Below the pieces are notes generated by a model, which was given only the letters and a program-made list of their open reading frames with translations, ran no database searches and was not told the DNA's origin. A DNA stretch of 64,000 nucleotides from Chitinophaga sp. MM2321 (lineage in GTDB: Bacteria > Bacteroidota > Bacteroidia > Chitinophagales > Chitinophagaceae), in NCBI RefSeq assembly GCF_964033635.1, contig NZ_OZ035533.1:1426001-1490000 (forward strand), written 5' to 3'. Shown piece by piece: positions 1 to 64,000 of the stretch (position 1 is the first letter of the stretch; each line of letters starts with the position of its first letter). A program made the translations under genes and the position numbers.

Positions 1-715
1 AAGCTGTTTTTGCATTATCGAGGATACCGCTGATTTTGGCGTTATTATCCTTCAGGTTACCGGTTACTGCGGCCAGGTTGTTGAAGGTAGCCTGTATATT
101 ACCCTTATCAGGATCGAGCATACCACTTAATGAAGCGGAAGAATGTCTGAAGTTCAGCATGGTGGTGTTCAGGTTCCGCATGGTTTCCTGGAGGTTATCT
201 TTGGCAGTGGTATCGAGGATGGAGCTTACAGCCATGAGTACAGAATCGATATTAACAAGGGTACCTTCCAGTTTTTTCATGAATGGGTTTAGCTGTTCCT
301 TGAGGGCATCCGTGATGGAACCGTCTACAGCAGCGTAGATAGTATCTCCGCTCTGGAGGTATTCGCCGGCGTTGCCGAGGTCCATCTGTACGGTTTTGGT
401 GCCAAGCAGGTCACTGCTGATGCGGGCTACAGAGTTGCGGGGGATTTCTATTTTTTTGGTAATGGTAAGCGTAACCAGTATCCTGGAAGCGTCTTTGTCC
501 ATTACATCCAGTTTGGAAACGTTGCCGACAATCAGACCGTTTACCTGTACAGCATTTGAAGGCTGTAGTCCATTTACCTGTTTGTATACAGCATAGATGG
601 TTTTATTGTGTGAAAACAGGCTCTTTCCCTTCAGTAAATTAAAGCCCAGTACAAGCAGGGTAATACCCAGTACGGTAAGTATGCCTACTTTTGTTTCGTT
701 AGATAATTTGAGCAT
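1..715 (-). CDS. MlaD-type MCE-domain protein (partial, C-terminus outside window)
   Basis: The reading frame starts at 715 and runs off the left edge, giving about 238 residues. It opens with one hydrophobic anchor (about residues 9-25, VGILTVLGITLLVLGFNLL) and continues into an MCE domain (QVNGLQPSNAVQVNGLIVGN, then VTLTITKKIEIPRNSVARIS and the DLLGTKTVQMDLGN strand). MCE/MlaD proteins bind lipid in the periplasm and act with an inner-membrane ABC transporter in lipid traffic to or from the outer membrane. After the MCE domain comes a long, likely helical region. The amidase gene lies just upstream on the same strand (gap about 125 bp) and LptD is divergent, an arrangement common in Bacteroidota. 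Family assignment is firm; substrate and direction of transport are not shown. Confidence 0.85.
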   Translation of the reverse strand, partial: MLKLSNETKVGILTVLGITLLVLGFNLLKGKSLFSHNKTIYAVYKQVNGLQPSNAVQVNGLIVGNVSKLDVMDKDASRILVTLTITKKIEIPRNSVARISSDLLGTKTVQMDLGNAGEYLQSGDTIYAAVDGSITDALKEQLNPFMKKLEGTLVNIDSVLMAVSSILDTTAKDNLQETMRNLNTTMLNFRHSSASLSGMLDPDKGNIQATFNNLAAVTGNLKDNNAKISGILDNAKTA

Positions 716-839
716 GTGATTCGTATACGTTCACGCAAAAATAATCAAAAAGGATGCACGGGAAGTGATTAGGGTAAAATGTTAGTAATAAAATAGAAGG
801 GAGGGGGACAAAAGTGAGGGGGTATGGGGTAGGGTAGTG

Positions 840-2093
840 CTAGCAGGAGACAACGAAGGCATCTTTAAATCCCAGTTTGCGGGCCTTACGCGCAGCTGTG
901 TAGGCCTGTTGGTTTGTTTTGAAGCGCCCCCAGGTATATTTGTTCATTTTTTTTTTATTCAGGACGATCTGTTCCCGGTTGATATGGGCGCCTTGGAGCT
1001 TCCTGAAAATGGAAGCTCCTGGTTTATAAAATTTATCTGTCACCAGTAATTGTACACAATACTGGGTGTTTTTATTTGGTATGGCGGGCTGGCCTTTGCC
1101 GGCTTTGGGGGATTTCAGGCGTGTTTGCGGTGCGCCGCTGGTAGCGGGTTGGGCATGGCGACTGTCGGTAAACCGCTGTAACTCATCCCGGTAACGCTTG
1201 ATGGCTTTGTAGATACCATTGGCGAGTTCCTGTTGCCCGTTGCTGGAATTGAGGTATTCTTCTTCTTCCGGGTTGCTGATAAATCCCAGTTCCACTAATA
1301 CGCTCGGCATAGCCGTTGCCGATAGTACCCAGATACCTTTTTCATTTCGTTGTCTGGCTCCCCGGCTGATGCGGCCCACGCGGGTAAATTCGTCTTCAAT
1401 GAGGGTGGATAAACGGAGGCTCTGATCAAAGTAGGCATTACGCAGGGTATTCAGCAGGATGAACGTTTCGGGATCGGTATCATCCATTAATTGCCTGGTT
1501 TCTTCAGAATTGGCGTCCAGTACGATCACGGAATTCTGTTTCAGGGATTCCATTTTTGCGCTGTTCTTACTGGTTGCCCATATATAGGTTTCCGTACCTT
1601 TGGCATTGCTGGGATAGTAGGCGTAGATGGCCTGTTTGACAGGTATTTTCTTTTTACCTTTTCTGTGGTATACAGTTTTGTAACCGGTCACTTTCCGGAT
1701 CTTTCCGGTAGAATTACAGTGGATAGATACAAAGAGATCACCTTTGGCATCGTTGGCAATCTGTGCTTTTTTACGGGGATCATCGAAACGGTCAGATTTT
1801 CGTGTATACACCACCTTTACATCGGGCATGTTATCTTCCAGGATCTTTCCCAGCTTAAGTGCCACTGCCAGCGTTACCTGTTTTTCAGTGGAATAGCTGC
1901 CTTTGGCGCCGGGGTCTTCACCACCGTGGCCGGCATCAATGACAATTGTTCTGATAGGGTTATCCCGTTTCGAAGAAACTGGATTGTTTTTTGCCTGAAT
2001 AAAAAAGGTACAGGTGAATAATGTTCCCAGTCCTAAAATCCAAAGTCGGTTCCAGCGCATGATTCTCATTTTAATGGGTGCTGTTTTTCGCAA
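840..2093 (-). CDS. N-acetylmuramoyl-L-alanine amidase (Amidase_3) with SPOR-like C-terminus
   Basis: 417 residues. A hydrophobic export segment (about residues 17-33) precedes the Amidase_3 zinc fold: VIDAGHGGEDPG (His56 as metal ligand), a Glu in STEKQVTLAVAL, the SIHCNS histidine, and the catalytic-glutamate strand VLVELGFISNPEEE. This family cleaves the amide bond between MurNAc and the stem peptide and is used in daughter-cell separation and wall turnover. The last 70 residues (QYCVQLLVTDKF to DAFVVSC) resemble a SPOR peptidoglycan-binding domain. Internal ATGs at residues 9 and 12 also leave the signal segment intact, so the exact start is uncertain. It is transcribed towards the MCE gene and divergently from lptD. 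Confidence 0.9.
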   Translation of the reverse strand: MRKTAPIKMRIMRWNRLWILGLGTLFTCTFFIQAKNNPVSSKRDNPIRTIVIDAGHGGEDPGAKGSYSTEKQVTLAVALKLGKILEDNMPDVKVVYTRKSDRFDDPRKKAQIANDAKGDLFVSIHCNSTGKIRKVTGYKTVYHRKGKKKIPVKQAIYAYYPSNAKGTETYIWATSKNSAKMESLKQNSVIVLDANSEETRQLMDDTDPETFILLNTLRNAYFDQSLRLSTLIEDEFTRVGRISRGARQRNEKGIWVLSATAMPSVLVELGFISNPEEEEYLNSSNGQQELANGIYKAIKRYRDELQRFTDSRHAQPATSGAPQTRLKSPKAGKGQPAIPNKNTQYCVQLLVTDKFYKPGASIFRKLQGAHINREQIVLNKKKMNKYTWGRFKTNQQAYTAARKARKLGFKDAFVVSC

Positions 2094-2194
2094 AAAATAA
2101 AAAAAAGTTTATCTGTTTAATTAATAATTCACTTGCTCCATGGGAGTTTACTTTATTTTTTCAGTTGTAGCCGTCCAAACTTTACAAGTTACCA

Positions 2195-2228
2195 TTTGTA
2201 ATATATTGTATAAAATCTTGTAGGTTTG
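2195..2228 (+). promoter_or_regulatory. Bacteroidota-type promoter for lptD
   Basis: TTTG at 2195-2198 and TAGGTTTG at 2221-2228 match the -33 (TTTG) and -7 (TAnnTTTG) elements, with a 22-nt spacer that is slightly long. The -7 element ends 15 bases before the lptD start codon, so the leader would be very short. Confidence 0.5.
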
Positions 2229-2243
2229 TGCCCGCCTTAACAC

Positions 2244-5021
2244 ATGAACGCTAGCTACAAAAATAATTATAAAAATTTTTTCCGACAGACATACCTGGTA
2301 TTAGCAGGTGTGATCATTGCCGTTCCCCTTATTATAGATGCATTTGCCATCAGTAGGCCACATTTGTCGCCTATTTTTAACAAAACTTTGGCAGATACCA
2401 TTCCGGTTACCCGGAAAGATACCGGTAAAATCACGCCTCCCAAAGCCGTTCCGGTGTCTGAAGCAGATACCAACAAGCTGTCTCCGGACACAGATACCAG
2501 CACAGAAGGGAGCGTAGATACCTTATTTATTCCCAAGATATCAAAAGATACCCTGGATGCACCGGTTAATTACAAAGCAAAGGATTCTATTATCCTCATG
2601 GTACCGGATAAGCGTTTTTACCTGTATGGCGCCGCTAATACCAAATATAAAACCATCGACCTCTCCGCAGAAAAAATGAACTTTGATCAGGCTACCGGTG
2701 TGCTGGAAGCTACCAACGCAAAGGATACTGCCGGAAAAATATATGGTCGCCCGGTGATGAACGATGGTGGTCAGAGCTTTGACTCAGATACACTCCGTTA
2801 TAATTTTACCTCCCAGAAAGCAAAGATCTATAATACCCGTTCTCAATACGGTGAAGGGTTTGTTCATAGTGAGCAAACAAAAAAAGGTGCCGGTAATACC
2901 ATTTTTGGTTTCAAAAACGGTTACACTACCTGTAACCTCGATACCCCTCACTTTAGCTTCAGAGCCCGCAAAATAAAGGTTATCCCTGACAAACTTATTA
3001 TTTCCGGTCCGGCAAACCTGGAAATTATGGGGATTCCTACTCCTTTATTTATCCCGTTCGCCATTTTTCCGATTACACAGGGACAACGTTCGGGGATCCT
3101 GCCACCACAATATGTGGTCAACCAGCAGAAGGGTATGGGACTCGAAAACGGCGGTTACTATTTCGGGATGGGGGATCATCTGGACATGACTTTACGGGGA
3201 GATGTATATTCTTACGGCAGCTGGAGCCTCACGGCCAGTCCTACCTACCGGAAGCGTTACCGGTACAATGGGGGGCTAAACCTCAGTTTCGCCAATACCC
3301 GCTTCGGCGACCCGGCGGTAAAGTCAGAATTCAGTACCTCCAAAGATTTCCGTATCACCTGGAATCATAGTATGGACAGTAAGGCGCGGCCCGGCGTAAA
3401 CTTTGGCGCCAGCGTAAACTTCGGTACCTCCTCTTATAACAAGTACAACGTTTTTGATTATAATACCCGTGTAAACAATAACATCGGGTCCTCTATCAGC
3501 TTCTCCAAAAGCTGGCAGGGTAAGCCTTACAACCTCAGCGTGGGGATCAATCACTCGCAGAACCTGAGTACCCGCGATGTGTCGTTGTCCTTCCCGGATG
3601 CAACATTTACCGTAAATACCATCTATCCGTTCCAGCCAAAAGAAATGGTAGGAACACCCAAATGGTATGAAAAAATAGGGGTTTCCTATAATACCCTGTT
3701 ACGTAACCAGGCAAACTTCAAGGATTCCCTGTTTGGCAAGCAACAGATGTTTGATGCCATGCAAACAGGTATGCAACATAATATTCCGGTGTCTTTTTCT
3801 ATCCCGATCCTTAAAACGCTGACTTTATCGCCCGGTATCAACTATAGCGAGTACTGGTATACGAAGAAGTTTGTAAGATCCTGGGATCCTAATAAATACA
3901 ACTTTACCACGGATACGCTGGGTGCTATTGATACCACGTATGTTCCCGGTTTTTATGCTGCCCGCGATATCAGCGCCAGCTTATCACTGTCTACTGCCGT
4001 GTATGGTATGTATGCTTTCAGCAAACATTCCAAGGTGAAGGGCATCCGGCACGTAGTGCGGCCTACCATCAGTGCCAGCTATCGTCCGGATCTTTCCAGC
4101 CAGTATTATTACAACCTGCGGTATTCCAATAACCCCGGAGATTCGCAAAGGGTATCCTATTTTGATGGCGCCATCATCGGGGTGCCATCGTCCGGTGCAT
4201 TCGGGGGCCTGAATTTCGGGCTGGACAATAACCTGGAGATGAAAGTGTTCTCGAAAAAGGATACGACCGGTAACCATGAGAAAAAAGTGAAATTGCTGGA
4301 TGGTTTTGGGATCAATGGTAGTTATAACCTGGTAGCAGACTCCTTTAAGCTATCTACTTTCAGTATTTATGCACGTACCAACCTGTTTGATAAACTGAAT
4401 ATTTCGGCCAGTGGTAATATTGATCCATACCAGGTAGATGCCCGCGGTCACCGGTTGGATAAATATGTATGGCAGCAGGGAAAGATCAGCCTGGGAAGAC
4501 TGACCAATGCGAGTGTATCAATGAGTACTTCGTTCCAGTCGAAAGATAAAAAGAGCAAGGATAAAGAAGAGAAGATAGATTCCATTGAGAATGCACAAAC
4601 GGGCGATGCTGCCTTTGCAGCGCAGCAGCGGCAGTTACAAATGGTGCGTAATAACCCGGGCGAGTATGTGGACTTTGACATTCCCTGGCGTGTGGATCTG
4701 TCCTATAGCTTATCTTATACCAATACGATTATCCTGGATTCCGGTGGTGTTGTAAAACGTATAACCCAATACGTTAGTTTCAACGGTGATTTCAGTCTTA
4801 CGCCGAAATGGAAAATTGGTTTGAATAGTGGTTTTGATTTTACCAATATGCAGGTAGCCTATACCAATATGTATATCTCGCGTGATCTGCACTGCTGGCA
4901 GATGTCGATCAACCTGATCCCGTTTGGGACCTTCCGGCAGTTTAGTATTACCATCAACCCGAAGGCCGGTATCCTGCGGGATCTCCGTATAAACCGATCG
5001 CGACAGTTCTACGATTTTTAG
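2244..5021 (+). CDS. lptD: LPS-assembly outer-membrane protein LptD
   Basis: 925 residues. An N-terminal signal/anchor (YLVLAGVIIAVPLIIDAFA) is followed by a Thr/Pro/Asp-rich linker. Next comes an OstA/LptA-like jellyroll region (about 120-280) with repeated strands such as MNFDQATGVLEATNAKD and FDSDTLRYNFTSQKAKIYN. The conserved LptD segment GIPTPLFIPFAIFP leads into a long beta-barrel ending in an aromatic residue (RQFYDF), as expected for a BAM substrate. LptD inserts lipopolysaccharide into the outer leaflet together with LptE. The Bacteroidota form has little sequence identity to the E. coli protein, so the call rests on domain order and on the neighbouring amidase and MCE genes. Confidence 0.88.
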   Translation: MNASYKNNYKNFFRQTYLVLAGVIIAVPLIIDAFAISRPHLSPIFNKTLADTIPVTRKDTGKITPPKAVPVSEADTNKLSPDTDTSTEGSVDTLFIPKISKDTLDAPVNYKAKDSIILMVPDKRFYLYGAANTKYKTIDLSAEKMNFDQATGVLEATNAKDTAGKIYGRPVMNDGGQSFDSDTLRYNFTSQKAKIYNTRSQYGEGFVHSEQTKKGAGNTIFGFKNGYTTCNLDTPHFSFRARKIKVIPDKLIISGPANLEIMGIPTPLFIPFAIFPITQGQRSGILPPQYVVNQQKGMGLENGGYYFGMGDHLDMTLRGDVYSYGSWSLTASPTYRKRYRYNGGLNLSFANTRFGDPAVKSEFSTSKDFRITWNHSMDSKARPGVNFGASVNFGTSSYNKYNVFDYNTRVNNNIGSSISFSKSWQGKPYNLSVGINHSQNLSTRDVSLSFPDATFTVNTIYPFQPKEMVGTPKWYEKIGVSYNTLLRNQANFKDSLFGKQQMFDAMQTGMQHNIPVSFSIPILKTLTLSPGINYSEYWYTKKFVRSWDPNKYNFTTDTLGAIDTTYVPGFYAARDISASLSLSTAVYGMYAFSKHSKVKGIRHVVRPTISASYRPDLSSQYYYNLRYSNNPGDSQRVSYFDGAIIGVPSSGAFGGLNFGLDNNLEMKVFSKKDTTGNHEKKVKLLDGFGINGSYNLVADSFKLSTFSIYARTNLFDKLNISASGNIDPYQVDARGHRLDKYVWQQGKISLGRLTNASVSMSTSFQSKDKKSKDKEEKIDSIENAQTGDAAFAAQQRQLQMVRNNPGEYVDFDIPWRVDLSYSLSYTNTIILDSGGVVKRITQYVSFNGDFSLTPKWKIGLNSGFDFTNMQVAYTNMYISRDLHCWQMSINLIPFGTFRQFSITINPKAGILRDLRINRSRQFYDF

Positions 5022-5037
5022 TATAGCAACAGTATTT

Positions 5038-5070
5038 TCCCGGTTACTTCAGGTGACCGGGATTTTTTTT
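5038..5070 (+). terminator. Rho-independent terminator after lptD
   Basis: A 10-bp stem (TCCCGGTTAC / GTGACCGGGA, one G-T pair) with the 5-nt loop TTCAG is followed directly by eight T residues, 16 bp past the lptD stop codon. Confidence 0.9.
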
Positions 5071-5208
5071 GATATTATTTTCTCCCTGAGTTGCGATATC
5101 TGAGGAGGATCATGATTTCATAATATTAAATTAAGAAAGGTGTTTTAATTTTATAGGCTGTTGTGTAACTTAAAGCCCGTTACAGACCCGCACTAATATA
5201 ATCATCCG

Positions 5209-5829
5209 ATGAAGCTTACCGGCGTAAATGAGAAAACATTGTGGCAAGATATCATTGCAGGCGATCAGCAGGCATTTAAGATATTATATGAGGCCTCTGC
5301 GGACATGCTTTACGCCTATGCGTTGAGGTATGTGCGTGACACGGAGTTGATCAAAGATACCATCCATGACTTGTTTACAGATCTTTATACGCACCGGCGC
5401 AACCTGGCGTCACAGGTCAATATAAAATTTTACCTGTTGATTTCGTTCCGGCGGAAACTCAATGCGGCCCTAAAAAAATCTGCACGTTTATCCTTACAGG
5501 ATGATATGGCTGCTATAGAAAGCCATTTTGCGCTCACCTTTGAAGCAGCGGATGTACAAAGTCAGATCATTGCAAAAGAAGAACAATGCGCTGCACTGGC
5601 ACAGCTTGCAGCGGAAATGAATAAATTGCCTGCGCGTCAGAAGGAGATCCTGTACCTGAAATATAACTGTGCGTTGTCCTATGAAGAGATTGCGCAGCTG
5701 ATGCAGATCTCCGTTCCTACCTGTCGTACACTGGCTTACCGCGCTATCAGGCAGCTGAGAAAAGAGCTGCTCATCACGGCTATTCCTGTTTTTGGATTTC
5801 TGCTGCTGGCCTTCTTCAAAAAATTTTAA
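5209..5829 (+). CDS. ECF sigma-70 factor of a SusCD locus
   Basis: 206 residues. Region 2 is at residues 15-75 (DQQAFKILYEASADMLYAYA, then VRDTELIKDTIHDLFTDLY). Region 4 is at about 140-185 (LPARQKEILYLKYNCALSYE, then IAQLMQISVPTCRTLAYRAI), with the usual helix-turn-helix. The protein ends in a hydrophobic tail (AIPVFGFLLLAFF) that could touch the membrane, an uncommon feature. It directs RNA polymerase to extracytoplasmic-response promoters, probably those of the SusC/SusD pair downstream. The FecR-type anti-sigma gene follows after 69 bp. Confidence 0.92.
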   Translation: MKLTGVNEKTLWQDIIAGDQQAFKILYEASADMLYAYALRYVRDTELIKDTIHDLFTDLYTHRRNLASQVNIKFYLLISFRRKLNAALKKSARLSLQDDMAAIESHFALTFEAADVQSQIIAKEEQCAALAQLAAEMNKLPARQKEILYLKYNCALSYEEIAQLMQISVPTCRTLAYRAIRQLRKELLITAIPVFGFLLLAFFKKF

Positions 5830-5898
5830 AAAAACTTTCGCTATCGTGTCTATAAAATCGTTTTCCGTTACTCTATTATAGGAGGGCAATTATAATTT

Positions 5899-7023
5899 AT
5901 GGCCAGAGACAAAAATAATTCCCCGGAAGACGGCATGCAAAGTGAGTATCCGGACGACCGTCAGCAGATGGATAATATGATTGCCATTGTGCAGGCATCG
6001 GGTAATGAACAATTATCGCAGGAAGAAAAAGCGTTGCTGTGGAAACAGATAGCAGGTGATATTGTTGTTCGCCCGAAGATAGTGTCATGGCCGCTTGTAT
6101 GGAAAGTGGCTGCTGCGATCCTGGTATTGCTGGGCGCGGGTTTATGGACGCTGCAACAACAGCAGGGCGATGAACATGCGTTACTGGCATTTGCAGCTGA
6201 ACAACATTTTGATACCGGTAAATCTGCTTCCACCAGTGTGATCCTCGGTAATAACCGGCAACTATTGGTTAAAAATAATCATGCAGTGATTACTTACCAG
6301 TCCAGCGGAACCACGTTGAAAGTAGATTCCCAGGAAGTGCATCAGCAGCTTGTTAAGGATAAACCTGTATTTAATACTTTACTGGTTCCTTACGGCAATA
6401 TTGCCAGTCTGCAGTTGGAAGACGGTACACAGGTATGGTTGAATGCAGGCTCCCGGCTGGTGTATCCGGCTGCTTTCGGAAAAAACAAGCGGGAAGTATT
6501 CCTGGAAGGAGAAGCCTTTTTTGAGGTGAAGCAGGAGGCGGGAAGACCGTTCAGCGTATATGCCGCCGATCTGAAAGTAGCGGTGTTGGGAACCGCTTTC
6601 AATGTGAGCGCCTATAAAGATGATGCCACACAACAGGTGGTGCTTGCCAGCGGAAGTGTACAGTTGCAGACCTATCACAACGGCAGGGCGGGGAGAACAG
6701 CTACGCAGCTGCGACCTGGCAACAGGGGGATGTATACTGCCGGTGCAGAGAATATTACAGTGAATGATGTAAACATAAACGAATACTTATCCTGGAAGGA
6801 AGGACTTATTATCGCCACACACACACCGCTTAAAGAAATATTGAAAAAACTGGCGAGATATTATAATCAACCAATTGATGTAGATACACAATCAGGCAAT
6901 GAAACGTTTTCAGGGAATTTAAACCTGGAGAAAACAGTGGACGATGTATTGGATATAGTAGCAGCTACCACTTCTTTGCAATATGAAAAACACGGAGGGA
7001 AAGTAATTTTTAAGACCAGATAA
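5899..7023 (+). CDS. FecR-family anti-sigma factor
   Basis: 374 residues. The cytoplasmic N-terminal part binds the sigma factor. One membrane helix lies at about 65-84 (WPLVWKVAAAILVLLGAGLW). The periplasmic FecR domain is at about 160-260 (LQLEDGTQVWLNAGSRLVYP, REVFLEGEAFFEV). A C-terminal DUF4974 domain (YLSWKEGLIIATHTPLKEIL to GGKVIFKT) has the STN-like fold that meets the TonB-dependent transducer. By analogy with FecIRA it relays substrate occupancy of the SusC partner, which carries the matching N-terminal STN domain, to the sigma factor. It is cotranscribed with the sigma gene. Confidence 0.92.
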   Translation: MARDKNNSPEDGMQSEYPDDRQQMDNMIAIVQASGNEQLSQEEKALLWKQIAGDIVVRPKIVSWPLVWKVAAAILVLLGAGLWTLQQQQGDEHALLAFAAEQHFDTGKSASTSVILGNNRQLLVKNNHAVITYQSSGTTLKVDSQEVHQQLVKDKPVFNTLLVPYGNIASLQLEDGTQVWLNAGSRLVYPAAFGKNKREVFLEGEAFFEVKQEAGRPFSVYAADLKVAVLGTAFNVSAYKDDATQQVVLASGSVQLQTYHNGRAGRTATQLRPGNRGMYTAGAENITVNDVNINEYLSWKEGLIIATHTPLKEILKKLARYYNQPIDVDTQSGNETFSGNLNLEKTVDDVLDIVAATTSLQYEKHGGKVIFKTR

Positions 7024-7043
7024 AATCCAGGAAGACAAAAAAA

Positions 7044-7095
7044 ACCGGAAGATGTATCAGCATCTCCCGGTATAGGTTGCCTGCGCAAACAGGCA
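7044..7095 (+). promoter_or_regulatory. Twin hairpins between fecR and susC
   Basis: Hairpin 1 pairs ACCGGAAGATG (7044-7054) with CATCTCCCGGT (7061-7071), 10 of 11 pairs. Hairpin 2 pairs TGCCTG (7078-7083) with CAGGCA (7090-7095). There is no T-run after either stem, so they are more likely an attenuating or RNA-stabilising element between regulator and transporter genes than a full terminator. Confidence 0.45.
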
Positions 7096-7135
7096 GTCCG
7101 GTTAACTATTTTCACTAATTAAACCAAACAAATGT

Positions 7136-10100
7136 ATGCAAAAATTTTACGTTTGTTGGCGCAGTTTGCCGTTGTGCAATGCGCCAGCCAAATTATGGCA
7201 TGTTATGCGACTGGTAATGATCCTTTTTTTCGCGGGACTGGTAAGCGCGTATGGTAAGTCGTTTTCACAGAATTCCCCCCTGCACGTGAACGTTAAAGAT
7301 GCTCCTTTGACGGAGCTTTTCCGGCAGATCCAGCAACAAAGCAACTGGCGCATCTTTTATAAAGATGAACTGCTCAGCAGAGAGAAAAACATCACGCTGC
7401 GTTTGCAGGGCCGGCGACTGGTGGAAGTACTGGACAAAGCATTGGGAGGTACCGGACTCGGCTATACGATTATTGGTAACCAGGTAGCGATTGTACCTAA
7501 AGCAGAACAACCACCGCGTTTTTCACAACAGGTACGTGAAGATAGCCTGCTTACCATCAAAGGCCGCGTATATGATACGCACGAGCCACCTGAGGGGCTT
7601 CCCGGCGTATCGGTTGGCGTAAAAGGAAGCAGCAGGGGAACCACCAGTGATGCGGATGGTTACTTCAGTATCCAGGCGCCAAAAAACGCAGTGCTGGTAT
7701 TTTCACTGATTGGGTTTACGCCTACGGAATTTAACGTGTTAAAGAACAATAATGCGCTTTCTATTTCATTGGCAGAAAAAGTATCGGCGCTGGATGAAGT
7801 AGTGGTAGTGGGACTTACAGAGCAACAACGCAAACACATTGCCAGCTCCGTGGCTACCTTGAATGTGAAGTCAGCGATGTCCGGAAAGCCGATCACTACT
7901 ATTTCGCAGGCATTGCAGGGCGGTGTTACGGGCTTACAGGTAAGCCAGGCTTCCGGTCTGCCCGGCGGAGATGCGGCGACTATCAAAATCCGCGGTATCA
8001 GTACTATCAATGGTTCTAGTCCGTTGGTGATGGTAGACGGCGTACCGATGGATATGGATTTCATAGACCCGTTGACGGTAGAAAGTGTAACCGTACTGAA
8101 AGATGCCGCTGCTGCTGCTATTTATGGCGCCAGGGCGGCCAACGGCGTGATCCTGGTAACCACCAAAAGAGGGGTGCCCGGCCGTGTAGCCGTGACCTAT
8201 GACGGATACTACGGCGTGCAGTCGCCCACTATTATGCCTTCATTGGTAGACGCGCCTGCGTATATGCGCATGTACAATGAAGGATTGATAAATTCCGGTA
8301 AACCCGCACTGTATTCCGAAGAAGATATTCAAAACACCATTGCCGGTACAGATCCTGTAAAATATCCCAATACCAACTGGCAGGACCTGATCGTAAATAA
8401 AAGAGCGCCTATTACCAGTCACTCCGTAGGACTCAGTGGTGGTAACAGTCTGGCGCGTTTTGCATTGAATGCCAACTACCAGTACCAGGAAGGGATGACA
8501 CCTGTTACCAGTAGCAAGAAATATAATATCAGGGCTAACACTTCTATTTCACTGGCAAAGAATTTCCAGGTGAATATGGACCTGCTGGCCATTAAACGGA
8601 ACATCCTGTTACCTAATCGTACGCTCGGTCATAATGGTACCCGTATCCTCGAGGATGTGTACCGTGTACCGCCTACCATTCTTGCTAAATATCCACAGGT
8701 AGAGGGCGTTGATGATATCTACGGCCGTTATGTAGATATTGTGAATCCGTTGGCCTATGTAGAAAAAGGCGGTAAGTTCAGTAATGAATATGCGCAGTCC
8801 AGTATTAACCTGCAACCCAAATGGGAAGTGATTCCCGGCCTTAATCTGCGCGGGCAGTTCAGTTACCGGCTCAACAGTGATTTGAAAGGAAGTCTACGTG
8901 ACAACTATAACTTCTTTGATTATTATACCGGTCAGTTATTGCAAACCTGGTCCCAGCAACGGACCTATACGCAGGGGCGCACTACTTATTATTATATCGG
9001 CGCCAATGCAGATTACACCCTGGATGTGAAAGATCACCATTTCTTTGCGATGGCCGGCTATTCGCAGGAAGAAGATAACAATACGACTACTACGCTGAAC
9101 ATCTCATCTATCGTATCTACCTATGCCAAATTAAATTATTCTTTTAAAGAGAAATACCTGCTGGAAATTACCGGTCGCCTGGATGGTTCTTCCAAATTCG
9201 CCCAGGGACATAAATATGGTTTCTTTCCCTCCGTGGCTGCCGGCTGGAATATCAGCAAAGAGCCGTTTATGGCGAAACTGCCCACCATCAGCAATATGAA
9301 GCTGCGCGCTTCTTACGGACAGCTGGGTAATGAAGACATCGGATTGTACAGATACCAGACCACGATCAGTAACAGTAGTGGTATAGAAGGAAATTATGGT
9401 AACCCCGATATTACCTGGGAAACCGTGAATATGCTGGATATAGGACTGGATATGGGTTTATTTCAGAACAAACTGGAAGTAGTATTTGATTACTATAATA
9501 AACTTACAAATGATATTATCCTCGCACCTCCGTTGTCATATACCGGTGGCTTTGAAGATGCGGTACCTGTGAATGCAGGAAAGGTAAGGAATGAAGGATG
9601 GGAGTTATCCCTGAATTATAACGGCAATATCGGTAAAGAGGTGGATATCTCTTTCCGTCCCGGTGTTACCTATAATAAAAACACAATCGTATCGCTGTTA
9701 AACGGCCCCTATGTGACAGCTACCACAATCAGGCAGGAGGGTGGTACCACCGCTGGTATGTTTGGTTATAAAACGGGCGGATTATTGCAGCAAAGTGATT
9801 TTGATAAAGATGGTAATCCCTTAATTCCTGTGTTGCCGGGCGCACAACCGGGAGATATAAAATACCTGGACCTCAACGGTGATAAACTCATCGGCAGTGA
9901 AGACCAGACCGAGATCGGTAATCCTGTTCCCAGGCTGAACTACTTTGCAAATTTCAGGATTGCCTATAAGCATTTTGACCTGGAGTTCCTGTTGCAGGGC
10001 ACCAACAAAGCAGATGCATTGCTGGCGGGTATGCTGGCATTGCCTATGGATAACAGCAGGGACGGGGGCGTGCCTACCCGTTTTTATGCAGATAATTACT

Positions 10101-10405
10101 GGACGCCGGACCGCACGGATGCTATGTTTCCACGCTTAAATACTTTACCGGCCAATAATAAATTATCATCTGATTTCTGGTTACAGGATGCCGCTTACCT
10201 GCGCATAAAATATGTACAGATAGGATACAACACGCAGGCTGATTTCCTGAAGCGTGCAGGTATCCACGGTTTGCGTTTTTACCTGAATGCACAGAACCCG
10301 TTCACTTTTACTTCGTTGAAACTGACGGATCCGGAGAGCAAGGGAGATCAGTGGACTTATGGTATAATGAAGGCATTTATTGCCGGTATTAATGTTCAAC
10401 TTTAA
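7136..10405 (+). CDS. SusC/RagA TonB-linked outer-membrane transporter with STN domain
   Basis: 1089 residues. A signal segment (about 22-42, HVMRLVMILFFAGLVSAYG) precedes a secretin/TonB N-terminal (STN) domain (about 50-115). A carboxypeptidase-D-like beta-sandwich (about 143-225, IKGRVYDTHEPPEGLPGVSV) follows, then the TonB box region (ALDEVVVVGL) and the plug (IKIRGISTINGSSPLVMVDG, VTVLKDAAAAAIYGARAANG). The remainder is a 22-strand-type barrel. It forms the channel of a SusCD pedal-bin importer for an oligomeric nutrient; the substrate cannot be read from sequence. The STN domain marks it as a signal transducer to the FecR protein encoded just upstream. Confidence 0.95.
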   Translation: MQKFYVCWRSLPLCNAPAKLWHVMRLVMILFFAGLVSAYGKSFSQNSPLHVNVKDAPLTELFRQIQQQSNWRIFYKDELLSREKNITLRLQGRRLVEVLDKALGGTGLGYTIIGNQVAIVPKAEQPPRFSQQVREDSLLTIKGRVYDTHEPPEGLPGVSVGVKGSSRGTTSDADGYFSIQAPKNAVLVFSLIGFTPTEFNVLKNNNALSISLAEKVSALDEVVVVGLTEQQRKHIASSVATLNVKSAMSGKPITTISQALQGGVTGLQVSQASGLPGGDAATIKIRGISTINGSSPLVMVDGVPMDMDFIDPLTVESVTVLKDAAAAAIYGARAANGVILVTTKRGVPGRVAVTYDGYYGVQSPTIMPSLVDAPAYMRMYNEGLINSGKPALYSEEDIQNTIAGTDPVKYPNTNWQDLIVNKRAPITSHSVGLSGGNSLARFALNANYQYQEGMTPVTSSKKYNIRANTSISLAKNFQVNMDLLAIKRNILLPNRTLGHNGTRILEDVYRVPPTILAKYPQVEGVDDIYGRYVDIVNPLAYVEKGGKFSNEYAQSSINLQPKWEVIPGLNLRGQFSYRLNSDLKGSLRDNYNFFDYYTGQLLQTWSQQRTYTQGRTTYYYIGANADYTLDVKDHHFFAMAGYSQEEDNNTTTTLNISSIVSTYAKLNYSFKEKYLLEITGRLDGSSKFAQGHKYGFFPSVAAGWNISKEPFMAKLPTISNMKLRASYGQLGNEDIGLYRYQTTISNSSGIEGNYGNPDITWETVNMLDIGLDMGLFQNKLEVVFDYYNKLTNDIILAPPLSYTGGFEDAVPVNAGKVRNEGWELSLNYNGNIGKEVDISFRPGVTYNKNTIVSLLNGPYVTATTIRQEGGTTAGMFGYKTGGLLQQSDFDKDGNPLIPVLPGAQPGDIKYLDLNGDKLIGSEDQTEIGNPVPRLNYFANFRIAYKHFDLEFLLQGTNKADALLAGMLALPMDNSRDGGVPTRFYADNYWTPDRTDAMFPRLNTLPANNKLSSDFWLQDAAYLRIKYVQIGYNTQADFLKRAGIHGLRFYLNAQNPFTFTSLKLTDPESKGDQWTYGIMKAFIAGINVQL

Positions 10406-10407
10406 TA

Positions 10408-12000
10408 ATGGGTAGTATGAAAAAGATATGTTCCTTTATGCTTTTAGCATTTGTGTTGATGATCAGTAGTTGTAAGAAGTTTCTCACACATGATGATCCG
10501 ATAAATGTAGTGGATGAGACCTGGTGGAAAACAGAAACCAATGCCACCGGTGCACTCGGTTCTGTGTATGCCGGTTTGCCGGCCGGCTCCAGCGGCAGAC
10601 AGCTGATGTTCCTTTCTGCGCTGAGTGATGAAGCAGTTGCACGTCAGGATACACGCGGCGCTTATGAATCCTATGCAAAAGGATTGCAGAACAGCGACTG
10701 GGATGTGGCCACCAATCTTTGGCGGGATGATTATAAGGATATCCGCCGTGCCTGCCGTTTCCTGGAAAATGTAGACAAGTGCTACATGGATTCTTCACTG
10801 AAAGACCGCTACAAGAATGAAGCGCGCGCCATGCGGGCTTATTATCACATGGAAATGTTGTTGTTCTTTGGTGGCTTACCCATTGTTACTACTTCCCTGG
10901 AACCGGGCAGCAGCAATACAACACGTAATACGGAAAAAGAAGTGTATGATTTTATTGTAAATGAACTGACGGCATCTGCATCGCATCTTCCGGATGTTTA
11001 TAACAACAATGAAGCATGGCGTATTTCTTCCGGTGTTTGCTGGGCATTGATCTGTAAGCTGGCCATGTTTTATAAGAACTACGAAACGGCTAAAATGGCT
11101 GCCAGAAAAGTGATGGATCAGAACGTGTATGCCCTGCACCGCAGTACTTCTACAAAAGTCAACAGCTTTGCCGAGTTGTTTTCCTATGCCGGCGAATTAA
11201 ATAAAGAGCGGATATTTTTCAGAGATAATGGTTGTTCCACTGCCTGGAGAACCTTTGCCCCATATGGTGTTGGCGGGCAAACCGTTGTTTCGCCTACATT
11301 ACAGGTAGTGAATAATTTTGAAACATTGCAGGGAAAAACACTGGAAGAACTGGGCCCCGATTCGATGGCTATTTACGAGAAAGATCCTTTCTTTAAAAAC
11401 AACAGGGACCCACGTATGGCGGCATCCGTACTGGCGCCTAACCAGGTGTATGAAAAGGATACGCTCCGTCCGTTTGGCGAAACGGGCAGTGACCGTGTAG
11501 GCTTGCTCAACAGTACAGCTACCGGTTTCTGGGTGCGTAAATACCTTGATCCGAAAGATCGTAACGGCGCCAGTCCTTCACTGGATTATATGATCATCCG
11601 TTATGCAGAAGTATTGTTGAACTATGTGGAAGCATTGGTGGAGCTGGGCGACTGGCAGAATCCGGATGTAATAAAATACCTGAATGATATCCGCACGCGG
11701 GCAGGTATGCCCGAAGTAGATGTGAGCAGGTATAATTCTGCGGAGAAGATCCGGCAGTTGATACGCCGCGAACGTATGTCGGAGCTGGCATTTGAAGGCG
11801 CCCGCTTTTATGATATACGGCGCTGGGGTATTCTCGGCACTATTATGAACGGATCGGTGTATGGTGCAGTAGATCCTTCTACGGGGAAGCCTTTACCGGT
11901 AGAAACGCGCTCCTGTAACCCGGAAAGGGATGTCAGGTATCCGATTCCATTAACGGAATTGCTGGCGAATCCGAATATGGAGCAGAACCCGCTGTACTAA
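10408..12000 (+). CDS. SusD/RagB nutrient-binding lipoprotein
   Basis: 530 residues from 10408, but ATG at 10417 (MKKICSFMLLAFVLMISSCK) gives a cleaner lipoprotein signal with its lipobox Cys and is the likelier start. The gene follows the susC stop by 2-11 bp, implying coupled translation. SusD features include the N-terminal TPR-like helices (YKDIRRACRFLENVDKCYM, NEARAMRAYYHMEMLLFFGG) and the conserved C-terminal block LIRRERMSELAFEGARFYDI followed by RRWG. SusD forms the surface lid of the SusCD importer. No hydrolase gene follows, so this locus has no visible degradative partner inside the window. Confidence 0.94.
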   Translation: MGSMKKICSFMLLAFVLMISSCKKFLTHDDPINVVDETWWKTETNATGALGSVYAGLPAGSSGRQLMFLSALSDEAVARQDTRGAYESYAKGLQNSDWDVATNLWRDDYKDIRRACRFLENVDKCYMDSSLKDRYKNEARAMRAYYHMEMLLFFGGLPIVTTSLEPGSSNTTRNTEKEVYDFIVNELTASASHLPDVYNNNEAWRISSGVCWALICKLAMFYKNYETAKMAARKVMDQNVYALHRSTSTKVNSFAELFSYAGELNKERIFFRDNGCSTAWRTFAPYGVGGQTVVSPTLQVVNNFETLQGKTLEELGPDSMAIYEKDPFFKNNRDPRMAASVLAPNQVYEKDTLRPFGETGSDRVGLLNSTATGFWVRKYLDPKDRNGASPSLDYMIIRYAEVLLNYVEALVELGDWQNPDVIKYLNDIRTRAGMPEVDVSRYNSAEKIRQLIRRERMSELAFEGARFYDIRRWGILGTIMNGSVYGAVDPSTGKPLPVETRSCNPERDVRYPIPLTELLANPNMEQNPLY

Positions 12001-12081
12001 GAAGAAGTGATGAATGACGGTGTTGTAGAGAGATACAGGCGATTGATCTTCGCTTATAATGCGCTGCAATGCCGTCATTTT

Positions 12082-12825
12082 TTATTGCTTGTCTTTTGCT
12101 ATAAAATAATCCCACATCAGCCGGAAAATTTTCTCTTTCAATGCGGGGACGTCTTCACGTGTCATACCGGTGGTAGGTATGGGTTGCAGAAAATGATATT
12201 CGATATGATGCGGCCATGCAGAGAGTTTTTTCTCTGCCGGTATTATCTTCCTGGTATGAAATAGCAATGAAGGGATGATGGGCAGCTGCGTATCTATGGC
12301 GAGGGCAAAAGCGCCGTCGTAGAATTCTTTCAGCGGCTCATTAGTACGATTGCGGGTGCCTTCGGGATACAGCAGCATATGCATGCCGAGGCTCAGTGCA
12401 TGTTTCATGTCTTCCACACTCTGTTTTCTGCTGGCTTCACTACTGCGGTCTACCATGATCCCGCCTATTTTGTACAGTACGCTGAACAGGGGGATCTTTC
12501 CCATAGATGCTTTTGCCAGTGTTTTATTGGGGCCGGGAATGCCGGCAGTTGTTACCGGAACATCAATCAGTGAGTTGTGATTGCATACGACTACATAGGT
12601 TTGACCGGGAGCAAAATTTTCGAGTCCTTTTCTGATCACCGGACATCCGATCAGGGGCATATAAACTTTCATCCATATGCGCCCGATGGCCAGGAAGCCC
12701 TTTGTTTTCTTTGGATCGGGCCAGTAAGATATTATCCAGATGGGAATAAAGATGACCAGCATGGTGCCTGCAAACAGCAGCAATGCATAAAGTGCAAATA
12801 TTCTTCCGAAGATATTTTTTAACAT
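12082..12825 (-). CDS. 1-acyl-sn-glycerol-3-phosphate acyltransferase (PlsC-like)
   Basis: The start is placed at 12825 (MLKNIFGRIFALYALLLFAG), which begins directly with the membrane helix; the frame stays open to 12882 but those codons look non-coding. The acyltransferase motifs are NHNSLID (the H-x4-D catalytic pair), IPLFSVLYKIGGIMVDRS and YPEGTRNRT (glycerolphosphate binding). The enzyme acylates lysophosphatidate at the inner membrane in phospholipid synthesis. It lies 70 bp downstream of ung on the same strand, so they may share a transcript. Confidence 0.88.
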   Translation of the reverse strand: MLKNIFGRIFALYALLLFAGTMLVIFIPIWIISYWPDPKKTKGFLAIGRIWMKVYMPLIGCPVIRKGLENFAPGQTYVVVCNHNSLIDVPVTTAGIPGPNKTLAKASMGKIPLFSVLYKIGGIMVDRSSEASRKQSVEDMKHALSLGMHMLLYPEGTRNRTNEPLKEFYDGAFALAIDTQLPIIPSLLFHTRKIIPAEKKLSAWPHHIEYHFLQPIPTTGMTREDVPALKEKIFRLMWDYFIAKDKQ

Positions 12826-12895
12826 AGCTGTTAGCTTTAGCGCGTAGCCTTTAGCCGGTTCATTTGGTATGGAATATAGCAAAATTACACCAGTA

Positions 12896-13576
12896 TTACA
12901 GTCTCCAGTCTATGGGTTGTATGCCGGCTTTATGTAGTAATTCATTTGTTTTTGAGAAGTGTCTGCAACCAAAGAAACCTTTATCTGCACTAAAAGGAGA
13001 TGGATGCGCTGCCTTTAGAATATAATGCCTGGTAGCGTCTACCAGAATTTGTTTATCCTGTGCAAAACGGCCCCAGAGGAGGAATACAACATTGTTCTTC
13101 TGATCTGAAATTTTGCGGATAACGGCATCCGTAAAACTTTCCCACCCGATCTTACTGTGTGAGGCTGGTTCGCCCGCTCTTACGGTCAGAAAGGCGTTGA
13201 GCAGTAATACCCCGTTCTCCGCCCATTTGGTAAGATTGCCGCTCTTAGGGATTTCCAGGCCAAGATCTGTTTTCATCTCTTTATAAATATTTCCAAGTGA
13301 TGGTGGTGGTTTTACACCATCAGGTACGGAAAAACTCAGTCCATGCGCCTGTCCGGCACCATGATAAGGGTCCTGTCCCAGGATCACTACTTTCACCTTG
13401 TCAAAAGGTGTTTTTTCAAATGCATTAAACATCAGGTTGCCAGGAGGATAGATGATTTTACCCAACGCCTTCTCGTGTTTCAGGTGCATCACAATTTCTG
13501 CGAAATAGGTTTTATTAAACTCATCTTTCAGTACTTCCTTCCAGCTTTCTTCAATTTGTACATTCATGGTATTCAC
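12896..13576 (-). CDS. ung: Uracil-DNA glycosylase family 1
   Basis: 226 residues, full length for family 1. The catalytic water-activating loop GQDPYHGAGQAHGLSFSV is intact, as are VLLLNAFLTVRAGEPASH and the leucine-loop motif HPSPFSADKGFFG. It removes uracil from DNA to start base-excision repair. A second in-frame ATG at residue 4 is equally possible as start. Confidence 0.97.
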   Translation of the reverse strand: MNTMNVQIEESWKEVLKDEFNKTYFAEIVMHLKHEKALGKIIYPPGNLMFNAFEKTPFDKVKVVILGQDPYHGAGQAHGLSFSVPDGVKPPPSLGNIYKEMKTDLGLEIPKSGNLTKWAENGVLLLNAFLTVRAGEPASHSKIGWESFTDAVIRKISDQKNNVVFLLWGRFAQDKQILVDATRHYILKAAHPSPFSADKGFFGCRHFSKTNELLHKAGIQPIDWRL

Positions 13577-13603
13577 ATCGATATTTAAGAAAAATAAATT
13601 AAA

Positions 13604-13636
13604 TTTGATTTATTGGAAAGAATTTCCATAAATTTG
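13604..13636 (+). promoter_or_regulatory. Promoter of tRNA-Arg
   Basis: TTTG at 13604-13607 and TAAATTTG at 13629-13636 (TAnnTTTG) have a 21-nt spacer. This gives a leader of roughly 55 nt before the tRNA at 13699. It lies in the ung-tRNA gap, pointing away from ung. Confidence 0.6.
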
Positions 13637-13698
13637 CACTCCCAAAAAGAGAGATAAATATAGTTATTTATTTCACATTAAAAGGAAAACACACAGTC

Positions 13699-13772
13699 GT
13701 CTCGGTAGCTCAGCTGGATAGAGCAGCTGCCTTCTAAGCAGCAGGCCATTGGTTCGAATCCAATCCGGGACA
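13699..13772 (+). tRNA. tRNA-Arg (anticodon TCT)
   Basis: 74 nt cloverleaf. Acceptor stem GTCTCGG / CCGGGAC (one T-G pair) with discriminator A; D-arm AGCTCAGCTGGATAGAGC; anticodon stem GCTGC / GCAGC around loop CTTCTAA (anticodon TCT); T-loop GGTTCGAATCC. CCA is not encoded. The AT-rich island with recombinase remnants starts right behind its 3' end, so this tRNA was probably an integration target. Confidence 0.96.
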
Positions 13773-13800
13773 CAGAACTGGACTCCATAAGAAGAATCCG

Positions 13801-13830
13801 AAGCCTCCTCGATTTCGAGGAGGCTTTCTT
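13801..13830 (+). terminator. Terminator hairpin behind tRNA-Arg
   Basis: A perfect 11-bp stem (AAGCCTCCTCG / CGAGGAGGCTT) with loop ATTT is followed by TCTTT, 28 nt past the tRNA. It lies at the junction with the recombinase remnant. Confidence 0.7.
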
Positions 13831-14068
13831 TAAAATAAGCCTCTAATCTTTTTTTACAGGTAGCAATAATGTGATCCCCCTGTTTATCAGAAAAGCTCAA
13901 ATGGTCAAGCAGCTCTTCTAATTTACTATGGAGCATTTCTCCAGGAAAATTTTGTCCTCTATGCACCTGGCAAGTGTAGTATAAGTAATATTTCAATTTG
14001 CCTTTTGAGTATCCAGCGGTCATTGAAACACCACACCAGCATTTTAGCACACCTCTAAGTGGAAATCT
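13808..14068 (-). pseudogene. Serine recombinase remnant (C-terminal zinc-ribbon part)
   Basis: The reversed strand reads FPLRGVLKCWCGVSMTAGYS then KGKLKYYLYYTCQVH. This is the recombinase zinc beta-ribbon region of large serine recombinases common on Bacteroidota mobile elements. A helical tail follows (LHSKLEELLDHLSFSDKQGD, CKKRLEAYFKESLLEIEE). An in-frame TAA at 14078-14080 cuts it off upstream; the catalytic resolvase domain is absent. Past about 13810 the frame reads through the tRNA and has no meaning. It is a dead fragment marking an old integration event. Confidence 0.75.
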
Positions 14069-14088
14069 TATGCTACTTTACAATAACA

Positions 14089-14202
14089 ATGGGTACAGAT
14101 ATTTATACTGTATCAAAGCTTTTGGGGCATAGGCATTTAAAAACTACAGCGGTTTATGCGAAAGTGATAGATAAAAAGAAAGTAGATGCGTCAAAAAAAT
14201 AG
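14089..14202 (+). pseudogene. Tyrosine recombinase remnant (extreme C-terminus)
   Basis: 37 codons, beginning MGTDIYTVSKLLGHRHLKTT and continuing AVYAKVIDKKK. This is the end of a phage-type integrase, including the LLGH histidine and the nucleophile tyrosine in VYAKV. All upstream catalytic residues (Arg, Lys, first His) are missing. It starts about 20 bp from the oppositely oriented serine recombinase fragment, so two unrelated integrases decayed at this same tRNA. Confidence 0.75.
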
Positions 14203-14437
14203 TACTGTAATGGACATAAATACTATTCGTCGGAATATTTCGCTAAGCCCTAAGAATTGAGTATTCAAAGAAAATGCTAAGAAAAAATCCTCTACAACGA
14301 AGTCGTGGCGCTTTTTGTACCTTTCTTTTAATTTACCCCTAATTGGGATTAGCCATTAGGTATGGGCAATTTTTGGACAACCCCTACTCTCCGACAATTC
14401 CGACAGATTCTTTAGCAATCCAAAAACGAAAAAAAAA

Positions 14438-14484
14438 TTTGCGAAACTGAATAGTTGCACATATATTTGCAACCGAATGGTTTC
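14438..14484 (+). promoter_or_regulatory. Promoter with symmetric operator for the ArsR gene
   Basis: The promoter is TTTG (14438-14441), a 20-nt spacer and TATATTTG (14462-14469), the ideal Bacteroidota arrangement. A 42-nt dyad overlies it: GAAAC (14443-14447), N6, GTTGCA (14454-14459), N8, TGCAAC (14468-14473), N6, GTTTC (14480-14484). All four half-elements pair exactly. The position suggests repression by the ArsR protein encoded immediately downstream. Transcription would begin near 14476, which supports the 14504 start for that gene over 14477. Confidence 0.65.
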
Positions 14485-14503
14485 ACAACCAACAAAGACC
14501 AAA

Positions 14504-14824
14504 ATGAGACGAGACATTTTTCAAGCAATAGCAGACCCGACAAGACGAGCGATAATCGTTTTAATTGCTTTGCAGGCAATGACACCAAACGCCATTGCCG
14601 AACACTTTGACACGACACGACAAGCCGTTTCAAAACACCTTCGCATTTTGACAGAGTGCGAACTTGTAAAACAAGAACATCAAGGCAGAGAAATTTACTA
14701 CTCACTTGAAATTGACAAAATGAAAGAAATAGAAAAATGGTTAGAGCAATTCAAAAAGATTTGGGAAACCCGATTTAATCAACTTGACAAAGTATTATTA
14801 TCGATTAAAAATCAGAAAAAATGA
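14504..14824 (+). CDS. ArsR-family winged-helix repressor
   Basis: The start at 14504 (MRRDIFQAIADPTRRAIIVL) was chosen because the promoter places transcription start near 14476; an upstream ATG at 14477 adds nine poorly conserved residues. The winged helix contains AIAEHFDTTRQAVSKHLRIL (recognition helix) and EHQGREIYYSLE (wing). No metal-binding cysteines are visible, so it belongs to the non-metal group that usually sits beside SRPBCC/AHSA1 genes. Its TGA stop overlaps the ATG of the next, broken SRPBCC gene. Strongly AT-rich relative to the flanking chromosome. Confidence 0.88.
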   Translation: MRRDIFQAIADPTRRAIIVLIALQAMTPNAIAEHFDTTRQAVSKHLRILTECELVKQEHQGREIYYSLEIDKMKEIEKWLEQFKKIWETRFNQLDKVLLSIKNQKK

Positions 14825-15056
14825 GAACAGAATTATTGTCTGACTTTACAGTCAATAATAAAGATAAAACGATTATCATTAATCGTGAATTTTCCGCAAA
14901 CATTGAATTGGTTTGGAGAGCTTCGACAACGATTGGTAACAGTTATTGCCCAATATGGGAGCATAGATGTTTTTGAAAAAATGGCATGCCTCGGACATCA
15001 AAAAAGGCTATATGTTAACTCTTGATAATTGAGACAAAATATTAATCAACTCAAAA
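14821..15056 (+). pseudogene. SRPBCC/AHSA1 gene with internal deletion and frameshifts
   Basis: It begins MRTELLSDFTVNNKDKTIII and continues NREFSANIELVWRA, parallel to the start of the intact gene at 15068 ([15 protein letters not shown]). It then loses about 80 codons. Remaining pieces are recognisable in other frames: VIAQYGSIDVFEKMACLGHQ, and GYMLTLDN then (after an in-frame TGA) DKIL, like [13 protein letters not shown] in the intact copy. It is translationally coupled to the ArsR gene (ATGA), so it was probably the original operon partner. The intact SRPBCC gene 12 bp later looks like a replacement or an ancient duplicate. Confidence 0.7.
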
Positions 15057-15067
15057 AACAATAACCG

Positions 15068-15568
15068 ATGAAAAATTTACTATTTGATTTTAACGTTGAC
15101 AAAACAACAAATACGGTATTTGTAAACAGAGAATTTGCAGCCGAACTTTCATTGGTTTGGGACGCATTTACAAAACAAGAAATTCTTGACCAATGGTGGG
15201 CACCTAAACCTTTGACTTCCAAAACTAAAAATATGGACTTCAAAGTGGGTGGACGCAGATTTTATGCAATGGTAAGTCCCGAAGGACAAGAACATTATTC
15301 AGTTCAGAAATTCACTTCAATTACCCCAAAAACAAATTTAAAATGGCTGTCTTCTTTTGCTGACAAGGATGAAAATATTAACGCGGAATTTCCAACATCA
15401 GAATGGGAATTGAATTTTAGCGAAGACAACGGGACGACAAAAGTAGCTATTGCAATAAAGCATAAAAAGCTTTCCGACATTGAAATGCATATCCAAATGG
15501 GCTTCAAAGAAGGATTTACAATGACATTAAATGAACTAGACACATTATTATCAACTTTTAAAAAATAG
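15068..15568 (+). CDS. SRPBCC (AHSA1-like) domain protein
   Basis: 166 residues, one START/Bet-v1-type domain: [20 protein letters not shown], then the typical [10 protein letters not shown] and [16 protein letters not shown] turns, and the C-terminal helix [20 protein letters not shown]. These proteins have a hydrophobic ligand cavity; the ligand is unknown. It lies in the island operon behind ArsR and 7 bp before the reductase gene, so the three are probably cotranscribed. Confidence 0.85.
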
Positions 15569-15575
15569 AACGACA

Positions 15576-16142
15576 ATGAGAAAAGTGAAATTACAAATGC
15601 AAATGACCATTAACGGATACGTTGCACAACCAAATGGAAAAAGTGATTGGATGACTTGGAATCCAGATGACGAACTTACATCGTTTATGAGTTCTCTCCT
15701 TGATACCTCTGACATTCTTTTACTTGGCAGAAAAACGGCAGAAGGCATCATAAAATATTGGGAGGATACATCTATCGAAAATCCAACGCATCCCTTTGCA
15801 AAAAAAATAGCGGATATTCCAAAAGTAGTTTTCACTAAAACACTTGGCAAATCAACTTGGAACAACACCAATTTGGCAAAAGGGAATCTTGTAGAAGAAA
15901 TTGCCAGGTTTAAAAAACAAGATGGTAAAGACATTCTTGTTTTTGGCGGTGCAAGTTTTGTTTCTTCGCTAATAAATGAAGGACTCATTGACGAGTATCA
16001 TTTTATTGTTAATCCAACCGCCATTAGTAACGGGATGACTATTTTCAATTCACTTGATCGCGTCCTAAAATTTAATCCTACTCAAGCAAAGCTATATCCA
16101 GGCGGGAAAATTGTTTTGAGTTACGAACCAAAAAATGACTGA
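15576..16142 (+). CDS. Dihydrofolate-reductase-fold protein (RibD C-terminal domain)
   Basis: 188 residues. Motifs are MQMTINGYVAQPNGKSDWMT (substrate side of the fold), DILLLGRKTAEGIIKYW and the NADPH-binding stretch GKDILVFGGASFVSSLINEG followed by LIDEYHFIVNP. This stand-alone RibD_C family is related to the riboflavin reductase RibD; most members have no established substrate. It is the last gene tightly packed with the ArsR/SRPBCC genes. Confidence 0.85.
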   Translation: MRKVKLQMQMTINGYVAQPNGKSDWMTWNPDDELTSFMSSLLDTSDILLLGRKTAEGIIKYWEDTSIENPTHPFAKKIADIPKVVFTKTLGKSTWNNTNLAKGNLVEEIARFKKQDGKDILVFGGASFVSSLINEGLIDEYHFIVNPTAISNGMTIFNSLDRVLKFNPTQAKLYPGGKIVLSYEPKND

Positions 16143-16203
16143 CCAGGCATTCCAGTGGCGGATTGATAAATACTTCGTGAACACAACAGAGAAAATAACA
16201 ACG

Positions 16204-16216
16204 AACCGCTAACAAT
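16204..16216 (+). repeat. Cassette-border-like half site (CCGCTAACA)
   Basis: GAACCGCTAACA occurs here between the reductase and NTF2 genes and again at 17010-17021 after the DUF1801 gene, where it forms the left end of a complete folded element. Here the right arm GTTAGCGG is missing, as if the site had been truncated. Confidence 0.4.
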
Positions 16217-16234
16217 GTATATAAAAAAATATAA

Positions 16235-16588
16235 ATGAAACAACTTACTACAGCCGAAGTTATTGATTTATTCAATAAAGCATTTCAAATTCACGATGCA
16301 ACATTACTAAATGAATTAATAGACGAGAATTGTGTAATGGAAGGGGCAGATAATTTAATAACAACAGGTTTTACAGAATGTTATAAGTTTTGGGAAACAC
16401 TTATAAATACACATAATACTCAATTTCGCCCTGAAAAAATTGTTGTGCTTGGAGAAAAAGCAACTGTTCAATGGGAATTTTTATGGGGAGATAATTTAGA
16501 AAATTCAACTCGGGGAATTAATTTAATGACCATTTCAAACAGCAAAATTACAGAAGCAATTGGTTATGTAAAGGGAAATCTGTCCTAA
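16235..16588 (+). CDS. NTF2-like (SnoaL-type) protein
   Basis: 117 residues with the cone-shaped NTF2 layout. Helices come first (MKQLTTAEVIDLFNKAFQIH, DATLLNELIDENCVMEGADN), then strands (EKIVVLGEKATVQWEFLWGD, TRGINLMTISNSKITEAIGY). Members include ketosteroid-isomerase-like enzymes and ligand-binding proteins; no catalytic Asp/Tyr set can be assigned here. Short, AT-rich and without a visible promoter of its own, flanked by CCGCTAACA sites. Confidence 0.75.
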   Translation: MKQLTTAEVIDLFNKAFQIHDATLLNELIDENCVMEGADNLITTGFTECYKFWETLINTHNTQFRPEKIVVLGEKATVQWEFLWGDNLENSTRGINLMTISNSKITEAIGYVKGNLS

Positions 16589-16642
16589 TTAAAAGCTCTT
16601 ACAAATAGAATTCTGTAACAAAAAAAGTGTACAAAACAGTAA

Positions 16643-16996
16643 ATGGAAAATTCGATAATAAACCCATTACAACATTATTACGAAAAGCAGGAAACAGCAA
16701 CAAGAGAATGTTTGCTTGCGTTGAAATCTATTGTACTGTCGGTTGACGAAAACATTGTATACAAACGGAAATACCAAATTCCATTTTTCTGTTACAATGA
16801 ATTGAATCTGGGATTTTTGTGGGTCCATAGAAAAAAAATTATTGTGGGTTTTGTTGAAGATAAAAGGTTTTCTTCTTTTAATGTAGAACGAAAAAAACAT
16901 AGCATAACTACTTTGGAAGTAAATCCATTGGACGACATTCCTGTTGACGAAATCAAACAAGCATTCAGACAACTGATAACAAAATACAAGCATTAA
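16643..16996 (+). CDS. DUF1801-family protein
   Basis: 117 residues. It starts with an amphipathic helix (QETATRECLLALKSIVLSVD), then the DUF1801 core KRKYQIPFFCYNELNLGFLW, VHRKKIIVGFVEDKRF, and ends DDIPVDEIKQAFRQLITKYK. The family (YdhG-like) has no firmly known role. The gene is followed within 15 bp by the attC-like element at 17011. Confidence 0.75.
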   Translation: MENSIINPLQHYYEKQETATRECLLALKSIVLSVDENIVYKRKYQIPFFCYNELNLGFLWVHRKKIIVGFVEDKRFSSFNVERKKHSITTLEVNPLDDIPVDEIKQAFRQLITKYKH

Positions 16997-17010
16997 TCAA
17001 ACAAAAGCCG

Positions 17011-17150
17011 AACCGCTAACATTGTTTTTGCGCCAGTGTGGCTTTAGTACTAGGTTGAACATTTGACTTTCTATAATCTTTTGTGCTAAATTTGAACTTT
17101 AGTGCTTTTTATTCCACACCGAAGGCAAAGCTATAAACCGTTAGCGGTCA
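17011..17150 (+). repeat. attC-like folded element (candidate cassette recombination site)
   Basis: The ends are exact inverted repeats, CCGCTAAC (17013-17020) and GTTAGCGG (17140-17147). Inside, GTGTGG near the left end can pair with CCACAC near the right end, and TTTAGTAC / GAACTTTAGTGC segments flank the centre. Overall length is about 135 bp. Size, position just after a small ORF and a GTTAG-type core are like integron attC sites (for example Vibrio repeats), though the core GTTAGCG is not the exact GTTRRRY consensus. Confidence 0.5.
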
Positions 17151-17186
17151 TTGTAACCCGAACTTAATGAAGTCCTAAATCTGAAT

Positions 17187-17345
17187 ATGCAGACCCTCAA
17201 AGACGGCAGGAGCGAAATATATTTAGAGGTCCAGGGAAAGATAAAAGTTGAAGGCAAAAGGCTCAAAAAGGATAAAGCTGGGTTTATTAGGGTGAGAATA
17301 AACATAGGCCATATTGTATGGTTGCTGTGTATTACTTATCTGTGA
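17187..17345 (+). CDS. Short ORF of unknown nature (52 aa)
   Basis: ATG at 17187 to TGA at 17343 encodes MQTLKDGRSEIYLEVQGKIK and ends IGHIVWLLCITYL. It is basic with a hydrophobic C-terminus, and less AT-rich than the cassette genes before it. I do not recognise it; it may be the start of a truncated gene left at the island's right end. Confidence 0.25.
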   Translation: MQTLKDGRSEIYLEVQGKIKVEGKRLKKDKAGFIRVRINIGHIVWLLCITYL

Positions 17346-17541
17346 AGTTTCAACAGATTCGCTACATTTTTCATATTTTTAATTTCTTTATTAATCATCT
17401 TAATTGTATTTAGTGTTAGTGGATACATAAATTACTTGATATTGTTATTTACTTATATGTATATTAATTTCATCATATATAAAGTTTAATAACGTCATAA
17501 AACGATAGGTGTGTTCGTAGAATTTTCTATCCCCGACACCG

Positions 17542-17577
17542 AAAACCGGAACTTTTTGCAAAAAGTTCCGGTTTTTT
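17542..17577 (+). terminator. Strong terminator hairpin
   Basis: AAAACCGGAACTTTTT, GC, AAAAAGTTCCGGTTTT: a 16-bp perfect stem with a 2-nt spacer, ending in T residues. No gene ends nearby, so it may be the original terminator of tRNA-Arg, displaced by the island. Confidence 0.75.
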
Positions 17578-17791
17578 ATGAGGTGTTACATACAGGAATC
17601 TTCCTTTTTCCAGGATACCCAATCGTCGATATTATTAAATTAATAATTGTTAATCTTTCCTGTCAGGGACGATATTAACCCCTGTTGATGAGTGGTGAAA
17701 ATCGACATACTAAACAGCGATAGTGTTGTGAATCTACCTCCTGCTTACAAAATATTAGCGATAAACGATGAAGATAAAGCAATGATCGTTT

Positions 17792-17839
17792 CGCTGCAAT
17801 CATCCGCTGCATTGGGTCCCGGAGGGACCGATTGTAGCG
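17792..17839. repeat. Structured intergenic repeat
   Basis: Outer stem CGCTGCAAT (17792-17800) with ATTGTAGCG (17831-17839), one G-T pair; inner stem GGTCCC (17815-17820) with GGGACC (17824-17829) and loop GGA. It could be a short palindromic repeat or a structured RNA upstream of the AI-2E family gene. Confidence 0.4.
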
Positions 17840-17932
17840 AAGAGTCCATATTGCAATTCGCATATATTTTAGTAATTTGTTTAGTGCCCGCAGTACAGTA
17901 ACTATTCAGTAACCGTAAATCTGATCTTCACC

Positions 17933-19015
17933 ATGAACTCCCGCATCCCATCTACTTCGCGTAGAATCATTGAAACAGTTTTAGTGTTGCTGTTATTACT
18001 GGGTCTTATGTATGCCTTGTATGATGTATTGAAAGTGTTCTTTGGTGTTTTTACGTTTGCGATCATTTTTGCTGTTTCGTTTGCCAAGCTTTTTGAACGT
18101 TTGGTTGTGTTGCTGGGTAACAGACGTAAACTGGCCGCCACTATCTATTCGGTGATACTTATTGCAATACTGGCGTTACCATTTATCTATATTATTTCCG
18201 CCCTGAATCAGCATGTGAAAGATGTAAATCACTGGATTACGAATGCGCGCGATAACGGTATTCCGGGGTTGCCTGCATGGATTACAGGGATGCCATATGT
18301 TGGTGGCGATATTGCCTCGTTCTGGCAGCATCTGCAACTTAATCCTAAAGAAACTGCGGGTGTTTATGAGCATCAGATCAGGGATGTTTTACATCATGTT
18401 ATTACAACCGGCGCGGGTATTATAGGGGTGGCGTTACAATTTATTGCAGGCATTATTGTGTCGGCTATTTTCCTGGTGAGTGGTGAGAAGATGTTAAGTC
18501 CGCTATACGCTACCATGACGCATATGTTTGGTGAAAAAGATGGTCATGCTTTGATTGATGCCACCGGGCAGGCGGTGAAAGGCGTCGCCATTGGCGTAAT
18601 GGGTACGGCATTTATTGCAGCTGTTATTTCCTGGATAGGTTTTACAATAGCGGGTATTCCTTTTGCATTGGGACTTGCAGCACTGGTTTATTTCCTGGTG
18701 CTGATACAGGTAGGCCCGCTGTGGGTATGGATCCCGTTGGTGATATGGATGGTGGCGCAAGGCAGTACCGGATGGGCTGTTTTTATTGCCATCTATGGAG
18801 CCGGCGTGATGGTAATAGATGGTGTTTTAAAACCAATCTTAATTGCCAAGAGCGGCAAACTCCCTTTCCTGGTGCTTTTCCTGGGGGTGATAGGTGGAAT
18901 GGTAGCCTGGGGATTTACAGGGATGTTTAAGGGAGCTATTATCCTGGCGGTATTCTATACCGTTTTTAATTCCTGGCTGGAAAAAACAAAAGTAGTGGAA
19001 AGACGGCCGGTGTAA
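17933..19015 (+). CDS. AI-2E family (PerM/UPF0118) transporter
   Basis: 360 residues with about eight membrane helices, from TVLVLLLLLGLMYALYDVLK through a pair near 40-65 and 75-95 to the C-terminal group (ISWIGFTIAGIPFALGLAAL, GPLWVWIPLVIWMVAQGSTG, PFLVLFLGVIGGMVAWGFTG). The extracytoplasmic stretch at about 100-165 is typical of the family. Members export small molecules or ions; the name comes from TqsA, and AI-2 transport cannot be inferred here. Stand-alone gene. Confidence 0.88.
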   Translation: MNSRIPSTSRRIIETVLVLLLLLGLMYALYDVLKVFFGVFTFAIIFAVSFAKLFERLVVLLGNRRKLAATIYSVILIAILALPFIYIISALNQHVKDVNHWITNARDNGIPGLPAWITGMPYVGGDIASFWQHLQLNPKETAGVYEHQIRDVLHHVITTGAGIIGVALQFIAGIIVSAIFLVSGEKMLSPLYATMTHMFGEKDGHALIDATGQAVKGVAIGVMGTAFIAAVISWIGFTIAGIPFALGLAALVYFLVLIQVGPLWVWIPLVIWMVAQGSTGWAVFIAIYGAGVMVIDGVLKPILIAKSGKLPFLVLFLGVIGGMVAWGFTGMFKGAIILAVFYTVFNSWLEKTKVVERRPV

Positions 19016-19106
19016 TCCGTAATTTTTATTGCCTTACATACTTCCCCGCCCCCCATCCCGTTTATAGGGTTATATTTGCAACGTTTTTCATTCTTCCATA
19101 GCTATT

Positions 19107-22100
19107 ATGATCGCATCCATATTAACAAAGCTTGAGTCATCCCGCAAGGAATTACTGGACTTAGGTCTTAGAAATCCTTTGTTGAATTACAAATTGCCGG
19201 CGGGTAAAGGTTTACATATTGTAGAAGAACTTTCCGCCGCTGTTTATGAGATTCTCGTAAAGGAGAATAAGGCCATGTCTTTTTTAGGACGCCCTGATAA
19301 GAAGGGGGAGGAGAGTGAGGTGGTGTATAATGAACCGGTTGCAGCAGTGTCGAAAGAAGCGTATAATGATACACGTTTGCAGACAAATGAAAACCAGGTA
19401 AGCCTGCATACCCGGTTGCTGAATACATATTATGCCGCAAGGATGAGTATAGAAGAGCAGGGGGTGAATATTCTGTATCTGTCACTGGGTATGCTCCATT
19501 GGCAGGAGGCTGGCAGTGAGGAAGTGAGGATGGCCCCGCTGATCATGGTGCCGGTGTTATTGGACCGGTCCAGTGCGCGGGAGCGTTTCCGTTTGAAATA
19601 TACTTTGGAAGAAGTAGGCGCGAATATTTCGTTACAGGCGAAGATGAAATCGGAGTTCAATATCATTATTCCGGATCTGCCGGAGGCCGATGATTTTGAT
19701 GTCAACGCATATTTTGTGGAGGTTACAGAAGCGGTGGCCGGTGTTCCTGGCTGGAAAGTGGCTTCGGATACTATTGAGCTGGGCTTTTTCTCTTTCGGTA
19801 AGTTTATGATTTACAACGACCTGGACGCAGCCAAATGGCAACAGGGCGATGAACTGCTGACACATCCTGTGATCCAGAGCCTTTTTGGTGGCGGGTTTTC
19901 AGATAATTTACCGCAGGTGCCGGAAGATGCTTTTCTTGATAATGATACCAATGCGCATGAATTATTCCAGGTAGTGGATGCCGACAGTTCACAGATCATG
20001 GCCATGCTGGCCGTGCAGGAAGGGCGTAACCTGGTGATCCAGGGTCCGCCGGGTACAGGGAAGTCGCAAACGATTACAAATATTATTGCAGATGCTATCG
20101 GCAAAGGAAAAAAAGTGTTGTTTGTAGCGGAAAAGATGGCGGCGCTGGAAGTGGTAAAACGCAGACTGGATAACATCCAGCTGGGCGAAGCCTGCCTGGA
20201 ATTACACAGCCATAAAGCCAACAAAAAAGAGTTACACCAGGAGCTGCGCCGTGTGTTGGAGCTGGGACGCCCCACTATACAGCAATTACAGGAAGAAGTA
20301 CTATTGCTCGGCAATTATAAAAATGAATTGAATGAATATTGCCTGTCGGTAAATGCGCCGATAGCGCAAAGCGGTCTTTCTGTACACCAGGTGATTGGCT
20401 ACCTGTTACGGATCAACGAAGAAACTGCCGGTATGGAATTGCCGGTGATCAATATACCGGGAGTGGCATCCTGGGATGCTGCTGCGATGAACAAGGCTGC
20501 TGGCCTGGCGCAACGCATCCAGGCCTGTTTGCAGGACACCGGCATCCCATCGGCACATACGTTCCGGGGCAGCCGCTTGACGGTACTGTTGCCACATGAA
20601 CAGGAAGCATTGTTGCGCTTATTGAAAGAAACGGCGGCTTCGCTACAGGAACTGGAACAAACCACTGCCGGCATCGCGCAAAAGATGGGCATCACCGTCC
20701 CCCTGGATGCCAGGGAATGCGAACAACTCGCGGATGTATGCGATCTGCTATCCCGGCAACCCGATCTGACGGACATAAATATTGCACATAAAGGCTGGCT
20801 GCTGAACCGGCAGGATATCGCGGAATGGCTGGCAGCAGGCAAACGTACCACCGAAATTCACCAGGCATTTGAAAGGATCTTCTTACCGGAAGCATATGAG
20901 CAAAATGTACTGGAGATCCGGGAAAACCTGCTGGCACATGGTAGTAAGTGGTATAAGTTCCTGATCGGTGCTTACAAACGCAGCAATCAGCAACTGGCTG
21001 CATTATGCAAAGGTGTACTGCCGGAAGATAATGATGACAAACTGTTGTATATAGATACGATCCTGGAATACCGGCGTCATGATGCTATCCTCAAAGAGCA
21101 TGCAGTGCTGGGAAGAGAACTGTTCGGCAGCCGGTATGAGAAACAGCAATCCGACTGGGAGGCATTAACCATTGTTACGGACTATCTAACAGAAACGCAT
21201 AAACGTATTGCAGCAGGTACCTGTCCGGCTGCTGTACTGGCCTATCTGGGCACACATATAAATCCGGCACTCGCTGCAGCAGACCGTGATCTGATCATGC
21301 AATTACTGGCGGCGGTAGCAGCCGTGCAAACACGGCTGCTGGAAAAACTGGAAATGGGGCCAGCGGCATTGCCCGCGCCATTTGCCGCGAGAAGCCAGCG
21401 GTTAGCTGTCTGGATCAATCAGCTCCCGGAAATCTATCATGTCATTGCCTGGAACAATATAACGGAAACGGCTATACAGGAAAACCTCGGCTGCCTGATC
21501 ACACCGGCCCTCGACTGGCCGGAGGCGCAGCATTCCCTGAAAACGACATTGCTGAAAACATGGTATGAATACCTCGTGGAAACAGCTGTGAAAACACAGC
21601 CCGTGCTGCGTAAATTTGACCGCCCCAGTCATGAAGAACTGATACAGCAGTTCCGGCGTGTAGATGTGCTGAATTTACAGTATAACCGTGCCCGTGCCGC
21701 GCTTCATCACTGGGAGCAGATGCCTCGTGTAGATGCAGGTGGACAGGTAAATATTCTCCGTACGGAGTTTAATAAAAAGGCGCGGCATATGCCGATACGC
21801 AAGCTGGTGCAGGAAGCGGGACTGGCCATACAGGCCATCAAGCCGGTATTTATGATGAGCCCCTTGTCTATCGCTAATTTCCTGCCGCCGGGTGCATTGG
21901 AATTTGACCTGGTTATCTTTGATGAGGCCAGCCAGGTTCGCCCGGTAGAGGCGCTGGGCGCTATTCTCCGTGGCAAACAGTTGGTGGTAGTGGGAGATAC
22001 TAAGCAGTTGCCACCCACCAGTTTCTTTGATACAATTATAAAAGAAACAGATGATGAAGAAAATGTGACGGCAGACATGCAGAGCATCCTGGGTCTCTGC

Positions 22101-23747
22101 GATGCGCAGGGTGCGCCGCAACGCATGCTACGCTGGCATTACAGAAGCCGGCATGAATCGCTCATCACGTTATCCAATCATGAATTTTATGAAAATAAAC
22201 TGGTGATCTTTCCCAGTCCCGGTTCCAAAGACAACAAGGGCCTGGTGTTCCATCACCTGAAAGATACGGCGTACGACCGTGGTAAAACACGCACCAACCC
22301 TAAAGAAGCAGAGATCGTTGCCGATGCGGTCATGGCGCATGCCCGCAAAAATCCAGCCCTCAGCCTGGGTGTGGTGGCATTCAGTACCTCACAGCGCCAG
22401 GCGATCACCGACGTGCTGGAACTCAGGCGCAGACAACATCCTGAGCTGGAATCCTTCTTCAATAATCACCAGGATGAACCTTTCTTTGTAAAGAACCTGG
22501 AAAATGTGCAGGGGGATGAACGCGACGTGATCTTTATCTCTATCGGTTACGGGCGTACGGAGGAAGGCTATGTGGCCATGTCGTTCGGACCACTGAATAA
22601 TGAAGGCGGAGAGCGGAGGCTGAATGTACTGATCACCCGCGCAAAGACCCGCTGTGAAGTATTTACGAACATCACATCTGATGATATTGACCTGAACAGA
22701 ACAAAAAGTTATGGCATCCGGTCGCTGAAAAATTTCCTGTATTTCGCACAACATGGAAGGCTCTACACCACTGTAGAGACGGGCCTTCCGGCGGGCAGCC
22801 CCTTTGAAGAGAATGTGGCTGAAAAGCTGGAAGCGATGGGATACATTGTAAGAAAGCAGGTTGGTTCCAGGGGCTTTTATATAGATATGGCTATTGTAGA
22901 TGCAGAAAATCCGGGCCGTTATATCCTCGGTATTGAATGTGATGGCGCTGCGTATCATTCCGCCCGCTCAGCACGCGACCGTGACAGGCTGCGTCAGCAA
23001 ATGCTGGAAGCTATTGGCTGGCAGATCCACCGGATCTGGAGTACAGACTGGTTCCGCAATCCGGAGCGGGAACTACACCGCCTGGTGGCCGCTATTGAGA
23101 AAGCCAAAGGCGCCCTGTTAATAGAAGACGAAGTACAGGCAGCCGTTGCACTGGATACCGCGCCCTTGACATTGACACGGGAGGTGGTAGCGGCAGAAAG
23201 CAGGGAAGCGCCGGCTTATGAAATTGCGGTACTGCCGCCAACGATCAAAGACCAGGAATTTCACCTTTCTCCTATCGGGGAGTTGTGTAACTGGATTGAG
23301 CAGGTGGTGACCGTAGAAAGCCCCGTTCATTTCGACGAAGTAGCACGCCGGATGGTAGAAGCAGCAGGCATTACGCGGGTTGGTCCCCGCATCCGCGAAG
23401 TATTGCGGCATGCTGTCAGGCATGCGGATGCCGGCAAAAGGATCAGGATCAAAGGACAGTTCCTGTGGCATACTTCATTGCCGGAGCCTGTAGTGCGCAA
23501 CCGCAGCCAGTTACCGGCCAGCGCCCGCAAGGTCAATTATATTTCCGTAGAAGAAATGGGCGTAGCACTGGAAAAAGTAGTGAAAGATGCCGTTGCCATA
23601 CAACGGGAAGATGCGGTGCCTTTCATTGCAAAAATGTTTGGCTACAGCCGTGTTACAGAAGAAATGAAAGAAGAGATCCTGAAAGCAATTGATATCAATA
23701 TTGATAATAAGGTAGTACAAAAGGAAGGAGAGCTGCTCAAAGCCTGA
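19107..23747 (+). CDS. DUF4011-helicase-Vsr-DUF3320 protein (Hhe-like defence candidate)
   Basis: 1546 residues. The N-terminal DUF4011 begins SSRKELLDLGLRNPLLNYKL. An SF1 helicase core has Walker A GPPGTGKSQTITNI near residue 313, Walker B LVIFDEASQVRPVEALGAIL near 940, VGDTKQLPPTSFF, LRWHYRSRHESL, NLENVQGDERDVIFISIGYG and RRLNVLITRAKTR. A Vsr/DUF559-type nuclease domain follows at about 1232-1325 (FYIDMAIVD, GIECDGAAYHSARSARDRDR, IHRIWSTDWF), then DUF3320 at about 1388-1541. This order matches the single-gene Hhe antiphage system reported from defence-island mining. All nucleotide-binding motifs look intact. It sits alone among housekeeping genes, so a DNA-repair role is also possible. Confidence 0.88.
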   Translation: MIASILTKLESSRKELLDLGLRNPLLNYKLPAGKGLHIVEELSAAVYEILVKENKAMSFLGRPDKKGEESEVVYNEPVAAVSKEAYNDTRLQTNENQVSLHTRLLNTYYAARMSIEEQGVNILYLSLGMLHWQEAGSEEVRMAPLIMVPVLLDRSSARERFRLKYTLEEVGANISLQAKMKSEFNIIIPDLPEADDFDVNAYFVEVTEAVAGVPGWKVASDTIELGFFSFGKFMIYNDLDAAKWQQGDELLTHPVIQSLFGGGFSDNLPQVPEDAFLDNDTNAHELFQVVDADSSQIMAMLAVQEGRNLVIQGPPGTGKSQTITNIIADAIGKGKKVLFVAEKMAALEVVKRRLDNIQLGEACLELHSHKANKKELHQELRRVLELGRPTIQQLQEEVLLLGNYKNELNEYCLSVNAPIAQSGLSVHQVIGYLLRINEETAGMELPVINIPGVASWDAAAMNKAAGLAQRIQACLQDTGIPSAHTFRGSRLTVLLPHEQEALLRLLKETAASLQELEQTTAGIAQKMGITVPLDARECEQLADVCDLLSRQPDLTDINIAHKGWLLNRQDIAEWLAAGKRTTEIHQAFERIFLPEAYEQNVLEIRENLLAHGSKWYKFLIGAYKRSNQQLAALCKGVLPEDNDDKLLYIDTILEYRRHDAILKEHAVLGRELFGSRYEKQQSDWEALTIVTDYLTETHKRIAAGTCPAAVLAYLGTHINPALAAADRDLIMQLLAAVAAVQTRLLEKLEMGPAALPAPFAARSQRLAVWINQLPEIYHVIAWNNITETAIQENLGCLITPALDWPEAQHSLKTTLLKTWYEYLVETAVKTQPVLRKFDRPSHEELIQQFRRVDVLNLQYNRARAALHHWEQMPRVDAGGQVNILRTEFNKKARHMPIRKLVQEAGLAIQAIKPVFMMSPLSIANFLPPGALEFDLVIFDEASQVRPVEALGAILRGKQLVVVGDTKQLPPTSFFDTIIKETDDEENVTADMQSILGLCDAQGAPQRMLRWHYRSRHESLITLSNHEFYENKLVIFPSPGSKDNKGLVFHHLKDTAYDRGKTRTNPKEAEIVADAVMAHARKNPALSLGVVAFSTSQRQAITDVLELRRRQHPELESFFNNHQDEPFFVKNLENVQGDERDVIFISIGYGRTEEGYVAMSFGPLNNEGGERRLNVLITRAKTRCEVFTNITSDDIDLNRTKSYGIRSLKNFLYFAQHGRLYTTVETGLPAGSPFEENVAEKLEAMGYIVRKQVGSRGFYIDMAIVDAENPGRYILGIECDGAAYHSARSARDRDRLRQQMLEAIGWQIHRIWSTDWFRNPERELHRLVAAIEKAKGALLIEDEVQAAVALDTAPLTLTREVVAAESREAPAYEIAVLPPTIKDQEFHLSPIGELCNWIEQVVTVESPVHFDEVARRMVEAAGITRVGPRIREVLRHAVRHADAGKRIRIKGQFLWHTSLPEPVVRNRSQLPASARKVNYISVEEMGVALEKVVKDAVAIQREDAVPFIAKMFGYSRVTEEMKEEILKAIDINIDNKVVQKEGELLKA

Positions 23748-23910
23748 TATCGTACAAAGTTTGTATCATAACCGAACATGTTAATATAATAAATAATATA
23801 TTTTAGATTAATAATTAACCAGCACAGGTAATGGCATGTTTTTGCTGTTACCTGTTTTGTATAAAGGCAATGTGGTGCGGGTTATTTTTCAACGGTAATA
23901 TTTTTTCAGG

Positions 23911-26304
23911 ATGTACAGGAATTACTTGCTCATTGCGTGGCGTAATCTTATCAGATACAAGTATTATACATTGATCAATATAGCAGGCTTGTCTATTGGC
24001 CTGGCTGCCTGCTGGCTGTTGCTGTTATATGTTTTACAGGAAAGCAGCTACGATAATTTTTATCCGCATGCCAACCGTATTTACCGGGCCGTGAATCATG
24101 CTACCTGGTCTGGTGGCAATCTTAAACTGGCTTCTACCTCGGCGCCTTTTGCAGCGGTGTTGAAGCAGGATTATCCGGAGATAGAAAGTATTACGCGGGT
24201 ACTGCCGGATGGCGGTGCATTATTGAAATATGGTGAAAAGAATGTGCAGGTAGAAGACATGTTTTTTGTGGACAGTTCTTTTTTTAGTGTCTTCTCTTTC
24301 CCGCTGCTGGCGGGCAATGAGGCTACTGCCTTGTCGGACCCACATGCACTGGTACTCACACGCAGCCTGGCGCAACAACTCTTTGGCGATGCAGCTGCTG
24401 CTGCCGGTAAAACATTGCAGATGGAAGACGGCATCTCTTACACCGTTGCCGCCGTGATGGAAGACGTGCCCTCCAACTCTCATTTTTCGTTCCGTGCATT
24501 GCGCGTATTACCGCCGGGGTACAATGCAGATGGCTGGCAGAATTTCGACGTATATACGTACCTGTTATTACAGGAGGGAGCCGGGGCTAAAGAGCTGGAA
24601 AGTAAACTCCCGGCGTTCTTCGAACGATATTTAAAACCACACATGGGCAACGTTACCTATAAGATGGAATTGCAACCGGTGCATGATATCCACCTGCATT
24701 CGAACCTGGATTATGAAATTTCTCCCAACGGGAATATCCTGTATATCTATATCTTTCTCTTCATCGGTTTACTTATTCTGCTCATTGCCTGTATCAATTA
24801 TATGAACCTGGCTACTGCTCGCGCAGCCGGCCGTGTAAAGGAAGTGGGAGTGCGGAAAACAATGGGATCGGGGAGAGATGATATTGCCCGCATGTTCCTC
24901 ATAGAAGCGATTCTGCTGACGCTGATAGCAGCGGTGGTGGCGCTGATGATTGTGGTTGTAACGTTACCTTATTTCAGTTCCTTTACGGGTACGCACCTGT
25001 ACATCTGGCAATACGGAATAGCCCGTACATTGGGCGCTATCGGGATGTTGTCGTTATGTGCGGGTTTGCTGGCCGGTATTTATCCTGCTGTATTCATGTC
25101 CGGTTTCCGGGTCATCAGTGCGCTGAAAGGTAAGCTGGGTGGCGGTAGCCATGCCGGATTCCGCAAAGGGCTGGTTACGTTCCAGTTTATTATTGCCATT
25201 ATGCTGGTGGCAAGCACCCTCGTGGCTTATGATCAGATGCAATATGTGATGAAAAAGAACCTTGGTTTCAATAAAGACCAGGTATTATCATTTCATCTCC
25301 ACAGCGATGAGGTGCGCAACAAGGTCAGGGCGCTGAAAGAGCAGCTGCTCAGCAATCCCCTCATTCAGCAGGTATCGGCGGCAAGCAATCCGATAGGGAA
25401 GAATAATATCGGCGGCCACGGATTTTTCTTCGAGAAGAACGGCAGTATCTCCGATGAATCCTATATCGCACAAAACTTTATGATAGATGCAGACTATCTC
25501 AAAACAATGGGCATCACCCTGCAGAGTGGGCGCAATTTTTCTGATACCGGTGAAGCAGACAGGAACTACGCTGTGCTGGTGAATGAAACGCTGGTAAAGG
25601 CGCTCCACTGGGAACAGCCATTGGGTAAACGACTACAGTTTAAAATAGATGATCAGGGTACAAGGGTAGAACGTGTAGTCGTGGGCGTTATGAATGATTT
25701 TCATATCTATTCTCTGCAACATAAAATAGCGCCACTGGTGTTGGAAATGCCACCCTCCCCAAATTTTGAGGATAATATTTATGTTAAGATCAGCCAGAAA
25801 GATGTACCTGCTGCGGTGGCATTTATCGGGAAAACCTTTCGCTCATTTGACCCCATACACACTTTCGATTATAGTTTTATAGACGAGAATTTTGCGAAAC
25901 AATATGCCGGTGAACAAAAGCAGGAATTGATCTTTATGTTATTTGCCATGCTGTCATTATTCATCGCCTGCCTGGGACTCTTTGGCCTGGCTGCTTTTAC
26001 CGCTATGCAAAGAACGAAGGAAATAGGCGTGCGTAAAACCCTGGGGGCTTCCACCAGCAGTATTGTAAGTATGTTGTCGCAGGATTTTATGAAACTGGTA
26101 TTGGTCGCCTCCGCATTGGCGTTTCCTTTATCCTGGTGGGTAATGGATCGCTGGCTTAGTCACTTCGCCTATCGTACCGGTATCAGTTTATGGGTGTTTG
26201 TACTCACGGGAGGTGGCGTAGCTGTTATTGCACTGGCCACTGTGAGCTTCCATGCGGTGAAAGCAGCAGCGACCAATCCGGCAAAAAGTTTAAGAACTGA
26301 TTAA
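23911..26304 (+). CDS. MacB/FtsX-type ABC transporter permease
   Basis: 797 residues with the duplicated layout of large Bacteroidota permeases. There is an N-terminal helix (TLINIAGLSIGLAACWLLLL), a periplasmic MacB_PCD domain, an FtsX core (IACINYMNLATARAAGRVKE, VGVRKTMGSGRDDIARMF), a second periplasmic domain and a second FtsX core (GLAAFTAMQRTKEIGVRKTL, GASTSSIVSM). These permeases act with separate ATPases in lipoprotein handling or peptide efflux; no ATPase gene is adjacent, so this is an orphan. It converges with the dioxygenase gene, with only 1 bp between the stop codons. Confidence 0.9.
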   Translation: MYRNYLLIAWRNLIRYKYYTLINIAGLSIGLAACWLLLLYVLQESSYDNFYPHANRIYRAVNHATWSGGNLKLASTSAPFAAVLKQDYPEIESITRVLPDGGALLKYGEKNVQVEDMFFVDSSFFSVFSFPLLAGNEATALSDPHALVLTRSLAQQLFGDAAAAAGKTLQMEDGISYTVAAVMEDVPSNSHFSFRALRVLPPGYNADGWQNFDVYTYLLLQEGAGAKELESKLPAFFERYLKPHMGNVTYKMELQPVHDIHLHSNLDYEISPNGNILYIYIFLFIGLLILLIACINYMNLATARAAGRVKEVGVRKTMGSGRDDIARMFLIEAILLTLIAAVVALMIVVVTLPYFSSFTGTHLYIWQYGIARTLGAIGMLSLCAGLLAGIYPAVFMSGFRVISALKGKLGGGSHAGFRKGLVTFQFIIAIMLVASTLVAYDQMQYVMKKNLGFNKDQVLSFHLHSDEVRNKVRALKEQLLSNPLIQQVSAASNPIGKNNIGGHGFFFEKNGSISDESYIAQNFMIDADYLKTMGITLQSGRNFSDTGEADRNYAVLVNETLVKALHWEQPLGKRLQFKIDDQGTRVERVVVGVMNDFHIYSLQHKIAPLVLEMPPSPNFEDNIYVKISQKDVPAAVAFIGKTFRSFDPIHTFDYSFIDENFAKQYAGEQKQELIFMLFAMLSLFIACLGLFGLAAFTAMQRTKEIGVRKTLGASTSSIVSMLSQDFMKLVLVASALAFPLSWWVMDRWLSHFAYRTGISLWVFVLTGGGVAVIALATVSFHAVKAAATNPAKSLRTD

Positions 26305-26305
26305 A

Positions 26306-27127
26306 TTATACCGTCTGAAAGCAGCGCATACTAATGCTGCCATTCTGTATTTCTTCATACGTAAACTGTATGTCCTCATTTTTGTTGACCAGTCCCAGGG
26401 TATAGATCATCGGGAGATAATGCTCGTTGGTAGGGATAGATAATTGCGCTTCCTGTCCAAGGGTATGATAGTTTACCAGGTCGGTAAAGGCGCGTTGTTC
26501 CAGCTTCTGTTTCACGGTGGCATCGAAGGAAATAGCCCAGTCGTATGGTTGTGCGTTGTGGCTGAACACTACCTGGTAAAGGTTATGAACAATATTGCCG
26601 CTACCCATGATGAGCACACCTTTGCGGCGCAGTGCTTTCAGTTCTGCGGCCAGTTTATAATGATATGCCGGTGGTTGCTGATAATCGATACTGAGTTGAT
26701 ATACCGGAACATCCGCCAGCGGGTACATGTGTTTCAATACCGTCCAGGCGCCATGATCCAGGCCCCAGTGATCATCTTCTATAACCGTGGTTCCTGTAAT
26801 AAGTTGTTTGGTTTCACGTGCCAGTTCCGGTGCGCCTGGTGCAGGGTATTGTACCTGGAACAGCGCCTCGGGGAATCCGCCAAAGTCGTGAATGGTTTTT
26901 GGTTGTGGCGCTACCAGCACATGTGTGCCTTTGGTGAGCCAGTGCGCGGAGATCACCAGTATAGCAGCGGGTTTGTGGGGAAGCGACTTTCCCATTTTTC
27001 CCAGTGTACGGGTAAAAGCGTTGTCACTGATACCATTCATAGGATTACCGTGCCCGATAAACATCACAGGCATCTCATCGGTATTTTTAAAATCGGTGGC
27101 AATATGATGGAGGTCGTGCAATTCCAT
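26306..27127 (-). CDS. ygiD: 4,5-DOPA extradiol dioxygenase family protein (YgiD-like)
   Basis: 273 residues, LigB class III fold. Metal and active-site segments are MPVMFIGHGNPMNGI, VISAHWLTKGTHVL, HDFGGFPEALFQVQYPAPG, DDHWGLDHGAWTVLKHMYP and GSGNIVHNLYQV. Relatives open the catechol ring of DOPA-like substrates, but the physiological substrate in bacteria is uncertain. An Rrf2 regulator gene lies 99 bp upstream on the same strand and may control it. Confidence 0.9.
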   Translation of the reverse strand: MELHDLHHIATDFKNTDEMPVMFIGHGNPMNGISDNAFTRTLGKMGKSLPHKPAAILVISAHWLTKGTHVLVAPQPKTIHDFGGFPEALFQVQYPAPGAPELARETKQLITGTTVIEDDHWGLDHGAWTVLKHMYPLADVPVYQLSIDYQQPPAYHYKLAAELKALRRKGVLIMGSGNIVHNLYQVVFSHNAQPYDWAISFDATVKQKLEQRAFTDLVNYHTLGQEAQLSIPTNEHYLPMIYTLGLVNKNEDIQFTYEEIQNGSISMRCFQTV

Positions 27128-27226
27128 GTTAAATATTTTGGGATTTATTTATCTTTGATTTTGGAATTTGAAATACAGCGGAGATTAATAGTTGAAATAA
27201 AATCTCAAAATCGAAAATTTATAATG

Positions 27227-27637
27227 TTAGATAAACTGCCCTGAAAAGTCAGCCAGGGTTATTTTATCCAGTTTATGCAGTAGTGCCCCTTCTACTTCCT
27301 GGTATAAATGATCGAGGTGTGTATTAATCTGTTTACCTACCAGGCAATCGGGGTTGGGGCTGTTGCGGCTGTTGCCCAGCAGCGATACCTGTTGCACGGC
27401 GTGATAAATATCTGACAGTTTTATCTGCGATGCCGGTTTAGCCAGGGTGGCGCCACCGTTCTTTCCTTCCTTACTCTCTACCAGTCCGTGGTTGCGGAGG
27501 TTACTGATTTCTTTGCGCACCAGCACGGGGTTGATATTAATGCTGCCGGCAATAAAGTCGGATGACAGTAATGTCCCGGTTTCCCTGGTCATGAGGGTAA
27601 GAATATGCAGTGATATGGGAAAGCGGGCGTTGTTCAT
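27227..27637 (-). CDS. Rrf2-family transcriptional regulator (YwnA-like)
   Basis: The start at 27637 (MNNARFPISLHILTLMTRET) matches the family N-terminus; the frame is open to 27664 but the extra codons lie in the promoter dyad. The winged helix is GSININPVLVRKEISNLRNH followed by the wing SKEGKNGGATLAKP. The three-cysteine iron-sulfur cluster set of IscR/NsrR is absent (only the Cys in PNPDCLVG), which places it with the cluster-free YwnA/CymR-type members. Probably regulates itself and the dioxygenase downstream. Confidence 0.88.
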   Translation of the reverse strand: MNNARFPISLHILTLMTRETGTLLSSDFIAGSININPVLVRKEISNLRNHGLVESKEGKNGGATLAKPASQIKLSDIYHAVQQVSLLGNSRNSPNPDCLVGKQINTHLDHLYQEVEGALLHKLDKITLADFSGQFI

Positions 27638-27647
27638 TCTGTAATTG

Positions 27648-27669
27648 ACTTTGTTACAGTACAAAAGTA
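27648..27669 (-). promoter_or_regulatory. Candidate promoter and dyad for the Rrf2 gene
   Basis: On the minus strand TACTTTTG (27662-27669) fits the -7 element TAnnTTTG. It overlaps a dyad, ACTTTGT (27648-27654), TACAGT, ACAAAAGT (27661-27668), which is imperfect by one base. No good -33 element was found. Confidence 0.4.
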
Positions 27670-27713
27670 CGCCAATTGGGGGGAATGGAAAAATTTATCG
27701 TTGTAAAGCAGTT

Positions 27714-28151
27714 TTACCGGTGGGTAAAGAAATAGATCACGCTGGCGGTAATCAGGAGGAGTATGATGATGACGATCACGCAGCCGTTTTTGTTGGGTCT
27801 TTTTATGGCATTGGTAAGGCCGCGGGACTGCAACAGCATTTCCACGTCTTCCTTTGCCTGTAGCAGCTCTATTTTCTCAATGCCGGGCAGTTTGTTGTAT
27901 TCTGTATAGTAATATTTGACACCGTGGATTTTGCCGTTATCCAGGCAAAGTTTGACCGTTTGTTCTGCAATAGCCTTCCTTGCGGCCACAGGAGCCCGTT
28001 TGCCCCTGATGGCTTCACTTTCATTTCCGGCAACCACCCGCAGGCAGTTATTACAGATAACCATTATATTAAATGGATCTTTTTCAGGTATAGTACGAAT
28101 TGTATCAGTACTGCCGCAATAGGGGCAGGCAGCTTGTAGAATAGCACTCAT
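27714..28151 (-). CDS. Zinc-ribbon membrane protein of unknown function
   Basis: 145 residues. An N-terminal zinc ribbon (CPYCGSTDTIRTIP, VICNNCLRVVAG) is followed by a charged middle part with helix YYTEYNKLPGIEKIELLQAK, and a C-terminal membrane anchor (GCVIVIIILLLITASVIYFF) ending in a short basic tail. This suggests a tail-anchored cytoplasmic metal-binding protein. I recognise no named family. Its upstream side contains the long inverted repeat at 28215-28367. Confidence 0.7.
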   Translation of the reverse strand: MSAILQAACPYCGSTDTIRTIPEKDPFNIMVICNNCLRVVAGNESEAIRGKRAPVAARKAIAEQTVKLCLDNGKIHGVKYYYTEYNKLPGIEKIELLQAKEDVEMLLQSRGLTNAIKRPNKNGCVIVIIILLLITASVIYFFTHR

Positions 28152-28214
28152 TAACAGATGGCAGTTTTTAGGATACCATTAATATACGCACAATTGACCA
28201 GGATTAAAAAGGAT

Positions 28215-28367
28215 TGACCAAGATTAAAGGATTTGCAGGATTTATAGGATGGGTGTAGAAGATACAAGCAAAGATGTTTGCATAGTTTAACTTATCCGCT
28301 TACATCTTATTCACTTAGATCTTCTACACCCATCCTATAAATCCTGCAAATCCTTTAATCCTGGTCA
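28215..28367. repeat. 49-bp near-perfect inverted repeat
   Basis: Left arm 28215-28263 and right arm 28319-28367 pair over 49 bp with a single mismatch, separated by a 55-nt loop. The arms begin TGACCARGATTAAAGGATTT on the outside. A further partial tandem copy (ATTGACCAGGATTAAAAAGG) sits just left, from 28193. The right arm contains the msrA stop codon. Such GGATT-rich repeats look like dispersed intergenic elements; the hairpin could terminate transcription of msrA. Confidence 0.8.
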
Positions 28368-29006
28368 TTTCTTCAGTTTGTCCTTAAACGCTTTCTTGAA
28401 TTTTTCCAGTTTGGGCTTGATTACAAAGGTGCAATAGGGCTGTTTGCCGTTCTGGTTATAGTAGTTCTGATGGTAATCTTCTGCTTCGTAGAAGGTGGTC
28501 ATGGGCGCTATTTCGGTAACGATAGGTTTATCGTAGGCGCCTGACTCCTGTAATTTGTTTTTATAAAATTCGGCCTTTTGGTGCTGGTCTTCATTGTTGT
28601 AGAAGATCACGGAACGGTACTGGGTACCCACGTCATTGCCCTGCCGGTTAAGCTGGGTAGGGTCGTGGCTTACCCAGAATGCCTGTAGCAGCTCTTCATA
28701 GCTGATTTTTGTGGTGTCGTAGGTAACCCGGATTACTTCCGCATGACCGGTATTGCCTTCACAAACCTGTTCGTAGGTAGGATTGGGTACTGATCCGCCC
28801 GCATATCCCGATTCCACTTTTAGTACACCATCCAGGTACTGAAACTGGGCTTCTGTACACCAGAAGCAGCCCCCGCCGAAGGTGGCCTGTTCTACATTCG
28901 TGTTATTTTTTACTTCCATATCACCGGGTACTTTATCTTTTTTATTCTGCGCACAGGCAAAGAGGGCCAATGTGATCAGAAACATGAATATTGAATATTT
29001 TCTCAT
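28365..29006 (-). CDS. msrA: Peptide methionine sulfoxide reductase MsrA (lipoprotein)
   Basis: The start at 29006 gives a lipoprotein signal (MRKYSIFMFLITLALFACAQ); codons back to 29084 lack coding character. The catalytic motif GGCFWCTEAQF is intact, with GYAGGSVPNPTYEQVCEGNT, GHAEVIRV, HDPTQLNRQGNDVGTQYRSV and EDYHQNYY. MsrA reduces methionine-S-sulfoxide in damaged proteins; this one is predicted to act at the cell envelope. No MsrB domain is fused. The stop codon lies inside the right arm of the 49-bp inverted repeat. Confidence 0.95.
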   Translation of the reverse strand: MRKYSIFMFLITLALFACAQNKKDKVPGDMEVKNNTNVEQATFGGGCFWCTEAQFQYLDGVLKVESGYAGGSVPNPTYEQVCEGNTGHAEVIRVTYDTTKISYEELLQAFWVSHDPTQLNRQGNDVGTQYRSVIFYNNEDQHQKAEFYKNKLQESGAYDKPIVTEIAPMTTFYEAEDYHQNYYNQNGKQPYCTFVIKPKLEKFKKAFKDKLKK

Positions 29007-29122
29007 AAAAAATGGAGGAATACAGCTTTTTTTTATATGTATCTGAATATAATACTGTTGCGGTATTGCACGATATCTTTTCATCTTTGACAGGTCTGTA
29101 TTCCTTATAATTTACGTAATAA

Positions 29123-29299
29123 ATGATGCAAGAGAACGACAAGTTAAGTAACTTTAACATTCTTTTGCCGTTTGTGGGAACCTATGTGGCCCTGAAATCC
29201 GTCAAAAAATATACGTCAGCAGCAGCAGGAACAGATATAAAAAGCCGGGAAACCGGATACATTGATAGCATAATGACATCGCCGATGATAAAGAGATAA
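29123..29299 (+). CDS. Small hypothetical protein (58 aa)
   Basis: ATG ATG at 29123 to TAA at 29297 encodes MMQENDKLSNFNILLPFVGT, then YVALKSVKKYTSAAAG and a polar C-terminus ending SPMIKR. Codon composition resembles neighbouring genes. It lies divergently from msrA and 90 bp before mutS2. No family recognised; it may be a small membrane-associated protein. Confidence 0.4.
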   Translation: MMQENDKLSNFNILLPFVGTYVALKSVKKYTSAAAGTDIKSRETGYIDSIMTSPMIKR

Positions 29300-29388
29300 T
29301 CAATTTTCCCAGACTCTACTTCTCCGCCATCTTATGGGCGGCGCGTTTAAGCGCCCGATAATTAATCATTTTTACTGGCAACAAACCG

Positions 29389-31542
29389 TTGTTAAACGAT
29401 GGTGCCGTTTTATCTTTAAATAAATATCACTTGAAATATTTTCCTGAGTCTGCGTTAATGCAGTTGGAATACGATAAAGTTCAGGCATTGCTGCAAGAGC
29501 ATTGCAAAACGGAACTAGGTAAGCAGATGGCTATCGACCTCCGGCTGCACACGCATATAGATTACGTTAGAACAGCTTTACAACAGGCACATGAATTCAA
29601 ACAACTGATCCTGTTGCAGGAATATTTTCCTAACGACTATATTTTAAACCTGAAAACAGAGCTACGTCTCTTATCTATCCAGGGCGCGGTTTTATCTGGC
29701 GAACAGGCCATGATGCTGCGCAAACTGGCGGAAAGCATGCATAGTATCGTCCGCTTTTTTGATCATGACCGCCGTATTCAATATGGTGGCCTTTTTGAAG
29801 TGATCAAAGATACCCACTACGAAAAGAAGATCACCGCACTGATAGATGAAGTGCTGGATGAAGCCGGACAGGTGCGCGACAATGCCTCTACGGAGCTGTC
29901 GAAGATCAGGATCTCCCTGTACCGCAAGCGTACGGAGCTGCGCCGCATGTTTGACCGTATCCTGCAAAAGTTGCAGAAGCTCAACTACCTGGCCGACCAG
30001 GAAGAAGCATTTCTGAACGGCCGCAGGGTAGTAGCCATCTATGCAGAAAACAAGCGCATGATCAAAGGCATCATCCACGGTGAATCCGATACCCGCAAAA
30101 CTGCCTTCCTCGAACCGGACGAAACGATTGCACTCAATAATGATATACAATCGCTGGAAAGAGAAGAAGGCCGTGAGGTGTACCGCATCCTGAAAGCGAT
30201 GACTGCCTCCCTTAGCAGTTACGCGGGATTGCTCAACGGCTACCACGAAATCCTGGGGACCTTTGATTTTATCCGTGCTAAAGCCAAACTGGCGCTGGAC
30301 ATGGACGCCAACTACCCGATGCTGGTACCACAGGCACAGCTGCACCTCATACAAGCCTATCATCCCCTTCTGTTATTATATAACCGTAAAAGCAACAAGC
30401 CAACGATCCCGGTAAACCTGAATCTCGATAAGGATGCGCATATCCTCGTGATCAGCGGACCCAATGCCGGTGGTAAAACGGTGACGTTAAAAACAGTAGG
30501 ACTGCTACAGCTGATGCTGCAATCCGGTTTGCTGGTACCCGTGCATCCTTCTTCCCAGATGGGCATCTTCAAACAACTGATGATCCACATCGGGGATACA
30601 CAGTCGCTGGAATTTGAACTGAGTACTTATAGCTCTCACCTGAAGAACATGAAATATTTTATGGAGAACGCCAACGGCAGAACGTTGTTCTTCATAGATG
30701 AATTGGGAAGTGGTTCAGATCCGAACCTGGGCGGTGCTTTTGCAGAAGTGATTATGGAAGAACTGGCGAAGAAGCACGCCTTTGGCATTGTAACCACGCA
30801 CTATCTCAACCTGAAAGTGATGGCCAACAAGGTAAGAGGTATCATCAACGGCGCGATGGGCTTTGATGAAAAGAGCCTGATGCCGATGTATAAGCTGATG
30901 GTAGGAAAACCGGGCAGCTCTTACACCTTCTCTATTGCGGAACGTATTGGTCTTGATCCTGCCCTCATTGCGCGTGCTAAAAAGCTCGTGGATGAAGGAC
31001 ACTTCCAGCTGGATAAATTGCTGAACAAGGCAGAACAGGATCTCCAGGTAGTAGAGTCGAAGGAAAAAGAGTTGCAGAAACTGCTGAAAGAAAACGAACG
31101 GCTGAAGAAGGAATACGAATTGCTGGCAGATAAAGAGCGGAAGCACCAGCAGGTTACTTTTATGAAATTGCAGAACCAGATCAAGGAAAATGACCTGCAA
31201 TATCTGAAAGATATGGAACGAAAGTTGAAGCAGATCGTCGTGGAATGGAAGCGTACCGATGATAAAGAACGGGTGATGAAACAGGCTGAGATCCTGTTAT
31301 TCCGTCGTCGTGAAAAGCAGATAAACGAAAAGATCGACAAAAAAGTAAAAGATAAATTTGAAGAAGTTGGCGGTCAGTGTCAGGTAGGAGACCAGGTAAA
31401 GATTGTGAGTAACAGACAGGTAGGCAAGCTGCTGGAGATCCGTGATAAACGGGCTATTGTGCAGCTGGGAAATATCCCTATCAATGTGAAGCTCAGTGAC
31501 CTGGTGGTGGTGCAGGAGAAGCCAAAAGAAACAGTAGATTGA
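29389..31542 (+). CDS. MutS2-family ATPase lacking the Smr domain
   Basis: Up to 717 residues. The conserved N-terminus (KYFPESALMQLEYDKVQALL) begins near an in-frame TTG at 29431, a plausible true start; ATG 29389 and ATG 29458 are alternatives. MutS core: coiled lever, clamp, Walker A ISGPNAGGKTVTLKTVGL, Walker B TLFFIDELGSGSDPNLGG and the HYLNLKVMA histidine. After it come the family's long coiled coil (about 545-650) and a small KOW-like beta domain (VGDQVKIVSNRQVGKLLEIR). The protein ends there, without the C-terminal Smr nuclease domain (about 70 residues) of standard MutS2. Role: binding of branched DNA or collided ribosomes; cleavage by Smr is not expected. Confidence 0.88.
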   Translation: MLNDGAVLSLNKYHLKYFPESALMQLEYDKVQALLQEHCKTELGKQMAIDLRLHTHIDYVRTALQQAHEFKQLILLQEYFPNDYILNLKTELRLLSIQGAVLSGEQAMMLRKLAESMHSIVRFFDHDRRIQYGGLFEVIKDTHYEKKITALIDEVLDEAGQVRDNASTELSKIRISLYRKRTELRRMFDRILQKLQKLNYLADQEEAFLNGRRVVAIYAENKRMIKGIIHGESDTRKTAFLEPDETIALNNDIQSLEREEGREVYRILKAMTASLSSYAGLLNGYHEILGTFDFIRAKAKLALDMDANYPMLVPQAQLHLIQAYHPLLLLYNRKSNKPTIPVNLNLDKDAHILVISGPNAGGKTVTLKTVGLLQLMLQSGLLVPVHPSSQMGIFKQLMIHIGDTQSLEFELSTYSSHLKNMKYFMENANGRTLFFIDELGSGSDPNLGGAFAEVIMEELAKKHAFGIVTTHYLNLKVMANKVRGIINGAMGFDEKSLMPMYKLMVGKPGSSYTFSIAERIGLDPALIARAKKLVDEGHFQLDKLLNKAEQDLQVVESKEKELQKLLKENERLKKEYELLADKERKHQQVTFMKLQNQIKENDLQYLKDMERKLKQIVVEWKRTDDKERVMKQAEILLFRRREKQINEKIDKKVKDKFEEVGGQCQVGDQVKIVSNRQVGKLLEIRDKRAIVQLGNIPINVKLSDLVVVQEKPKETVD

Positions 31543-31565
31543 TCACCTTACAAACCCGATTTTAA

Positions 31566-32450
31566 ATGGAAGTAGCAAAATACGGAAGTGTTGCAGGCAT
31601 TCCTGTTTACCGGTTAGAGGATTGTGTAGGAGGTTCGCCGTTTTTCATTGGAAAAATGAAAGGCTGTGAACAGGCAGTAGAAAAATTAGGGATACCCCAC
31701 CGTCATAATGGATATAGTATTGACATATTGATTAAAGGCACCATCCGGCAGTCGATTGATTTTAAACAATATGAAGTGAGTGCGCCGGCTATCATGCTGA
31801 TGGAACCTGACCAGGTGCATCAGCATGAGATGGAAACGGAAACAGAAATGATCAATATTTATTTCTCTCCCGATTTCCTGATACCTGAAATGCAGGGCGT
31901 AGTAAGCTGTTGGCGCTGTGTGTTCAGCTCCGGCCTCATTCCGTTGAATGAGGAGCAGATGGATGAAGTGATGTCGTATGCAAGTCTTATTACAAAGGAG
32001 TACGACAGCAATAAGCTGCGCCGCGATGCGGTGATCCGCAACCTGCTGAATGCTTTTGTGATTGCCTGCGGACGTATTTCTGAACCCTCCTCCGGCTGGC
32101 TCAATGCGGAGAATTCGCAGTACAATATGGCGAGACAGTTTAAGGTACTGGTAGATAAACATTATCATGAGAAACCACAGGTGGCCGACTATGCAGAAAT
32201 GCTTTTTGTAACACCCGGACATTTGAACGATACAGTAAAAGGTTTGCTGGGACGGAATGCCAAATATGTGATTGATGAAAAACGCATCATGGAAGCAAAG
32301 CGGCTGCTGTATTGGGGTGAGCACTCTATCAAGCAGATAGCAGGGCGATTGAATTTTGAGGATGATGCCTACTTTAACCGCTTCTTTAAGAAGCATACCG
32401 GACTGACCCCGGCATCATTTCAAAAGACTACCCGTGAAAAGTACAATTAA
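31566..32450 (+). CDS. AraC-family transcriptional regulator
   Basis: 294 residues. An N-terminal cupin-like sensor (about 35-130, PHRHNGYSIDILIKGTIRQS, IMLMEPDQVHQHEMETE) precedes two C-terminal helix-turn-helices (KPQVADYAEMLFVTPGHLND, then the second HTH HSIKQIAGRLNFEDDAYFNR and FFKKHTGLTPASF). It starts 23 bp after mutS2 and points toward the RND efflux operon 360 bp further on, which it may regulate. Confidence 0.9.
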   Translation: MEVAKYGSVAGIPVYRLEDCVGGSPFFIGKMKGCEQAVEKLGIPHRHNGYSIDILIKGTIRQSIDFKQYEVSAPAIMLMEPDQVHQHEMETETEMINIYFSPDFLIPEMQGVVSCWRCVFSSGLIPLNEEQMDEVMSYASLITKEYDSNKLRRDAVIRNLLNAFVIACGRISEPSSGWLNAENSQYNMARQFKVLVDKHYHEKPQVADYAEMLFVTPGHLNDTVKGLLGRNAKYVIDEKRIMEAKRLLYWGEHSIKQIAGRLNFEDDAYFNRFFKKHTGLTPASFQKTTREKYN

Positions 32451-32813
32451 TCCCGTAATAATTTAAACGTCCGTTAATATTATTGTTATACTTTTGCATC
32501 GTTGTCAATTAATGATGTTGCCCGTACATCATTCAAAATTTGAAAACCATGATAGTGTTTTAGCGGAAAGCCGCAATATCTTTTCTTGCATTTATTTTTT
32601 TACAGTAGTAACTTATTGCTGTGCTCATACGTATAATGTGCTGTAACATTATGCGTGGCCCGGAGCCATAGCATTTACTACCTGTACTTTCACACCCGAT
32701 TGCTGTTACATAAGCTGCTGCTGCGAAGCGACATGAGCTGTTTTGTCTTCTCTTGTCCCGTCTTCGTACCAGGGAAGGTGACTTTATTGTTAGCATGATT
32801 TAAAAAAAGAAGT
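32451..32813. other. Regulatory gap before the RND efflux operon
   Basis: No convincing gene on either strand. TACTTTTG at 32489-32496 fits a -7 element on the + strand without a clear -33 partner. If it serves the efflux operon, the leader would be about 310 nt, room for post-transcriptional control. Confidence 0.35.
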
Positions 32814-33989
32814 ATGAAACCATTGAAATCAATTTTCGCAAACTTGCCGGCAGGCTTAATTTATAGTGTTATTGTTCTCGCAGTGCTGTCTGGCTGTGGT
32901 ACTACCCAGGCCAAAAATGATGGCCCGCAGGCGGCTCTTTTGCCGGTGATCAAAGTAGGTGAATTGCCTGCCACTACTTACCGTGAATACAGCGCAACGC
33001 TGGAAGGCCGTGTGAACGTGGAAATACGCGCACAGGTAGAAGGAATACTGGATAAGATCTATATAGATGAAGGCGCTTATGTAAAAAAGGGACAGCCTTT
33101 ATTTAAAATCAATGACCGCGTATACAGTGAATTAAAAGGGAATGCCAATGCATCTTTACTGGCTGCAAAAGCTAACCTGGATAAAGCACAGGTAGAAGTG
33201 GACAGGATCACACCACTGGTCGCTAATAATGTGGTATCAGACGTACAGCTGAAAACTGCACAGGCAGCCTATCAGGCCGCCAAAGCCGCTGTGGCGCAAG
33301 CACAGGCGCAGGTGGGCAGTGCAGGCATCAACGTAGGTTATACCCTGATCACGGCACCCGTGAGTGGTTATATAGGTAGGATTCCTTACAAAGAAGGCGC
33401 GTTGGTAGGAAGGGCAGAACCACAACCACTTACTTTATTGTCTGATGTAAGCGAAGTGTATGCTTACTTCTCTATGAGTGAAGCCGACTTCCTGCAATTC
33501 AAGAATGAAACATCCGGCAACACCATTGCTGATAAAGTGAAACAACTGCCGCAGATAGAACTGAAACTGGCAGACAACAGCATCTATCCTGAAAAAGGAA
33601 AGGTAGAAACCATGGAAGGTCAGTTTGATAAAACGATGGGCGCTATCAGCTTCCGTGCTGCATTCCCGAATGCCTCCGGCCTGCTGCGTTCCGGTAATAC
33701 CGGTAAGATCCGCATCCCTGAAGTGTTTTCGAAGGCCATCGTTGTTCCAACGGAAGCTACCTACGAGTTGCAGGATAAAATAATGGTGTTTGTTGTGGCA
33801 GACAGTAATAAAGTAACAGGTATTCCTATTACGATAGCTGGTAAAAGCGGTAACTACTATTTTGTGGAGACAGGCGTAAAAGCCGGTCAGCAAATAGTGT
33901 ATTCCGGTCTTGACCGTCTGCATGATGGTGTGGTGATTGCACCGCAGCACATTTCACTCGACAGCCTGCTGAAAGTAAGACCTCTTTAA
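32814..33989 (+). CDS. RND efflux periplasmic adaptor (AcrA/MexA-type)
   Basis: 391 residues. Lipoprotein signal ending LAVLSGCG. Biotinyl/lipoyl half-motifs RVNVEIRAQVEGILDKIYID and YTLITAPVSGYIGRIPYKEG flank a helical hairpin (about 95-165, rich in Ala/Gln). Beta-barrel and membrane-proximal domains follow. It bridges the inner-membrane pump and the outer-membrane channel encoded next in the same operon (gaps 95 and 42 bp). Confidence 0.94.
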   Translation: MKPLKSIFANLPAGLIYSVIVLAVLSGCGTTQAKNDGPQAALLPVIKVGELPATTYREYSATLEGRVNVEIRAQVEGILDKIYIDEGAYVKKGQPLFKINDRVYSELKGNANASLLAAKANLDKAQVEVDRITPLVANNVVSDVQLKTAQAAYQAAKAAVAQAQAQVGSAGINVGYTLITAPVSGYIGRIPYKEGALVGRAEPQPLTLLSDVSEVYAYFSMSEADFLQFKNETSGNTIADKVKQLPQIELKLADNSIYPEKGKVETMEGQFDKTMGAISFRAAFPNASGLLRSGNTGKIRIPEVFSKAIVVPTEATYELQDKIMVFVVADSNKVTGIPITIAGKSGNYYFVETGVKAGQQIVYSGLDRLHDGVVIAPQHISLDSLLKVRPL

Positions 33990-34084
33990 TTTTTTCACGC
34001 AAAGCATACTATTTGTGTTGTTGCGCGGCGGAAAAAAAATCTATTACGGCATCTAATTGATGACGCTTAAATTCTAATGCTTTT

Positions 34085-37000
34085 ATGTTCAAGAAATTCA
34101 TAGAACGGCCCGTATTGGCTACCGTTATATCCATCATACTGGTTTTACTGGGGATACTGGCGCTCGTAACGCTTCCCATGAGCCAGTTCCCGGAAATCGC
34201 GCCACCCAGTGTGTCCGTGACCGCATCCTATCCGGGTGCCAATGCCGAAGTTGTGGCACGTTCTGTTGCCACACCCATTGAAGAAGCGGTGAATGGTGTG
34301 GAGAACATGACTTACATGACCTCTACTTCCAATAACGATGGCTCCATGTCACTCACCATTTATTTTCACCTGGGTACAGACCCTGATCTGGCAGCGGTGA
34401 ATGTGCAGAACCGGGTGGCCAAAGCCACCAGTCTCCTACCTGCGGAAGTAGTGCAGGCCGGTATCAGCACACAGAAAGTGCAGAACAGTATGATCATGGT
34501 GGTGAACCTGATGAGTGATAAACCTGCATACGATGAAACATTCCTGCAGAACTACGCCAAGATCAATATCATTCCTGAAATCCAGCGTGTAAAAGGTGTT
34601 GGTCAGGCAATGGTATTCGGCGCCAAGGATTATTCCATGCGTATCTGGCTGAAGCCCGACAGGCTCACAGCATATAATATGTCTCCCCAGGAAGTATTGG
34701 GCGCTATCCGCGACCAGAACCTGGAAGCAGCACCCGGCCGTTTTGGTGAAGGCAGCAAGGAGTCTTTTGAGTATGTGATCAAATACAAAGGGAAACTGAA
34801 TAAAGACGAACAGTACGAAAATATTATCCTGCGCGCCAATGCCGACGGATCCGTACTGCGCCTGAAAGATGTAGCCCGCGTAGAATTTGGTTCCTTTACC
34901 TATGGCAGTGATACCAAAGTAAATGGTAAATACGGTATAGGTATCGCGATCAATCAGACCGCAGGTTCCAACGCGAATGAAATACAGGAAACGATCAATG
35001 CGCTGATGAAGAAATCGGCCGCTACTTTTCCTTCCGGTGTGGAATACTTCAATATTTACAGCACCAAAGAATACCTGGACGAATCTATTGACCAGGTGAA
35101 ACATACGCTGATAGAAGCTTTCATCCTGGTGTTCATCGTTGTGTTCATCTTTTTGCAGGATTTCAGGTCTACCCTGATCCCGGCGATAGCTGTGCCTGTG
35201 GCGATTATCGGTACCTTCTTCTTTATGAAGTTATTTGGATTCTCTATTAACCTGCTCACCTTGTTTGCATTGATCCTGGCTATCGGTATAGTGGTGGATG
35301 ATGCGATTGTGGTGGTGGAGGCCGTCCATTCCAAAATGGAGAAGGGCGTGAATCCGCGTATAGCTACCTTGTCATCCATGCAGGAAATTTCCGGCGCCAT
35401 TATCTCCATTACGTTGGTGATGTCTGCGGTGTTTATCCCGGTAGGCTTTATGACGGGGCCGGCGGGTGTATTTTACCGGCAGTTTGCTTTTACGCTGGCT
35501 ATTGCCATCCTGATCTCCGCATTGAATGCATTGACGCTCAGTCCTGCTTTGTGCGCACTGTTGCTGAAGAGTAACCATGTGGGTGGTCCGGGGCATAAAG
35601 AAGATGCGCCACCAAAAGGTTTTGGTAAACGTTTCTTTACCGCCTTTAATACCGGCTTCAATGCTATGACGAACAAGTATACACGTAGTTTACAATTTCT
35701 GATCAAAAGGAAATGGGTGACTATCGGAGGGCTTGTGATCATTGGGCTGGCAACTTTCTGGATGATGCGTAAAACCCCATCCGGCTTTATTCCTACAGAA
35801 GATCAGGGCTTTGCGGTATACGCCGTAACCATGCCTCCCGGCTCTTCCCTGGAACGTACCCGCGAGGTAGTAGCCAAGGTAGAACACATTGTGAAAGACC
35901 TGGAGTCTACCAGCTCTTACCTCAGTGTATCCGGTTTTAACTTTCTGTCAAACTCCAGCAGTGCTACATCGGGTGTAGGTTTTATAAAACTGAAACCGCA
36001 TGCTGACCGTGGTAAGCTGAAGGATATGGATAAGATCATGGGCATGTTGCAGGGTAAACTGGCAGCTATACCAGAAGCCAGCATCTTTGTATTCAATATG
36101 CCTACCGTTCCTGGATTCAGTAATGTGGCCGGCTTTGAAGTGGTATTACAGGATCGTACCGGTGGTACCCTGGATAAACTGGGCGGAACAGCGTATGGAT
36201 TTATCGGTGAGCTGATGAAGCGCAAAGAGATAGCGTTTGCCTTTACTACTTTCAACAATGGCCATCCGCAATATGAAATAGAGATAGATGACCGCAAAGC
36301 AAAGCAACTGGGTATTCCGGTTAGTGATGTACTGCAAACCATGCAGGTATACTACGGCAGTATGTTTGCGTCTGACTTCAACCGCTTTGGTAAATACTAC
36401 CGGGTGATTGTGCAGGCGGATGCAGACCTGCGTAAAGAACCTTCATCACTGGAAGGGGTATACGTAAAGAACCAGCATGGCGAAATGGTGCCTATCAATA
36501 CAATAGTATCACTGAAACGGGTATACGGACCAGAAACCGTGACACGTAATAACCTCTTTAATGCGGTAACGATTAATGGTCAGGCCAAGCCCGGCTATAG
36601 TAGTGGTGACGCCATTAAAGCGGTAGAAGAAGTGGCAGCACAGTACCTGCCGAGAGGGTACACCTACGAATGGGTAGGGATGACGAAGGAAGAAATCAGT
36701 GCCGGTAACCAGGCGGTGATCATCTTCTCACTGTGTCTCATATTTGTATACTTCCTGCTGGCGGCACAATATGAAAGTTATATCCTGCCATTGGCGGTGA
36801 TCCTTTCTATTCCGTTGGGAATCTTTGGTGTATTTGTATTCATCAACCTGTTTGGTATCGACAACAACATCTATGTACAGGTAGGGTTGATCATGCTCAT
36901 TGGTTTGCTGGCGAAGAACGCCATCCTGATCGTGGAGTATGCGGTGCAGCGGCGGCGTAGTGGAATGGGACTGGTGGCTTCGGCCATCCGTGCGGCCCGC

Positions 37001-37258
37001 CTGCGTTTGCGCCCTATCCTGATGACATCCTTCGCTTTCATTGCGGGTTTATTGCCGCTGATGCGTGCTACAGGTTCATCGGCATTGGGTAACCGCTCTA
37101 TCAGTACCGGTGCTGCCGGTGGGATGTTGACGGGTGTGGTATTGGGTGTTTTTGTGATACCGGTGTTGTTTGTGATCTTCCAGTATCTCCAGGAAAAGAT
37201 CCAGCGTAAACCGATGATGGTGAGTGCTGAAGCAGAAGAAGAGGCACTGGTGCACTAA
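34085..37258 (+). CDS. RND multidrug efflux permease (HAE1, AcrB/MexB-type)
   Basis: 1057 residues, full length. N-terminal MFKKFIERPVLATVISIILV; proton relay in TM4 (AIGIVVDDAIVVVEAVHSKM) with both Asp residues; TM10 Lys in GLLAKNAILIVEYAVQRRRS; twelve membrane helices and two large periplasmic loops. Proton-driven export of hydrophobic drugs, dyes or bile-like compounds is expected; substrate range cannot be read. Residues diagnostic of heavy-metal RND pumps are absent. Confidence 0.96.
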   Translation: MFKKFIERPVLATVISIILVLLGILALVTLPMSQFPEIAPPSVSVTASYPGANAEVVARSVATPIEEAVNGVENMTYMTSTSNNDGSMSLTIYFHLGTDPDLAAVNVQNRVAKATSLLPAEVVQAGISTQKVQNSMIMVVNLMSDKPAYDETFLQNYAKINIIPEIQRVKGVGQAMVFGAKDYSMRIWLKPDRLTAYNMSPQEVLGAIRDQNLEAAPGRFGEGSKESFEYVIKYKGKLNKDEQYENIILRANADGSVLRLKDVARVEFGSFTYGSDTKVNGKYGIGIAINQTAGSNANEIQETINALMKKSAATFPSGVEYFNIYSTKEYLDESIDQVKHTLIEAFILVFIVVFIFLQDFRSTLIPAIAVPVAIIGTFFFMKLFGFSINLLTLFALILAIGIVVDDAIVVVEAVHSKMEKGVNPRIATLSSMQEISGAIISITLVMSAVFIPVGFMTGPAGVFYRQFAFTLAIAILISALNALTLSPALCALLLKSNHVGGPGHKEDAPPKGFGKRFFTAFNTGFNAMTNKYTRSLQFLIKRKWVTIGGLVIIGLATFWMMRKTPSGFIPTEDQGFAVYAVTMPPGSSLERTREVVAKVEHIVKDLESTSSYLSVSGFNFLSNSSSATSGVGFIKLKPHADRGKLKDMDKIMGMLQGKLAAIPEASIFVFNMPTVPGFSNVAGFEVVLQDRTGGTLDKLGGTAYGFIGELMKRKEIAFAFTTFNNGHPQYEIEIDDRKAKQLGIPVSDVLQTMQVYYGSMFASDFNRFGKYYRVIVQADADLRKEPSSLEGVYVKNQHGEMVPINTIVSLKRVYGPETVTRNNLFNAVTINGQAKPGYSSGDAIKAVEEVAAQYLPRGYTYEWVGMTKEEISAGNQAVIIFSLCLIFVYFLLAAQYESYILPLAVILSIPLGIFGVFVFINLFGIDNNIYVQVGLIMLIGLLAKNAILIVEYAVQRRRSGMGLVASAIRAARLRLRPILMTSFAFIAGLLPLMRATGSSALGNRSISTGAAGGMLTGVVLGVFVIPVLFVIFQYLQEKIQRKPMMVSAEAEEEALVH

Positions 37259-37300
37259 TGCGACCAGTCAATAATATTATCAGAATCAGAAATAATACAA

Positions 37301-38716
37301 ATGAAAACAAGATATAGCATATTTCATTTTTTGTTGTTGTCCTTAGTTGTAGGTGTAGCAGCATGCCGGGTTGGTCGCAATTATGAGCGGCCCCCGGTGG
37401 CGCTGCCCGCACAATTCGGCAACACTGCTCCATCCGATAGCAGTATAGCAGAAATGGAATGGAAAAGATTTTTTACCGATGCTACCCTGCAACAGCTGAT
37501 AGAGAAGGCCCTTACCGGCAACTATGATCTGCAGCTGGCAGTAAAGCGTGTAGAAGCATCACAATCTTACCTGAAACAGGCGAAAGTGGCGTGGTTGCCG
37601 GCTTTTACGGCGCAGGTAAGTGCCAATACAAACTTCCCTTCCAAGAATAGTTTTAATGGCATGAACCTCAGTCAGTTTAATTTCGGGGATCATGTGGAAG
37701 ATTATAACCTCGGTGTTGGGATGTCATGGGAGATAGACGTATGGGGAAAGATCCGTCGTCAGAAAGAGGCTGCACTGGCCACTTATCTGCAGACCTATGA
37801 AGGCCAGCGTACAGTACAGACCGGATTGGTAGCGGCTATTTCCAACAGCTATTTCAATCTGCTGATGCTGGACAACCAGCTGAGCATCGCAAAAAGGAAT
37901 GTGTCGCTCAGTGATACGATTGTGCAAATGATCCGTTTACAGAAGGCAGCCGGTGATGTGACAGAACTGGCGGTACAACAGGCGATCTCACAAAAACAAA
38001 CGGCCGAATTACTGGTACCGCAACTGGAACAGGGCACCGCTATCCAGGAAAATGCGATCCGTATATTAACCGGCGATCTACCGGGAACGGTTACACGGAG
38101 TAGTGCGTTGCACGACTTCCAGGTGGGGGATGTTTTACCTACCGGTATTCCCGCAGCCATGGTGAGCCGCCGTCCTGATGTACGTGCCAGCGAAATGGGC
38201 CTGGAAGCCGCCAACGCAGCCGTAGGTGTGGCACAGGGAAGCATGTACCCGGCATTGAATATCACCGCCAACGGAGGCGTTAATTCATTTAAAGCGAGCA
38301 ACTGGTTCAACCTGCCGGCCTCTTTGTTTGGTACGGTAGCGGGCAGCATAGCCCAACCCATTTTCCAGCGCCGTGCATTAAAAACACAGCTGGAAGTAGC
38401 TAAAATACAGCGGGAACAGGCAGTGATTGAATTCAAGCAATCCACACTTACAGCAGTAGGAGAGGTGAGTGATGCACTCGTGAGGCTGGATAAACTCAAA
38501 TCACAACAGGCGATTGCCAACCAGCAGGTAGGCACCACGCAACTGGCCGTACAGCAGGCACAGTTGCTGTTCCGCAGCGGCATGGCCAATTACCTGGAAG
38601 TAATTACAGCGCAGTCACGCGCACTGCAAGCTGAATTGGGACAATCAGATATTGACCGGCAGCGTTTAAGCGCCATGGTAGAGCTGTATCGTTCCCTTGG
38701 TGGTGGATGGAAATAA
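37301..38716 (+). CDS. Outer-membrane efflux channel (NodT/OprM-type lipoprotein)
   Basis: 471 residues. Lipoprotein signal LLLSLVVGVAACRVGRNYER; two OEP repeats of long helices and strands, with MSWEIDVWGKIRRQKEAALA and RRPDVRASEMGLEAANAAVG, the family signature positions. It forms the trimeric channel of the pump encoded by the two preceding genes. A 13-bp inverted repeat starts 25 bp after the stop codon. Confidence 0.94.
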   Translation: MKTRYSIFHFLLLSLVVGVAACRVGRNYERPPVALPAQFGNTAPSDSSIAEMEWKRFFTDATLQQLIEKALTGNYDLQLAVKRVEASQSYLKQAKVAWLPAFTAQVSANTNFPSKNSFNGMNLSQFNFGDHVEDYNLGVGMSWEIDVWGKIRRQKEAALATYLQTYEGQRTVQTGLVAAISNSYFNLLMLDNQLSIAKRNVSLSDTIVQMIRLQKAAGDVTELAVQQAISQKQTAELLVPQLEQGTAIQENAIRILTGDLPGTVTRSSALHDFQVGDVLPTGIPAAMVSRRPDVRASEMGLEAANAAVGVAQGSMYPALNITANGGVNSFKASNWFNLPASLFGTVAGSIAQPIFQRRALKTQLEVAKIQREQAVIEFKQSTLTAVGEVSDALVRLDKLKSQQAIANQQVGTTQLAVQQAQLLFRSGMANYLEVITAQSRALQAELGQSDIDRQRLSAMVELYRSLGGGWK

Positions 38717-38740
38717 AAGCGGGATTTATTTGATTTATAT

Positions 38741-38816
38741 AATCAGCCTGATTGGTGGAGGTTAAAACGGATTAAGATGTTATTCTTGGTTCCGGTCTTC
38801 ATTAATCAGGCTGATT
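38741..38816. repeat. Intergenic inverted repeat after the efflux operon
   Basis: AATCAGCCTGATT (38741-38753) pairs with AATCAGGCTGATT (38804-38816), 13 bp, loop 50 nt. Each arm is itself nearly palindromic. It may act as a weak terminator or be a dispersed repeat. Confidence 0.6.
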
Positions 38817-38893
38817 TAATTACTCCTTATCCGCTATAGTGGCTGATCTGCATTATTTTTTCCGAAATATTTTTTTATTTTGATTTCCTTTTA

Positions 38894-38901
38894 TACTTTT
38901 G
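38894..38901 (+). promoter_or_regulatory. -7 promoter element of tRNA-Ser
   Basis: TACTTTTG matches TAnnTTTG and ends seven bases before the tRNA, placing transcription start at or next to its first base. The -33 region is only T-rich. Confidence 0.5.
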
Positions 38902-38908
38902 CGCTCCT

Positions 38909-38993
38909 GGAGAGTTGGCAGAGCGGTCGATTGCGGCAGTCTTGAAAACTGTTGACTGTAACAGGTCCCGGGGTTCGAATCCCTGACTCTCCG
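38909..38993 (+). tRNA. tRNA-Ser (anticodon TGA)
   Basis: 85 nt. Acceptor stem GGAGAGT / ACTCTCC with discriminator G; anticodon loop TCTTGAAAA region gives anticodon TGA; extended variable arm (TTGACTGTAACAGGTCCC region) as in class II tRNAs; T-loop GGGTTCGAATCCC. CCA is not encoded. Confidence 0.95.
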
Positions 38994-38994
38994 C

Positions 38995-39038
38995 AAAAAG
39001 CGACACAAAATTCAATAATGGATTTTGTGTCGCTTTTT
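38995..39038 (+). terminator. Terminator of tRNA-Ser
   Basis: AAAAAGCGACACAAAA (38995-39010) pairs perfectly with TTTTGTGTCGCTTTTT (39023-39038), loop 12 nt, ending in a T-run directly behind the tRNA. Confidence 0.92.
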
Positions 39039-39100
39039 CATTTTTAAGATGGTGTGGTTGGGCTGTTTTTAATTTGAATGGTGCATTCGATAGGACATTC

Positions 39101-39720
39101 TTATGAATATACCTTTAAGATTTTTCCTTGTACCGCACCTTCAACACTTAAAATATAGGCGTTCACAACCTTTTTCATAGGTACAAGGTTATATCCGGGA
39201 AAAAATTCTCCGTACCGTTCTTTACTATCTTCAACAAGGCCTGGACTCACTGCATTAATTCTTTTACCTTCCTTAAGCTCTTGCGAAGCTGCCAATACAA
39301 AGCTATTAATTGCGCCGTTTATCATTGCGACTGCAGCGCCGTTACGGGCCGGATGAACGGCAGCTATACCTGTTGTTAAGGTAATCGAACCCTCAGGGCT
39401 TAAAAAGTCTTTCCCTAAAAGAACCAGGTTTATTTGACCCAATAGCTTCCCTTTAATTCCCGGCATTAAATCTTCTTGTGTCATTCCGTAGAAAGGACCA
39501 TAATATCCCGTTCCGGCCGTACAAATAATAGCATCCACCTTACCGGTTTTTTTAAACATTTCAAGAATAGACGATGGTGAAGAAATGTCAACATTAACAT
39601 CTCCGGTATTTCTTCCACCACTTTGGATTCGATTTTAAGCTTGGCAAAGGTTTCAAAATCTGTAGATAAAAAAGTGGGGTCATTTATGTCTGGAGCCTCT
39701 GGTGGGAAACGGAATAACAT
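39101..39720 (-). pseudogene. Short-chain dehydrogenase remnant without its NAD(P)-binding N-terminus
   Basis: From about 39610 down, the reading frame gives GGRNTGDVNVDISS, then FKKTGKVDAIICTAGTGYYG, KLLGQINLVLLGKDFL, SITLTTGIAAVHPARNGAAV and RINAVSPGLVEDSKERYGEF: the middle and end of an SDR of about 200 residues. The Gly-rich Rossmann start is missing. Upstream, in a different frame, an unrelated ORF (MLFRFPPEAPDINDPTFLST, 39720 down) runs into it. The result looks like a fusion of two gene fragments by deletion. No dehydrogenase activity is expected. Confidence 0.65.
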
Positions 39721-39826
39721 ACTAGAGATTGAGGATTAATTTCAGTGCATTAAATTTAATGAAATTATTTGAGAACATAACTGATCTAAATAATACATAA
39801 ATTGTGCAGCTAAGCCCTTAAATTAT

Positions 39827-40213
39827 ATGCTTAATTTCAAAATTATCAGTCCTGCATTTTTTTGCACTATTAGTATTGGCGCCCTTGTGCTTTTGGGAAG
39901 TTGTAAAAAGACTCATGATAAAGCCCAGGAAAAAAGAGTGAAAGAAGGCGCAACACTAGAAGTTGGGCTTGTTTTGCCAGAAATAAGAACCACTCAAAAT
40001 GACACGGTAAAACTTGCACTTTACCCACATGCCCGTTTTTTCTTTATCGATCTTGGATTAAAGAATAGTGATGGATATATCGATCTCATCAAAAAAGCGA
40101 ATAAAGCAGATGTTCCGGTAAGAGTGAAAGTCTACGAAGATAATCAGGCTGAGGTAGCAGAAATATATACGGCAACAAAGGAAGACATTGAAAGATATAG
40201 AAATCAACAATAG
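39827..40213 (+). CDS. Hypothetical lipoprotein (128 aa)
   Basis: Signal peptide with lipobox (CTISIGALVLLGSCKKTHDK), then a soluble domain with LEVGLVLPEIRTTQNDTVKL and ADVPVRVKVYEDNQAEVAEI, ending in a charged helix. Predicted anchored in the envelope. No family recognised. It stands alone between the SDR remnant and the converging reductase gene. Confidence 0.65.
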   Translation: MLNFKIISPAFFCTISIGALVLLGSCKKTHDKAQEKRVKEGATLEVGLVLPEIRTTQNDTVKLALYPHARFFFIDLGLKNSDGYIDLIKKANKADVPVRVKVYEDNQAEVAEIYTATKEDIERYRNQQ

Positions 40214-40222
40214 TAAATATTA

Positions 40223-41185
40223 CTAAGGAATAATTACCAGTCTTTTTCCTTCGAGATCATTTCTTAGCCAGGCTTTTTCTATATCGGCGAGTCGCACTTT
40301 TTCAATGTCCATGTGTAGCTTGTTTTCTTTTATCCAGTCCCACACCTGCATCATACCTGCTGAAATTTCTTCGGGAGAAATTTTGCCTGCACCAGATAAT
40401 TCAAGGCCTGAGGTCCGCAACATCTCACCTTTAATATTGGCAACTGAACCTGCTTTCTCGCCTATGCTTACGTAGCGTATACGTTTCCTGGCGACCCCCA
40501 TACTCTTTGGGACAAAGGATTGCATCAGTATTTCGGCAGGGTGTCCCCAAAGGAAATCAATAACGACATCATAGCCCTTTTCTCCTCCTTCTTTTTCAAA
40601 TGCATCTAAAAGGTTTTCATCGGATTGTTTTAGATCGATAACTGCATCTGCACCTAAACTTTTTATTAATTTGAGTGATGTTTCATTTCTTCCTGTACCT
40701 ATAATCCGTCCTGCGCCCAATAATTTAGCTATTTGGATGGCCATTCTTCCGGAAACCCCTGTTGCTCCGTTTATCAAAACTGTTTCTCCCTTATTAAGCT
40801 TCACGGTATTTTTAAATGGCAGGAGAGAAGTCAGTGCTGAAGGGGGGATAGCCGCCGCGATCTCCGCATCAATCCCATCGGGAATGGGCGTAAAATTTTT
40901 TGCAACAGCTTTTTCTGCGAATGAACCGTAGGGTGACCACATGATGCTAAAACCTATTAATTTGCCATCAGGCGTCATACCTATTCCTCTATGCCCCACA
41001 ACGGCTGGAAATTGAGGATACATATTCTTGCTTGAATAATGCTTTCCACCGGCGACCCCTTTTTCAAAGTTTTCGAGTACAACGGCTTTTACATGAACAA
41101 GTATTTCATCATTACTGGGAACAGGATCGACAAAATCCTCATAACGCGGTGTTATTCCAAAATTATTTATGACGGCTGCTTTCAT
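40223..41185 (-). CDS. Zinc-type alcohol dehydrogenase / quinone oxidoreductase family protein
   Basis: The start at 41185 (MKAAVINNFGITPRYEDFVD) is preferred; the frame stays open to 41212. GroES-like N-domain (VVGHRGIGMTPDGKLIGFSI) is followed by a Rossmann domain with GATGVSGRMAIQIAKLLGAG and RIIGTGRN. The catalytic and structural zinc cysteines are missing, which places it with the zinc-free quinone oxidoreductase-like MDR proteins. It probably reduces a small carbonyl or quinone with NADPH; substrate unknown. Confidence 0.87.
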   Translation of the reverse strand: MKAAVINNFGITPRYEDFVDPVPSNDEILVHVKAVVLENFEKGVAGGKHYSSKNMYPQFPAVVGHRGIGMTPDGKLIGFSIMWSPYGSFAEKAVAKNFTPIPDGIDAEIAAAIPPSALTSLLPFKNTVKLNKGETVLINGATGVSGRMAIQIAKLLGAGRIIGTGRNETSLKLIKSLGADAVIDLKQSDENLLDAFEKEGGEKGYDVVIDFLWGHPAEILMQSFVPKSMGVARKRIRYVSIGEKAGSVANIKGEMLRTSGLELSGAGKISPEEISAGMMQVWDWIKENKLHMDIEKVRLADIEKAWLRNDLEGKRLVIIP

Positions 41186-41292
41186 AATTTTATTTTTTGA
41201 CGAATTCAGCAATAATGCAGACCTGAAAGGTTACAAAAGATAAGAAATGAAATTAAAAATGCCAACCTTGCCGGAGTATGCGTACGCAACCT

Positions 41293-41715
41293 TTAGTATA
41301 AGAAAATGAATAAATGAAAAGCGCCAAGAACCAGGCACAACGGACTATAAAAAAAAGTATCCCGCTTTGCGAATAGCGACTGTCTGTGACGTTTGGTAAA
41401 ACCGAGATACCGGAAATCACCTACTGCCCGGAATAAGAAGATTAAGGAAATCACCAACAGGCCAGCATCTAAATATTGTGGCCGTATGCCTAACGATACC
41501 CATCCGGCATGGGCCAGATTGATGACTGCAAAAGCAATCAATCCCAATGCAACCACTAAGGTTGCCAACCTGCCAGGCCGGAATAGTTTCTTCCCATTTC
41601 CTTGGGTAGGTATAGCAGCGTCCATTCCCCATTTACCACCAAATACCCAATACAAATGGAGAGCTGCCAGCAAAAGGAAAATAAGGCAATTCAATAATGT
41701 TACAATTAATTCCAT
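41293..41715 (-). CDS. DUF3995 membrane protein
   Basis: 140 residues, four hydrophobic helices: LLNCLIFLLLAALHLYWVFG, LATLVVALGLIAFAVINLAH, DAGLLVISLIFLFRAVGDF and SPLCLVLGAFHLFIFLY. The HLYWVFGGKWG and FRAVGDFRYLGFTKR stretches are typical of DUF3995. Function unknown. Confidence 0.8.
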   Translation of the reverse strand: MELIVTLLNCLIFLLLAALHLYWVFGGKWGMDAAIPTQGNGKKLFRPGRLATLVVALGLIAFAVINLAHAGWVSLGIRPQYLDAGLLVISLIFLFRAVGDFRYLGFTKRHRQSLFAKRDTFFYSPLCLVLGAFHLFIFLY

Positions 41716-41884
41716 AACACTTATTAACAGCTACAAAATTAAAAGATAAAACTGGATTTAGTATCACGTTTTCATTTAGTATATTGTATCTCAGATGGAG
41801 ATTTTCGATGCGAAATTTCCAGTGGTATTTTTCATTGATGAAATAGCTGGATACTATTTTTATGCTCACACTCTTTTTTCTATT

Positions 41885-42355
41885 ATGACTTCAACCAAAC
41901 AAATATCAAAGCACTTCAGGGATGTTTATTTTGGAGGTAACTGGACTAGTGTAAATTTGAAAGATACGTTAGCGGATGTAAACTGGGAACAGGCGACCAC
42001 AAAGGTTCATCATCTAAATACGATAGCTGTTTTAGTTTTTCACATTAACTATTATGTGAGTGCTATTTTAAAGGTTTTGCAAGGGAAACCTTTACAGGCC
42101 AGTGATAAGTTCAGCTTTGATCTACATCCCATCACGGCTGAAGATGCGTGGCAGGAGCTGGTAACGAAAACATTTACGGAGGCAGAGCAATTAGCTTTGC
42201 TGATGGAGAATTTAGACGAAGCAATACTATTCCACGATTTTGCAGATCCGAAATACGGAAATTATTACAGAAACTTGCTTGGCGTTATTGAGCACACGCA
42301 TTATCACCTTGGACAGATTGTCCTGATAAAGAAAATTATAAATGAAAAGATATGA
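41885..42355 (+). CDS. DinB-like (DUF1572) four-helix protein
   Basis: The start at 41885 (MTSTKQISKHFRDVYFGGNW) fits the family; the open frame back to 41795 is AT-rich leader. Helical bundle with the metal-ligand positions of the DinB/YfiT superfamily: His in TTKVHHLNTI and the pair in VIEHTHYHLGQIVLIKK. Such proteins bind a divalent metal and many are thiol-dependent transferases, but activity here is unknown. It converges with the ArsR/SRPBCC pair. Confidence 0.8.
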   Translation: MTSTKQISKHFRDVYFGGNWTSVNLKDTLADVNWEQATTKVHHLNTIAVLVFHINYYVSAILKVLQGKPLQASDKFSFDLHPITAEDAWQELVTKTFTEAEQLALLMENLDEAILFHDFADPKYGNYYRNLLGVIEHTHYHLGQIVLIKKIINEKI

Positions 42356-42374
42356 TTTGAAATATCACGTCCTT

Positions 42375-42701
42375 TTATTTTTCTTTGTTTTTATTATTTA
42401 GAAGGGTTTCCAGTTTTTTCAATTTTGATACCCAGAATTTGTCAAAATAATTGATCCATTCCTGCAATTCATTAAATCCATCCTGTTTAAGTATACAATG
42501 TCTTTCCCTACCTATATTCTGAATAGATATAAAGCCCGCATGGTGTAGTATTTTTATGTGCTTTGAAACAGCGGGCCTGCTCATGTCGAAATTTTCAGCT
42601 AAGGAATTGATGGTCAGGCTGTCTTTTGTCAGCAGTTGCAGAATTTGTCGCCTGCTTGGATCTGCGATAACCTGAAATGTATCAAGTGTTGGTTGTGTCA
42701 T
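42375..42701 (-). CDS. ArsR-family winged-helix repressor (second copy type)
   Basis: 108 residues: QVIADPSRRQILQLLTKDSL, recognition helix SLAENFDMSRPAVSKHIKIL, wing IQNIGRERHCILKQDG. No metal-site cysteines. It overlaps the upstream SRPBCC gene by 20 bp, so the two are cotranscribed and coupled. The operator at 43168 is its probable target. It resembles the island regulator at 14504 in type and in having an SRPBCC partner. Confidence 0.88.
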   Translation of the reverse strand: MTQPTLDTFQVIADPSRRQILQLLTKDSLTINSLAENFDMSRPAVSKHIKILHHAGFISIQNIGRERHCILKQDGFNELQEWINYFDKFWVSKLKKLETLLNNKNKEK

Positions 42702-43134
42702 GCCTGTAAGTGTTTATACGTTCACCCAATCTTTTCCCAATTTTTGCCCATCCTTTGTTCATTACGAGGTACGAGATGAAATTTTTCATTCCTCTGAAAC
42801 CGCTATGCTCCAGGGTTAGCTGTGTTCCATTATCTTTTTGGGTAAGTGTCCATGTAACAATAGAATCAAGCGTAACATTCTCCTTTCCGATACCGCCTTT
42901 CCATGAGTACGAAAGTCTTTTATAGGGGATAAGTTCTAAAACTTCGCAATAAATACGGCCATCGAAACCGAATTTTATTTTAGGCTTTGTATTGAACTGA
43001 AATTTCTGCCCGACAATGGGTTGAAAGTTGCTCTCCATCAGCCATTGTGATAATAATTCAGGTTTGGTCAGGTAATCCCATACCGTTTCTGGTGGATGGG
43101 AGTAAAACCAGGTATGTTTAATTGCTCTTTCCAT
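42682..43134 (-). CDS. SRPBCC domain protein, partner of ArsR
   Basis: 150 residues: KHTWFYSHPPETVWDYLTKP, ELLSQWLMESNFQPIVGQKF, RLSYSWKGGIGKENVTLDSI and the C-terminal helix KGWAKIGKRLGERINTY. START/AHSA1-like ligand-binding fold; ligand unknown. First gene of the two-gene operon. The promoter and operator lie 23-55 bp upstream of its start. Confidence 0.86.
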   Translation of the reverse strand: MERAIKHTWFYSHPPETVWDYLTKPELLSQWLMESNFQPIVGQKFQFNTKPKIKFGFDGRIYCEVLELIPYKRLSYSWKGGIGKENVTLDSIVTWTLTQKDNGTQLTLEHSGFRGMKNFISYLVMNKGWAKIGKRLGERINTYRHDTTNT

Positions 43135-43156
43135 TATATGTACCTTTTGAGTTACC

Positions 43157-43188
43157 CAAATATAAATGTAACTTTTAAGTTACCCAAA
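43157..43188 (-). promoter_or_regulatory. Promoter and ArsR operator of the SRPBCC-ArsR operon
   Basis: Read on the minus strand: TTTG (43188-43185), a 20-nt spacer, TATATTTG (43164-43157). Within the spacer is a 7-2-7 palindrome, GTAACTT TT AAGTTAC on the + strand (43168-43183). Two direct copies of AGTTACCCAAAT (43150-43161 and 43178-43189) overlay the two promoter boxes. A repressor dimer bound here would block RNA polymerase directly. Confidence 0.7.
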
Positions 43189-43244
43189 TTTTTTATGGAA
43201 GAAGAAAAAACATCAGGTACCAGGTAGAATGAAAGCCGGTTTTC

Positions 43245-43292
43245 TCAGCGTTATATAATAACCGCAATAGGTGTGACTTCATATAACGCTGA
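43245..43292. repeat. 12-bp inverted repeat
   Basis: TCAGCGTTATAT (43245-43256) pairs with ATATAACGCTGA (43281-43292), loop 24 nt. It lies between the NHL gene's 3' end and the next promoter and may help terminate transcription coming from the right. Confidence 0.5.
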
Positions 43293-43317
43293 TGAACCGT
43301 CTTGTATTTTAAAAGTA

Positions 43318-44442
43318 CTACCTGATCGTAATCTTCCAGATACATTTATACCCGTAATCTGCCACATAGATCAATCCCCCGTTTACAGCGGCCACACCAC
43401 CTGCCTGGTTCATCTTAATGTTCCGGGCCAGTAGTTCATAGGTATCTGTAGTTAAACCCAACCATGGCATTACATAACTGCCGCTCACAGGGCCTGCATC
43501 CGGGCAACTGCAAAAGGTGGGTGTCAGGAAATGTCCTACACCAGCCAGTGTGATTACATTTCCATCTGCGCTTACCCTGCGTAACGCACCATTGGTGCCA
43601 TCTGCTACATAGTAATAAGGGAACTGGTAATGAATAGCTTTGGGGTAGGAAAACTGCGCGATCGCACCCAATCCGTCATGCAGCCCTTCAAAAGTAATAT
43701 GGCCTGCAAGCCTGGAAGCAGTGCCGGTTGATGTGATCTTTGTAATACCCTGAAAAAAACCTGAGCTGCCACCCACATACAAAAGATCGTTGGCTGCATT
43801 TACAGCAATGCCGGAAGGAGAAGCCGCCTCTGCTTGATTGGTGGGGCGGATTACACTGCCTGCAACAGTTGTTACCACACCTGCGGGTGTGATCTTCCTC
43901 AATTGTGAAGCAAAAGGCGCATCAGGTGAATTATCACCTACAATTACATTGCCTGCTGCATCTACTACTAACCCCTGGCCGGTTTCTGAAGAGCCGAAAT
44001 TACTCACCAGCTGCGCACCAAAACGGAAGGATGCTGCAGCGCCTGTACCGTCTGCATTACCGGCAGTACCGCTTCCGGCCAGTATTGTAATGGTAGCGGG
44101 GGCGCTGAAGTTGATAGCTTTCACCTGTTGACTGGTGGCATCTGCTACATATAGTAATCCCCTGACGGCATCAAGGCCCATACCCATTAAGCGGCCAAAT
44201 TCATTGGCGCCGCCGGCAAAGGTAGTTACTACACCATCCGGTGTTACTTTCAATACAACATCGTGTGTAGCCCGCTGATCGATTATATAAATATTTCCCG
44301 CTGCATCTGTTATCATCTCCGCAGGAAGTGTGAACAATGAAGATGAGGGACCGCCTGCCAGCACGGTGCCGGTTACGGTAGGTCTGTAAAGTATGCAGGC
44401 CCGGCATAATTCATAGTACCGGCCATTGAGGTACAGGTTCAT
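43318..44442 (-). CDS. NHL-repeat protein (likely C-terminal part of a split lipoprotein)
   Basis: 374 residues made mostly of NHL/beta-propeller repeats: AEMITDAAGNIYIIDQRATH, GVVTTFAGGANEF, GLVVDAAGNVIVGDNS, GIAVNAANDLLYVGG, ending GGLIYVADYGYKCIWKITIR. NHL propellers in exported Bacteroidota proteins bind proteins or glycans. It has no signal peptide of its own. Its first codons overlap the stop of the preceding lipoprotein gene (ATGA). Reading upstream in this frame gives PILYQIDTARLG without a stop, suggesting the two pieces were one protein of about 480 residues. Confidence 0.75.
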   Translation of the reverse strand: MNLYLNGRYYELCRACILYRPTVTGTVLAGGPSSSLFTLPAEMITDAAGNIYIIDQRATHDVVLKVTPDGVVTTFAGGANEFGRLMGMGLDAVRGLLYVADATSQQVKAINFSAPATITILAGSGTAGNADGTGAAASFRFGAQLVSNFGSSETGQGLVVDAAGNVIVGDNSPDAPFASQLRKITPAGVVTTVAGSVIRPTNQAEAASPSGIAVNAANDLLYVGGSSGFFQGITKITSTGTASRLAGHITFEGLHDGLGAIAQFSYPKAIHYQFPYYYVADGTNGALRRVSADGNVITLAGVGHFLTPTFCSCPDAGPVSGSYVMPWLGLTTDTYELLARNIKMNQAGGVAAVNGGLIYVADYGYKCIWKITIR

Positions 44443-44768
44443 CCCCAGACGCGCCGTATCAATCTGGTATAGTATGGGCAGAGGTCTAACAGTATATAGT
44501 CGTCCTGCGCATCTTTTATGGGAACTTCCTGTTTATCAAAATAAAATTTAGCTGCTTTTTTAAGCAGTCCTTGCTTGTTCCATGCTACAAATTCCGGTGA
44601 GGATAGTTTGATTGTGAGTCCCGAAAATACAGTTTCCAATGTATTACCTTTCATATCTGTGATCTTCAGATCAATGTTTTCCGGGGAATGATCAGACCAT
44701 GGGAATGGAAGTTTTTTACAGGCCAGTAATAGCGTTACCAATGCCATGTACAGAAATAGCTTTCTCAT
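44439..44768 (-). CDS. Lipoprotein N-terminal module upstream of the NHL protein
   Basis: 109 residues. Lipobox signal MALVTLLLACKKLPFPW, then an Ig/TIG-like strand pattern (ITDMKGNTLETVFSGLTIKL, KFYFDKQEVPIKDAQDDYIL). The expected domain end is replaced by a frame-shifted tail (PYYTRLIRRVWG). Related exported proteins combine such a module with the NHL propeller in one chain, so a single-base indel near 44460-44490 is likely. Coupled translation of two chains through the ATGA overlap is the alternative. Confidence 0.65.
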   Translation of the reverse strand: MRKLFLYMALVTLLLACKKLPFPWSDHSPENIDLKITDMKGNTLETVFSGLTIKLSSPEFVAWNKQGLLKKAAKFYFDKQEVPIKDAQDDYILLDLCPYYTRLIRRVWG

Positions 44769-45306
44769 AAAAGTGGGGTTGATGGGGTAAGAAAAAAAAT
44801 ATATGCTTCTCAGCTCAAAGTTAAGCTGACAGGGGATAACAACAAACAGTAATTATATAGTTATTAAGAGAAGCAGCTTTCAGATACAAATAAATTTCAA
44901 ATCAAAATATAGCTGATGGCATAAAACATTATACATCAGTAGGTGGCGCCTTTATTAATAAAATGAATTTGCCAGTATTATACACCTGATATGAGAATCA
45001 GGTAATAACTGCACCCTGGATTGTATCGTCATCTTAGTCATCATATAATCCATCGAAGCCAATTGTCAGCAGCAACCAACTTCTTGCTTTCGTAAGTTCG
45101 TCACACCTCATTCGTATTTCCAATGAATACCTCATCATTACTTAAATTTCTCGAATCGGTACACAAATTCATGATTTTTACTACTGCTATTATTATTCAG
45201 CTGGAGTTTAGTAAATTCCTATTTATTTAAAATAGCGTTTTTGCTGCCATAGTTGTATCGTCTTAACCTAAATTAATTCATACACTCACCCTCAGATAAT
45301 CTTCAA
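44769..45306. other. AT-rich gap without recognisable genes
   Basis: I see no credible ORF, RNA gene or clear promoter in this 538-bp stretch. It separates the NHL genes from the AraC-type HTH gene, which are divergent, so their promoters should be here. Confidence 0.5.
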
Positions 45307-45654
45307 ATGAACCTATCCAGAACCCAAATAGCGGCATTCTGCCTGGTTAAAGCCTATCTTGAATGCAATGCAGGGCATGGCCTGACCATAGAACAATTAA
45401 TGAGGACTTCAGGGCTAAGTGAAACGTCACTTCGGCTTGGTTTCAAATTTTGCTTCCAGATTACCATATATGAATACCACCGCGATATTTCTATGGAGTA
45501 CGCCAAAGCTTTATTGGAGGATGGCATGATGGTCAAGCTGGTGGCGCGCAAATTGGGCTACCGGAATGCAACGAATTTCACCAGGGCATTTCAATACGTA
45601 TTTAGTAAGCCACCGGGTTTGATTTCGCTGAAGAAGAAACGCAGTGAAAAATAA
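45307..45654 (+). CDS. Stand-alone AraC-type DNA-binding domain
   Basis: 115 residues, only the double HTH of AraC proteins: HGLTIEQLMRTSGLSETSLR (first HTH), then AKALLEDGMMVKLVARKLGY, RNATNFTRAFQYVFSKPPG (second HTH and signature). The sensor domain is absent. It may be a natural short regulator or a truncated one; it lies 570 bp before the peptide cluster and could act there. Confidence 0.75.
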   Translation: MNLSRTQIAAFCLVKAYLECNAGHGLTIEQLMRTSGLSETSLRLGFKFCFQITIYEYHRDISMEYAKALLEDGMMVKLVARKLGYRNATNFTRAFQYVFSKPPGLISLKKKRSEK

Positions 45655-46225
45655 CAGATTTGATCGCACTTTTCCTTTGGTTAGTATTTTTTAAAGTTTT
45701 AATTTAGTAGAAGGATTAGATGAAAACGCCTTGTGACCAACGACCCGTATTAGGATTTAAGAAAACACTCAAAATAACTTTAGCCCAGGTGTATAATCTA
45801 TAGCCAATTAAAGACACAGTTTACCCTCAGACCGGATTTTTAAAAATTTTAGCACTGTAATTCCTGCTATCCAATCTAAGATAGCGCATGGAATGTGCAT
45901 GCAACAAATGATCGTTACTTTTTAAGTAACCCATTGAAGAAGTGCTGTGCCTTTCAATTTCTTGCTTTTTTTATAATAGGTAGCGGTAGGTATCCTGTAA
46001 TTTGAGCAGGCCAGCCACTTGCAAGGTGCCGCTTGCCTATCAATGTACAGTTTTAAGATTTGTAGAACTAGTAGATTCATTGTTTCTATCCATGAAATTT
46101 TGATTTCCAAATCTTTATTAAGGTACCGTAAAAAGTAATGTCAATTTCAAATTGTAATAGTGATACAAAGAGAAGATAGCAACAAATAGGGTCTTTGTAA
46201 AATATTAATTAAAATACAATACCAT
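45655..46225. other. AT-rich gap before the peptide cluster
   Basis: 571 bp. A 62-codon frame on the minus strand (46110-45922, containing APCKWLACSNYRIPTATYYK) is the only notable ORF; it could be a gene remnant but has no family I recognise. The promoter for the peptide at 46226 should lie near the right end, where no clean TAnnTTTG is visible. Confidence 0.35.
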
Positions 46226-46477
46226 ATGAAAAAGCTAATTTTTAACGCAGCTGGTGTGATGTGTATCGTTATAATCTCCATGGCTTTTACTAGCCCCTAT
46301 GATCTAATTTATTGCTTCAGCCCTGATGGAGCAGTTCCAAGCCCTGCCGGAATGGTTTGTAACATACCAATATCGGATTTAAAAATAACAATTTACAATA
46401 CAGGTGACCTTCGATATTGCAATGCAGTGCAGAACCTTACCTGTAGAAAATTGAATTTTGTGGCGCCTACTAATTGA
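46226..46477 (+). CDS. Small secreted four-cysteine peptide 1
   Basis: 83 residues. Hydrophobic export segment (MKKLIFNAAGVMCIVIISMA), then a mature part with Cys30, Cys45, Cys65 and Cys73 (C-x14-C-x19-C-x7-C). Landmarks: LIYCFSPDGAVPSPAGMVC, RYCNAVQNLTC. The same cysteine spacing and many identical residues occur in the 83-residue peptide at 49243; a more distant relative is at 48847. It resembles the small DUF6520-type secreted proteins of Bacteroidota. It is followed by MauE and redoxin genes, so disulfide bond formation is the likely link. Function unknown. Confidence 0.75.
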   Translation: MKKLIFNAAGVMCIVIISMAFTSPYDLIYCFSPDGAVPSPAGMVCNIPISDLKITIYNTGDLRYCNAVQNLTCRKLNFVAPTN

Positions 46478-46539
46478 ATTTTAATATCTGTTCCAAACTT
46501 AATTTTTGAACAATACTTCTTGTAATTAATGTTTATAAT

Positions 46540-46995
46540 ATGAACAAAATTAGGCAGTGGATTCTTGGGGAAGGTATCCCTTTGCTCTACATATGTTTGT
46601 TACTTTATACGGCAATTTCAAAACTGATGCAATATGATTTGACAAGAGAGCAAATGGCTGTGATGCCAGTAATCAGTCCATTTTCTGGTATAGTTACATG
46701 GCTTTTGCCTGTTTCTGAAATTATTATTGCACTTGTCGTTTTTGTTCCGAGAACTAGAAGGATAGGTCTATATTTAAGTACCGGATTAATGATAGGGTTT
46801 ACTATGTATGTTGCATACATGATGAAATTTTTTAGCCATTTGCCTTGTACATGTGGTGGCTTCCTACAGAATCTCACTTGGCCACAACACCTTTTATTCA
46901 ATCTCTTTTTTGTTCTCATCGGGGTTATAGCAATATTAGCAAGCAGATTCCCTATTAAAGAAATTAATCAAGGGAGATTAAAATATAGCCGTTAA
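46540..46995 (+). CDS. MauE/DoxX-type redox-associated membrane protein
   Basis: 151 residues with four membrane helices (GIPLLYICLLLYTAISKLMQ, VTWLLPVSEIIIALVVFVP, IGLYLSTGLMIGFTMYVAYM, LFNLFFVLIGVIAILAS). A cysteine pair sits in an extracytoplasmic loop (HLPCTCGGFLQ). MauE proteins work with thioredoxin-like partners in disulfide formation in exported proteins (known for methylamine dehydrogenase). It sits between peptide 1 (62-bp gap) and the redoxin gene (12-bp gap). Confidence 0.82.
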   Translation: MNKIRQWILGEGIPLLYICLLLYTAISKLMQYDLTREQMAVMPVISPFSGIVTWLLPVSEIIIALVVFVPRTRRIGLYLSTGLMIGFTMYVAYMMKFFSHLPCTCGGFLQNLTWPQHLLFNLFFVLIGVIAILASRFPIKEINQGRLKYSR

Positions 46996-47422
46996 TAACT
47001 ACAAACTATGAACCGTTTTGTTTTTGCCTTAATATTTTTCGGGGTCGGAATTGGTAGTTGTACAAAGCCAGATGTAAAGCCTGTAATTACTGGTAAGGAA
47101 GGCGAGAATCTGCCGATCTTTAATATTTTATTGAGCGATAGCACTAGTTTTTTTAATACTGCTGAATTTGATGCGGGAAAGCCCATTGTCCTATTCTATT
47201 TTTCTCCTGGATGTCCATATTGCAGAATGGAAACAAGGAGAATCGTAAATAATATTAGCAAATTTAAAGATGTGCAATTTTGTTTAGTTACAAACGGGGA
47301 TTTTGAAGAATTAAGAGGCTTTTGTAAACTTTTTGATCTAGATAAACATAAGAATATTATAATGGTCCCCGAAAAAAGGTCCGGTATTTAAGATATAAAA
47401 AATCATCTTAAATTGCCAAGTA

Positions 47423-47710
47423 ATGACAAAAAAGAGCAGACGTAAATTTACCGGGGACTTCAAAGCAAAAGTAGTATTAGAAGCCCTCAAGGAGCGCAGC
47501 ACAATTGAGGAGCTGGCGAAGAAGTATGAATTACACCCAACACAAATAAACACGTGGAAGCGGGAGGCGGCCGCGAAATTGGCTGGAGCATTTGACTCTG
47601 ATACTCCCACAAGCACTAGTGAAGACCAGGAGGCCCAAATGGAGAAACTATATGCCCAAATTGGTCAGTTAAAGGTGGAGAATGATTTTTTGAAAAAAAA
47701 GTTGCGTTGA
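47423..47710 (+). CDS. IS3 transposase OrfA
   Basis: 95 residues. HTH RKFTGDFKAKVVLEALKERS, TIEELAKKYELHPTQINTWK, then a leucine-zipper helix (MEKLYAQIGQLKVENDFLKK). The run of eight A residues at 47693-47700 followed by G (A AAA AAG) is a standard -1 slippage site just before the stop, allowing an OrfAB fusion. Confidence 0.93.
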   Translation: MTKKSRRKFTGDFKAKVVLEALKERSTIEELAKKYELHPTQINTWKREAAAKLAGAFDSDTPTSTSEDQEAQMEKLYAQIGQLKVENDFLKKKLR

Positions 47711-48549
47711 AGTCATTAGTCTCCCGTAGGGGAATGATTGAATCTTCAAATCCATTGATAAGTGTTCGGCAACAATGTAGGTTATTAAGCCTGCATCGCA
47801 GTGGATTGTACTACCAACCGCTTGCCGAAACGGAGGAGAATATGACCATTATGCGCTTGCTTGATGAGCAGTACTATAAGACCCCGTTTTTCGGGGAACG
47901 GAAGTTAAAGATCTGGTTGCGTGGCCTGGGATATTTCGTCAACCGCAAGCGGCTTCGCCGCCTAATGCAGCTAATGGGCTGGGAGACACTATATAAAAGA
48001 CCAGGTACGAGTGATCCGAATACATCGCATAAGGTATACCCCTATCTACTTAAAGGGTTAGCGATTACGAGGGCCAATCAGGTATGGGCAACAGACATTA
48101 CTTATGTGCCTATGCGTAAAGGCTTCATGTACCTTTGTGCGGTAATTGATTTGCATACCCGGTACGTAGTAAATTGGAGTGTCAGTAATACGATGACCGC
48201 AGACTGGTGTAAAAGCGTAGTTGAAGAAGCAATAACGACAAGTGGTAAACCTGAAATATTCAATACTGATCAAGGGAGCCAATTCACCAGCGAGATATTT
48301 ACCGGCATGCTGAAAAATCATGAAATACAGATCAGTATGGATGGGAAGGGCAGAGCGATTGATAATATTTTCATTGAGCGGTTATGGAAAAGTGTTAAAT
48401 ATGAAAATATTTATTTGAACGTATACGAAGACGGAGTAAGTTTGTATCAAGGATTGCAACAGTACTTTGAGTTTTATAATACGGCGCGCTTCCATCAATC
48501 ACTGGGATACAAAACGCCAGCGGATCTTTATAAAACGATTGCTGCCTAG
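47707..48549 (+). CDS. IS3 transposase OrfB (DDE integrase)
   Basis: 280 residues counted from a TTG; expression is expected mainly by -1 frameshifting from orfA. HTH_21 region (MRLLDEQYYKTPFFGERKLK) and rve integrase core with the DDE triad: Asp in VWATDITYVPM, Asp in FNTDQGSQFTS, Glu in NIFIERLWKSVKYE. C-terminal FYNTARFHQSLGYKTPADLY is typical of the IS150/IS3 groups. Reading frame intact, so the element may still be mobile. Confidence 0.95.
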   Translation: MKSLVSRRGMIESSNPLISVRQQCRLLSLHRSGLYYQPLAETEENMTIMRLLDEQYYKTPFFGERKLKIWLRGLGYFVNRKRLRRLMQLMGWETLYKRPGTSDPNTSHKVYPYLLKGLAITRANQVWATDITYVPMRKGFMYLCAVIDLHTRYVVNWSVSNTMTADWCKSVVEEAITTSGKPEIFNTDQGSQFTSEIFTGMLKNHEIQISMDGKGRAIDNIFIERLWKSVKYENIYLNVYEDGVSLYQGLQQYFEFYNTARFHQSLGYKTPADLYKTIAA

Positions 48550-48564
48550 CCCCTGGTGGGGCTG

Positions 48565-48608
48565 GTGCTTACAAAACAGATGCGCAAGCGCATCTATTTT
48601 GTAAGCAC
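48565..48608. repeat. Long hairpin inside the IS right end
   Basis: GTGCTTACAAAA pairs with TTTTGTAAGCAC, and AGATGCGC with GCGCATCT inside, a nearly continuous 21-bp stem with loop AA. It probably terminates transposase transcription or shields against read-through from outside. Confidence 0.7.
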
Positions 48609-48846
48609 TTGATAAAGCTTAGATCGACAAATTATCGGTCCTGACATTGGGGACCATTATATATAATAGTTGGTATCGATACTGGGTACATTACCACCAA
48701 ATATTTCAGGCCTCCTAGTGTTCCATTTTTAGGTATCTATCTAAGAGACAAAAAATTGAATAGTGCATACTTAGGTGCAATTAGCTTAAATCAACTAGAA
48801 GCCTCGATTAAATTGTAAAAATGGTTTGTTCCTTAAAGGATCTTAG

Positions 48847-49077
48847 ATGAAAAAAAATAAGGTATATCTGAGCCCATTTATAATTACAATACTTGTGATT
48901 TCTTGTTTGGCATTCAATCTAAAAAGTGCCACGATTTACTGCCATGGAAATGGAACTACTGCCGGTTTATGTGATAGCGTAATTTATAACTACAGATATT
49001 CAGCAAAGGTTGATTCACTTAGATTCTGCGATATATTATCTAATGGCAATTGTTTTATAGCCAAAACATTTAAATAA
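48847..49077 (+). CDS. Small secreted four-cysteine peptide 2
   Basis: 76 residues. Hydrophobic N-terminus (FIITILVISCLAF) then SATIYCHGNGTTAGLCDSVI and LRFCDILSNGNCFIAK. Cysteines at 32, 42, 61 and 69: C-x9-C-x18-C-x7-C, keeping the IYC start and the exact C-x7-C ending of peptides 1 and 3, but shorter between the first two. It begins 28 bp after the redoxin stop codon, so it belonged to the same transcript before the IS insertion. Confidence 0.68.
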   Translation: MKKNKVYLSPFIITILVISCLAFNLKSATIYCHGNGTTAGLCDSVIYNYRYSAKVDSLRFCDILSNGNCFIAKTFK

Positions 49078-49242
49078 ACGTATGCTGATAAAGGCCTTAT
49101 TAATTTCGTAATAAAGTATCTTGTTATTTTTTTTCCTTGATGTATTATATATAATTAAATAAATTTCTCCGGGGAACAGGGAAAAGCCGAAAACCCTAAT
49201 AAAATAGTAGGCAATAATCTTTCTTTATAAAATCTATTTAAT

Positions 49243-49494
49243 ATGAAAAAGTTAGTATTTAGCGCCATTGGCGTATTTGGTTTTGTTGCCGTTTCTTTAG
49301 CATTTGCAAGCAGGGGTTCTACTATCTATTGTTTCAATGATGATGGATCAATACCAAGCCCATCCGGCCAGGTTTGTACTGTTCCTATCAATGATTTGGC
49401 TGTCTCAACCCAAACTACAAGCTTACAAAAGTATTGTAATGCAACATCCGGCTTAGCATGTACAACTTTGCGTTATATTGTTGACAAACAATAA
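49243..49494 (+). CDS. Small secreted four-cysteine peptide 3
   Basis: 83 residues. Signal-like MKKLVFSAIGVFGFVAVSLA, mature part with Cys30, 45, 65 and 73, identical spacing to peptide 1. Shared blocks include IYCF--DG--PSP-G-VC--PI-DL and YCNA---L-C. The PSP turn and conserved cysteines imply a folded, disulfide-bonded product rather than a random exported tail. Followed by a strong terminator. Confidence 0.75.
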   Translation: MKKLVFSAIGVFGFVAVSLAFASRGSTIYCFNDDGSIPSPSGQVCTVPINDLAVSTQTTSLQKYCNATSGLACTTLRYIVDKQ

Positions 49495-49512
49495 ACGTAA
49501 TAATCAAATTAC

Positions 49513-49546
49513 AAAACGGATTCAATTGATTTTGAATCCGTTTTTT
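49513..49546. terminator. Bidirectional terminator between the peptide cluster and the S9 peptidase
   Basis: AAAACGGATTCAA / TTGAATCCGTTTT with loop TTGATT, followed by T residues on the + strand and A-rich sequence on the other side, so it can serve both converging units. Confidence 0.9.
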
Positions 49547-49578
49547 CTATATAGTTTTATATAATTTAAAATATTACT

Positions 49579-52152
49579 TTAATTACCACCTACTCCTAAC
49601 ATCCATTTGGGACAATCTTTGCCCAATAAAAAATAATCAAAAAATTGATCCATTCTTTTGGTATAGTCTATTCTGGCTCTATCCTTCATTATTACATGAG
49701 GTTCATTATTATATTGCAGTAGCCACACCTCCTTTTTTAACCTTCTTAAGGCTAAAAAAAAGCTAACGCTTTGATCTACTTTAACAATTTCATCTTTTTT
49801 CCCATGAACAAGAAGTAGTGGAGTAGTTACATTCTCTGCCTCCAGAACTGGTGAACTTTCAGTATAAAGATTTTTTGCCTCCCACATGTTTTTTATTAAA
49901 TTTCCCTGGCCTCTTTCATAAAAATATTGAAATCCCCTTCCTTTGTAGGTTTGCAAGTAATTTGAAACTATATTAGAAACCCCATCGCTTGAGATAGCTG
50001 CTGCAAATATTTTAGAATGACTGACAACATAATTTATCATATATGCAGCATAACTATGACCTTGAATGCCAATCTTAGAGGAATCGACCCAGCTTTTTTT
50101 TGATATGAATTGTGCGGCGGCAATGATCTGCTTATACCCGCTTTTGGCGGGATCACCTTCGGAATATTTTACATCTGGTGTAAAAACGATATAGCCTCGA
50201 CTTACATACCATGGTATATTTAGGTTGTCACCAGTGGCGATAGGCTTTTGATAAACATTAAGTTGATTCGATTTTTGTTCGTAAAAATGGATAATAACCG
50301 GATACTTTTTGGTTGAATCAAAATTTTGCGGTTTGTAAATTATTCCCTGATAAGTATCATTTAAGGATGTATAATAATTAACTAGTTCACTGGTTAACCA
50401 GTTATAGTTTAACTCAGGATATATACTCGAAATTTCTTTGTAATTTTTAAAATCTGTAGTGTAATACAAGTTAGGACTTTTCATTGCCGTTTCTCTTCTC
50501 ACTACCCAAAGGTTACTTTTATCTGCTTTTATAGGTGTAAAACTGGTGTAGTCTGTATTATTGTCGTCATAGGTAAAGACATCTTCTAAAGCCAGTGATT
50601 TAATTTTAGGTGGTGCTTTTGGATTCAACATAAAAATACAATTCCTTTTAGTTTTTTCTTCAAAAGCACTCCCTAGAATAGACTCATCATTGATAATTAT
50701 TGAATTGGAATGAATATTAATGATGCTAAATTGGATCTTGTTATTTCTACCTTGTTTTCCAGTCAAACAATAAGGGACTTTATCTCCGTTAAGTTTTACC
50801 TCCCATATATCATATTTGTCATGAATTAGTATTGATTTTTTATTTGGCAACCAGGCACTAAACCACACAATCGTAGTTGGTAAATTGTTGTTTTCCTTGT
50901 ATATATCTGGAACCTTATCCAAAAGATTTCTTGTAATTCCATTTAATAGGTTTAGTGAGAGCAATTTATTCTGTAATGAGTCAGTTCCCAAGAAGTAATT
51001 CCCATCTGGAGATATACCCCATATATATTCAATTTCTGTTGGTATTCTATCGCCAGTTCTACAGTTGATGATAAAATTTTGACTAACAACTTTATTGTTC
51101 CAAAATAATTCCCTTTGATCACCTTTACTTAATGTCAATAAGGCATAGTCATAAATGGATTTATCGAACAATGTAAGTTTCTCATTGTCTCCCTGCAAGA
51201 TTACTAATTTTGAACTTTTTATTTCTAAAGATGCAATATAGCTTTTAGGAAATTTTACTCTTCCAGATGGGTTTGACAAATCGATATCCGAATACCTCCA
51301 TATATCAACCAATGGAGATTCTGCTTCATTTTCATTTATTCTGCCTGCCAGCTTAATAAATAATAGGTCCGTAGAATTATTGTATTTCAAAATCCCATTT
51401 ATTGAGTCATTTGATAGTAAATTGATACATTTCGAAGTGTTTTTTTTATAGTTCCAAATTGTTTTTATCCCATCTTCCGTTATAAATGCAATCTGATTTC
51501 CTTTAGGGTCTATTGTTATATCGGAAACCTTGACCCCTTCCCAAAATTTTGATTCTTTTTTATTATTTAAATTCAGCCAAGACAATGATTCTTTTCCAAG
51601 CATATTCCTTTTCAATATAATGGTAGCGTTATTTTCACTATAGGATATTGCTTCAATATTTGGATATACCCATGTTTTAAAGGATTCAAAATCTAATAAA
51701 AAAAAATTCTTACTGATCCCTGCTTGTTGATACGCTAAATATTCATGGTCATGGTCTTTTAGGACTTCGCAACTAGTTACGTTTGTAATGATACTATGTT
51801 CTTTTCCACCTAGTTTAAGGATTATGATACTATCTCCTGTATTGTATATTGTGATGAACTTGCTGGATAATGTAAATTGGAAAAGCTTTATATTTTGAAA
51901 CCTTTTTTCCCATGATCCATCTATGGACTTGATAATGTAGCTTAATTGCCCTAGACTTTTGTGACTTTCCGTATAAGCTATAAATTTTCCATCTCCGCTT
52001 ACCTGTGTAATTCCTATTAGTGTAGGCCAGCTTTCAAATACTGTAGAGTCAAGCTTGGGCTTTTGACCATATGTGTTTGTACTTAAAAGTATACTTATCG
52101 CAAGTATGATCGTTTGGAGTATATGTGCTAGCGATTTTTCTGAACAGGCCAT
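49579..52152 (-). CDS. S9-family prolyl-oligopeptidase-like peptidase, exported
   Basis: 857 residues. Signal-like helix (HILQTIILAISILLSTNTYG), a long beta-propeller N-terminal domain, and an alpha/beta-hydrolase C-terminal domain. The catalytic triad is visible: Ser in GIQGHSYAAYMINYVVSH, Asp in LLVHGKKDEIVKVD, His in NEPHVIM. S9 peptidases cut short peptides, often after proline or alanine. The gene overlaps the thioredoxin-like gene by 25 bp and shares its orientation with the SusCD genes, suggesting peptide uptake and processing. Noticeably AT-rich. Confidence 0.88.
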   Translation of the reverse strand: MACSEKSLAHILQTIILAISILLSTNTYGQKPKLDSTVFESWPTLIGITQVSGDGKFIAYTESHKSLGQLSYIIKSIDGSWEKRFQNIKLFQFTLSSKFITIYNTGDSIIILKLGGKEHSIITNVTSCEVLKDHDHEYLAYQQAGISKNFFLLDFESFKTWVYPNIEAISYSENNATIILKRNMLGKESLSWLNLNNKKESKFWEGVKVSDITIDPKGNQIAFITEDGIKTIWNYKKNTSKCINLLSNDSINGILKYNNSTDLLFIKLAGRINENEAESPLVDIWRYSDIDLSNPSGRVKFPKSYIASLEIKSSKLVILQGDNEKLTLFDKSIYDYALLTLSKGDQRELFWNNKVVSQNFIINCRTGDRIPTEIEYIWGISPDGNYFLGTDSLQNKLLSLNLLNGITRNLLDKVPDIYKENNNLPTTIVWFSAWLPNKKSILIHDKYDIWEVKLNGDKVPYCLTGKQGRNNKIQFSIINIHSNSIIINDESILGSAFEEKTKRNCIFMLNPKAPPKIKSLALEDVFTYDDNNTDYTSFTPIKADKSNLWVVRRETAMKSPNLYYTTDFKNYKEISSIYPELNYNWLTSELVNYYTSLNDTYQGIIYKPQNFDSTKKYPVIIHFYEQKSNQLNVYQKPIATGDNLNIPWYVSRGYIVFTPDVKYSEGDPAKSGYKQIIAAAQFISKKSWVDSSKIGIQGHSYAAYMINYVVSHSKIFAAAISSDGVSNIVSNYLQTYKGRGFQYFYERGQGNLIKNMWEAKNLYTESSPVLEAENVTTPLLLVHGKKDEIVKVDQSVSFFLALRRLKKEVWLLQYNNEPHVIMKDRARIDYTKRMDQFFDYFLLGKDCPKWMLGVGGN

Positions 52153-53471
52153 GTGGGTTGATTTAATTTCATTTTTTTGAGGTTTAGTAAATAATCATCT
52201 ATCAATGGGCCCTTTCCATTTTTAGTGCTTCTTTTACCAAGTTCATTTGAGATTTCTATAACTTTTTTTTCCAGTTGGATAGCTTCCCTTTCTCTTCCTA
52301 ATTTATATAAGAGATTAGATTTAGTATCATAGAATTGCATTTTAATTTCAATATTTAGCTCTTGATTGAGAGAATGTTCGCTCCACTTTAGTGCTGCCTT
52401 TAATGCACTTCTATCGGTAGAATATAAAAAGATATCCCAGGCAGGTGCATTGTAGCGAAGAAAAATTTCCATTGGTTCAGATCTGGGCGGATCAATCGAA
52501 TTCAACCGGTTTCTAAATTTAATATATTTGCTCCAGTTTTCAATTTTTCTGTAATAGTTAATCTTAGCTTTCAAAACCATTAAATCTGCATCAATACCGG
52601 AATACTTTTTACTAATTGTAGATTCCATTAATTTCCAATTTGGCTTCGTGTTCTTTTCTTTTAAACCGTCCCACAAATTGGGCTGGATTTCTTCTCTATT
52701 GATTACGATTTCTCTTATGTCATTAGCCCATCCTTTTTGTCCAATAATAGAATCGAGTTTTTTAGGGATTTTTGCTGCTAAACCGAAAATTCTATCTTCA
52801 CTTGAAATGGAGGATGAATTTGATCCATAAAAAACTAGATTATTTTTTTTAGTTAATTCGAATTCATTTTTTTTGTCTAAATATTCGCCACAAGAAAATA
52901 CAATTGAGTCTACCAGCGTTTTGTTTTTATTTTGTTTAGCCATATTTAAGAGAAGGAACATGCTTTCTAAGTCTCTTTTGCCATTTTTATAATCAGCTAA
53001 TAGGGTTAAGTACTGCTTCTTTGGATCTAATACTTGTTTTCCCAATTCAAGAAATTCACTTGTTTTTTTAAATCCAAAATCTCTTTGTAATAGTTCTCCA
53101 TCTGTAGAGAAAAATAGGAAAGTAGGAAGTACAGATACGTTGTATTTTTTAGTTAGATTCTCTGCGTCCTTCCTAAATGTTTTAGTCGATTCATCATCAG
53201 CATTTGTTGTATCTTGTTGAACTTTAATCGATATGAATTTATCATTAAAATAATCACCTAATATTGGCTGTGAATAAACCTCACGATCCATTTCTTTGCA
53301 TGGACCACACCACGTAGCATAAATATCTAAGAATATAAACTTTTTTTCAATTTTAGCTTTTTCTAAAATTTGATTCCAACTTAGACCCCTTGAAAAGGAT
53401 ATTCCCGAACTTTGCGCATTTAATGTAAAATGCAATGATAAAAGTATTATAGTTAAGTTAATTTTCTTCAT
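52128..53471 (-). CDS. Exported thioredoxin-fold protein with helical C-terminal domain
   Basis: 447 residues. Signal peptide (INLTIILLSLHFTLNAQS), a thioredoxin domain in the first 150 residues with active site IYATWCGPCKEMDREVYSQP and the cis-proline strand YNVSVLPTFLFFSTDGELLQ, then about 300 residues of helical TPR-like repeat (SNLLYKLGREREAIQLEKKV). Such proteins are common beside SusCD and peptidase genes and may keep imported or surface proteins reduced. It is coupled to the S9 gene by overlap. Confidence 0.85.
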   Translation of the reverse strand: MKKINLTIILLSLHFTLNAQSSGISFSRGLSWNQILEKAKIEKKFIFLDIYATWCGPCKEMDREVYSQPILGDYFNDKFISIKVQQDTTNADDESTKTFRKDAENLTKKYNVSVLPTFLFFSTDGELLQRDFGFKKTSEFLELGKQVLDPKKQYLTLLADYKNGKRDLESMFLLLNMAKQNKNKTLVDSIVFSCGEYLDKKNEFELTKKNNLVFYGSNSSSISSEDRIFGLAAKIPKKLDSIIGQKGWANDIREIVINREEIQPNLWDGLKEKNTKPNWKLMESTISKKYSGIDADLMVLKAKINYYRKIENWSKYIKFRNRLNSIDPPRSEPMEIFLRYNAPAWDIFLYSTDRSALKAALKWSEHSLNQELNIEIKMQFYDTKSNLLYKLGREREAIQLEKKVIEISNELGKRSTKNGKGPLIDDYLLNLKKMKLNQPTWPVQKNR

Positions 53472-53643
53472 TTTGATATTACTGTTGTAAATAATGTGAA
53501 TGTTTTTTGTTTTATTATTTCGTTTTAATTACTCATCATTTACATTAATAAAAATTCATTATCAATTGAAATAATTTTCATTGGAAATATTATTTTGGAG
53601 TATAATAGGAGTTTTATTTAGTCGGATTGTTGGCTATAAACTT

Positions 53644-55086
53644 CTATTCATATCCTGGATTCTGTTTTAGATTGGGGTCAAGACTTATTTCCTGGGCAGG
53701 AATTGGATATAGAGCCCATTTGCTATCCCAAGTCCCCCCTTTTTCCAAAGTAACTTTGCTCATTACTTCATTTATTTGACCTGTTCTTTTTAGATCCAAC
53801 CATCTATGACCCCATTCTGTAAATAGTTCAACCTGCCTCTCGTGAGCGATAGCTACAAGTATTTGTTGTTGTAATTTTGCGGTGGTTGGTTGCAAACCGG
53901 CACGTCTTCTGATGACATTAAGATCTGATTTTGCTTGATCCAGTTTATTTTGTTTGGCTTTTGCTTCTGCCCTTATAAGATATTGCTCGCCAGTACGTAA
54001 TATCATTAGATATTCTGATGTCGGTGTATTTACTTTACCTATTTTATATTTGTATGGATATGTATAAACTTTATCTGACACCGTAATTTGTTTGGTCCAA
54101 TTTGATTTTCGTAAATCTTCATTCTCAAACGCATCCAAAAGATTTTGATTTATGAACATAGGCAATGAAGAAGAGGGGCCGGTCTGTGGTAGAATAAATA
54201 GCCGTCCTTCTCCAGTGTTTTGACTTGTAGTACCATTAACTGAAGGCAGCTGCCAGATTGCTTCCTTGCTGTTCTTTAGAAATACATTATTTAGCGATAC
54301 AGTATCATACATATATTTATTTTCTATTATATCATTGGCCTTAAGTTCAGCATTTGGATAATCTTCAGTATATAAGTAGATTCTAGCTAATAATGCTTTT
54401 GCAGCTGCTTTATTGGGCCGTATTCTTTCATATGAAATGGCATTACCATGTGCGTCTAAATAGTTAGAGTTCAGTAGGTTTTCTGCACTCAATAAATCCT
54501 TTATGAGTTGCTGATAGATTTCTGCCATCGAAGTCCGTTTTAATGAAGCAGTAATTTCATATTTATTTTCTACTGTGAATGGAACATCTCCATATAAGTT
54601 TATTAGATAGAAATAACAAAATGAGCGAACGAACAATGCTTCCCCTAATAACTGCTGTTTTATGGAGGGTGTTAATTTAGTTGTCGTTGATAATCCGTTT
54701 ATTGCAAAATTGCTTAAGAAAATTGTGTAATACAGTTTATTCCAATAATGATTTGAACCTAATGTGATTGCCCTCAAGTCATTTTTGTAATAGCCCAAAA
54801 GTGTTGTGTTGGTAACCCCTGGCCATAGGCTCAATTCATCAGATGATAGCCCGGGTAGGATAGATATCGCAGCAACACTAGTATTTGTTACTGTAGAAAA
54901 GTTATCTCCATAACTCAGGTCTGTATATATACCATTAAGTAGGGCAGCGGCAGTATTATCATCGTTAAATGCATTTTCATCACTAATACTGTTAATAGGC
55001 GTATCGACTGATACAAATTTTTTGCAGCCAGTAAATAGGATTGCTGACAACAATATGAATAATATATGATTGTTAATTATTTTCAT
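53644..55086 (-). CDS. SusD/RagB nutrient-binding lipoprotein
   Basis: 480 residues. Lipoprotein signal ILFILLSAILFTGCKKFVSV; SusD helices (LGEALFVRSFCYFYLINLYG, DVPFTVENKY) and C-terminal HERQVELFTEWGHRWLDLKR. Smaller than typical glycan-binding SusDs (500-550), closer to the group found with peptidases. It follows susC after 27 bp. Confidence 0.93.
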   Translation of the reverse strand: MKIINNHILFILLSAILFTGCKKFVSVDTPINSISDENAFNDDNTAAALLNGIYTDLSYGDNFSTVTNTSVAAISILPGLSSDELSLWPGVTNTTLLGYYKNDLRAITLGSNHYWNKLYYTIFLSNFAINGLSTTTKLTPSIKQQLLGEALFVRSFCYFYLINLYGDVPFTVENKYEITASLKRTSMAEIYQQLIKDLLSAENLLNSNYLDAHGNAISYERIRPNKAAAKALLARIYLYTEDYPNAELKANDIIENKYMYDTVSLNNVFLKNSKEAIWQLPSVNGTTSQNTGEGRLFILPQTGPSSSLPMFINQNLLDAFENEDLRKSNWTKQITVSDKVYTYPYKYKIGKVNTPTSEYLMILRTGEQYLIRAEAKAKQNKLDQAKSDLNVIRRRAGLQPTTAKLQQQILVAIAHERQVELFTEWGHRWLDLKRTGQINEVMSKVTLEKGGTWDSKWALYPIPAQEISLDPNLKQNPGYE

Positions 55087-55113
55087 GTCATTTGTATTAA
55101 TAGTTATCCGTTC

Positions 55114-58100
55114 TTATAATATTAATTGAATCCCCATAGTGTATACTTTAAGTGGGGGTAAATTTGCTATTGATCGACTTTCTGGATCTAACCCGTTATA
55201 GTTTGTGATTGTTATTAAATTTTGTCCTTGAAGGAAAATTCTACTATTTCTTAGTACTGACTTTATTTTCATTTGTTTCAATAATTGCCAGGAAATAGAT
55301 ACATTTTTTAGTCTGATATAGCTTGCATTAGAAAAGGATAAGCTACTTGACTGGGCATATAGATCTGAAACTGGTTGGGTCGTAGTATATTTCTGGATTA
55401 CCGTATTAACTTTTGAAACTTGCCATCTATCTAATACATATGTTGGTTGATTTCCGTAGGTTGTCGTAGGATCTGAATAGAATGCCCCCGGATAATTCCC
55501 TGTTAGATAATTTTGGCCATCCTGTTTAACGAACTGAAACAAAAAATCTATTGATATATTGTTGAACTGAAATTCATTTTGTACACCTCCATAGAGTGTA
55601 GGATTAGGATTATAGAAGTATATTCTATCAGTGATGTATGAAGGTGAAGTGGTAACTGTTCCTTTTGAGTCGTAAAATTGATAAAGTCCTGTTTCCTGGT
55701 CTACACCAGCGAATTTAAACGCTGGGACAGTACCAATAGGTTCTCCGACAATTAATGTATTTGAATAAACAGATGTTTCTAGGTTTTTAAATTCAATTAG
55801 TTTGTTTTTTGGAATAGTAACATTGAATGAAGAAGTCCACTTAAATTTGTTTGTAGCTAGATTAGTTGAATTAATACTGATTTCCCAACCATTATTCTCT
55901 ATGGTCGCTGGAAAATTTCTTAGTACATAAGGATAACCTGTAGTCATCGGCAGTTGATAACTCAATAGTTGGTTTGATGATCTATTTCTTAAGTACGTAA
56001 GTCCGACTATTAAATGGTCATTATTAAAGCCAATATCTATTCCTAGTTGAATTTTTTTGGTAAGTTCCCAAGCAAGAGATGGATTTGGGTGACCATTGGG
56101 GATTAATGCCCGCTGACCAAAATAAGGCATACTAATTCCAATTGGTGAATTAAGCAAACTCATATATTGGTAGTCCCCTATCTGATCGTTTCCTGTTGTA
56201 CCAATACTCGCTCTTAGTTTTCCATAACTTATAAAAGATAACATCTCCTTTATGAAATTTTCATTACTAAAAAGCCAGGCAACTCCAATAGAACCAAAGT
56301 TGTGAAATTTGTTATTCGATCCGAAACGACTGGTGCCATCTCTTCTGCCACTAAGATTAATGATATATTTTTCATCATAGTTATAGTTTATTCTTCCGAA
56401 TATTCCTATATATTTATAAATGGAATTAATCGTTGAATTGGTATTTAAAGATGATGCAGACCGAATATCTTCCAAAACCAAGTCGCTTATATAGCCAGAA
56501 CCCTGGAGCAATAAATTGTCAGTCATGTCTTTACGTAATGTTCCACCAACTAGTAGATCTATTTTAGACTTTTTGAGCTCCTTATTATATGTGATTTGAG
56601 GCTCAAATATCCAAGAAGACATATTGCCATAACCATAATTCGCATATCGTTGGGATATAGATTGAAGTTCTGGGGCATTAATCGTTAGGGGATAGGTAAC
56701 AACCTCTTTATTATTTGCAAAATTATAACCAAAACTTCCTTTGATCTCTAAACCTTCAAGTACTTTATAACTCATTAACAGATTCCCTGTTAGATTATTA
56801 GTTTTATTTTTGTACCTACTTTGTATCATTGATAGTGGATTTGCCCAAGTGGAGACGCTATCTGTTCCTGAAGCGATTCGCTGCCAGTTTAAGCTACCAT
56901 CTTCATTAAAAATCTTTGGTGCAATTGGTGGAATGATAATGGCAGTTCTTGTCTGGTCTATAGCTGGTAATCGGTTGTCATCATTTAAATAGTTTATTGA
57001 AAATTGAGTCCTGAACCTTTGATCATTAGTGGTATGGTTCAAATTGAATCCAATAGCGGCTTTTGAATCATTTAAATCATTTTGAAATACTGTAGTTTGT
57101 CTATTATAGGTTCCACTTATTCTAAAAGTAGTTTGTTCGTTTCCTCCTGAAATGGCCAACTGATAATTAGAATATTTTGCAGTTCCTCCAATAAGTTCCT
57201 TTTGCCAATTGGTATTTCTTGTCGTATCCCAAACTGTTAGGTCATAGTTTGAAGGGTCAGGGATAGTTTCTGATGTAGGAATAGGTAAATCATCATTTTT
57301 ATATGCCTCTTTCCGCATTTCCAAATATTGCTGCCTATTCATTAAATTTAACTTACTTGCGACTTTACCATATCCCTGCTGAGTTGTAAAGTCGAAAATT
57401 GTCTTACCAGGTTTTCCTCGTTTGGTAGTAATCAGAATAGCACCATTTGCTGCACGGGAGCCATAAATGGCTGTCGCGTCTGCGTCTTTTAAGACATCAA
57501 TGCTTTCTATGTCACCAGGATTTAAATAGCTCAATGGATTGCCTGAAGGTATGTCCTGGCCCGGGGCTGCCACTCCCCCTGAATTCCCCAATTGCGAAGC
57601 AAGATTTGGGAGCCGTTGTGAATTATAAGGTACTCCATCAATTATATATAATGGATCATTCCCTTGGCCTATCGAGTTCAGGCCCTGAACCCGAACTGTT
57701 ATACCACCTCCTGGAAGTCCGGAGTTTTGATTAATAAATACTCCCGGTATCCTGCCTTGCATTGCGAGTAAAGGGTTCCCAACGGGTTGATCTTGGATTT
57801 CTTTTGAAGTTATAGTTCCAATGTTCCCAGTACTCAACCTGCGTGTGGTCGTGCCATAGCCAATAATTTGAACTTGATCTAACTGATTGTCTTTTTGAAT
57901 AAGTATAATGTTTAATTCATTTTGCTGGTTGATGTTTTTTTCAAGTGTTAGGTAGCCGATATAACTAAAAACAAGGGTCTCATCTGGCCCTGCGGTTATG
58001 GAATATTCACCATTCTGGTTGGTCGTTGTTCCAACTGTCCCATTTTTCACTCTGACATTCACCCCAATTAGGGGTTCGTTTTTTTCGTTTATAACTTTCC

Positions 58101-58557
58101 CTTTTATGATGATTTGTTTTTCCTCATCAAGTATTGATTCAGGAGTGAATTTGTCATCTTTTTTTTTATCAATCTTGGGTTGTATGATGATGACTTTATT
58201 TTCTATTGTGTAGCTAAATGGTTGCTCCGAAAAAATCTTCTCCAACACATCCTTTACACTCTCTTTTTGTAAGTCAATCGTTACTGGCTTAGCTTCTTTA
58301 AGATAGGAGCTTTTGAACAGAAACTGATACCCGGTTTGTTGCCTGATCGATTTCATCACATCACGTAAGGGTGCTTTTTCGAGCGAAAGAGTAATTTCCT
58401 GCGAATAGGCCGCAGCGGAAACCCTCAAAGAAATGGCCAGAAGTATCAGAAACATTTTCATGGCTATAATGAATTGAATTTGTCTTTGGGTGAGTACAGG
58501 CATTTTCCTGTTGAAAAAAGAAAATGCAGCTGCATCGGTATGAATAGTATTATTCAT
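55114..58557 (-). CDS. SusC/RagA TonB-linked transporter with STN domain
   Basis: 1147 residues. Signal (FIIAMKMFLILLAISLRVSA), STN domain (ITLSLEKAPLRDVMKSIRQQ to NKVIIIQP, about 55-125), carboxypeptidase-D-like domain (IKGKVINEKNEPLIGVNVRV, about 150-230), TonB-box region (LDQVQIIGYGT), plug (GITVRVQGLNSIGQGNDPLY, IDVLKDADATAIYGSRAANG) and barrel. Channel of the second SusCD importer; the STN domain links it to the FecR/sigma pair upstream. Confidence 0.95.
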   Translation of the reverse strand: MNNTIHTDAAAFSFFNRKMPVLTQRQIQFIIAMKMFLILLAISLRVSAAAYSQEITLSLEKAPLRDVMKSIRQQTGYQFLFKSSYLKEAKPVTIDLQKESVKDVLEKIFSEQPFSYTIENKVIIIQPKIDKKKDDKFTPESILDEEKQIIIKGKVINEKNEPLIGVNVRVKNGTVGTTTNQNGEYSITAGPDETLVFSYIGYLTLEKNINQQNELNIILIQKDNQLDQVQIIGYGTTTRRLSTGNIGTITSKEIQDQPVGNPLLAMQGRIPGVFINQNSGLPGGGITVRVQGLNSIGQGNDPLYIIDGVPYNSQRLPNLASQLGNSGGVAAPGQDIPSGNPLSYLNPGDIESIDVLKDADATAIYGSRAANGAILITTKRGKPGKTIFDFTTQQGYGKVASKLNLMNRQQYLEMRKEAYKNDDLPIPTSETIPDPSNYDLTVWDTTRNTNWQKELIGGTAKYSNYQLAISGGNEQTTFRISGTYNRQTTVFQNDLNDSKAAIGFNLNHTTNDQRFRTQFSINYLNDDNRLPAIDQTRTAIIIPPIAPKIFNEDGSLNWQRIASGTDSVSTWANPLSMIQSRYKNKTNNLTGNLLMSYKVLEGLEIKGSFGYNFANNKEVVTYPLTINAPELQSISQRYANYGYGNMSSWIFEPQITYNKELKKSKIDLLVGGTLRKDMTDNLLLQGSGYISDLVLEDIRSASSLNTNSTINSIYKYIGIFGRINYNYDEKYIINLSGRRDGTSRFGSNNKFHNFGSIGVAWLFSNENFIKEMLSFISYGKLRASIGTTGNDQIGDYQYMSLLNSPIGISMPYFGQRALIPNGHPNPSLAWELTKKIQLGIDIGFNNDHLIVGLTYLRNRSSNQLLSYQLPMTTGYPYVLRNFPATIENNGWEISINSTNLATNKFKWTSSFNVTIPKNKLIEFKNLETSVYSNTLIVGEPIGTVPAFKFAGVDQETGLYQFYDSKGTVTTSPSYITDRIYFYNPNPTLYGGVQNEFQFNNISIDFLFQFVKQDGQNYLTGNYPGAFYSDPTTTYGNQPTYVLDRWQVSKVNTVIQKYTTTQPVSDLYAQSSSLSFSNASYIRLKNVSISWQLLKQMKIKSVLRNSRIFLQGQNLITITNYNGLDPESRSIANLPPLKVYTMGIQLIL

Positions 58558-58692
58558 ATCTTTGGTTAGTTTAGGTAATTAAAATTGTTGATTCATCTCG
58601 ACATGCAAAAGACCTGACTACAACCGGGGTGTTAGTAGCACTCCGGTTTTTTAGTCTTTTACAATGATTATGTTTGTGTTGTTAGTTTTGTA

Positions 58693-59850
58693 TTAGTTGA
58701 TCATGATCCTCCTTCCTTCCATCTTTAATTTGATGTTGCTGCTGATTTCAATTGACCTCAAAACTTCGGATAGCGGAATCTTACGGGAGATTTCACCATC
58801 GAAACTTATTTGCGGCATATTGCTGTAATCAACCTCAACGTTGTACCATCGGCTAATTTCTCGTAACACTTGCTGCAATGGGGTTTGGACGAAAACGAAT
58901 AGCCCGTCCTTCCAGGCAATGATATCGTCTGGATTGACTTGCTTAACCAGGATTTCATGTGATGTAACTATCGCTTGTTTTCCGGGAGAGAGGTTTATGT
59001 GTGCCCCGGTTTTGGGTAGGGAAACCACGACGCTTCCTTCAGCGAGCGTAGTTTGCATGTTTTCAGATTTAGGATAGCAGCATACATTGAGATGTGTGCC
59101 GGTTACGGTTACCAATTGTTCATTACTCTGAATTGTGAAGGGTTTTGTAGGATTCTTCGTTACTTCGAAATAGGCTTCTCCAATCAGTTCTACCTTCCTT
59201 TCTTTTAGTTTGGTAAAACTTTGGGGGAAAGTGATTTTTGAATCGGCATTCAGCCAGACGTGTGTACCGTCTTCTAGTACAATTTCATATTGGCCTCCTT
59301 TAGGCGTACTGATCGTATTCAATTGTTCTCCAGTTGTCTCATCGGATTTGGTTATAGTAGATTTGGTTATGGTATAGGTAACCTTTCCATTTTTAGATTG
59401 TTGAATGCTGAGACCTGCTAATTTGGAGAGTTCACCCTGGTGGAGACTGTCCAAGGTGATTTGCTGTCCATTTGCAAGGGTGAGGATAGCTTTATTACTG
59501 GCAGGCCCTATATCGGTTGCAGCGAGTTGTGGTACGTCGGGTATAATTACCGGATTTAGAAACCACCAAATCGTGCCGGCTGCTAAAACAAATCCCAGCA
59601 CGGCAGCGGCTATCTTTAACGGGGTAAATGGAATGGTCCTTTTGTTTTTTCTATGAATAAGACGGGCATCATGATCTATAAGTGCATTCCAGATGCTTTC
59701 ATTAATCTGCTCAAAATCGGGCTGGCCTTCCGGCATGGACTCAGTCTTTGCCATCTCCAGGTACCAGCTCTCGACCAGTAGCTTCTCTTCCGGTGTGCAG
59801 GTTCCATTACGGTAACGTGCGATTAATGCTAGTGCTTCTTCTTTTTCCAT
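58693..59850 (-). CDS. FecR-family anti-sigma factor
   Basis: 385 residues. Membrane helix LKIAAAVLGFVLAAGTIWWF at about 78-97; FecR domain (ISTPKGGQYEIVLEDGTHVW, KVELIGEAYFEVTKN); C-terminal DUF4974 (DGLFVFVQTPLQQVLREISR, SLSLKMEGRR-type end). Longer and less similar than the FecR at 5899. It lies 153 bp after the sigma gene and 135 bp before susC. Confidence 0.92.
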   Translation of the reverse strand: MEKEEALALIARYRNGTCTPEEKLLVESWYLEMAKTESMPEGQPDFEQINESIWNALIDHDARLIHRKNKRTIPFTPLKIAAAVLGFVLAAGTIWWFLNPVIIPDVPQLAATDIGPASNKAILTLANGQQITLDSLHQGELSKLAGLSIQQSKNGKVTYTITKSTITKSDETTGEQLNTISTPKGGQYEIVLEDGTHVWLNADSKITFPQSFTKLKERKVELIGEAYFEVTKNPTKPFTIQSNEQLVTVTGTHLNVCCYPKSENMQTTLAEGSVVVSLPKTGAHINLSPGKQAIVTSHEILVKQVNPDDIIAWKDGLFVFVQTPLQQVLREISRWYNVEVDYSNMPQISFDGEISRKIPLSEVLRSIEISSNIKLKMEGRRIMIN

Positions 59851-60003
59851 GTTTAAGCCTGATGGGTTGATGATGTAAAAATATGTACAGGATGGGTACC
59901 ATTTAGTGGTAGTCCATTCTTGCTTTTTTTTATTAAAATTTTGGAGAATTCGAGGTTTTAATGTGTAAGTTGTTGATATATAATTTGTTATATTCTTTTA
60001 AAT

Positions 60004-60588
60004 TTATAGAAAAAATGAACCTGGGAGTAAAATGTTCAGTTTGTTACGGAGAATACGCAGGGCAGTATAGATATGTTTCTTGACGGTTCCTTCACTCGTA
60101 CCGGTTTTTATGGCAATTTCCTTATAACTGAGGTGTTCTTTTTTTGCAAGCTCAAATGCGGCTCGCATCTTTGGCGGCAGGAGGGAGATCTCCGCTTCAA
60201 TGCGTTCGTGCAGTTCCCTTTCTATATCTTCCCGGGTTTCGAAAATCTCTTCTTCGATGTTTGTAAAGTCATTCAGGCTATAGTGCTGGAGAAACCTGAC
60301 ATAGTTGTCCTTTACTTTTTCATGCGCCATGTCATTAATGATCCTGTTACGCATACAGCCATATAAAAAACCGGGAACGGATTTGACCTGATCAACCTGC
60401 CGGGATTTAGAGAGCAGCATCATAAACACATCCTGAACGGCATCGCTTGCCAGATCCTGATCTTTAAGCATCCTTCGGGCATGGTTAAACAACAGGCCCC
60501 AATACCTGTCGTATATTTCCTTAAAAGCGGTAGCATCCCCGTTGTTGTAAGCGGTAAGTAGTTCTTTATCCGTCAATACATGATACAT
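60004..60588 (-). CDS. ECF sigma-70 factor
   Basis: 194 residues. Region 2: NNGDATAFKEIYDRYWGLLF, LASDAVQDVFMMLLSKS. Region 4: LPPKMRAAFELAKKEHLSYK, EIAIKTGTSEGTVKKHIYTA. First gene of the second sigma / FecR / SusC / SusD / thioredoxin / S9 unit. It lacks the hydrophobic tail seen in the sigma factor at 5209 except for a short LLPGSFFL end. Confidence 0.93.
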   Translation of the reverse strand: MYHVLTDKELLTAYNNGDATAFKEIYDRYWGLLFNHARRMLKDQDLASDAVQDVFMMLLSKSRQVDQVKSVPGFLYGCMRNRIINDMAHEKVKDNYVRFLQHYSLNDFTNIEEEIFETREDIERELHERIEAEISLLPPKMRAAFELAKKEHLSYKEIAIKTGTSEGTVKKHIYTALRILRNKLNILLPGSFFL

Positions 60589-60919
60589 AAACCCTTTTTT
60601 ACATTAGCTAATGGTCATTACAGCTATCATTGTAATTGATTAATATGATCCTGGTATCTACAAAGAGGGCTTTATATTAGGATAGATTGTCAGTTAAGTT
60701 GTAGTATGCTGATCCTATATGTACGAGTAGAATTCAATTTTAGATTAGAGATGTTTGAATTAGATCAAACTGATCATAGGTTGATTAACATGATCATCTT
60801 CGGTTCAGCATAGGGAGTGTAATGTGGGTGGAATTTATCTGCTCACCAATTTCTTATCGCCATAAGCAGAAAACCCCGGGGTGGTGGCCCGGGGTTATGT
60901 TACATAAGATAATTTATTC
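60589..60919. other. Gap between the sigma gene and the pyruvyl transferase gene
   Basis: 331 bp, holding the terminator of the transferase gene (60868-60896) and presumably the sigma promoter; no clear TAnnTTTG and no ORF that looks real. Confidence 0.45.
60868..60896 (-). terminator. Terminator of the polysaccharide pyruvyl transferase gene
   Basis: AACCCCGGG (60872-60880) pairs with CCCGGGGTT (60888-60896), 7-nt loop. On the minus strand the stem is followed by TTTTC, 24 bp past the stop codon at 60920. Confidence 0.85.
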
Positions 60920-62197
60920 TCAGCTTTTTTTAATTTCCTCTTTTACAAAATCTGTCCCATCTGCATATATCTTGTCTATCCTTTTCATCACAGTAGCTAC
61001 TTTACTTTTGGCCTGACCGTAGTTTTGCCATACCTCCCGTAACCTTGCTGCAATCTGCTTTCCACTGGTTTGTTCAATTTCAAAAACCCAGTCATCAAAG
61101 CCCAGATCATAATACATTTGCCCCTTGATGGTATCTTCCGGTTGCCTCAGATAAAAAAACGGGATGCCATTGGCTGCTGCGATAATAGGGGAGTGACATT
61201 CAAAACTGAGGACTGAATGCGCTTTTGCATATACCGAGGCTGCTTCATCCGGCATCCAGTAACCGCGTTTGATGATGTGCGGTTTTACATCATCCGGTAG
61301 CGGATTGATTAATAGCTCGTCCATAATACCTACCTGGTAGGTCATTTCAGGGCATACCAGCACTTTATTTCCCGTTTCACGTACCCAGGCAATCATGGCT
61401 TCGCGCAGCTTGGCATGATCCACCTCTTTTTTGCTCTCATTTAGTTCATTTGTCTTTTTGATTTTTTCATCTGTCCATCCCGCATTATTGGGTCTGAACT
61501 GGTAATAGGGCGTTACCCTTAAACGGGGGATAACACAGATAAACTTTTGCGGTTCCAGTTTATTTTCTGTCAGAAATTTACCGGCTTTGGTTTTATCCTG
61601 GATATCCATATAAAACGTAGCATCCGGTGCAAAGGATATATGTTCTCCGGTGATGCCAGCCTCCTGAAGCTTCTTTATGGAAGCTGTTTCACGGGTATAT
61701 ATAAACGATGCTTTCCTGAGCAGGGTTTTGAGATGATCATTGATAAACTGTATGGTGGTTCCGTAAATACCAAATGGTTTGTTTGAATATTTCACCCAGG
61801 CTTCCAGGTTGTTTTGTCCTACTACTGCGGGCCCTGAACCGTGGATCATTATATCTGCCGTTTTGAATGCTTCCTGTACTTCAGGGTTATCTACATTTCT
61901 ATCAGCATCTACATCTCCATAAATGATTTTTACTTTGGGGAAATCCCGGTGGAGCATTTTTGCTACTTCTTCTCCGCGGCTTTTCTTCCACAAAATTATT
62001 TTTGCTTTTGGAATGAATGTTTGCAGCACATGCAGCAATCCGGGTGTGTGTGCGATGTCTCCTATATTTACATCCTGCCATCCTGAAACGAGGAGGATAA
62101 CCGGATTTGATTTACTATTTGCTAACAGTATATGAGGTATTAAAAGGGCGCCTGATGTAAGGGCCGCCGCTTGTTGTATGAAGTGTTTCCTGTTCAT
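60920..62197 (-). CDS. Exported polysaccharide pyruvyl transferase family protein
   Basis: 425 residues. It begins MNRKHFIQQAAALTSGALLI, a Tat-like or Sec signal, unusual because most family members are cytoplasmic. The CsaB/PS_pyruv_trans fold is visible: SGWQDVNIGDIAHTPGLLHV, IMIHGSGPAVVGQNNLEAWV, FGIYGTTIQF, ASFIYTRETASIKKLQEAGI, SFAPDATFYMD, AHSVLSFECHSPIIAAANGI. The family adds ketal pyruvate to sugars. With the signal and a SusD gene upstream on the same strand (69-bp gap), this member may have another role in glycan handling. Confidence 0.82.
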   Translation of the reverse strand: MNRKHFIQQAAALTSGALLIPHILLANSKSNPVILLVSGWQDVNIGDIAHTPGLLHVLQTFIPKAKIILWKKSRGEEVAKMLHRDFPKVKIIYGDVDADRNVDNPEVQEAFKTADIMIHGSGPAVVGQNNLEAWVKYSNKPFGIYGTTIQFINDHLKTLLRKASFIYTRETASIKKLQEAGITGEHISFAPDATFYMDIQDKTKAGKFLTENKLEPQKFICVIPRLRVTPYYQFRPNNAGWTDEKIKKTNELNESKKEVDHAKLREAMIAWVRETGNKVLVCPEMTYQVGIMDELLINPLPDDVKPHIIKRGYWMPDEAASVYAKAHSVLSFECHSPIIAAANGIPFFYLRQPEDTIKGQMYYDLGFDDWVFEIEQTSGKQIAARLREVWQNYGQAKSKVATVMKRIDKIYADGTDFVKEEIKKS

Positions 62198-62266
62198 TTT
62201 TAATAGTTTTAAATGCGTTGAATGAATAGCCTGTTTTTCCTGCTTTGATCATTAAAGACGGATGCT

Positions 62267-63982
62267 TTAATAACCTGGATTCTGTGCTATTACAGCACCT
62301 GTATTGGAGTTGATAACGCTCTGAGGTATTGGCCAGAGCAGATTAATGGGCCGGATGGTGCCGGCAGAAGAAGGATTGTATTTACGGACACGATCGTATA
62401 ATACACCCATCCTCACCAATGTTCTTCTGCGTGGCTCTTCAATAACCAGTTCCCTGGCGCGTTCATCCAGGATAAAGTCGATGCTGACCTGGTCGGCAGT
62501 GATAGGCGTGGCGTGTGCCCGGCTTCTAACGGTATTTATATCTGTTTTGGCATCTCCCGGATTTCCCTTTCTGAAGTAGGCTTCGGCCCTTAACAAATAG
62601 GTTTCTGCCAGTCTCATTTTTATCACTTCATTGGGTGTTTGTCCGAGTGTTACATCATTGTTGAAAGCAATGCCATCAATTTTCCTGATCCAGGGATAAT
62701 ATCCACGGGTGGTATCCAGTACCTGGCTGGTAAGTGTTCCATCTGCTTTTGCCACAACCAGCTTGCCTTTGGCATCTCTGCCGGTAAGGATTTTTTTGCC
62801 ATAATATTCCGGATCTGCCGGGTTATCATAATAAAATTCCCGCCGGATATTATATTTTGAATTTCTCATGTCGTTAGCATCCAGGTTCCAGATGTCGTAC
62901 TTGAAATAATTCAACGGGATCATGACACCAATACCTCTCAGCATTTCACTGGAGGAAATATTGGAAACACCATTCGGTGTCTTGATTTTATCATACTCCA
63001 TTCCCCATAAACGGGCGAGAATATTGCCGGATCCGGCGCCGGTGCCTGTTCCTCCGCCAATGGTAAAGCTTTCAAATTGCAGGGCCCATATTACTTCCAG
63101 GTTGCCGGACGACCGGTTTTGTTGATTGGTCCAGAACAGATCGGAAAAAACATCTCCTTCCCGTGTTAAGTCTCCGAACCGCGCGGTCATTAGTTTATAA
63201 TCGCCTACTTCTCCGTTGATAACTTTACTGGCTGCTGCGATGGCCTGGTCATAAAAAGAAGCGTCTCCTGTTTCTATTCCCAAACTGATATAAACTTCTG
63301 CCAGCAGGTGATAGGCGGCTGCTTTATAGATTCTTCCGTTTGATTCATTGGCCGTAACAGGCAACTCTGATCCGGCTTCTTCCAGGTCCTTCCTGATAAA
63401 TTGAAGGACTTCTACTTTCGTAGCACGCTGGAAATCAAATTTAGGTTCAGTAATCTGGTGATCTACAATCGGAACGCCCCCATATAAATTCACCAGCACA
63501 TTATAGGCATAGGCTCTGAAGAATTTTGCCTGTCCTGAGAAAGCTGCTTTTGCTGTTGCTGACAACCGGGCCCTGGGATCTTCCAGGTTATCAAGGATCA
63601 GGTTAGTTTGCCTGATCATGTCTTTATATCCCCAGTTCCAATAAGTATTTACGGGATCATATTCAGAATTTAGCAGGGTATAATCTTTAAAACCCCTGCT
63701 GTCCGGCCGCCCCCAATCACATATATCGGTGCCTAAATTCATATAGTCGAAGTTCACGCCGCCTAGTGTTACTTCCTGCCGGGCAGCATAATACAGCGCC
63801 GCCTGGGTTGTTTCAAATCCTGCTGAATCAACCAGCAATACCTCCGGACTAAATCTATCCAGCGGGAGTTCGTCCAGGAAAGAATCTTTACAACTTCCCA
63901 AAAGAAAACAGGATATAAATAGGAGAACTGCGCAAGGCACATTATAGTTATCCTTTATTATTGATCTTATATAAGTATTCAT
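62267..63982 (-). CDS. SusD/RagB nutrient-binding lipoprotein (third locus)
   Basis: 571 residues. Lipoprotein signal VLLFISCFLLGSCKDSFLDE; SusD helices AAFSGQAKFFRAYAYNVLVN and LYGGVPIVDHQ; C-terminal LAETYLLRAEAYFRKGNPGD, DFILDERARELVIEEPRRRT and LWPIPQSVINSNTGAVIAQN. The matching SusC should lie upstream, beyond position 64000. The pyruvyl transferase gene downstream is probably in the same operon. Confidence 0.94.
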   Translation of the reverse strand: MNTYIRSIIKDNYNVPCAVLLFISCFLLGSCKDSFLDELPLDRFSPEVLLVDSAGFETTQAALYYAARQEVTLGGVNFDYMNLGTDICDWGRPDSRGFKDYTLLNSEYDPVNTYWNWGYKDMIRQTNLILDNLEDPRARLSATAKAAFSGQAKFFRAYAYNVLVNLYGGVPIVDHQITEPKFDFQRATKVEVLQFIRKDLEEAGSELPVTANESNGRIYKAAAYHLLAEVYISLGIETGDASFYDQAIAAASKVINGEVGDYKLMTARFGDLTREGDVFSDLFWTNQQNRSSGNLEVIWALQFESFTIGGGTGTGAGSGNILARLWGMEYDKIKTPNGVSNISSSEMLRGIGVMIPLNYFKYDIWNLDANDMRNSKYNIRREFYYDNPADPEYYGKKILTGRDAKGKLVVAKADGTLTSQVLDTTRGYYPWIRKIDGIAFNNDVTLGQTPNEVIKMRLAETYLLRAEAYFRKGNPGDAKTDINTVRSRAHATPITADQVSIDFILDERARELVIEEPRRRTLVRMGVLYDRVRKYNPSSAGTIRPINLLWPIPQSVINSNTGAVIAQNPGY

Positions 63983-64000
63983 GTCCCCGAATGTTTAAAG

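Follow-up and report, generated by a model that had tools for sequence, protein, structure and literature searches.

What becomes of three small exported peptides with four cysteines each, encoded close together in a window of 64,000 nucleotides from Chitinophaga sp. MM2321 (the whole stretch of DNA analysed here), and which neighbouring genes act on them? The three open reading frames lie on the plus strand at 46226..46477 (peptide 1), 48847..49077 (peptide 2) and 49243..49494 (peptide 3), and each starts with a Sec-like leader, as judged by eye and with a home-made rule rather than SignalP. Peptides 1 and 3 are 45% identical and share the cysteine positions 30, 45, 65 and 73, i.e. the spacing C-x14-C-x19-C-x7-C, while the cysteines of peptide 2 are at positions 32, 42, 61 and 69. 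An additional cysteine lies within the export segment of peptides 1 and 2. An earlier note on this DNA had described three exported four-cysteine peptides, with identical spacing in two of them and with IYC and C-x7-C retained in peptide 2, and all of this is borne out. A sequence search with peptide 3 in 60 genomes of the genus, its own included, returned only the own-genome copies at 49243 and 46226, so that recurrence had to be shown by gene architecture.

Downstream of peptide 1 lies a membrane protein of the MauE family (46540..46995, plus strand; PF07291, E 2.3e-29, 102.7 bits with a cut-off of 27), which carries the CxCGG motif as PCTCGG, again as described before. The CPYC redoxin lipoprotein reported to follow it indeed has a lipobox and the CPYC motif, but it is not intact, as its gene is split by an IS3-family element. 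The 5' part (47008..47357, plus strand) runs into the element and reaches a stop at 47391, coding is broken after about residue 116, and the C-terminal remnant behind the element (48663..48818, plus strand; the flanks were translated separately) consists of 51 codons and a stop. The match to Redoxin (PF08534, E 2.2e-5, 24.7 bits) is slightly under the cut-off of 26.6, and an intact relative in the same genome (L002/L077) scores 34.1 bits against this family. The window protein can be called MauD-like by its match to TIGR02661 (E 2.8e-5), though at 23.7 bits versus a cut-off of 188.6.

The insertion itself was missed in the earlier note. The element (47358..48661, no strand assigned) is 1304 bp long, has 32-bp inverted ends that are 75% complementary, lies in a 3-bp target duplication (TAT), and has a second copy, identical over 1304 bp, at genome position 5116645. 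Its assignment to IS3 follows from NF033516 (253.2 vs. 160 bits), the overlapping orfA (47423-47710) and orfB (47707-48549), the ends, and the TAT and AAC duplications. It parts peptide 1, MauE and the redoxin from peptides 2 and 3.

The linkage of such peptides to MauE is the strongest signal in this study. I compared 116 MauE loci (37 from genome contigs, 80 stretches, of which 3 from the own genome and 77 from the genus, and the window; identical MauE were dropped). The 77 genus stretches were taken nearly by score among the matches listed, which favours high-scoring MauE, and some genomes contribute more than one locus. With a home-made peptide filter (precursors of 50-135 amino acids), a small exported peptide with an even number of cysteines is found on the same strand within 1.5 kb downstream at 88 of 113 MauE loci, versus 1/113, 5/115 and 5/115 in three control regions, counts that include a few likely chance reading frames, e.g. 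the candidate at L069 and the second one at L081. Among the candidates downstream of MauE, 108 have an even and 8 an odd number of cysteines; in a wider search, 121 of 137 cysteine-bearing candidates are even and 16 odd, and the modal count is even in 56 of 66 families of mature sequences. Such parity in the mature part is as expected of paired disulfides, the pairing itself being a prediction.

Some peptides of this kind already carry a family name, DUF6520 (PF20130): among 21 matches over the cut-off, MauE lies within the retrieved stretch in 18 and one more is beside a fusion of MauE to a beta-propeller, giving small exported peptides beside MauE at 19 of 21 places; below the cut-off, MauE is nearby in 3 of 6. 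Unlike these, the window peptides do not match PF20130 at E values up to 10, and the best of their own-genome relatives scores 19.1 bits, under the 25.4-bit cut-off. In a set of 69 loci from the phylum, drawn from the matches listed, 20 of the 25 loci that belong to the same class have a candidate with at least 2 cysteines, and 4 of the 5 misses have less than 400 bases of room; outside the class, such candidates occur at 3 of 44 loci in this set, none of them clear.

The CxCGG cysteines are conserved in 99% of the 116 MauE. The redoxin is present at 16 of these loci and a membrane-anchored protein, for which a beta-propeller fold was found, at 52, with both at none, so the two alternate. Propeller and MauE form a single fused protein at 3 loci (E 4e-74 to 1e-88), as they do at 16 of the 69 phylum-set loci (among the matches listed); such fusions occur in Flavobacteria. 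The earlier proposal of a dedicated disulfide machine, to be checked by co-occurrence and by conservation of the cysteines, thus stands for a module centred on MauE, as recurrence, parity, the conserved motif and DUF6520 all indicate, but does not extend to the redoxin, which is usually missing. Similarly, the number of cysteines is mostly even and kept within families, but their positions vary between families. That MauE handles the peptides is well supported, and very probably it does so by oxidising them.

Which cysteines would pair is less clear-cut. In a hand-picked alignment of 11 peptides the second and fourth cysteines form invariant columns, whereas MAFFT on another set of 9 aligns the first and third but not the second and fourth, so the suggested pairing varies with the alignment; for a four-cysteine peptide, the first is predicted to pair with the third and the second with the fourth. 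AlphaFold2, run on a window peptide with nine sequences, gave a mean pLDDT of 50.7 and a pTM of 0.21, unusable for disulfide pairing, and PDB sequence searches with profiles of the peptide, the propeller and MauE gave nothing useful.

Opposite the cassette, the window contains a convergent operon on the minus strand, which the earlier note did not mention. Nearest to peptide 3 is an S9 prolyl-oligopeptidase-type peptidase with a Sec-like leader (49579..52152; PF00326, E 5e-31), which appears to be a distant relative of the lasso-peptide isopeptidases, as it scores 57.1 bits against their model NF033523, far from the cut-off of 400. It is followed by an exported thioredoxin-like protein with the motif WCGPC (52128..53471; PF13899, PF13098 and PF03190 over cut-off), a SusD lipoprotein (53644..55086; PF07980, E 4.5e-29) from a clade that, in the sampled tree, occurs only at MauE loci, and a SusC/RagA TonB-dependent transporter (55114..58557; TIGR04056, 697.4 bits with a cut-off of 368.25) with an STN signalling domain (PF07660, E 4.4e-9). 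A FecR anti-sigma factor (58693..59850; PF04773 and PF16344) and a FecI-type ECF sigma factor (60004..60588; PF04542 and PF08281) complete the series. Upstream of the cassette, on the plus strand, is an AraC-type regulator consisting of the HTH only (45307..45654; PF12833, E 2.5e-13). Among the 109 loci where the stretch leaves 4.5 kb or more, 34 have a related regulator upstream in the same orientation.

A SusC/SusD pair in this convergent position recurs at 29 of the 31 loci that offer 8.3 kb or more for it, and at the same room upstream it is seen at 0/29 loci on the opposite and 2/29 on the same strand. At a laxer limit of 4.5 kb the pair is convergent at 75/109 loci, and upstream at 7/107 on the opposite and 2/107 on the same strand. 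The own genome, with 132 SusD matches in 6.78 Mb, has it at 4 of 4 loci. When 31 of the 34 loci lacking a convergent pair were extended, 7 turned positive, and in the extended set some loci carry SusC on the same strand instead. FecR is convergent downstream at 22 of the 31 long loci; at the other 9 it is not found there, in some because the stretch ends too early. Among these 9, the STN domain gave no match in L047, L052, L059 and L065, even though the start of SusC is inside the stretch. A thioredoxin-like or S9/M16 gene is recognised at 36 of 74 loci with SusC/SusD and neither at 38, and the thioredoxin-like proteins in the convergent operons do not share one CxxC motif.

It could be that MauE serves secreted peptides alone and that the SusC/SusD operon is a neighbour with a separate function. 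The MauE-peptide linkage, being the strongest signal, fits this, and the pair is not convergent at 13 of 88 peptide loci with enough sequence, 7 of which form one close group (L078, L079, L081, L084, L087-L089) and one of which, L054, has it upstream on the same strand; it is also convergent at 9 of 22 MauE loci where no peptide is recognised. However, its frequency at peptide loci (75/88) is significantly higher than at these (Fisher P = 6e-5), and a mere neighbour would be hard to reconcile with 29 of 31 loci convergent and almost none upstream, or with 4 of 4 in the own genome. Furthermore, in a tree of 39 of the 74 linked SusDs (four own and every second other) with 22 unlinked ones (20 from the own genome, hand-picked and mostly short, and two from the window), the linked SusDs separate into two clades that contain no unlinked sequence, each with an SH-aLRT of 100. 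I regard separate functions as unlikely.

My preferred reading, to which I give a little under an even chance, is that the locus is a module of two arms, one making and oxidising and the other sensing or importing the same hypervariable disulfide peptide. In the arm on the plus strand, small precursors would leave by Sec, and MauE, which carries CxCGG, would insert disulfides, aided by the CPYC redoxin or, elsewhere, by the membrane-anchored propeller. As the redoxin of the window is disrupted, this arm would here either dispense with it, rely on the intact one at genome position 4.405 Mb, or function poorly. In the arm on the minus strand, SusD and SusC would bind the folded peptide and either sense it or take it up, with the STN domain, FecR and FecI, where present as here, signalling to the cell; the chances that this arm acts on the same peptides seem about even. 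At the window locus, reduction of the disulfides by the thioredoxin-like protein and cleavage of the chain by the S9 peptidase would follow. I propose these last steps only tentatively, because neither a thioredoxin nor a peptidase gene is recognised at about half of the SusC/SusD loci. Whether it all ends in a self or kin peptide being sensed or taken up again, and not in killing or the acquisition of metal, is doubtful.

Alternatively, the peptide may be a bacteriocin against relatives, with SusC/SusD as the entry route in targets or, together with reductase and peptidase, as a sink for self-protection. The mature part is hypervariable and the leader more conserved (66 families by BLAST), the 60 genus genomes, own included, have 4 to 16 MauE matches each, and 30 of 98 loci have more than one candidate peptide (a few being chance reading frames), all of which would suit such a weapon. 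The mature peptides are not cationic, however (median net charge 0, pI 6.2, n = 121), no constant immunity gene is recognised among the neighbour clusters identified, and the known isopeptidase-type lasso peptides, as described in PMC9266682, have no antimicrobial activity, astexin-1 excepted. I consider this quite unlikely.

The lasso peptides are the closest parallel to the proposed module. In PMC9266682 and PMC11006600, isopeptidase-type clusters (astexin, sphingopyxin, benenodin) are described with a TonB-dependent receptor, a sigma/anti-sigma pair and an opener of the S9 family, and a siderophore-like logic is proposed for them. The window likewise places a self-made, presumably locked peptide beside a TonB receptor (SusC with STN), FecR and FecI, and an enzyme of the prolyl-oligopeptidase family. 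In contrast to the isopeptide lock of the lasso, the lock here would consist of disulfides; the precursors are exported by Sec, MauE acts as the maker together with redoxin or propeller, the receptor is SusC/SusD, and opening would be left to a thioredoxin-like protein with an S9 or M16 peptidase, recognised in part of the loci. The siderophore-like idea would also suit a carrier, in which the peptide is exported, loaded with a metal or other cargo, recaptured by SusC/SusD, and reduced and cut for release; TonB-type uptake with FecR/FecI and reductive release would fit. The cysteines, though, appear paired and leave few free ligands, and no metal-related family is among the identified neighbour clusters, making a carrier very unlikely.

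Usually, SusC/SusD pairs are read as nutrient importers. RagAB and Bt2261-64, pairs of the RagA/SusC family to which the window pair also belongs, have oligopeptide ligands according to work cited in PMC7782687. A published SusCD cavity measures about 10,000 cubic angstrom; a folded peptide of 64 residues, estimated at about 8,400 cubic angstrom, would fit. Unlike in those systems, the candidate ligand here is encoded next door. The similarity of mature peptides tracks that of SusD, MauE allowed for (partial r 0.41; leader 0.27; without near-copies 0.20 and 0.09, with permutations that ignore relatedness). Such joint variation would equally be seen if the peptide were a subunit or accessory of SusC/SusD rather than its ligand, and any thioredoxin and peptidase served another imported substrate. 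Yet several divergent candidates at 30 of 98 loci, and the 13 of 88 peptide loci lacking the convergent pair, argue against a subunit, which I also hold to be of small probability.

The MauE and MauD proteins of methylamine utilisation act on behalf of a small subunit rich in disulfides, and the window resembles this system in its MauE, assigned by HMM, and its MauD-like redoxin, but differs in that the candidate substrates are hypervariable peptides. A quinoprotein dehydrogenase like methylamine dehydrogenase, with small cysteine-rich and propeller subunits and MauE/MauD-type helpers, would account for MauE, redoxin, small cysteine protein and, elsewhere, the propeller, but it is extremely improbable given the hypervariable sequence and the absence of tryptophan from the three window peptides and from the mature part of 60 of 121 peptides, as no tryptophan-derived cofactor is possible in peptides without it. 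PF02975 (MauA) has no match in the genome, and the control was likewise without any match.

In a literature search (preprints not covered), DUF6520 is named in no paper from 2020 on, and among the papers listed for MauE together with SusC/SusD, Bacteroidetes and disulfide, the word occurs in just one, as the author name 'Maue'. The two-armed module might serve as a pheromone or kin-recognition system of Bacteroidota, in which each locus has its own hypervariable, MauE-oxidised peptide and, to sense and import it, a matching SusC/SusD, often with FecR/FecI; where the genes exist, reduction and proteolysis would then clear the peptide. This is rather doubtful as yet, but it would mean that many copies with different peptides operate in parallel in one Chitinophaga genome. 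If true, a subset of SusC/SusD pairs would have a self-encoded, adjacent ligand, which gives testable receptor-ligand pairs, and disulfide peptides would be a class of products made by soil and water bacteria. A function would then exist for DUF6520 and for some members of the MauE family, and the logic of the lasso isopeptidases, to make, recapture and open, would extend to disulfide peptides.

The strongest claim of this analysis is that MauE genes are accompanied by small exported peptides whose cysteines appear to be paired. Among 116 non-identical MauE loci, 113 offer 1.5 kb of downstream sequence, and in 93 of these a small ORF, called exported by a crude signal-peptide rule, follows MauE on the same strand; in 88 of the 113 such an ORF has an even number of cysteines. 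With the same rule, even-cysteine candidates are found at 1 of 113 loci downstream on the opposite strand, at 5 of 115 upstream on the same strand and at 5 of 115 upstream on the opposite strand. Even counts prevail over odd ones in the 1.5-kb search (108 vs. 8), in one over a greater length (121 of 137 cysteine-bearing candidates), and among mature-sequence families with one vote each (56 of 66). This excess, in candidates and families alike, is strong evidence that the cysteines form pairs. By eye, most of the 16 odd-cysteine candidates from the longer search resemble chance ORFs, while those at loci L080, L105, L107 (at 33), L119, L126 and L142 look real.

The window belongs to a 6.78-Mb genome in a single contig, with five MauE matches above the Pfam cut-off: four are short and stand alone, at 150 to 173 aa, and all of these are adjoined by exported cysteine peptides, while the fifth is a frame of 398 aa. 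At the window locus, the plus strand carries an AraC-type HTH protein (45307), exported peptide 1 (46226), MauE (46540), a CPYC redoxin lipoprotein (47008) and exported peptides 2 (48847) and 3 (49243). Convergent on the peptides, the minus strand carries an S9 peptidase (49579), a thioredoxin-like protein with WCGPC (52128), SusD (53644), SusC with an STN domain (55114), FecR (58693) and FecI (60004). The earlier note had described an identical cysteine spacing in peptides 1 and 3, and this is exact, with cysteines at 30, 45, 65 and 73 in each; as a sequence query, peptide 3 matches only itself and peptide 1 in 60 genus genomes, its own included, although the gene arrangement is less rare. 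The nearest named relative of the window MauE is from Chitinophaga sp. Ak27 (55% identity). By eye, the AraC-type HTH-only protein at 45307-45654 is near-identical to one at 713-1057 of L003, and the two lie upstream of different MauE loci in this genome, with differing peptides below. At 43318-44768, minus strand, a repeat-rich ORF of 374 aa abuts and overlaps a lipoprotein-like ORF of 109 aa in a different frame, and the two may be a single frameshifted gene.

An IS3 element, its ends set by comparison with a second genome copy matched at position 5116645, spans 47358-48661 and cuts the redoxin reading frame after residue ~116, so that the final 51 codons and the stop lie beyond it, at 48663-48818. 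The 3-bp target duplications differ (TAT in the window, AAC at 5116645), and the two copies are identical across 1304 bp, which suggests that the insertion is recent and that the element has apparently been moving recently. Elsewhere in this genome, a further MauE locus (L002/L077) carries a redoxin of this type that is intact.

Across the phylum, DUF6520 (PF20130), a family defined independently of MauE, is almost always accompanied by MauE. It has matches in 22 of 296 genomes, 17 of them above the cut-off, and MauE lies within the fetched stretch of ~3.2 kb at 18 of 21 above-cut-off places; of the others, L166 adjoins a MauE-propeller fusion (L207), and L161 and L168 are without MauE in their ~3.2 kb. 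Under the cut-off, MauE is present at 3 of 6 places. Among the matches listed, the phylum sample comprises 69 MauE loci, and a candidate peptide with at least two cysteines follows MauE at 20 of 25 same-class loci and at 3 of 44 from other classes, none of the three being clear. Outside the class, one genome (G133) has 13 MauE matches; the MauE locus L191 gave no peptide, and at L249 an ORF of 59 aa with 8 cysteines begins 26 bases past MauE.

As to which cysteines pair, 11 redoxin-type peptides chosen by hand align with C2 and C4 invariant and with C1 and C3 jointly absent in the three that lack either, so that the proposed disulfides are C1-C3 and C2-C4. This pairing depends on the alignment, as in another, of 9 four-cysteine peptides, C1 and C3 line up instead, and the structure model of the peptide is too poor to check it.

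The redoxin is found in 16 of the 116 MauE loci (CPYC or CPHC in 10, another CxxC in 5, none in 1), and a family of 350-aa proteins in 52 (L044, L054, L121 and others), never both together; MauE is fused to the 350-aa protein in three (L047, L065 and L125, E 4e-74 to 1e-88), and 45 loci have neither protein nor the fusion. One scanned family member had no Pfam match and another no NCBIfam match. The structure model of one member (pLDDT 82.7) is, by fold search, a membrane-anchored beta-propeller, with a DUF4221 protein as top match at modest TM-scores (0.50 to 0.52). Fused ORFs also occur at 16 of the 69 phylum-set loci among the matches listed, the fusion being found in Flavobacteria. Its fusion to MauE suggests that the propeller participates in the MauE reaction. 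In several redoxin-type loci (11 of 116, among them L062 6776-9976 and L077 7264-9945) a long protein lies directly upstream of MauE, and the N-terminal half of that in L062 is FAD amine-oxidase-like (PRK07208-like). In four genus genomes, loci with MauE and a CPYC redoxin (L095, L096, L097 and L101, extended as L269-L272) lack both a recognised peptide and, within 8.3 kb, a convergent SusC/SusD, SusC being on the same strand in two; here the pair perhaps serves a different substrate.

Where 8.3 kb or more of downstream sequence is available (31 loci), SusC or SusD lies there on the opposite strand in 29; upstream it lies in 0 of 29 (opposite strand) and 2 of 29 (same strand). When 4.5 kb of sequence is accepted as enough, the downstream counts are 75 of 109 opposite and 2 on the same strand, and the upstream counts 7 and 2 of 107, respectively. 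After extension of 31 loci, and with 6 loci not judgeable, the convergent arrangement is present at 75 of 88 peptide loci, against 9 of the 22 where no peptide was recognised beside MauE (Fisher P 6e-5). The 13 peptide loci lacking it include one tight group of 7, as well as L054, where SusCD is on the same strand and upstream. At the four loci of this genome, SusD is on the opposite strand, between 1.9 and 6.7 kb downstream, the estimated chance per locus being ~7% (132 SusD matches in 6.78 Mb). In a 61-row tree, made by a quick method with weak deep branching and 22 unlinked SusDs, the SusDs from MauE loci form two clades (24 and 15) without an unlinked member (SH-aLRT 100 each), and those of the window, L077 and Ak27 cluster together. 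The connection of the SusCD arm to the peptide loci is strong as linkage and weak as function. A convergent FecR is found downstream in 22 of the 31 long loci, and a thioredoxin-like, S9 or M16 gene, by clustering, in 36 of 74 SusCD loci and not in 38. The thioredoxin-like motifs are mixed (WCGPC or WCVPC, WC-x-PC, FCQPC, GC-x-x-C), and two proteins that were examined are ResA-like with scores under the ResA cut-off, so a reducing role is plausible for some, the window's included.

In locus pairs with MauE 50-80% identical (n = 132), median identities are 62% for MauE, 60% for the leader, 50% for SusD and 34% for the mature peptide; L056 and L060 share 76% in MauE and 86% in the leader, but 43% in SusD and 23% in the mature peptide. 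Given MauE, the partial correlation with SusD is 0.41 for the mature peptide, reached in 0 of 500 label permutations, and 0.27 for the leader, although the 2211 pairs (67 loci) are non-independent and the permutations ignore relatedness. With near-copies removed these values are 0.20 and 0.09; given SusD, mature peptide and MauE correlate at 0.65.

The mature peptide (median 64 residues) would occupy ~8,400 cubic angstrom, an estimate from the usual volume per dalton, and a published SusCD cavity is ~10,000 cubic angstrom (PMC7782687), so in principle a folded peptide could be taken up. The same source describes signalling from SusC STN domains to anti-sigma factors. Among the systems described in these sources, the nearest logic is that of the isopeptidase-containing lasso clusters, in which a TonB-dependent transporter, a sigma/anti-sigma pair and a prolyl-oligopeptidase-family isopeptidase stand beside the locked peptide (PMC9266682, PMC11006600). 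For such peptides siderophore-like roles are proposed there, and antimicrobial activity is given as absent save for astexin-1 (PMC9266682, PMC11006600). As the window S9 protein is only a distant relative of the lasso isopeptidase (57 of 400 bits), this is a likeness and not membership. In the proposed mechanism, one arm would produce, export and oxidise the peptide and the convergent genes would sense or import it, and at loci like the window's the imported peptide would then be reduced and cut.
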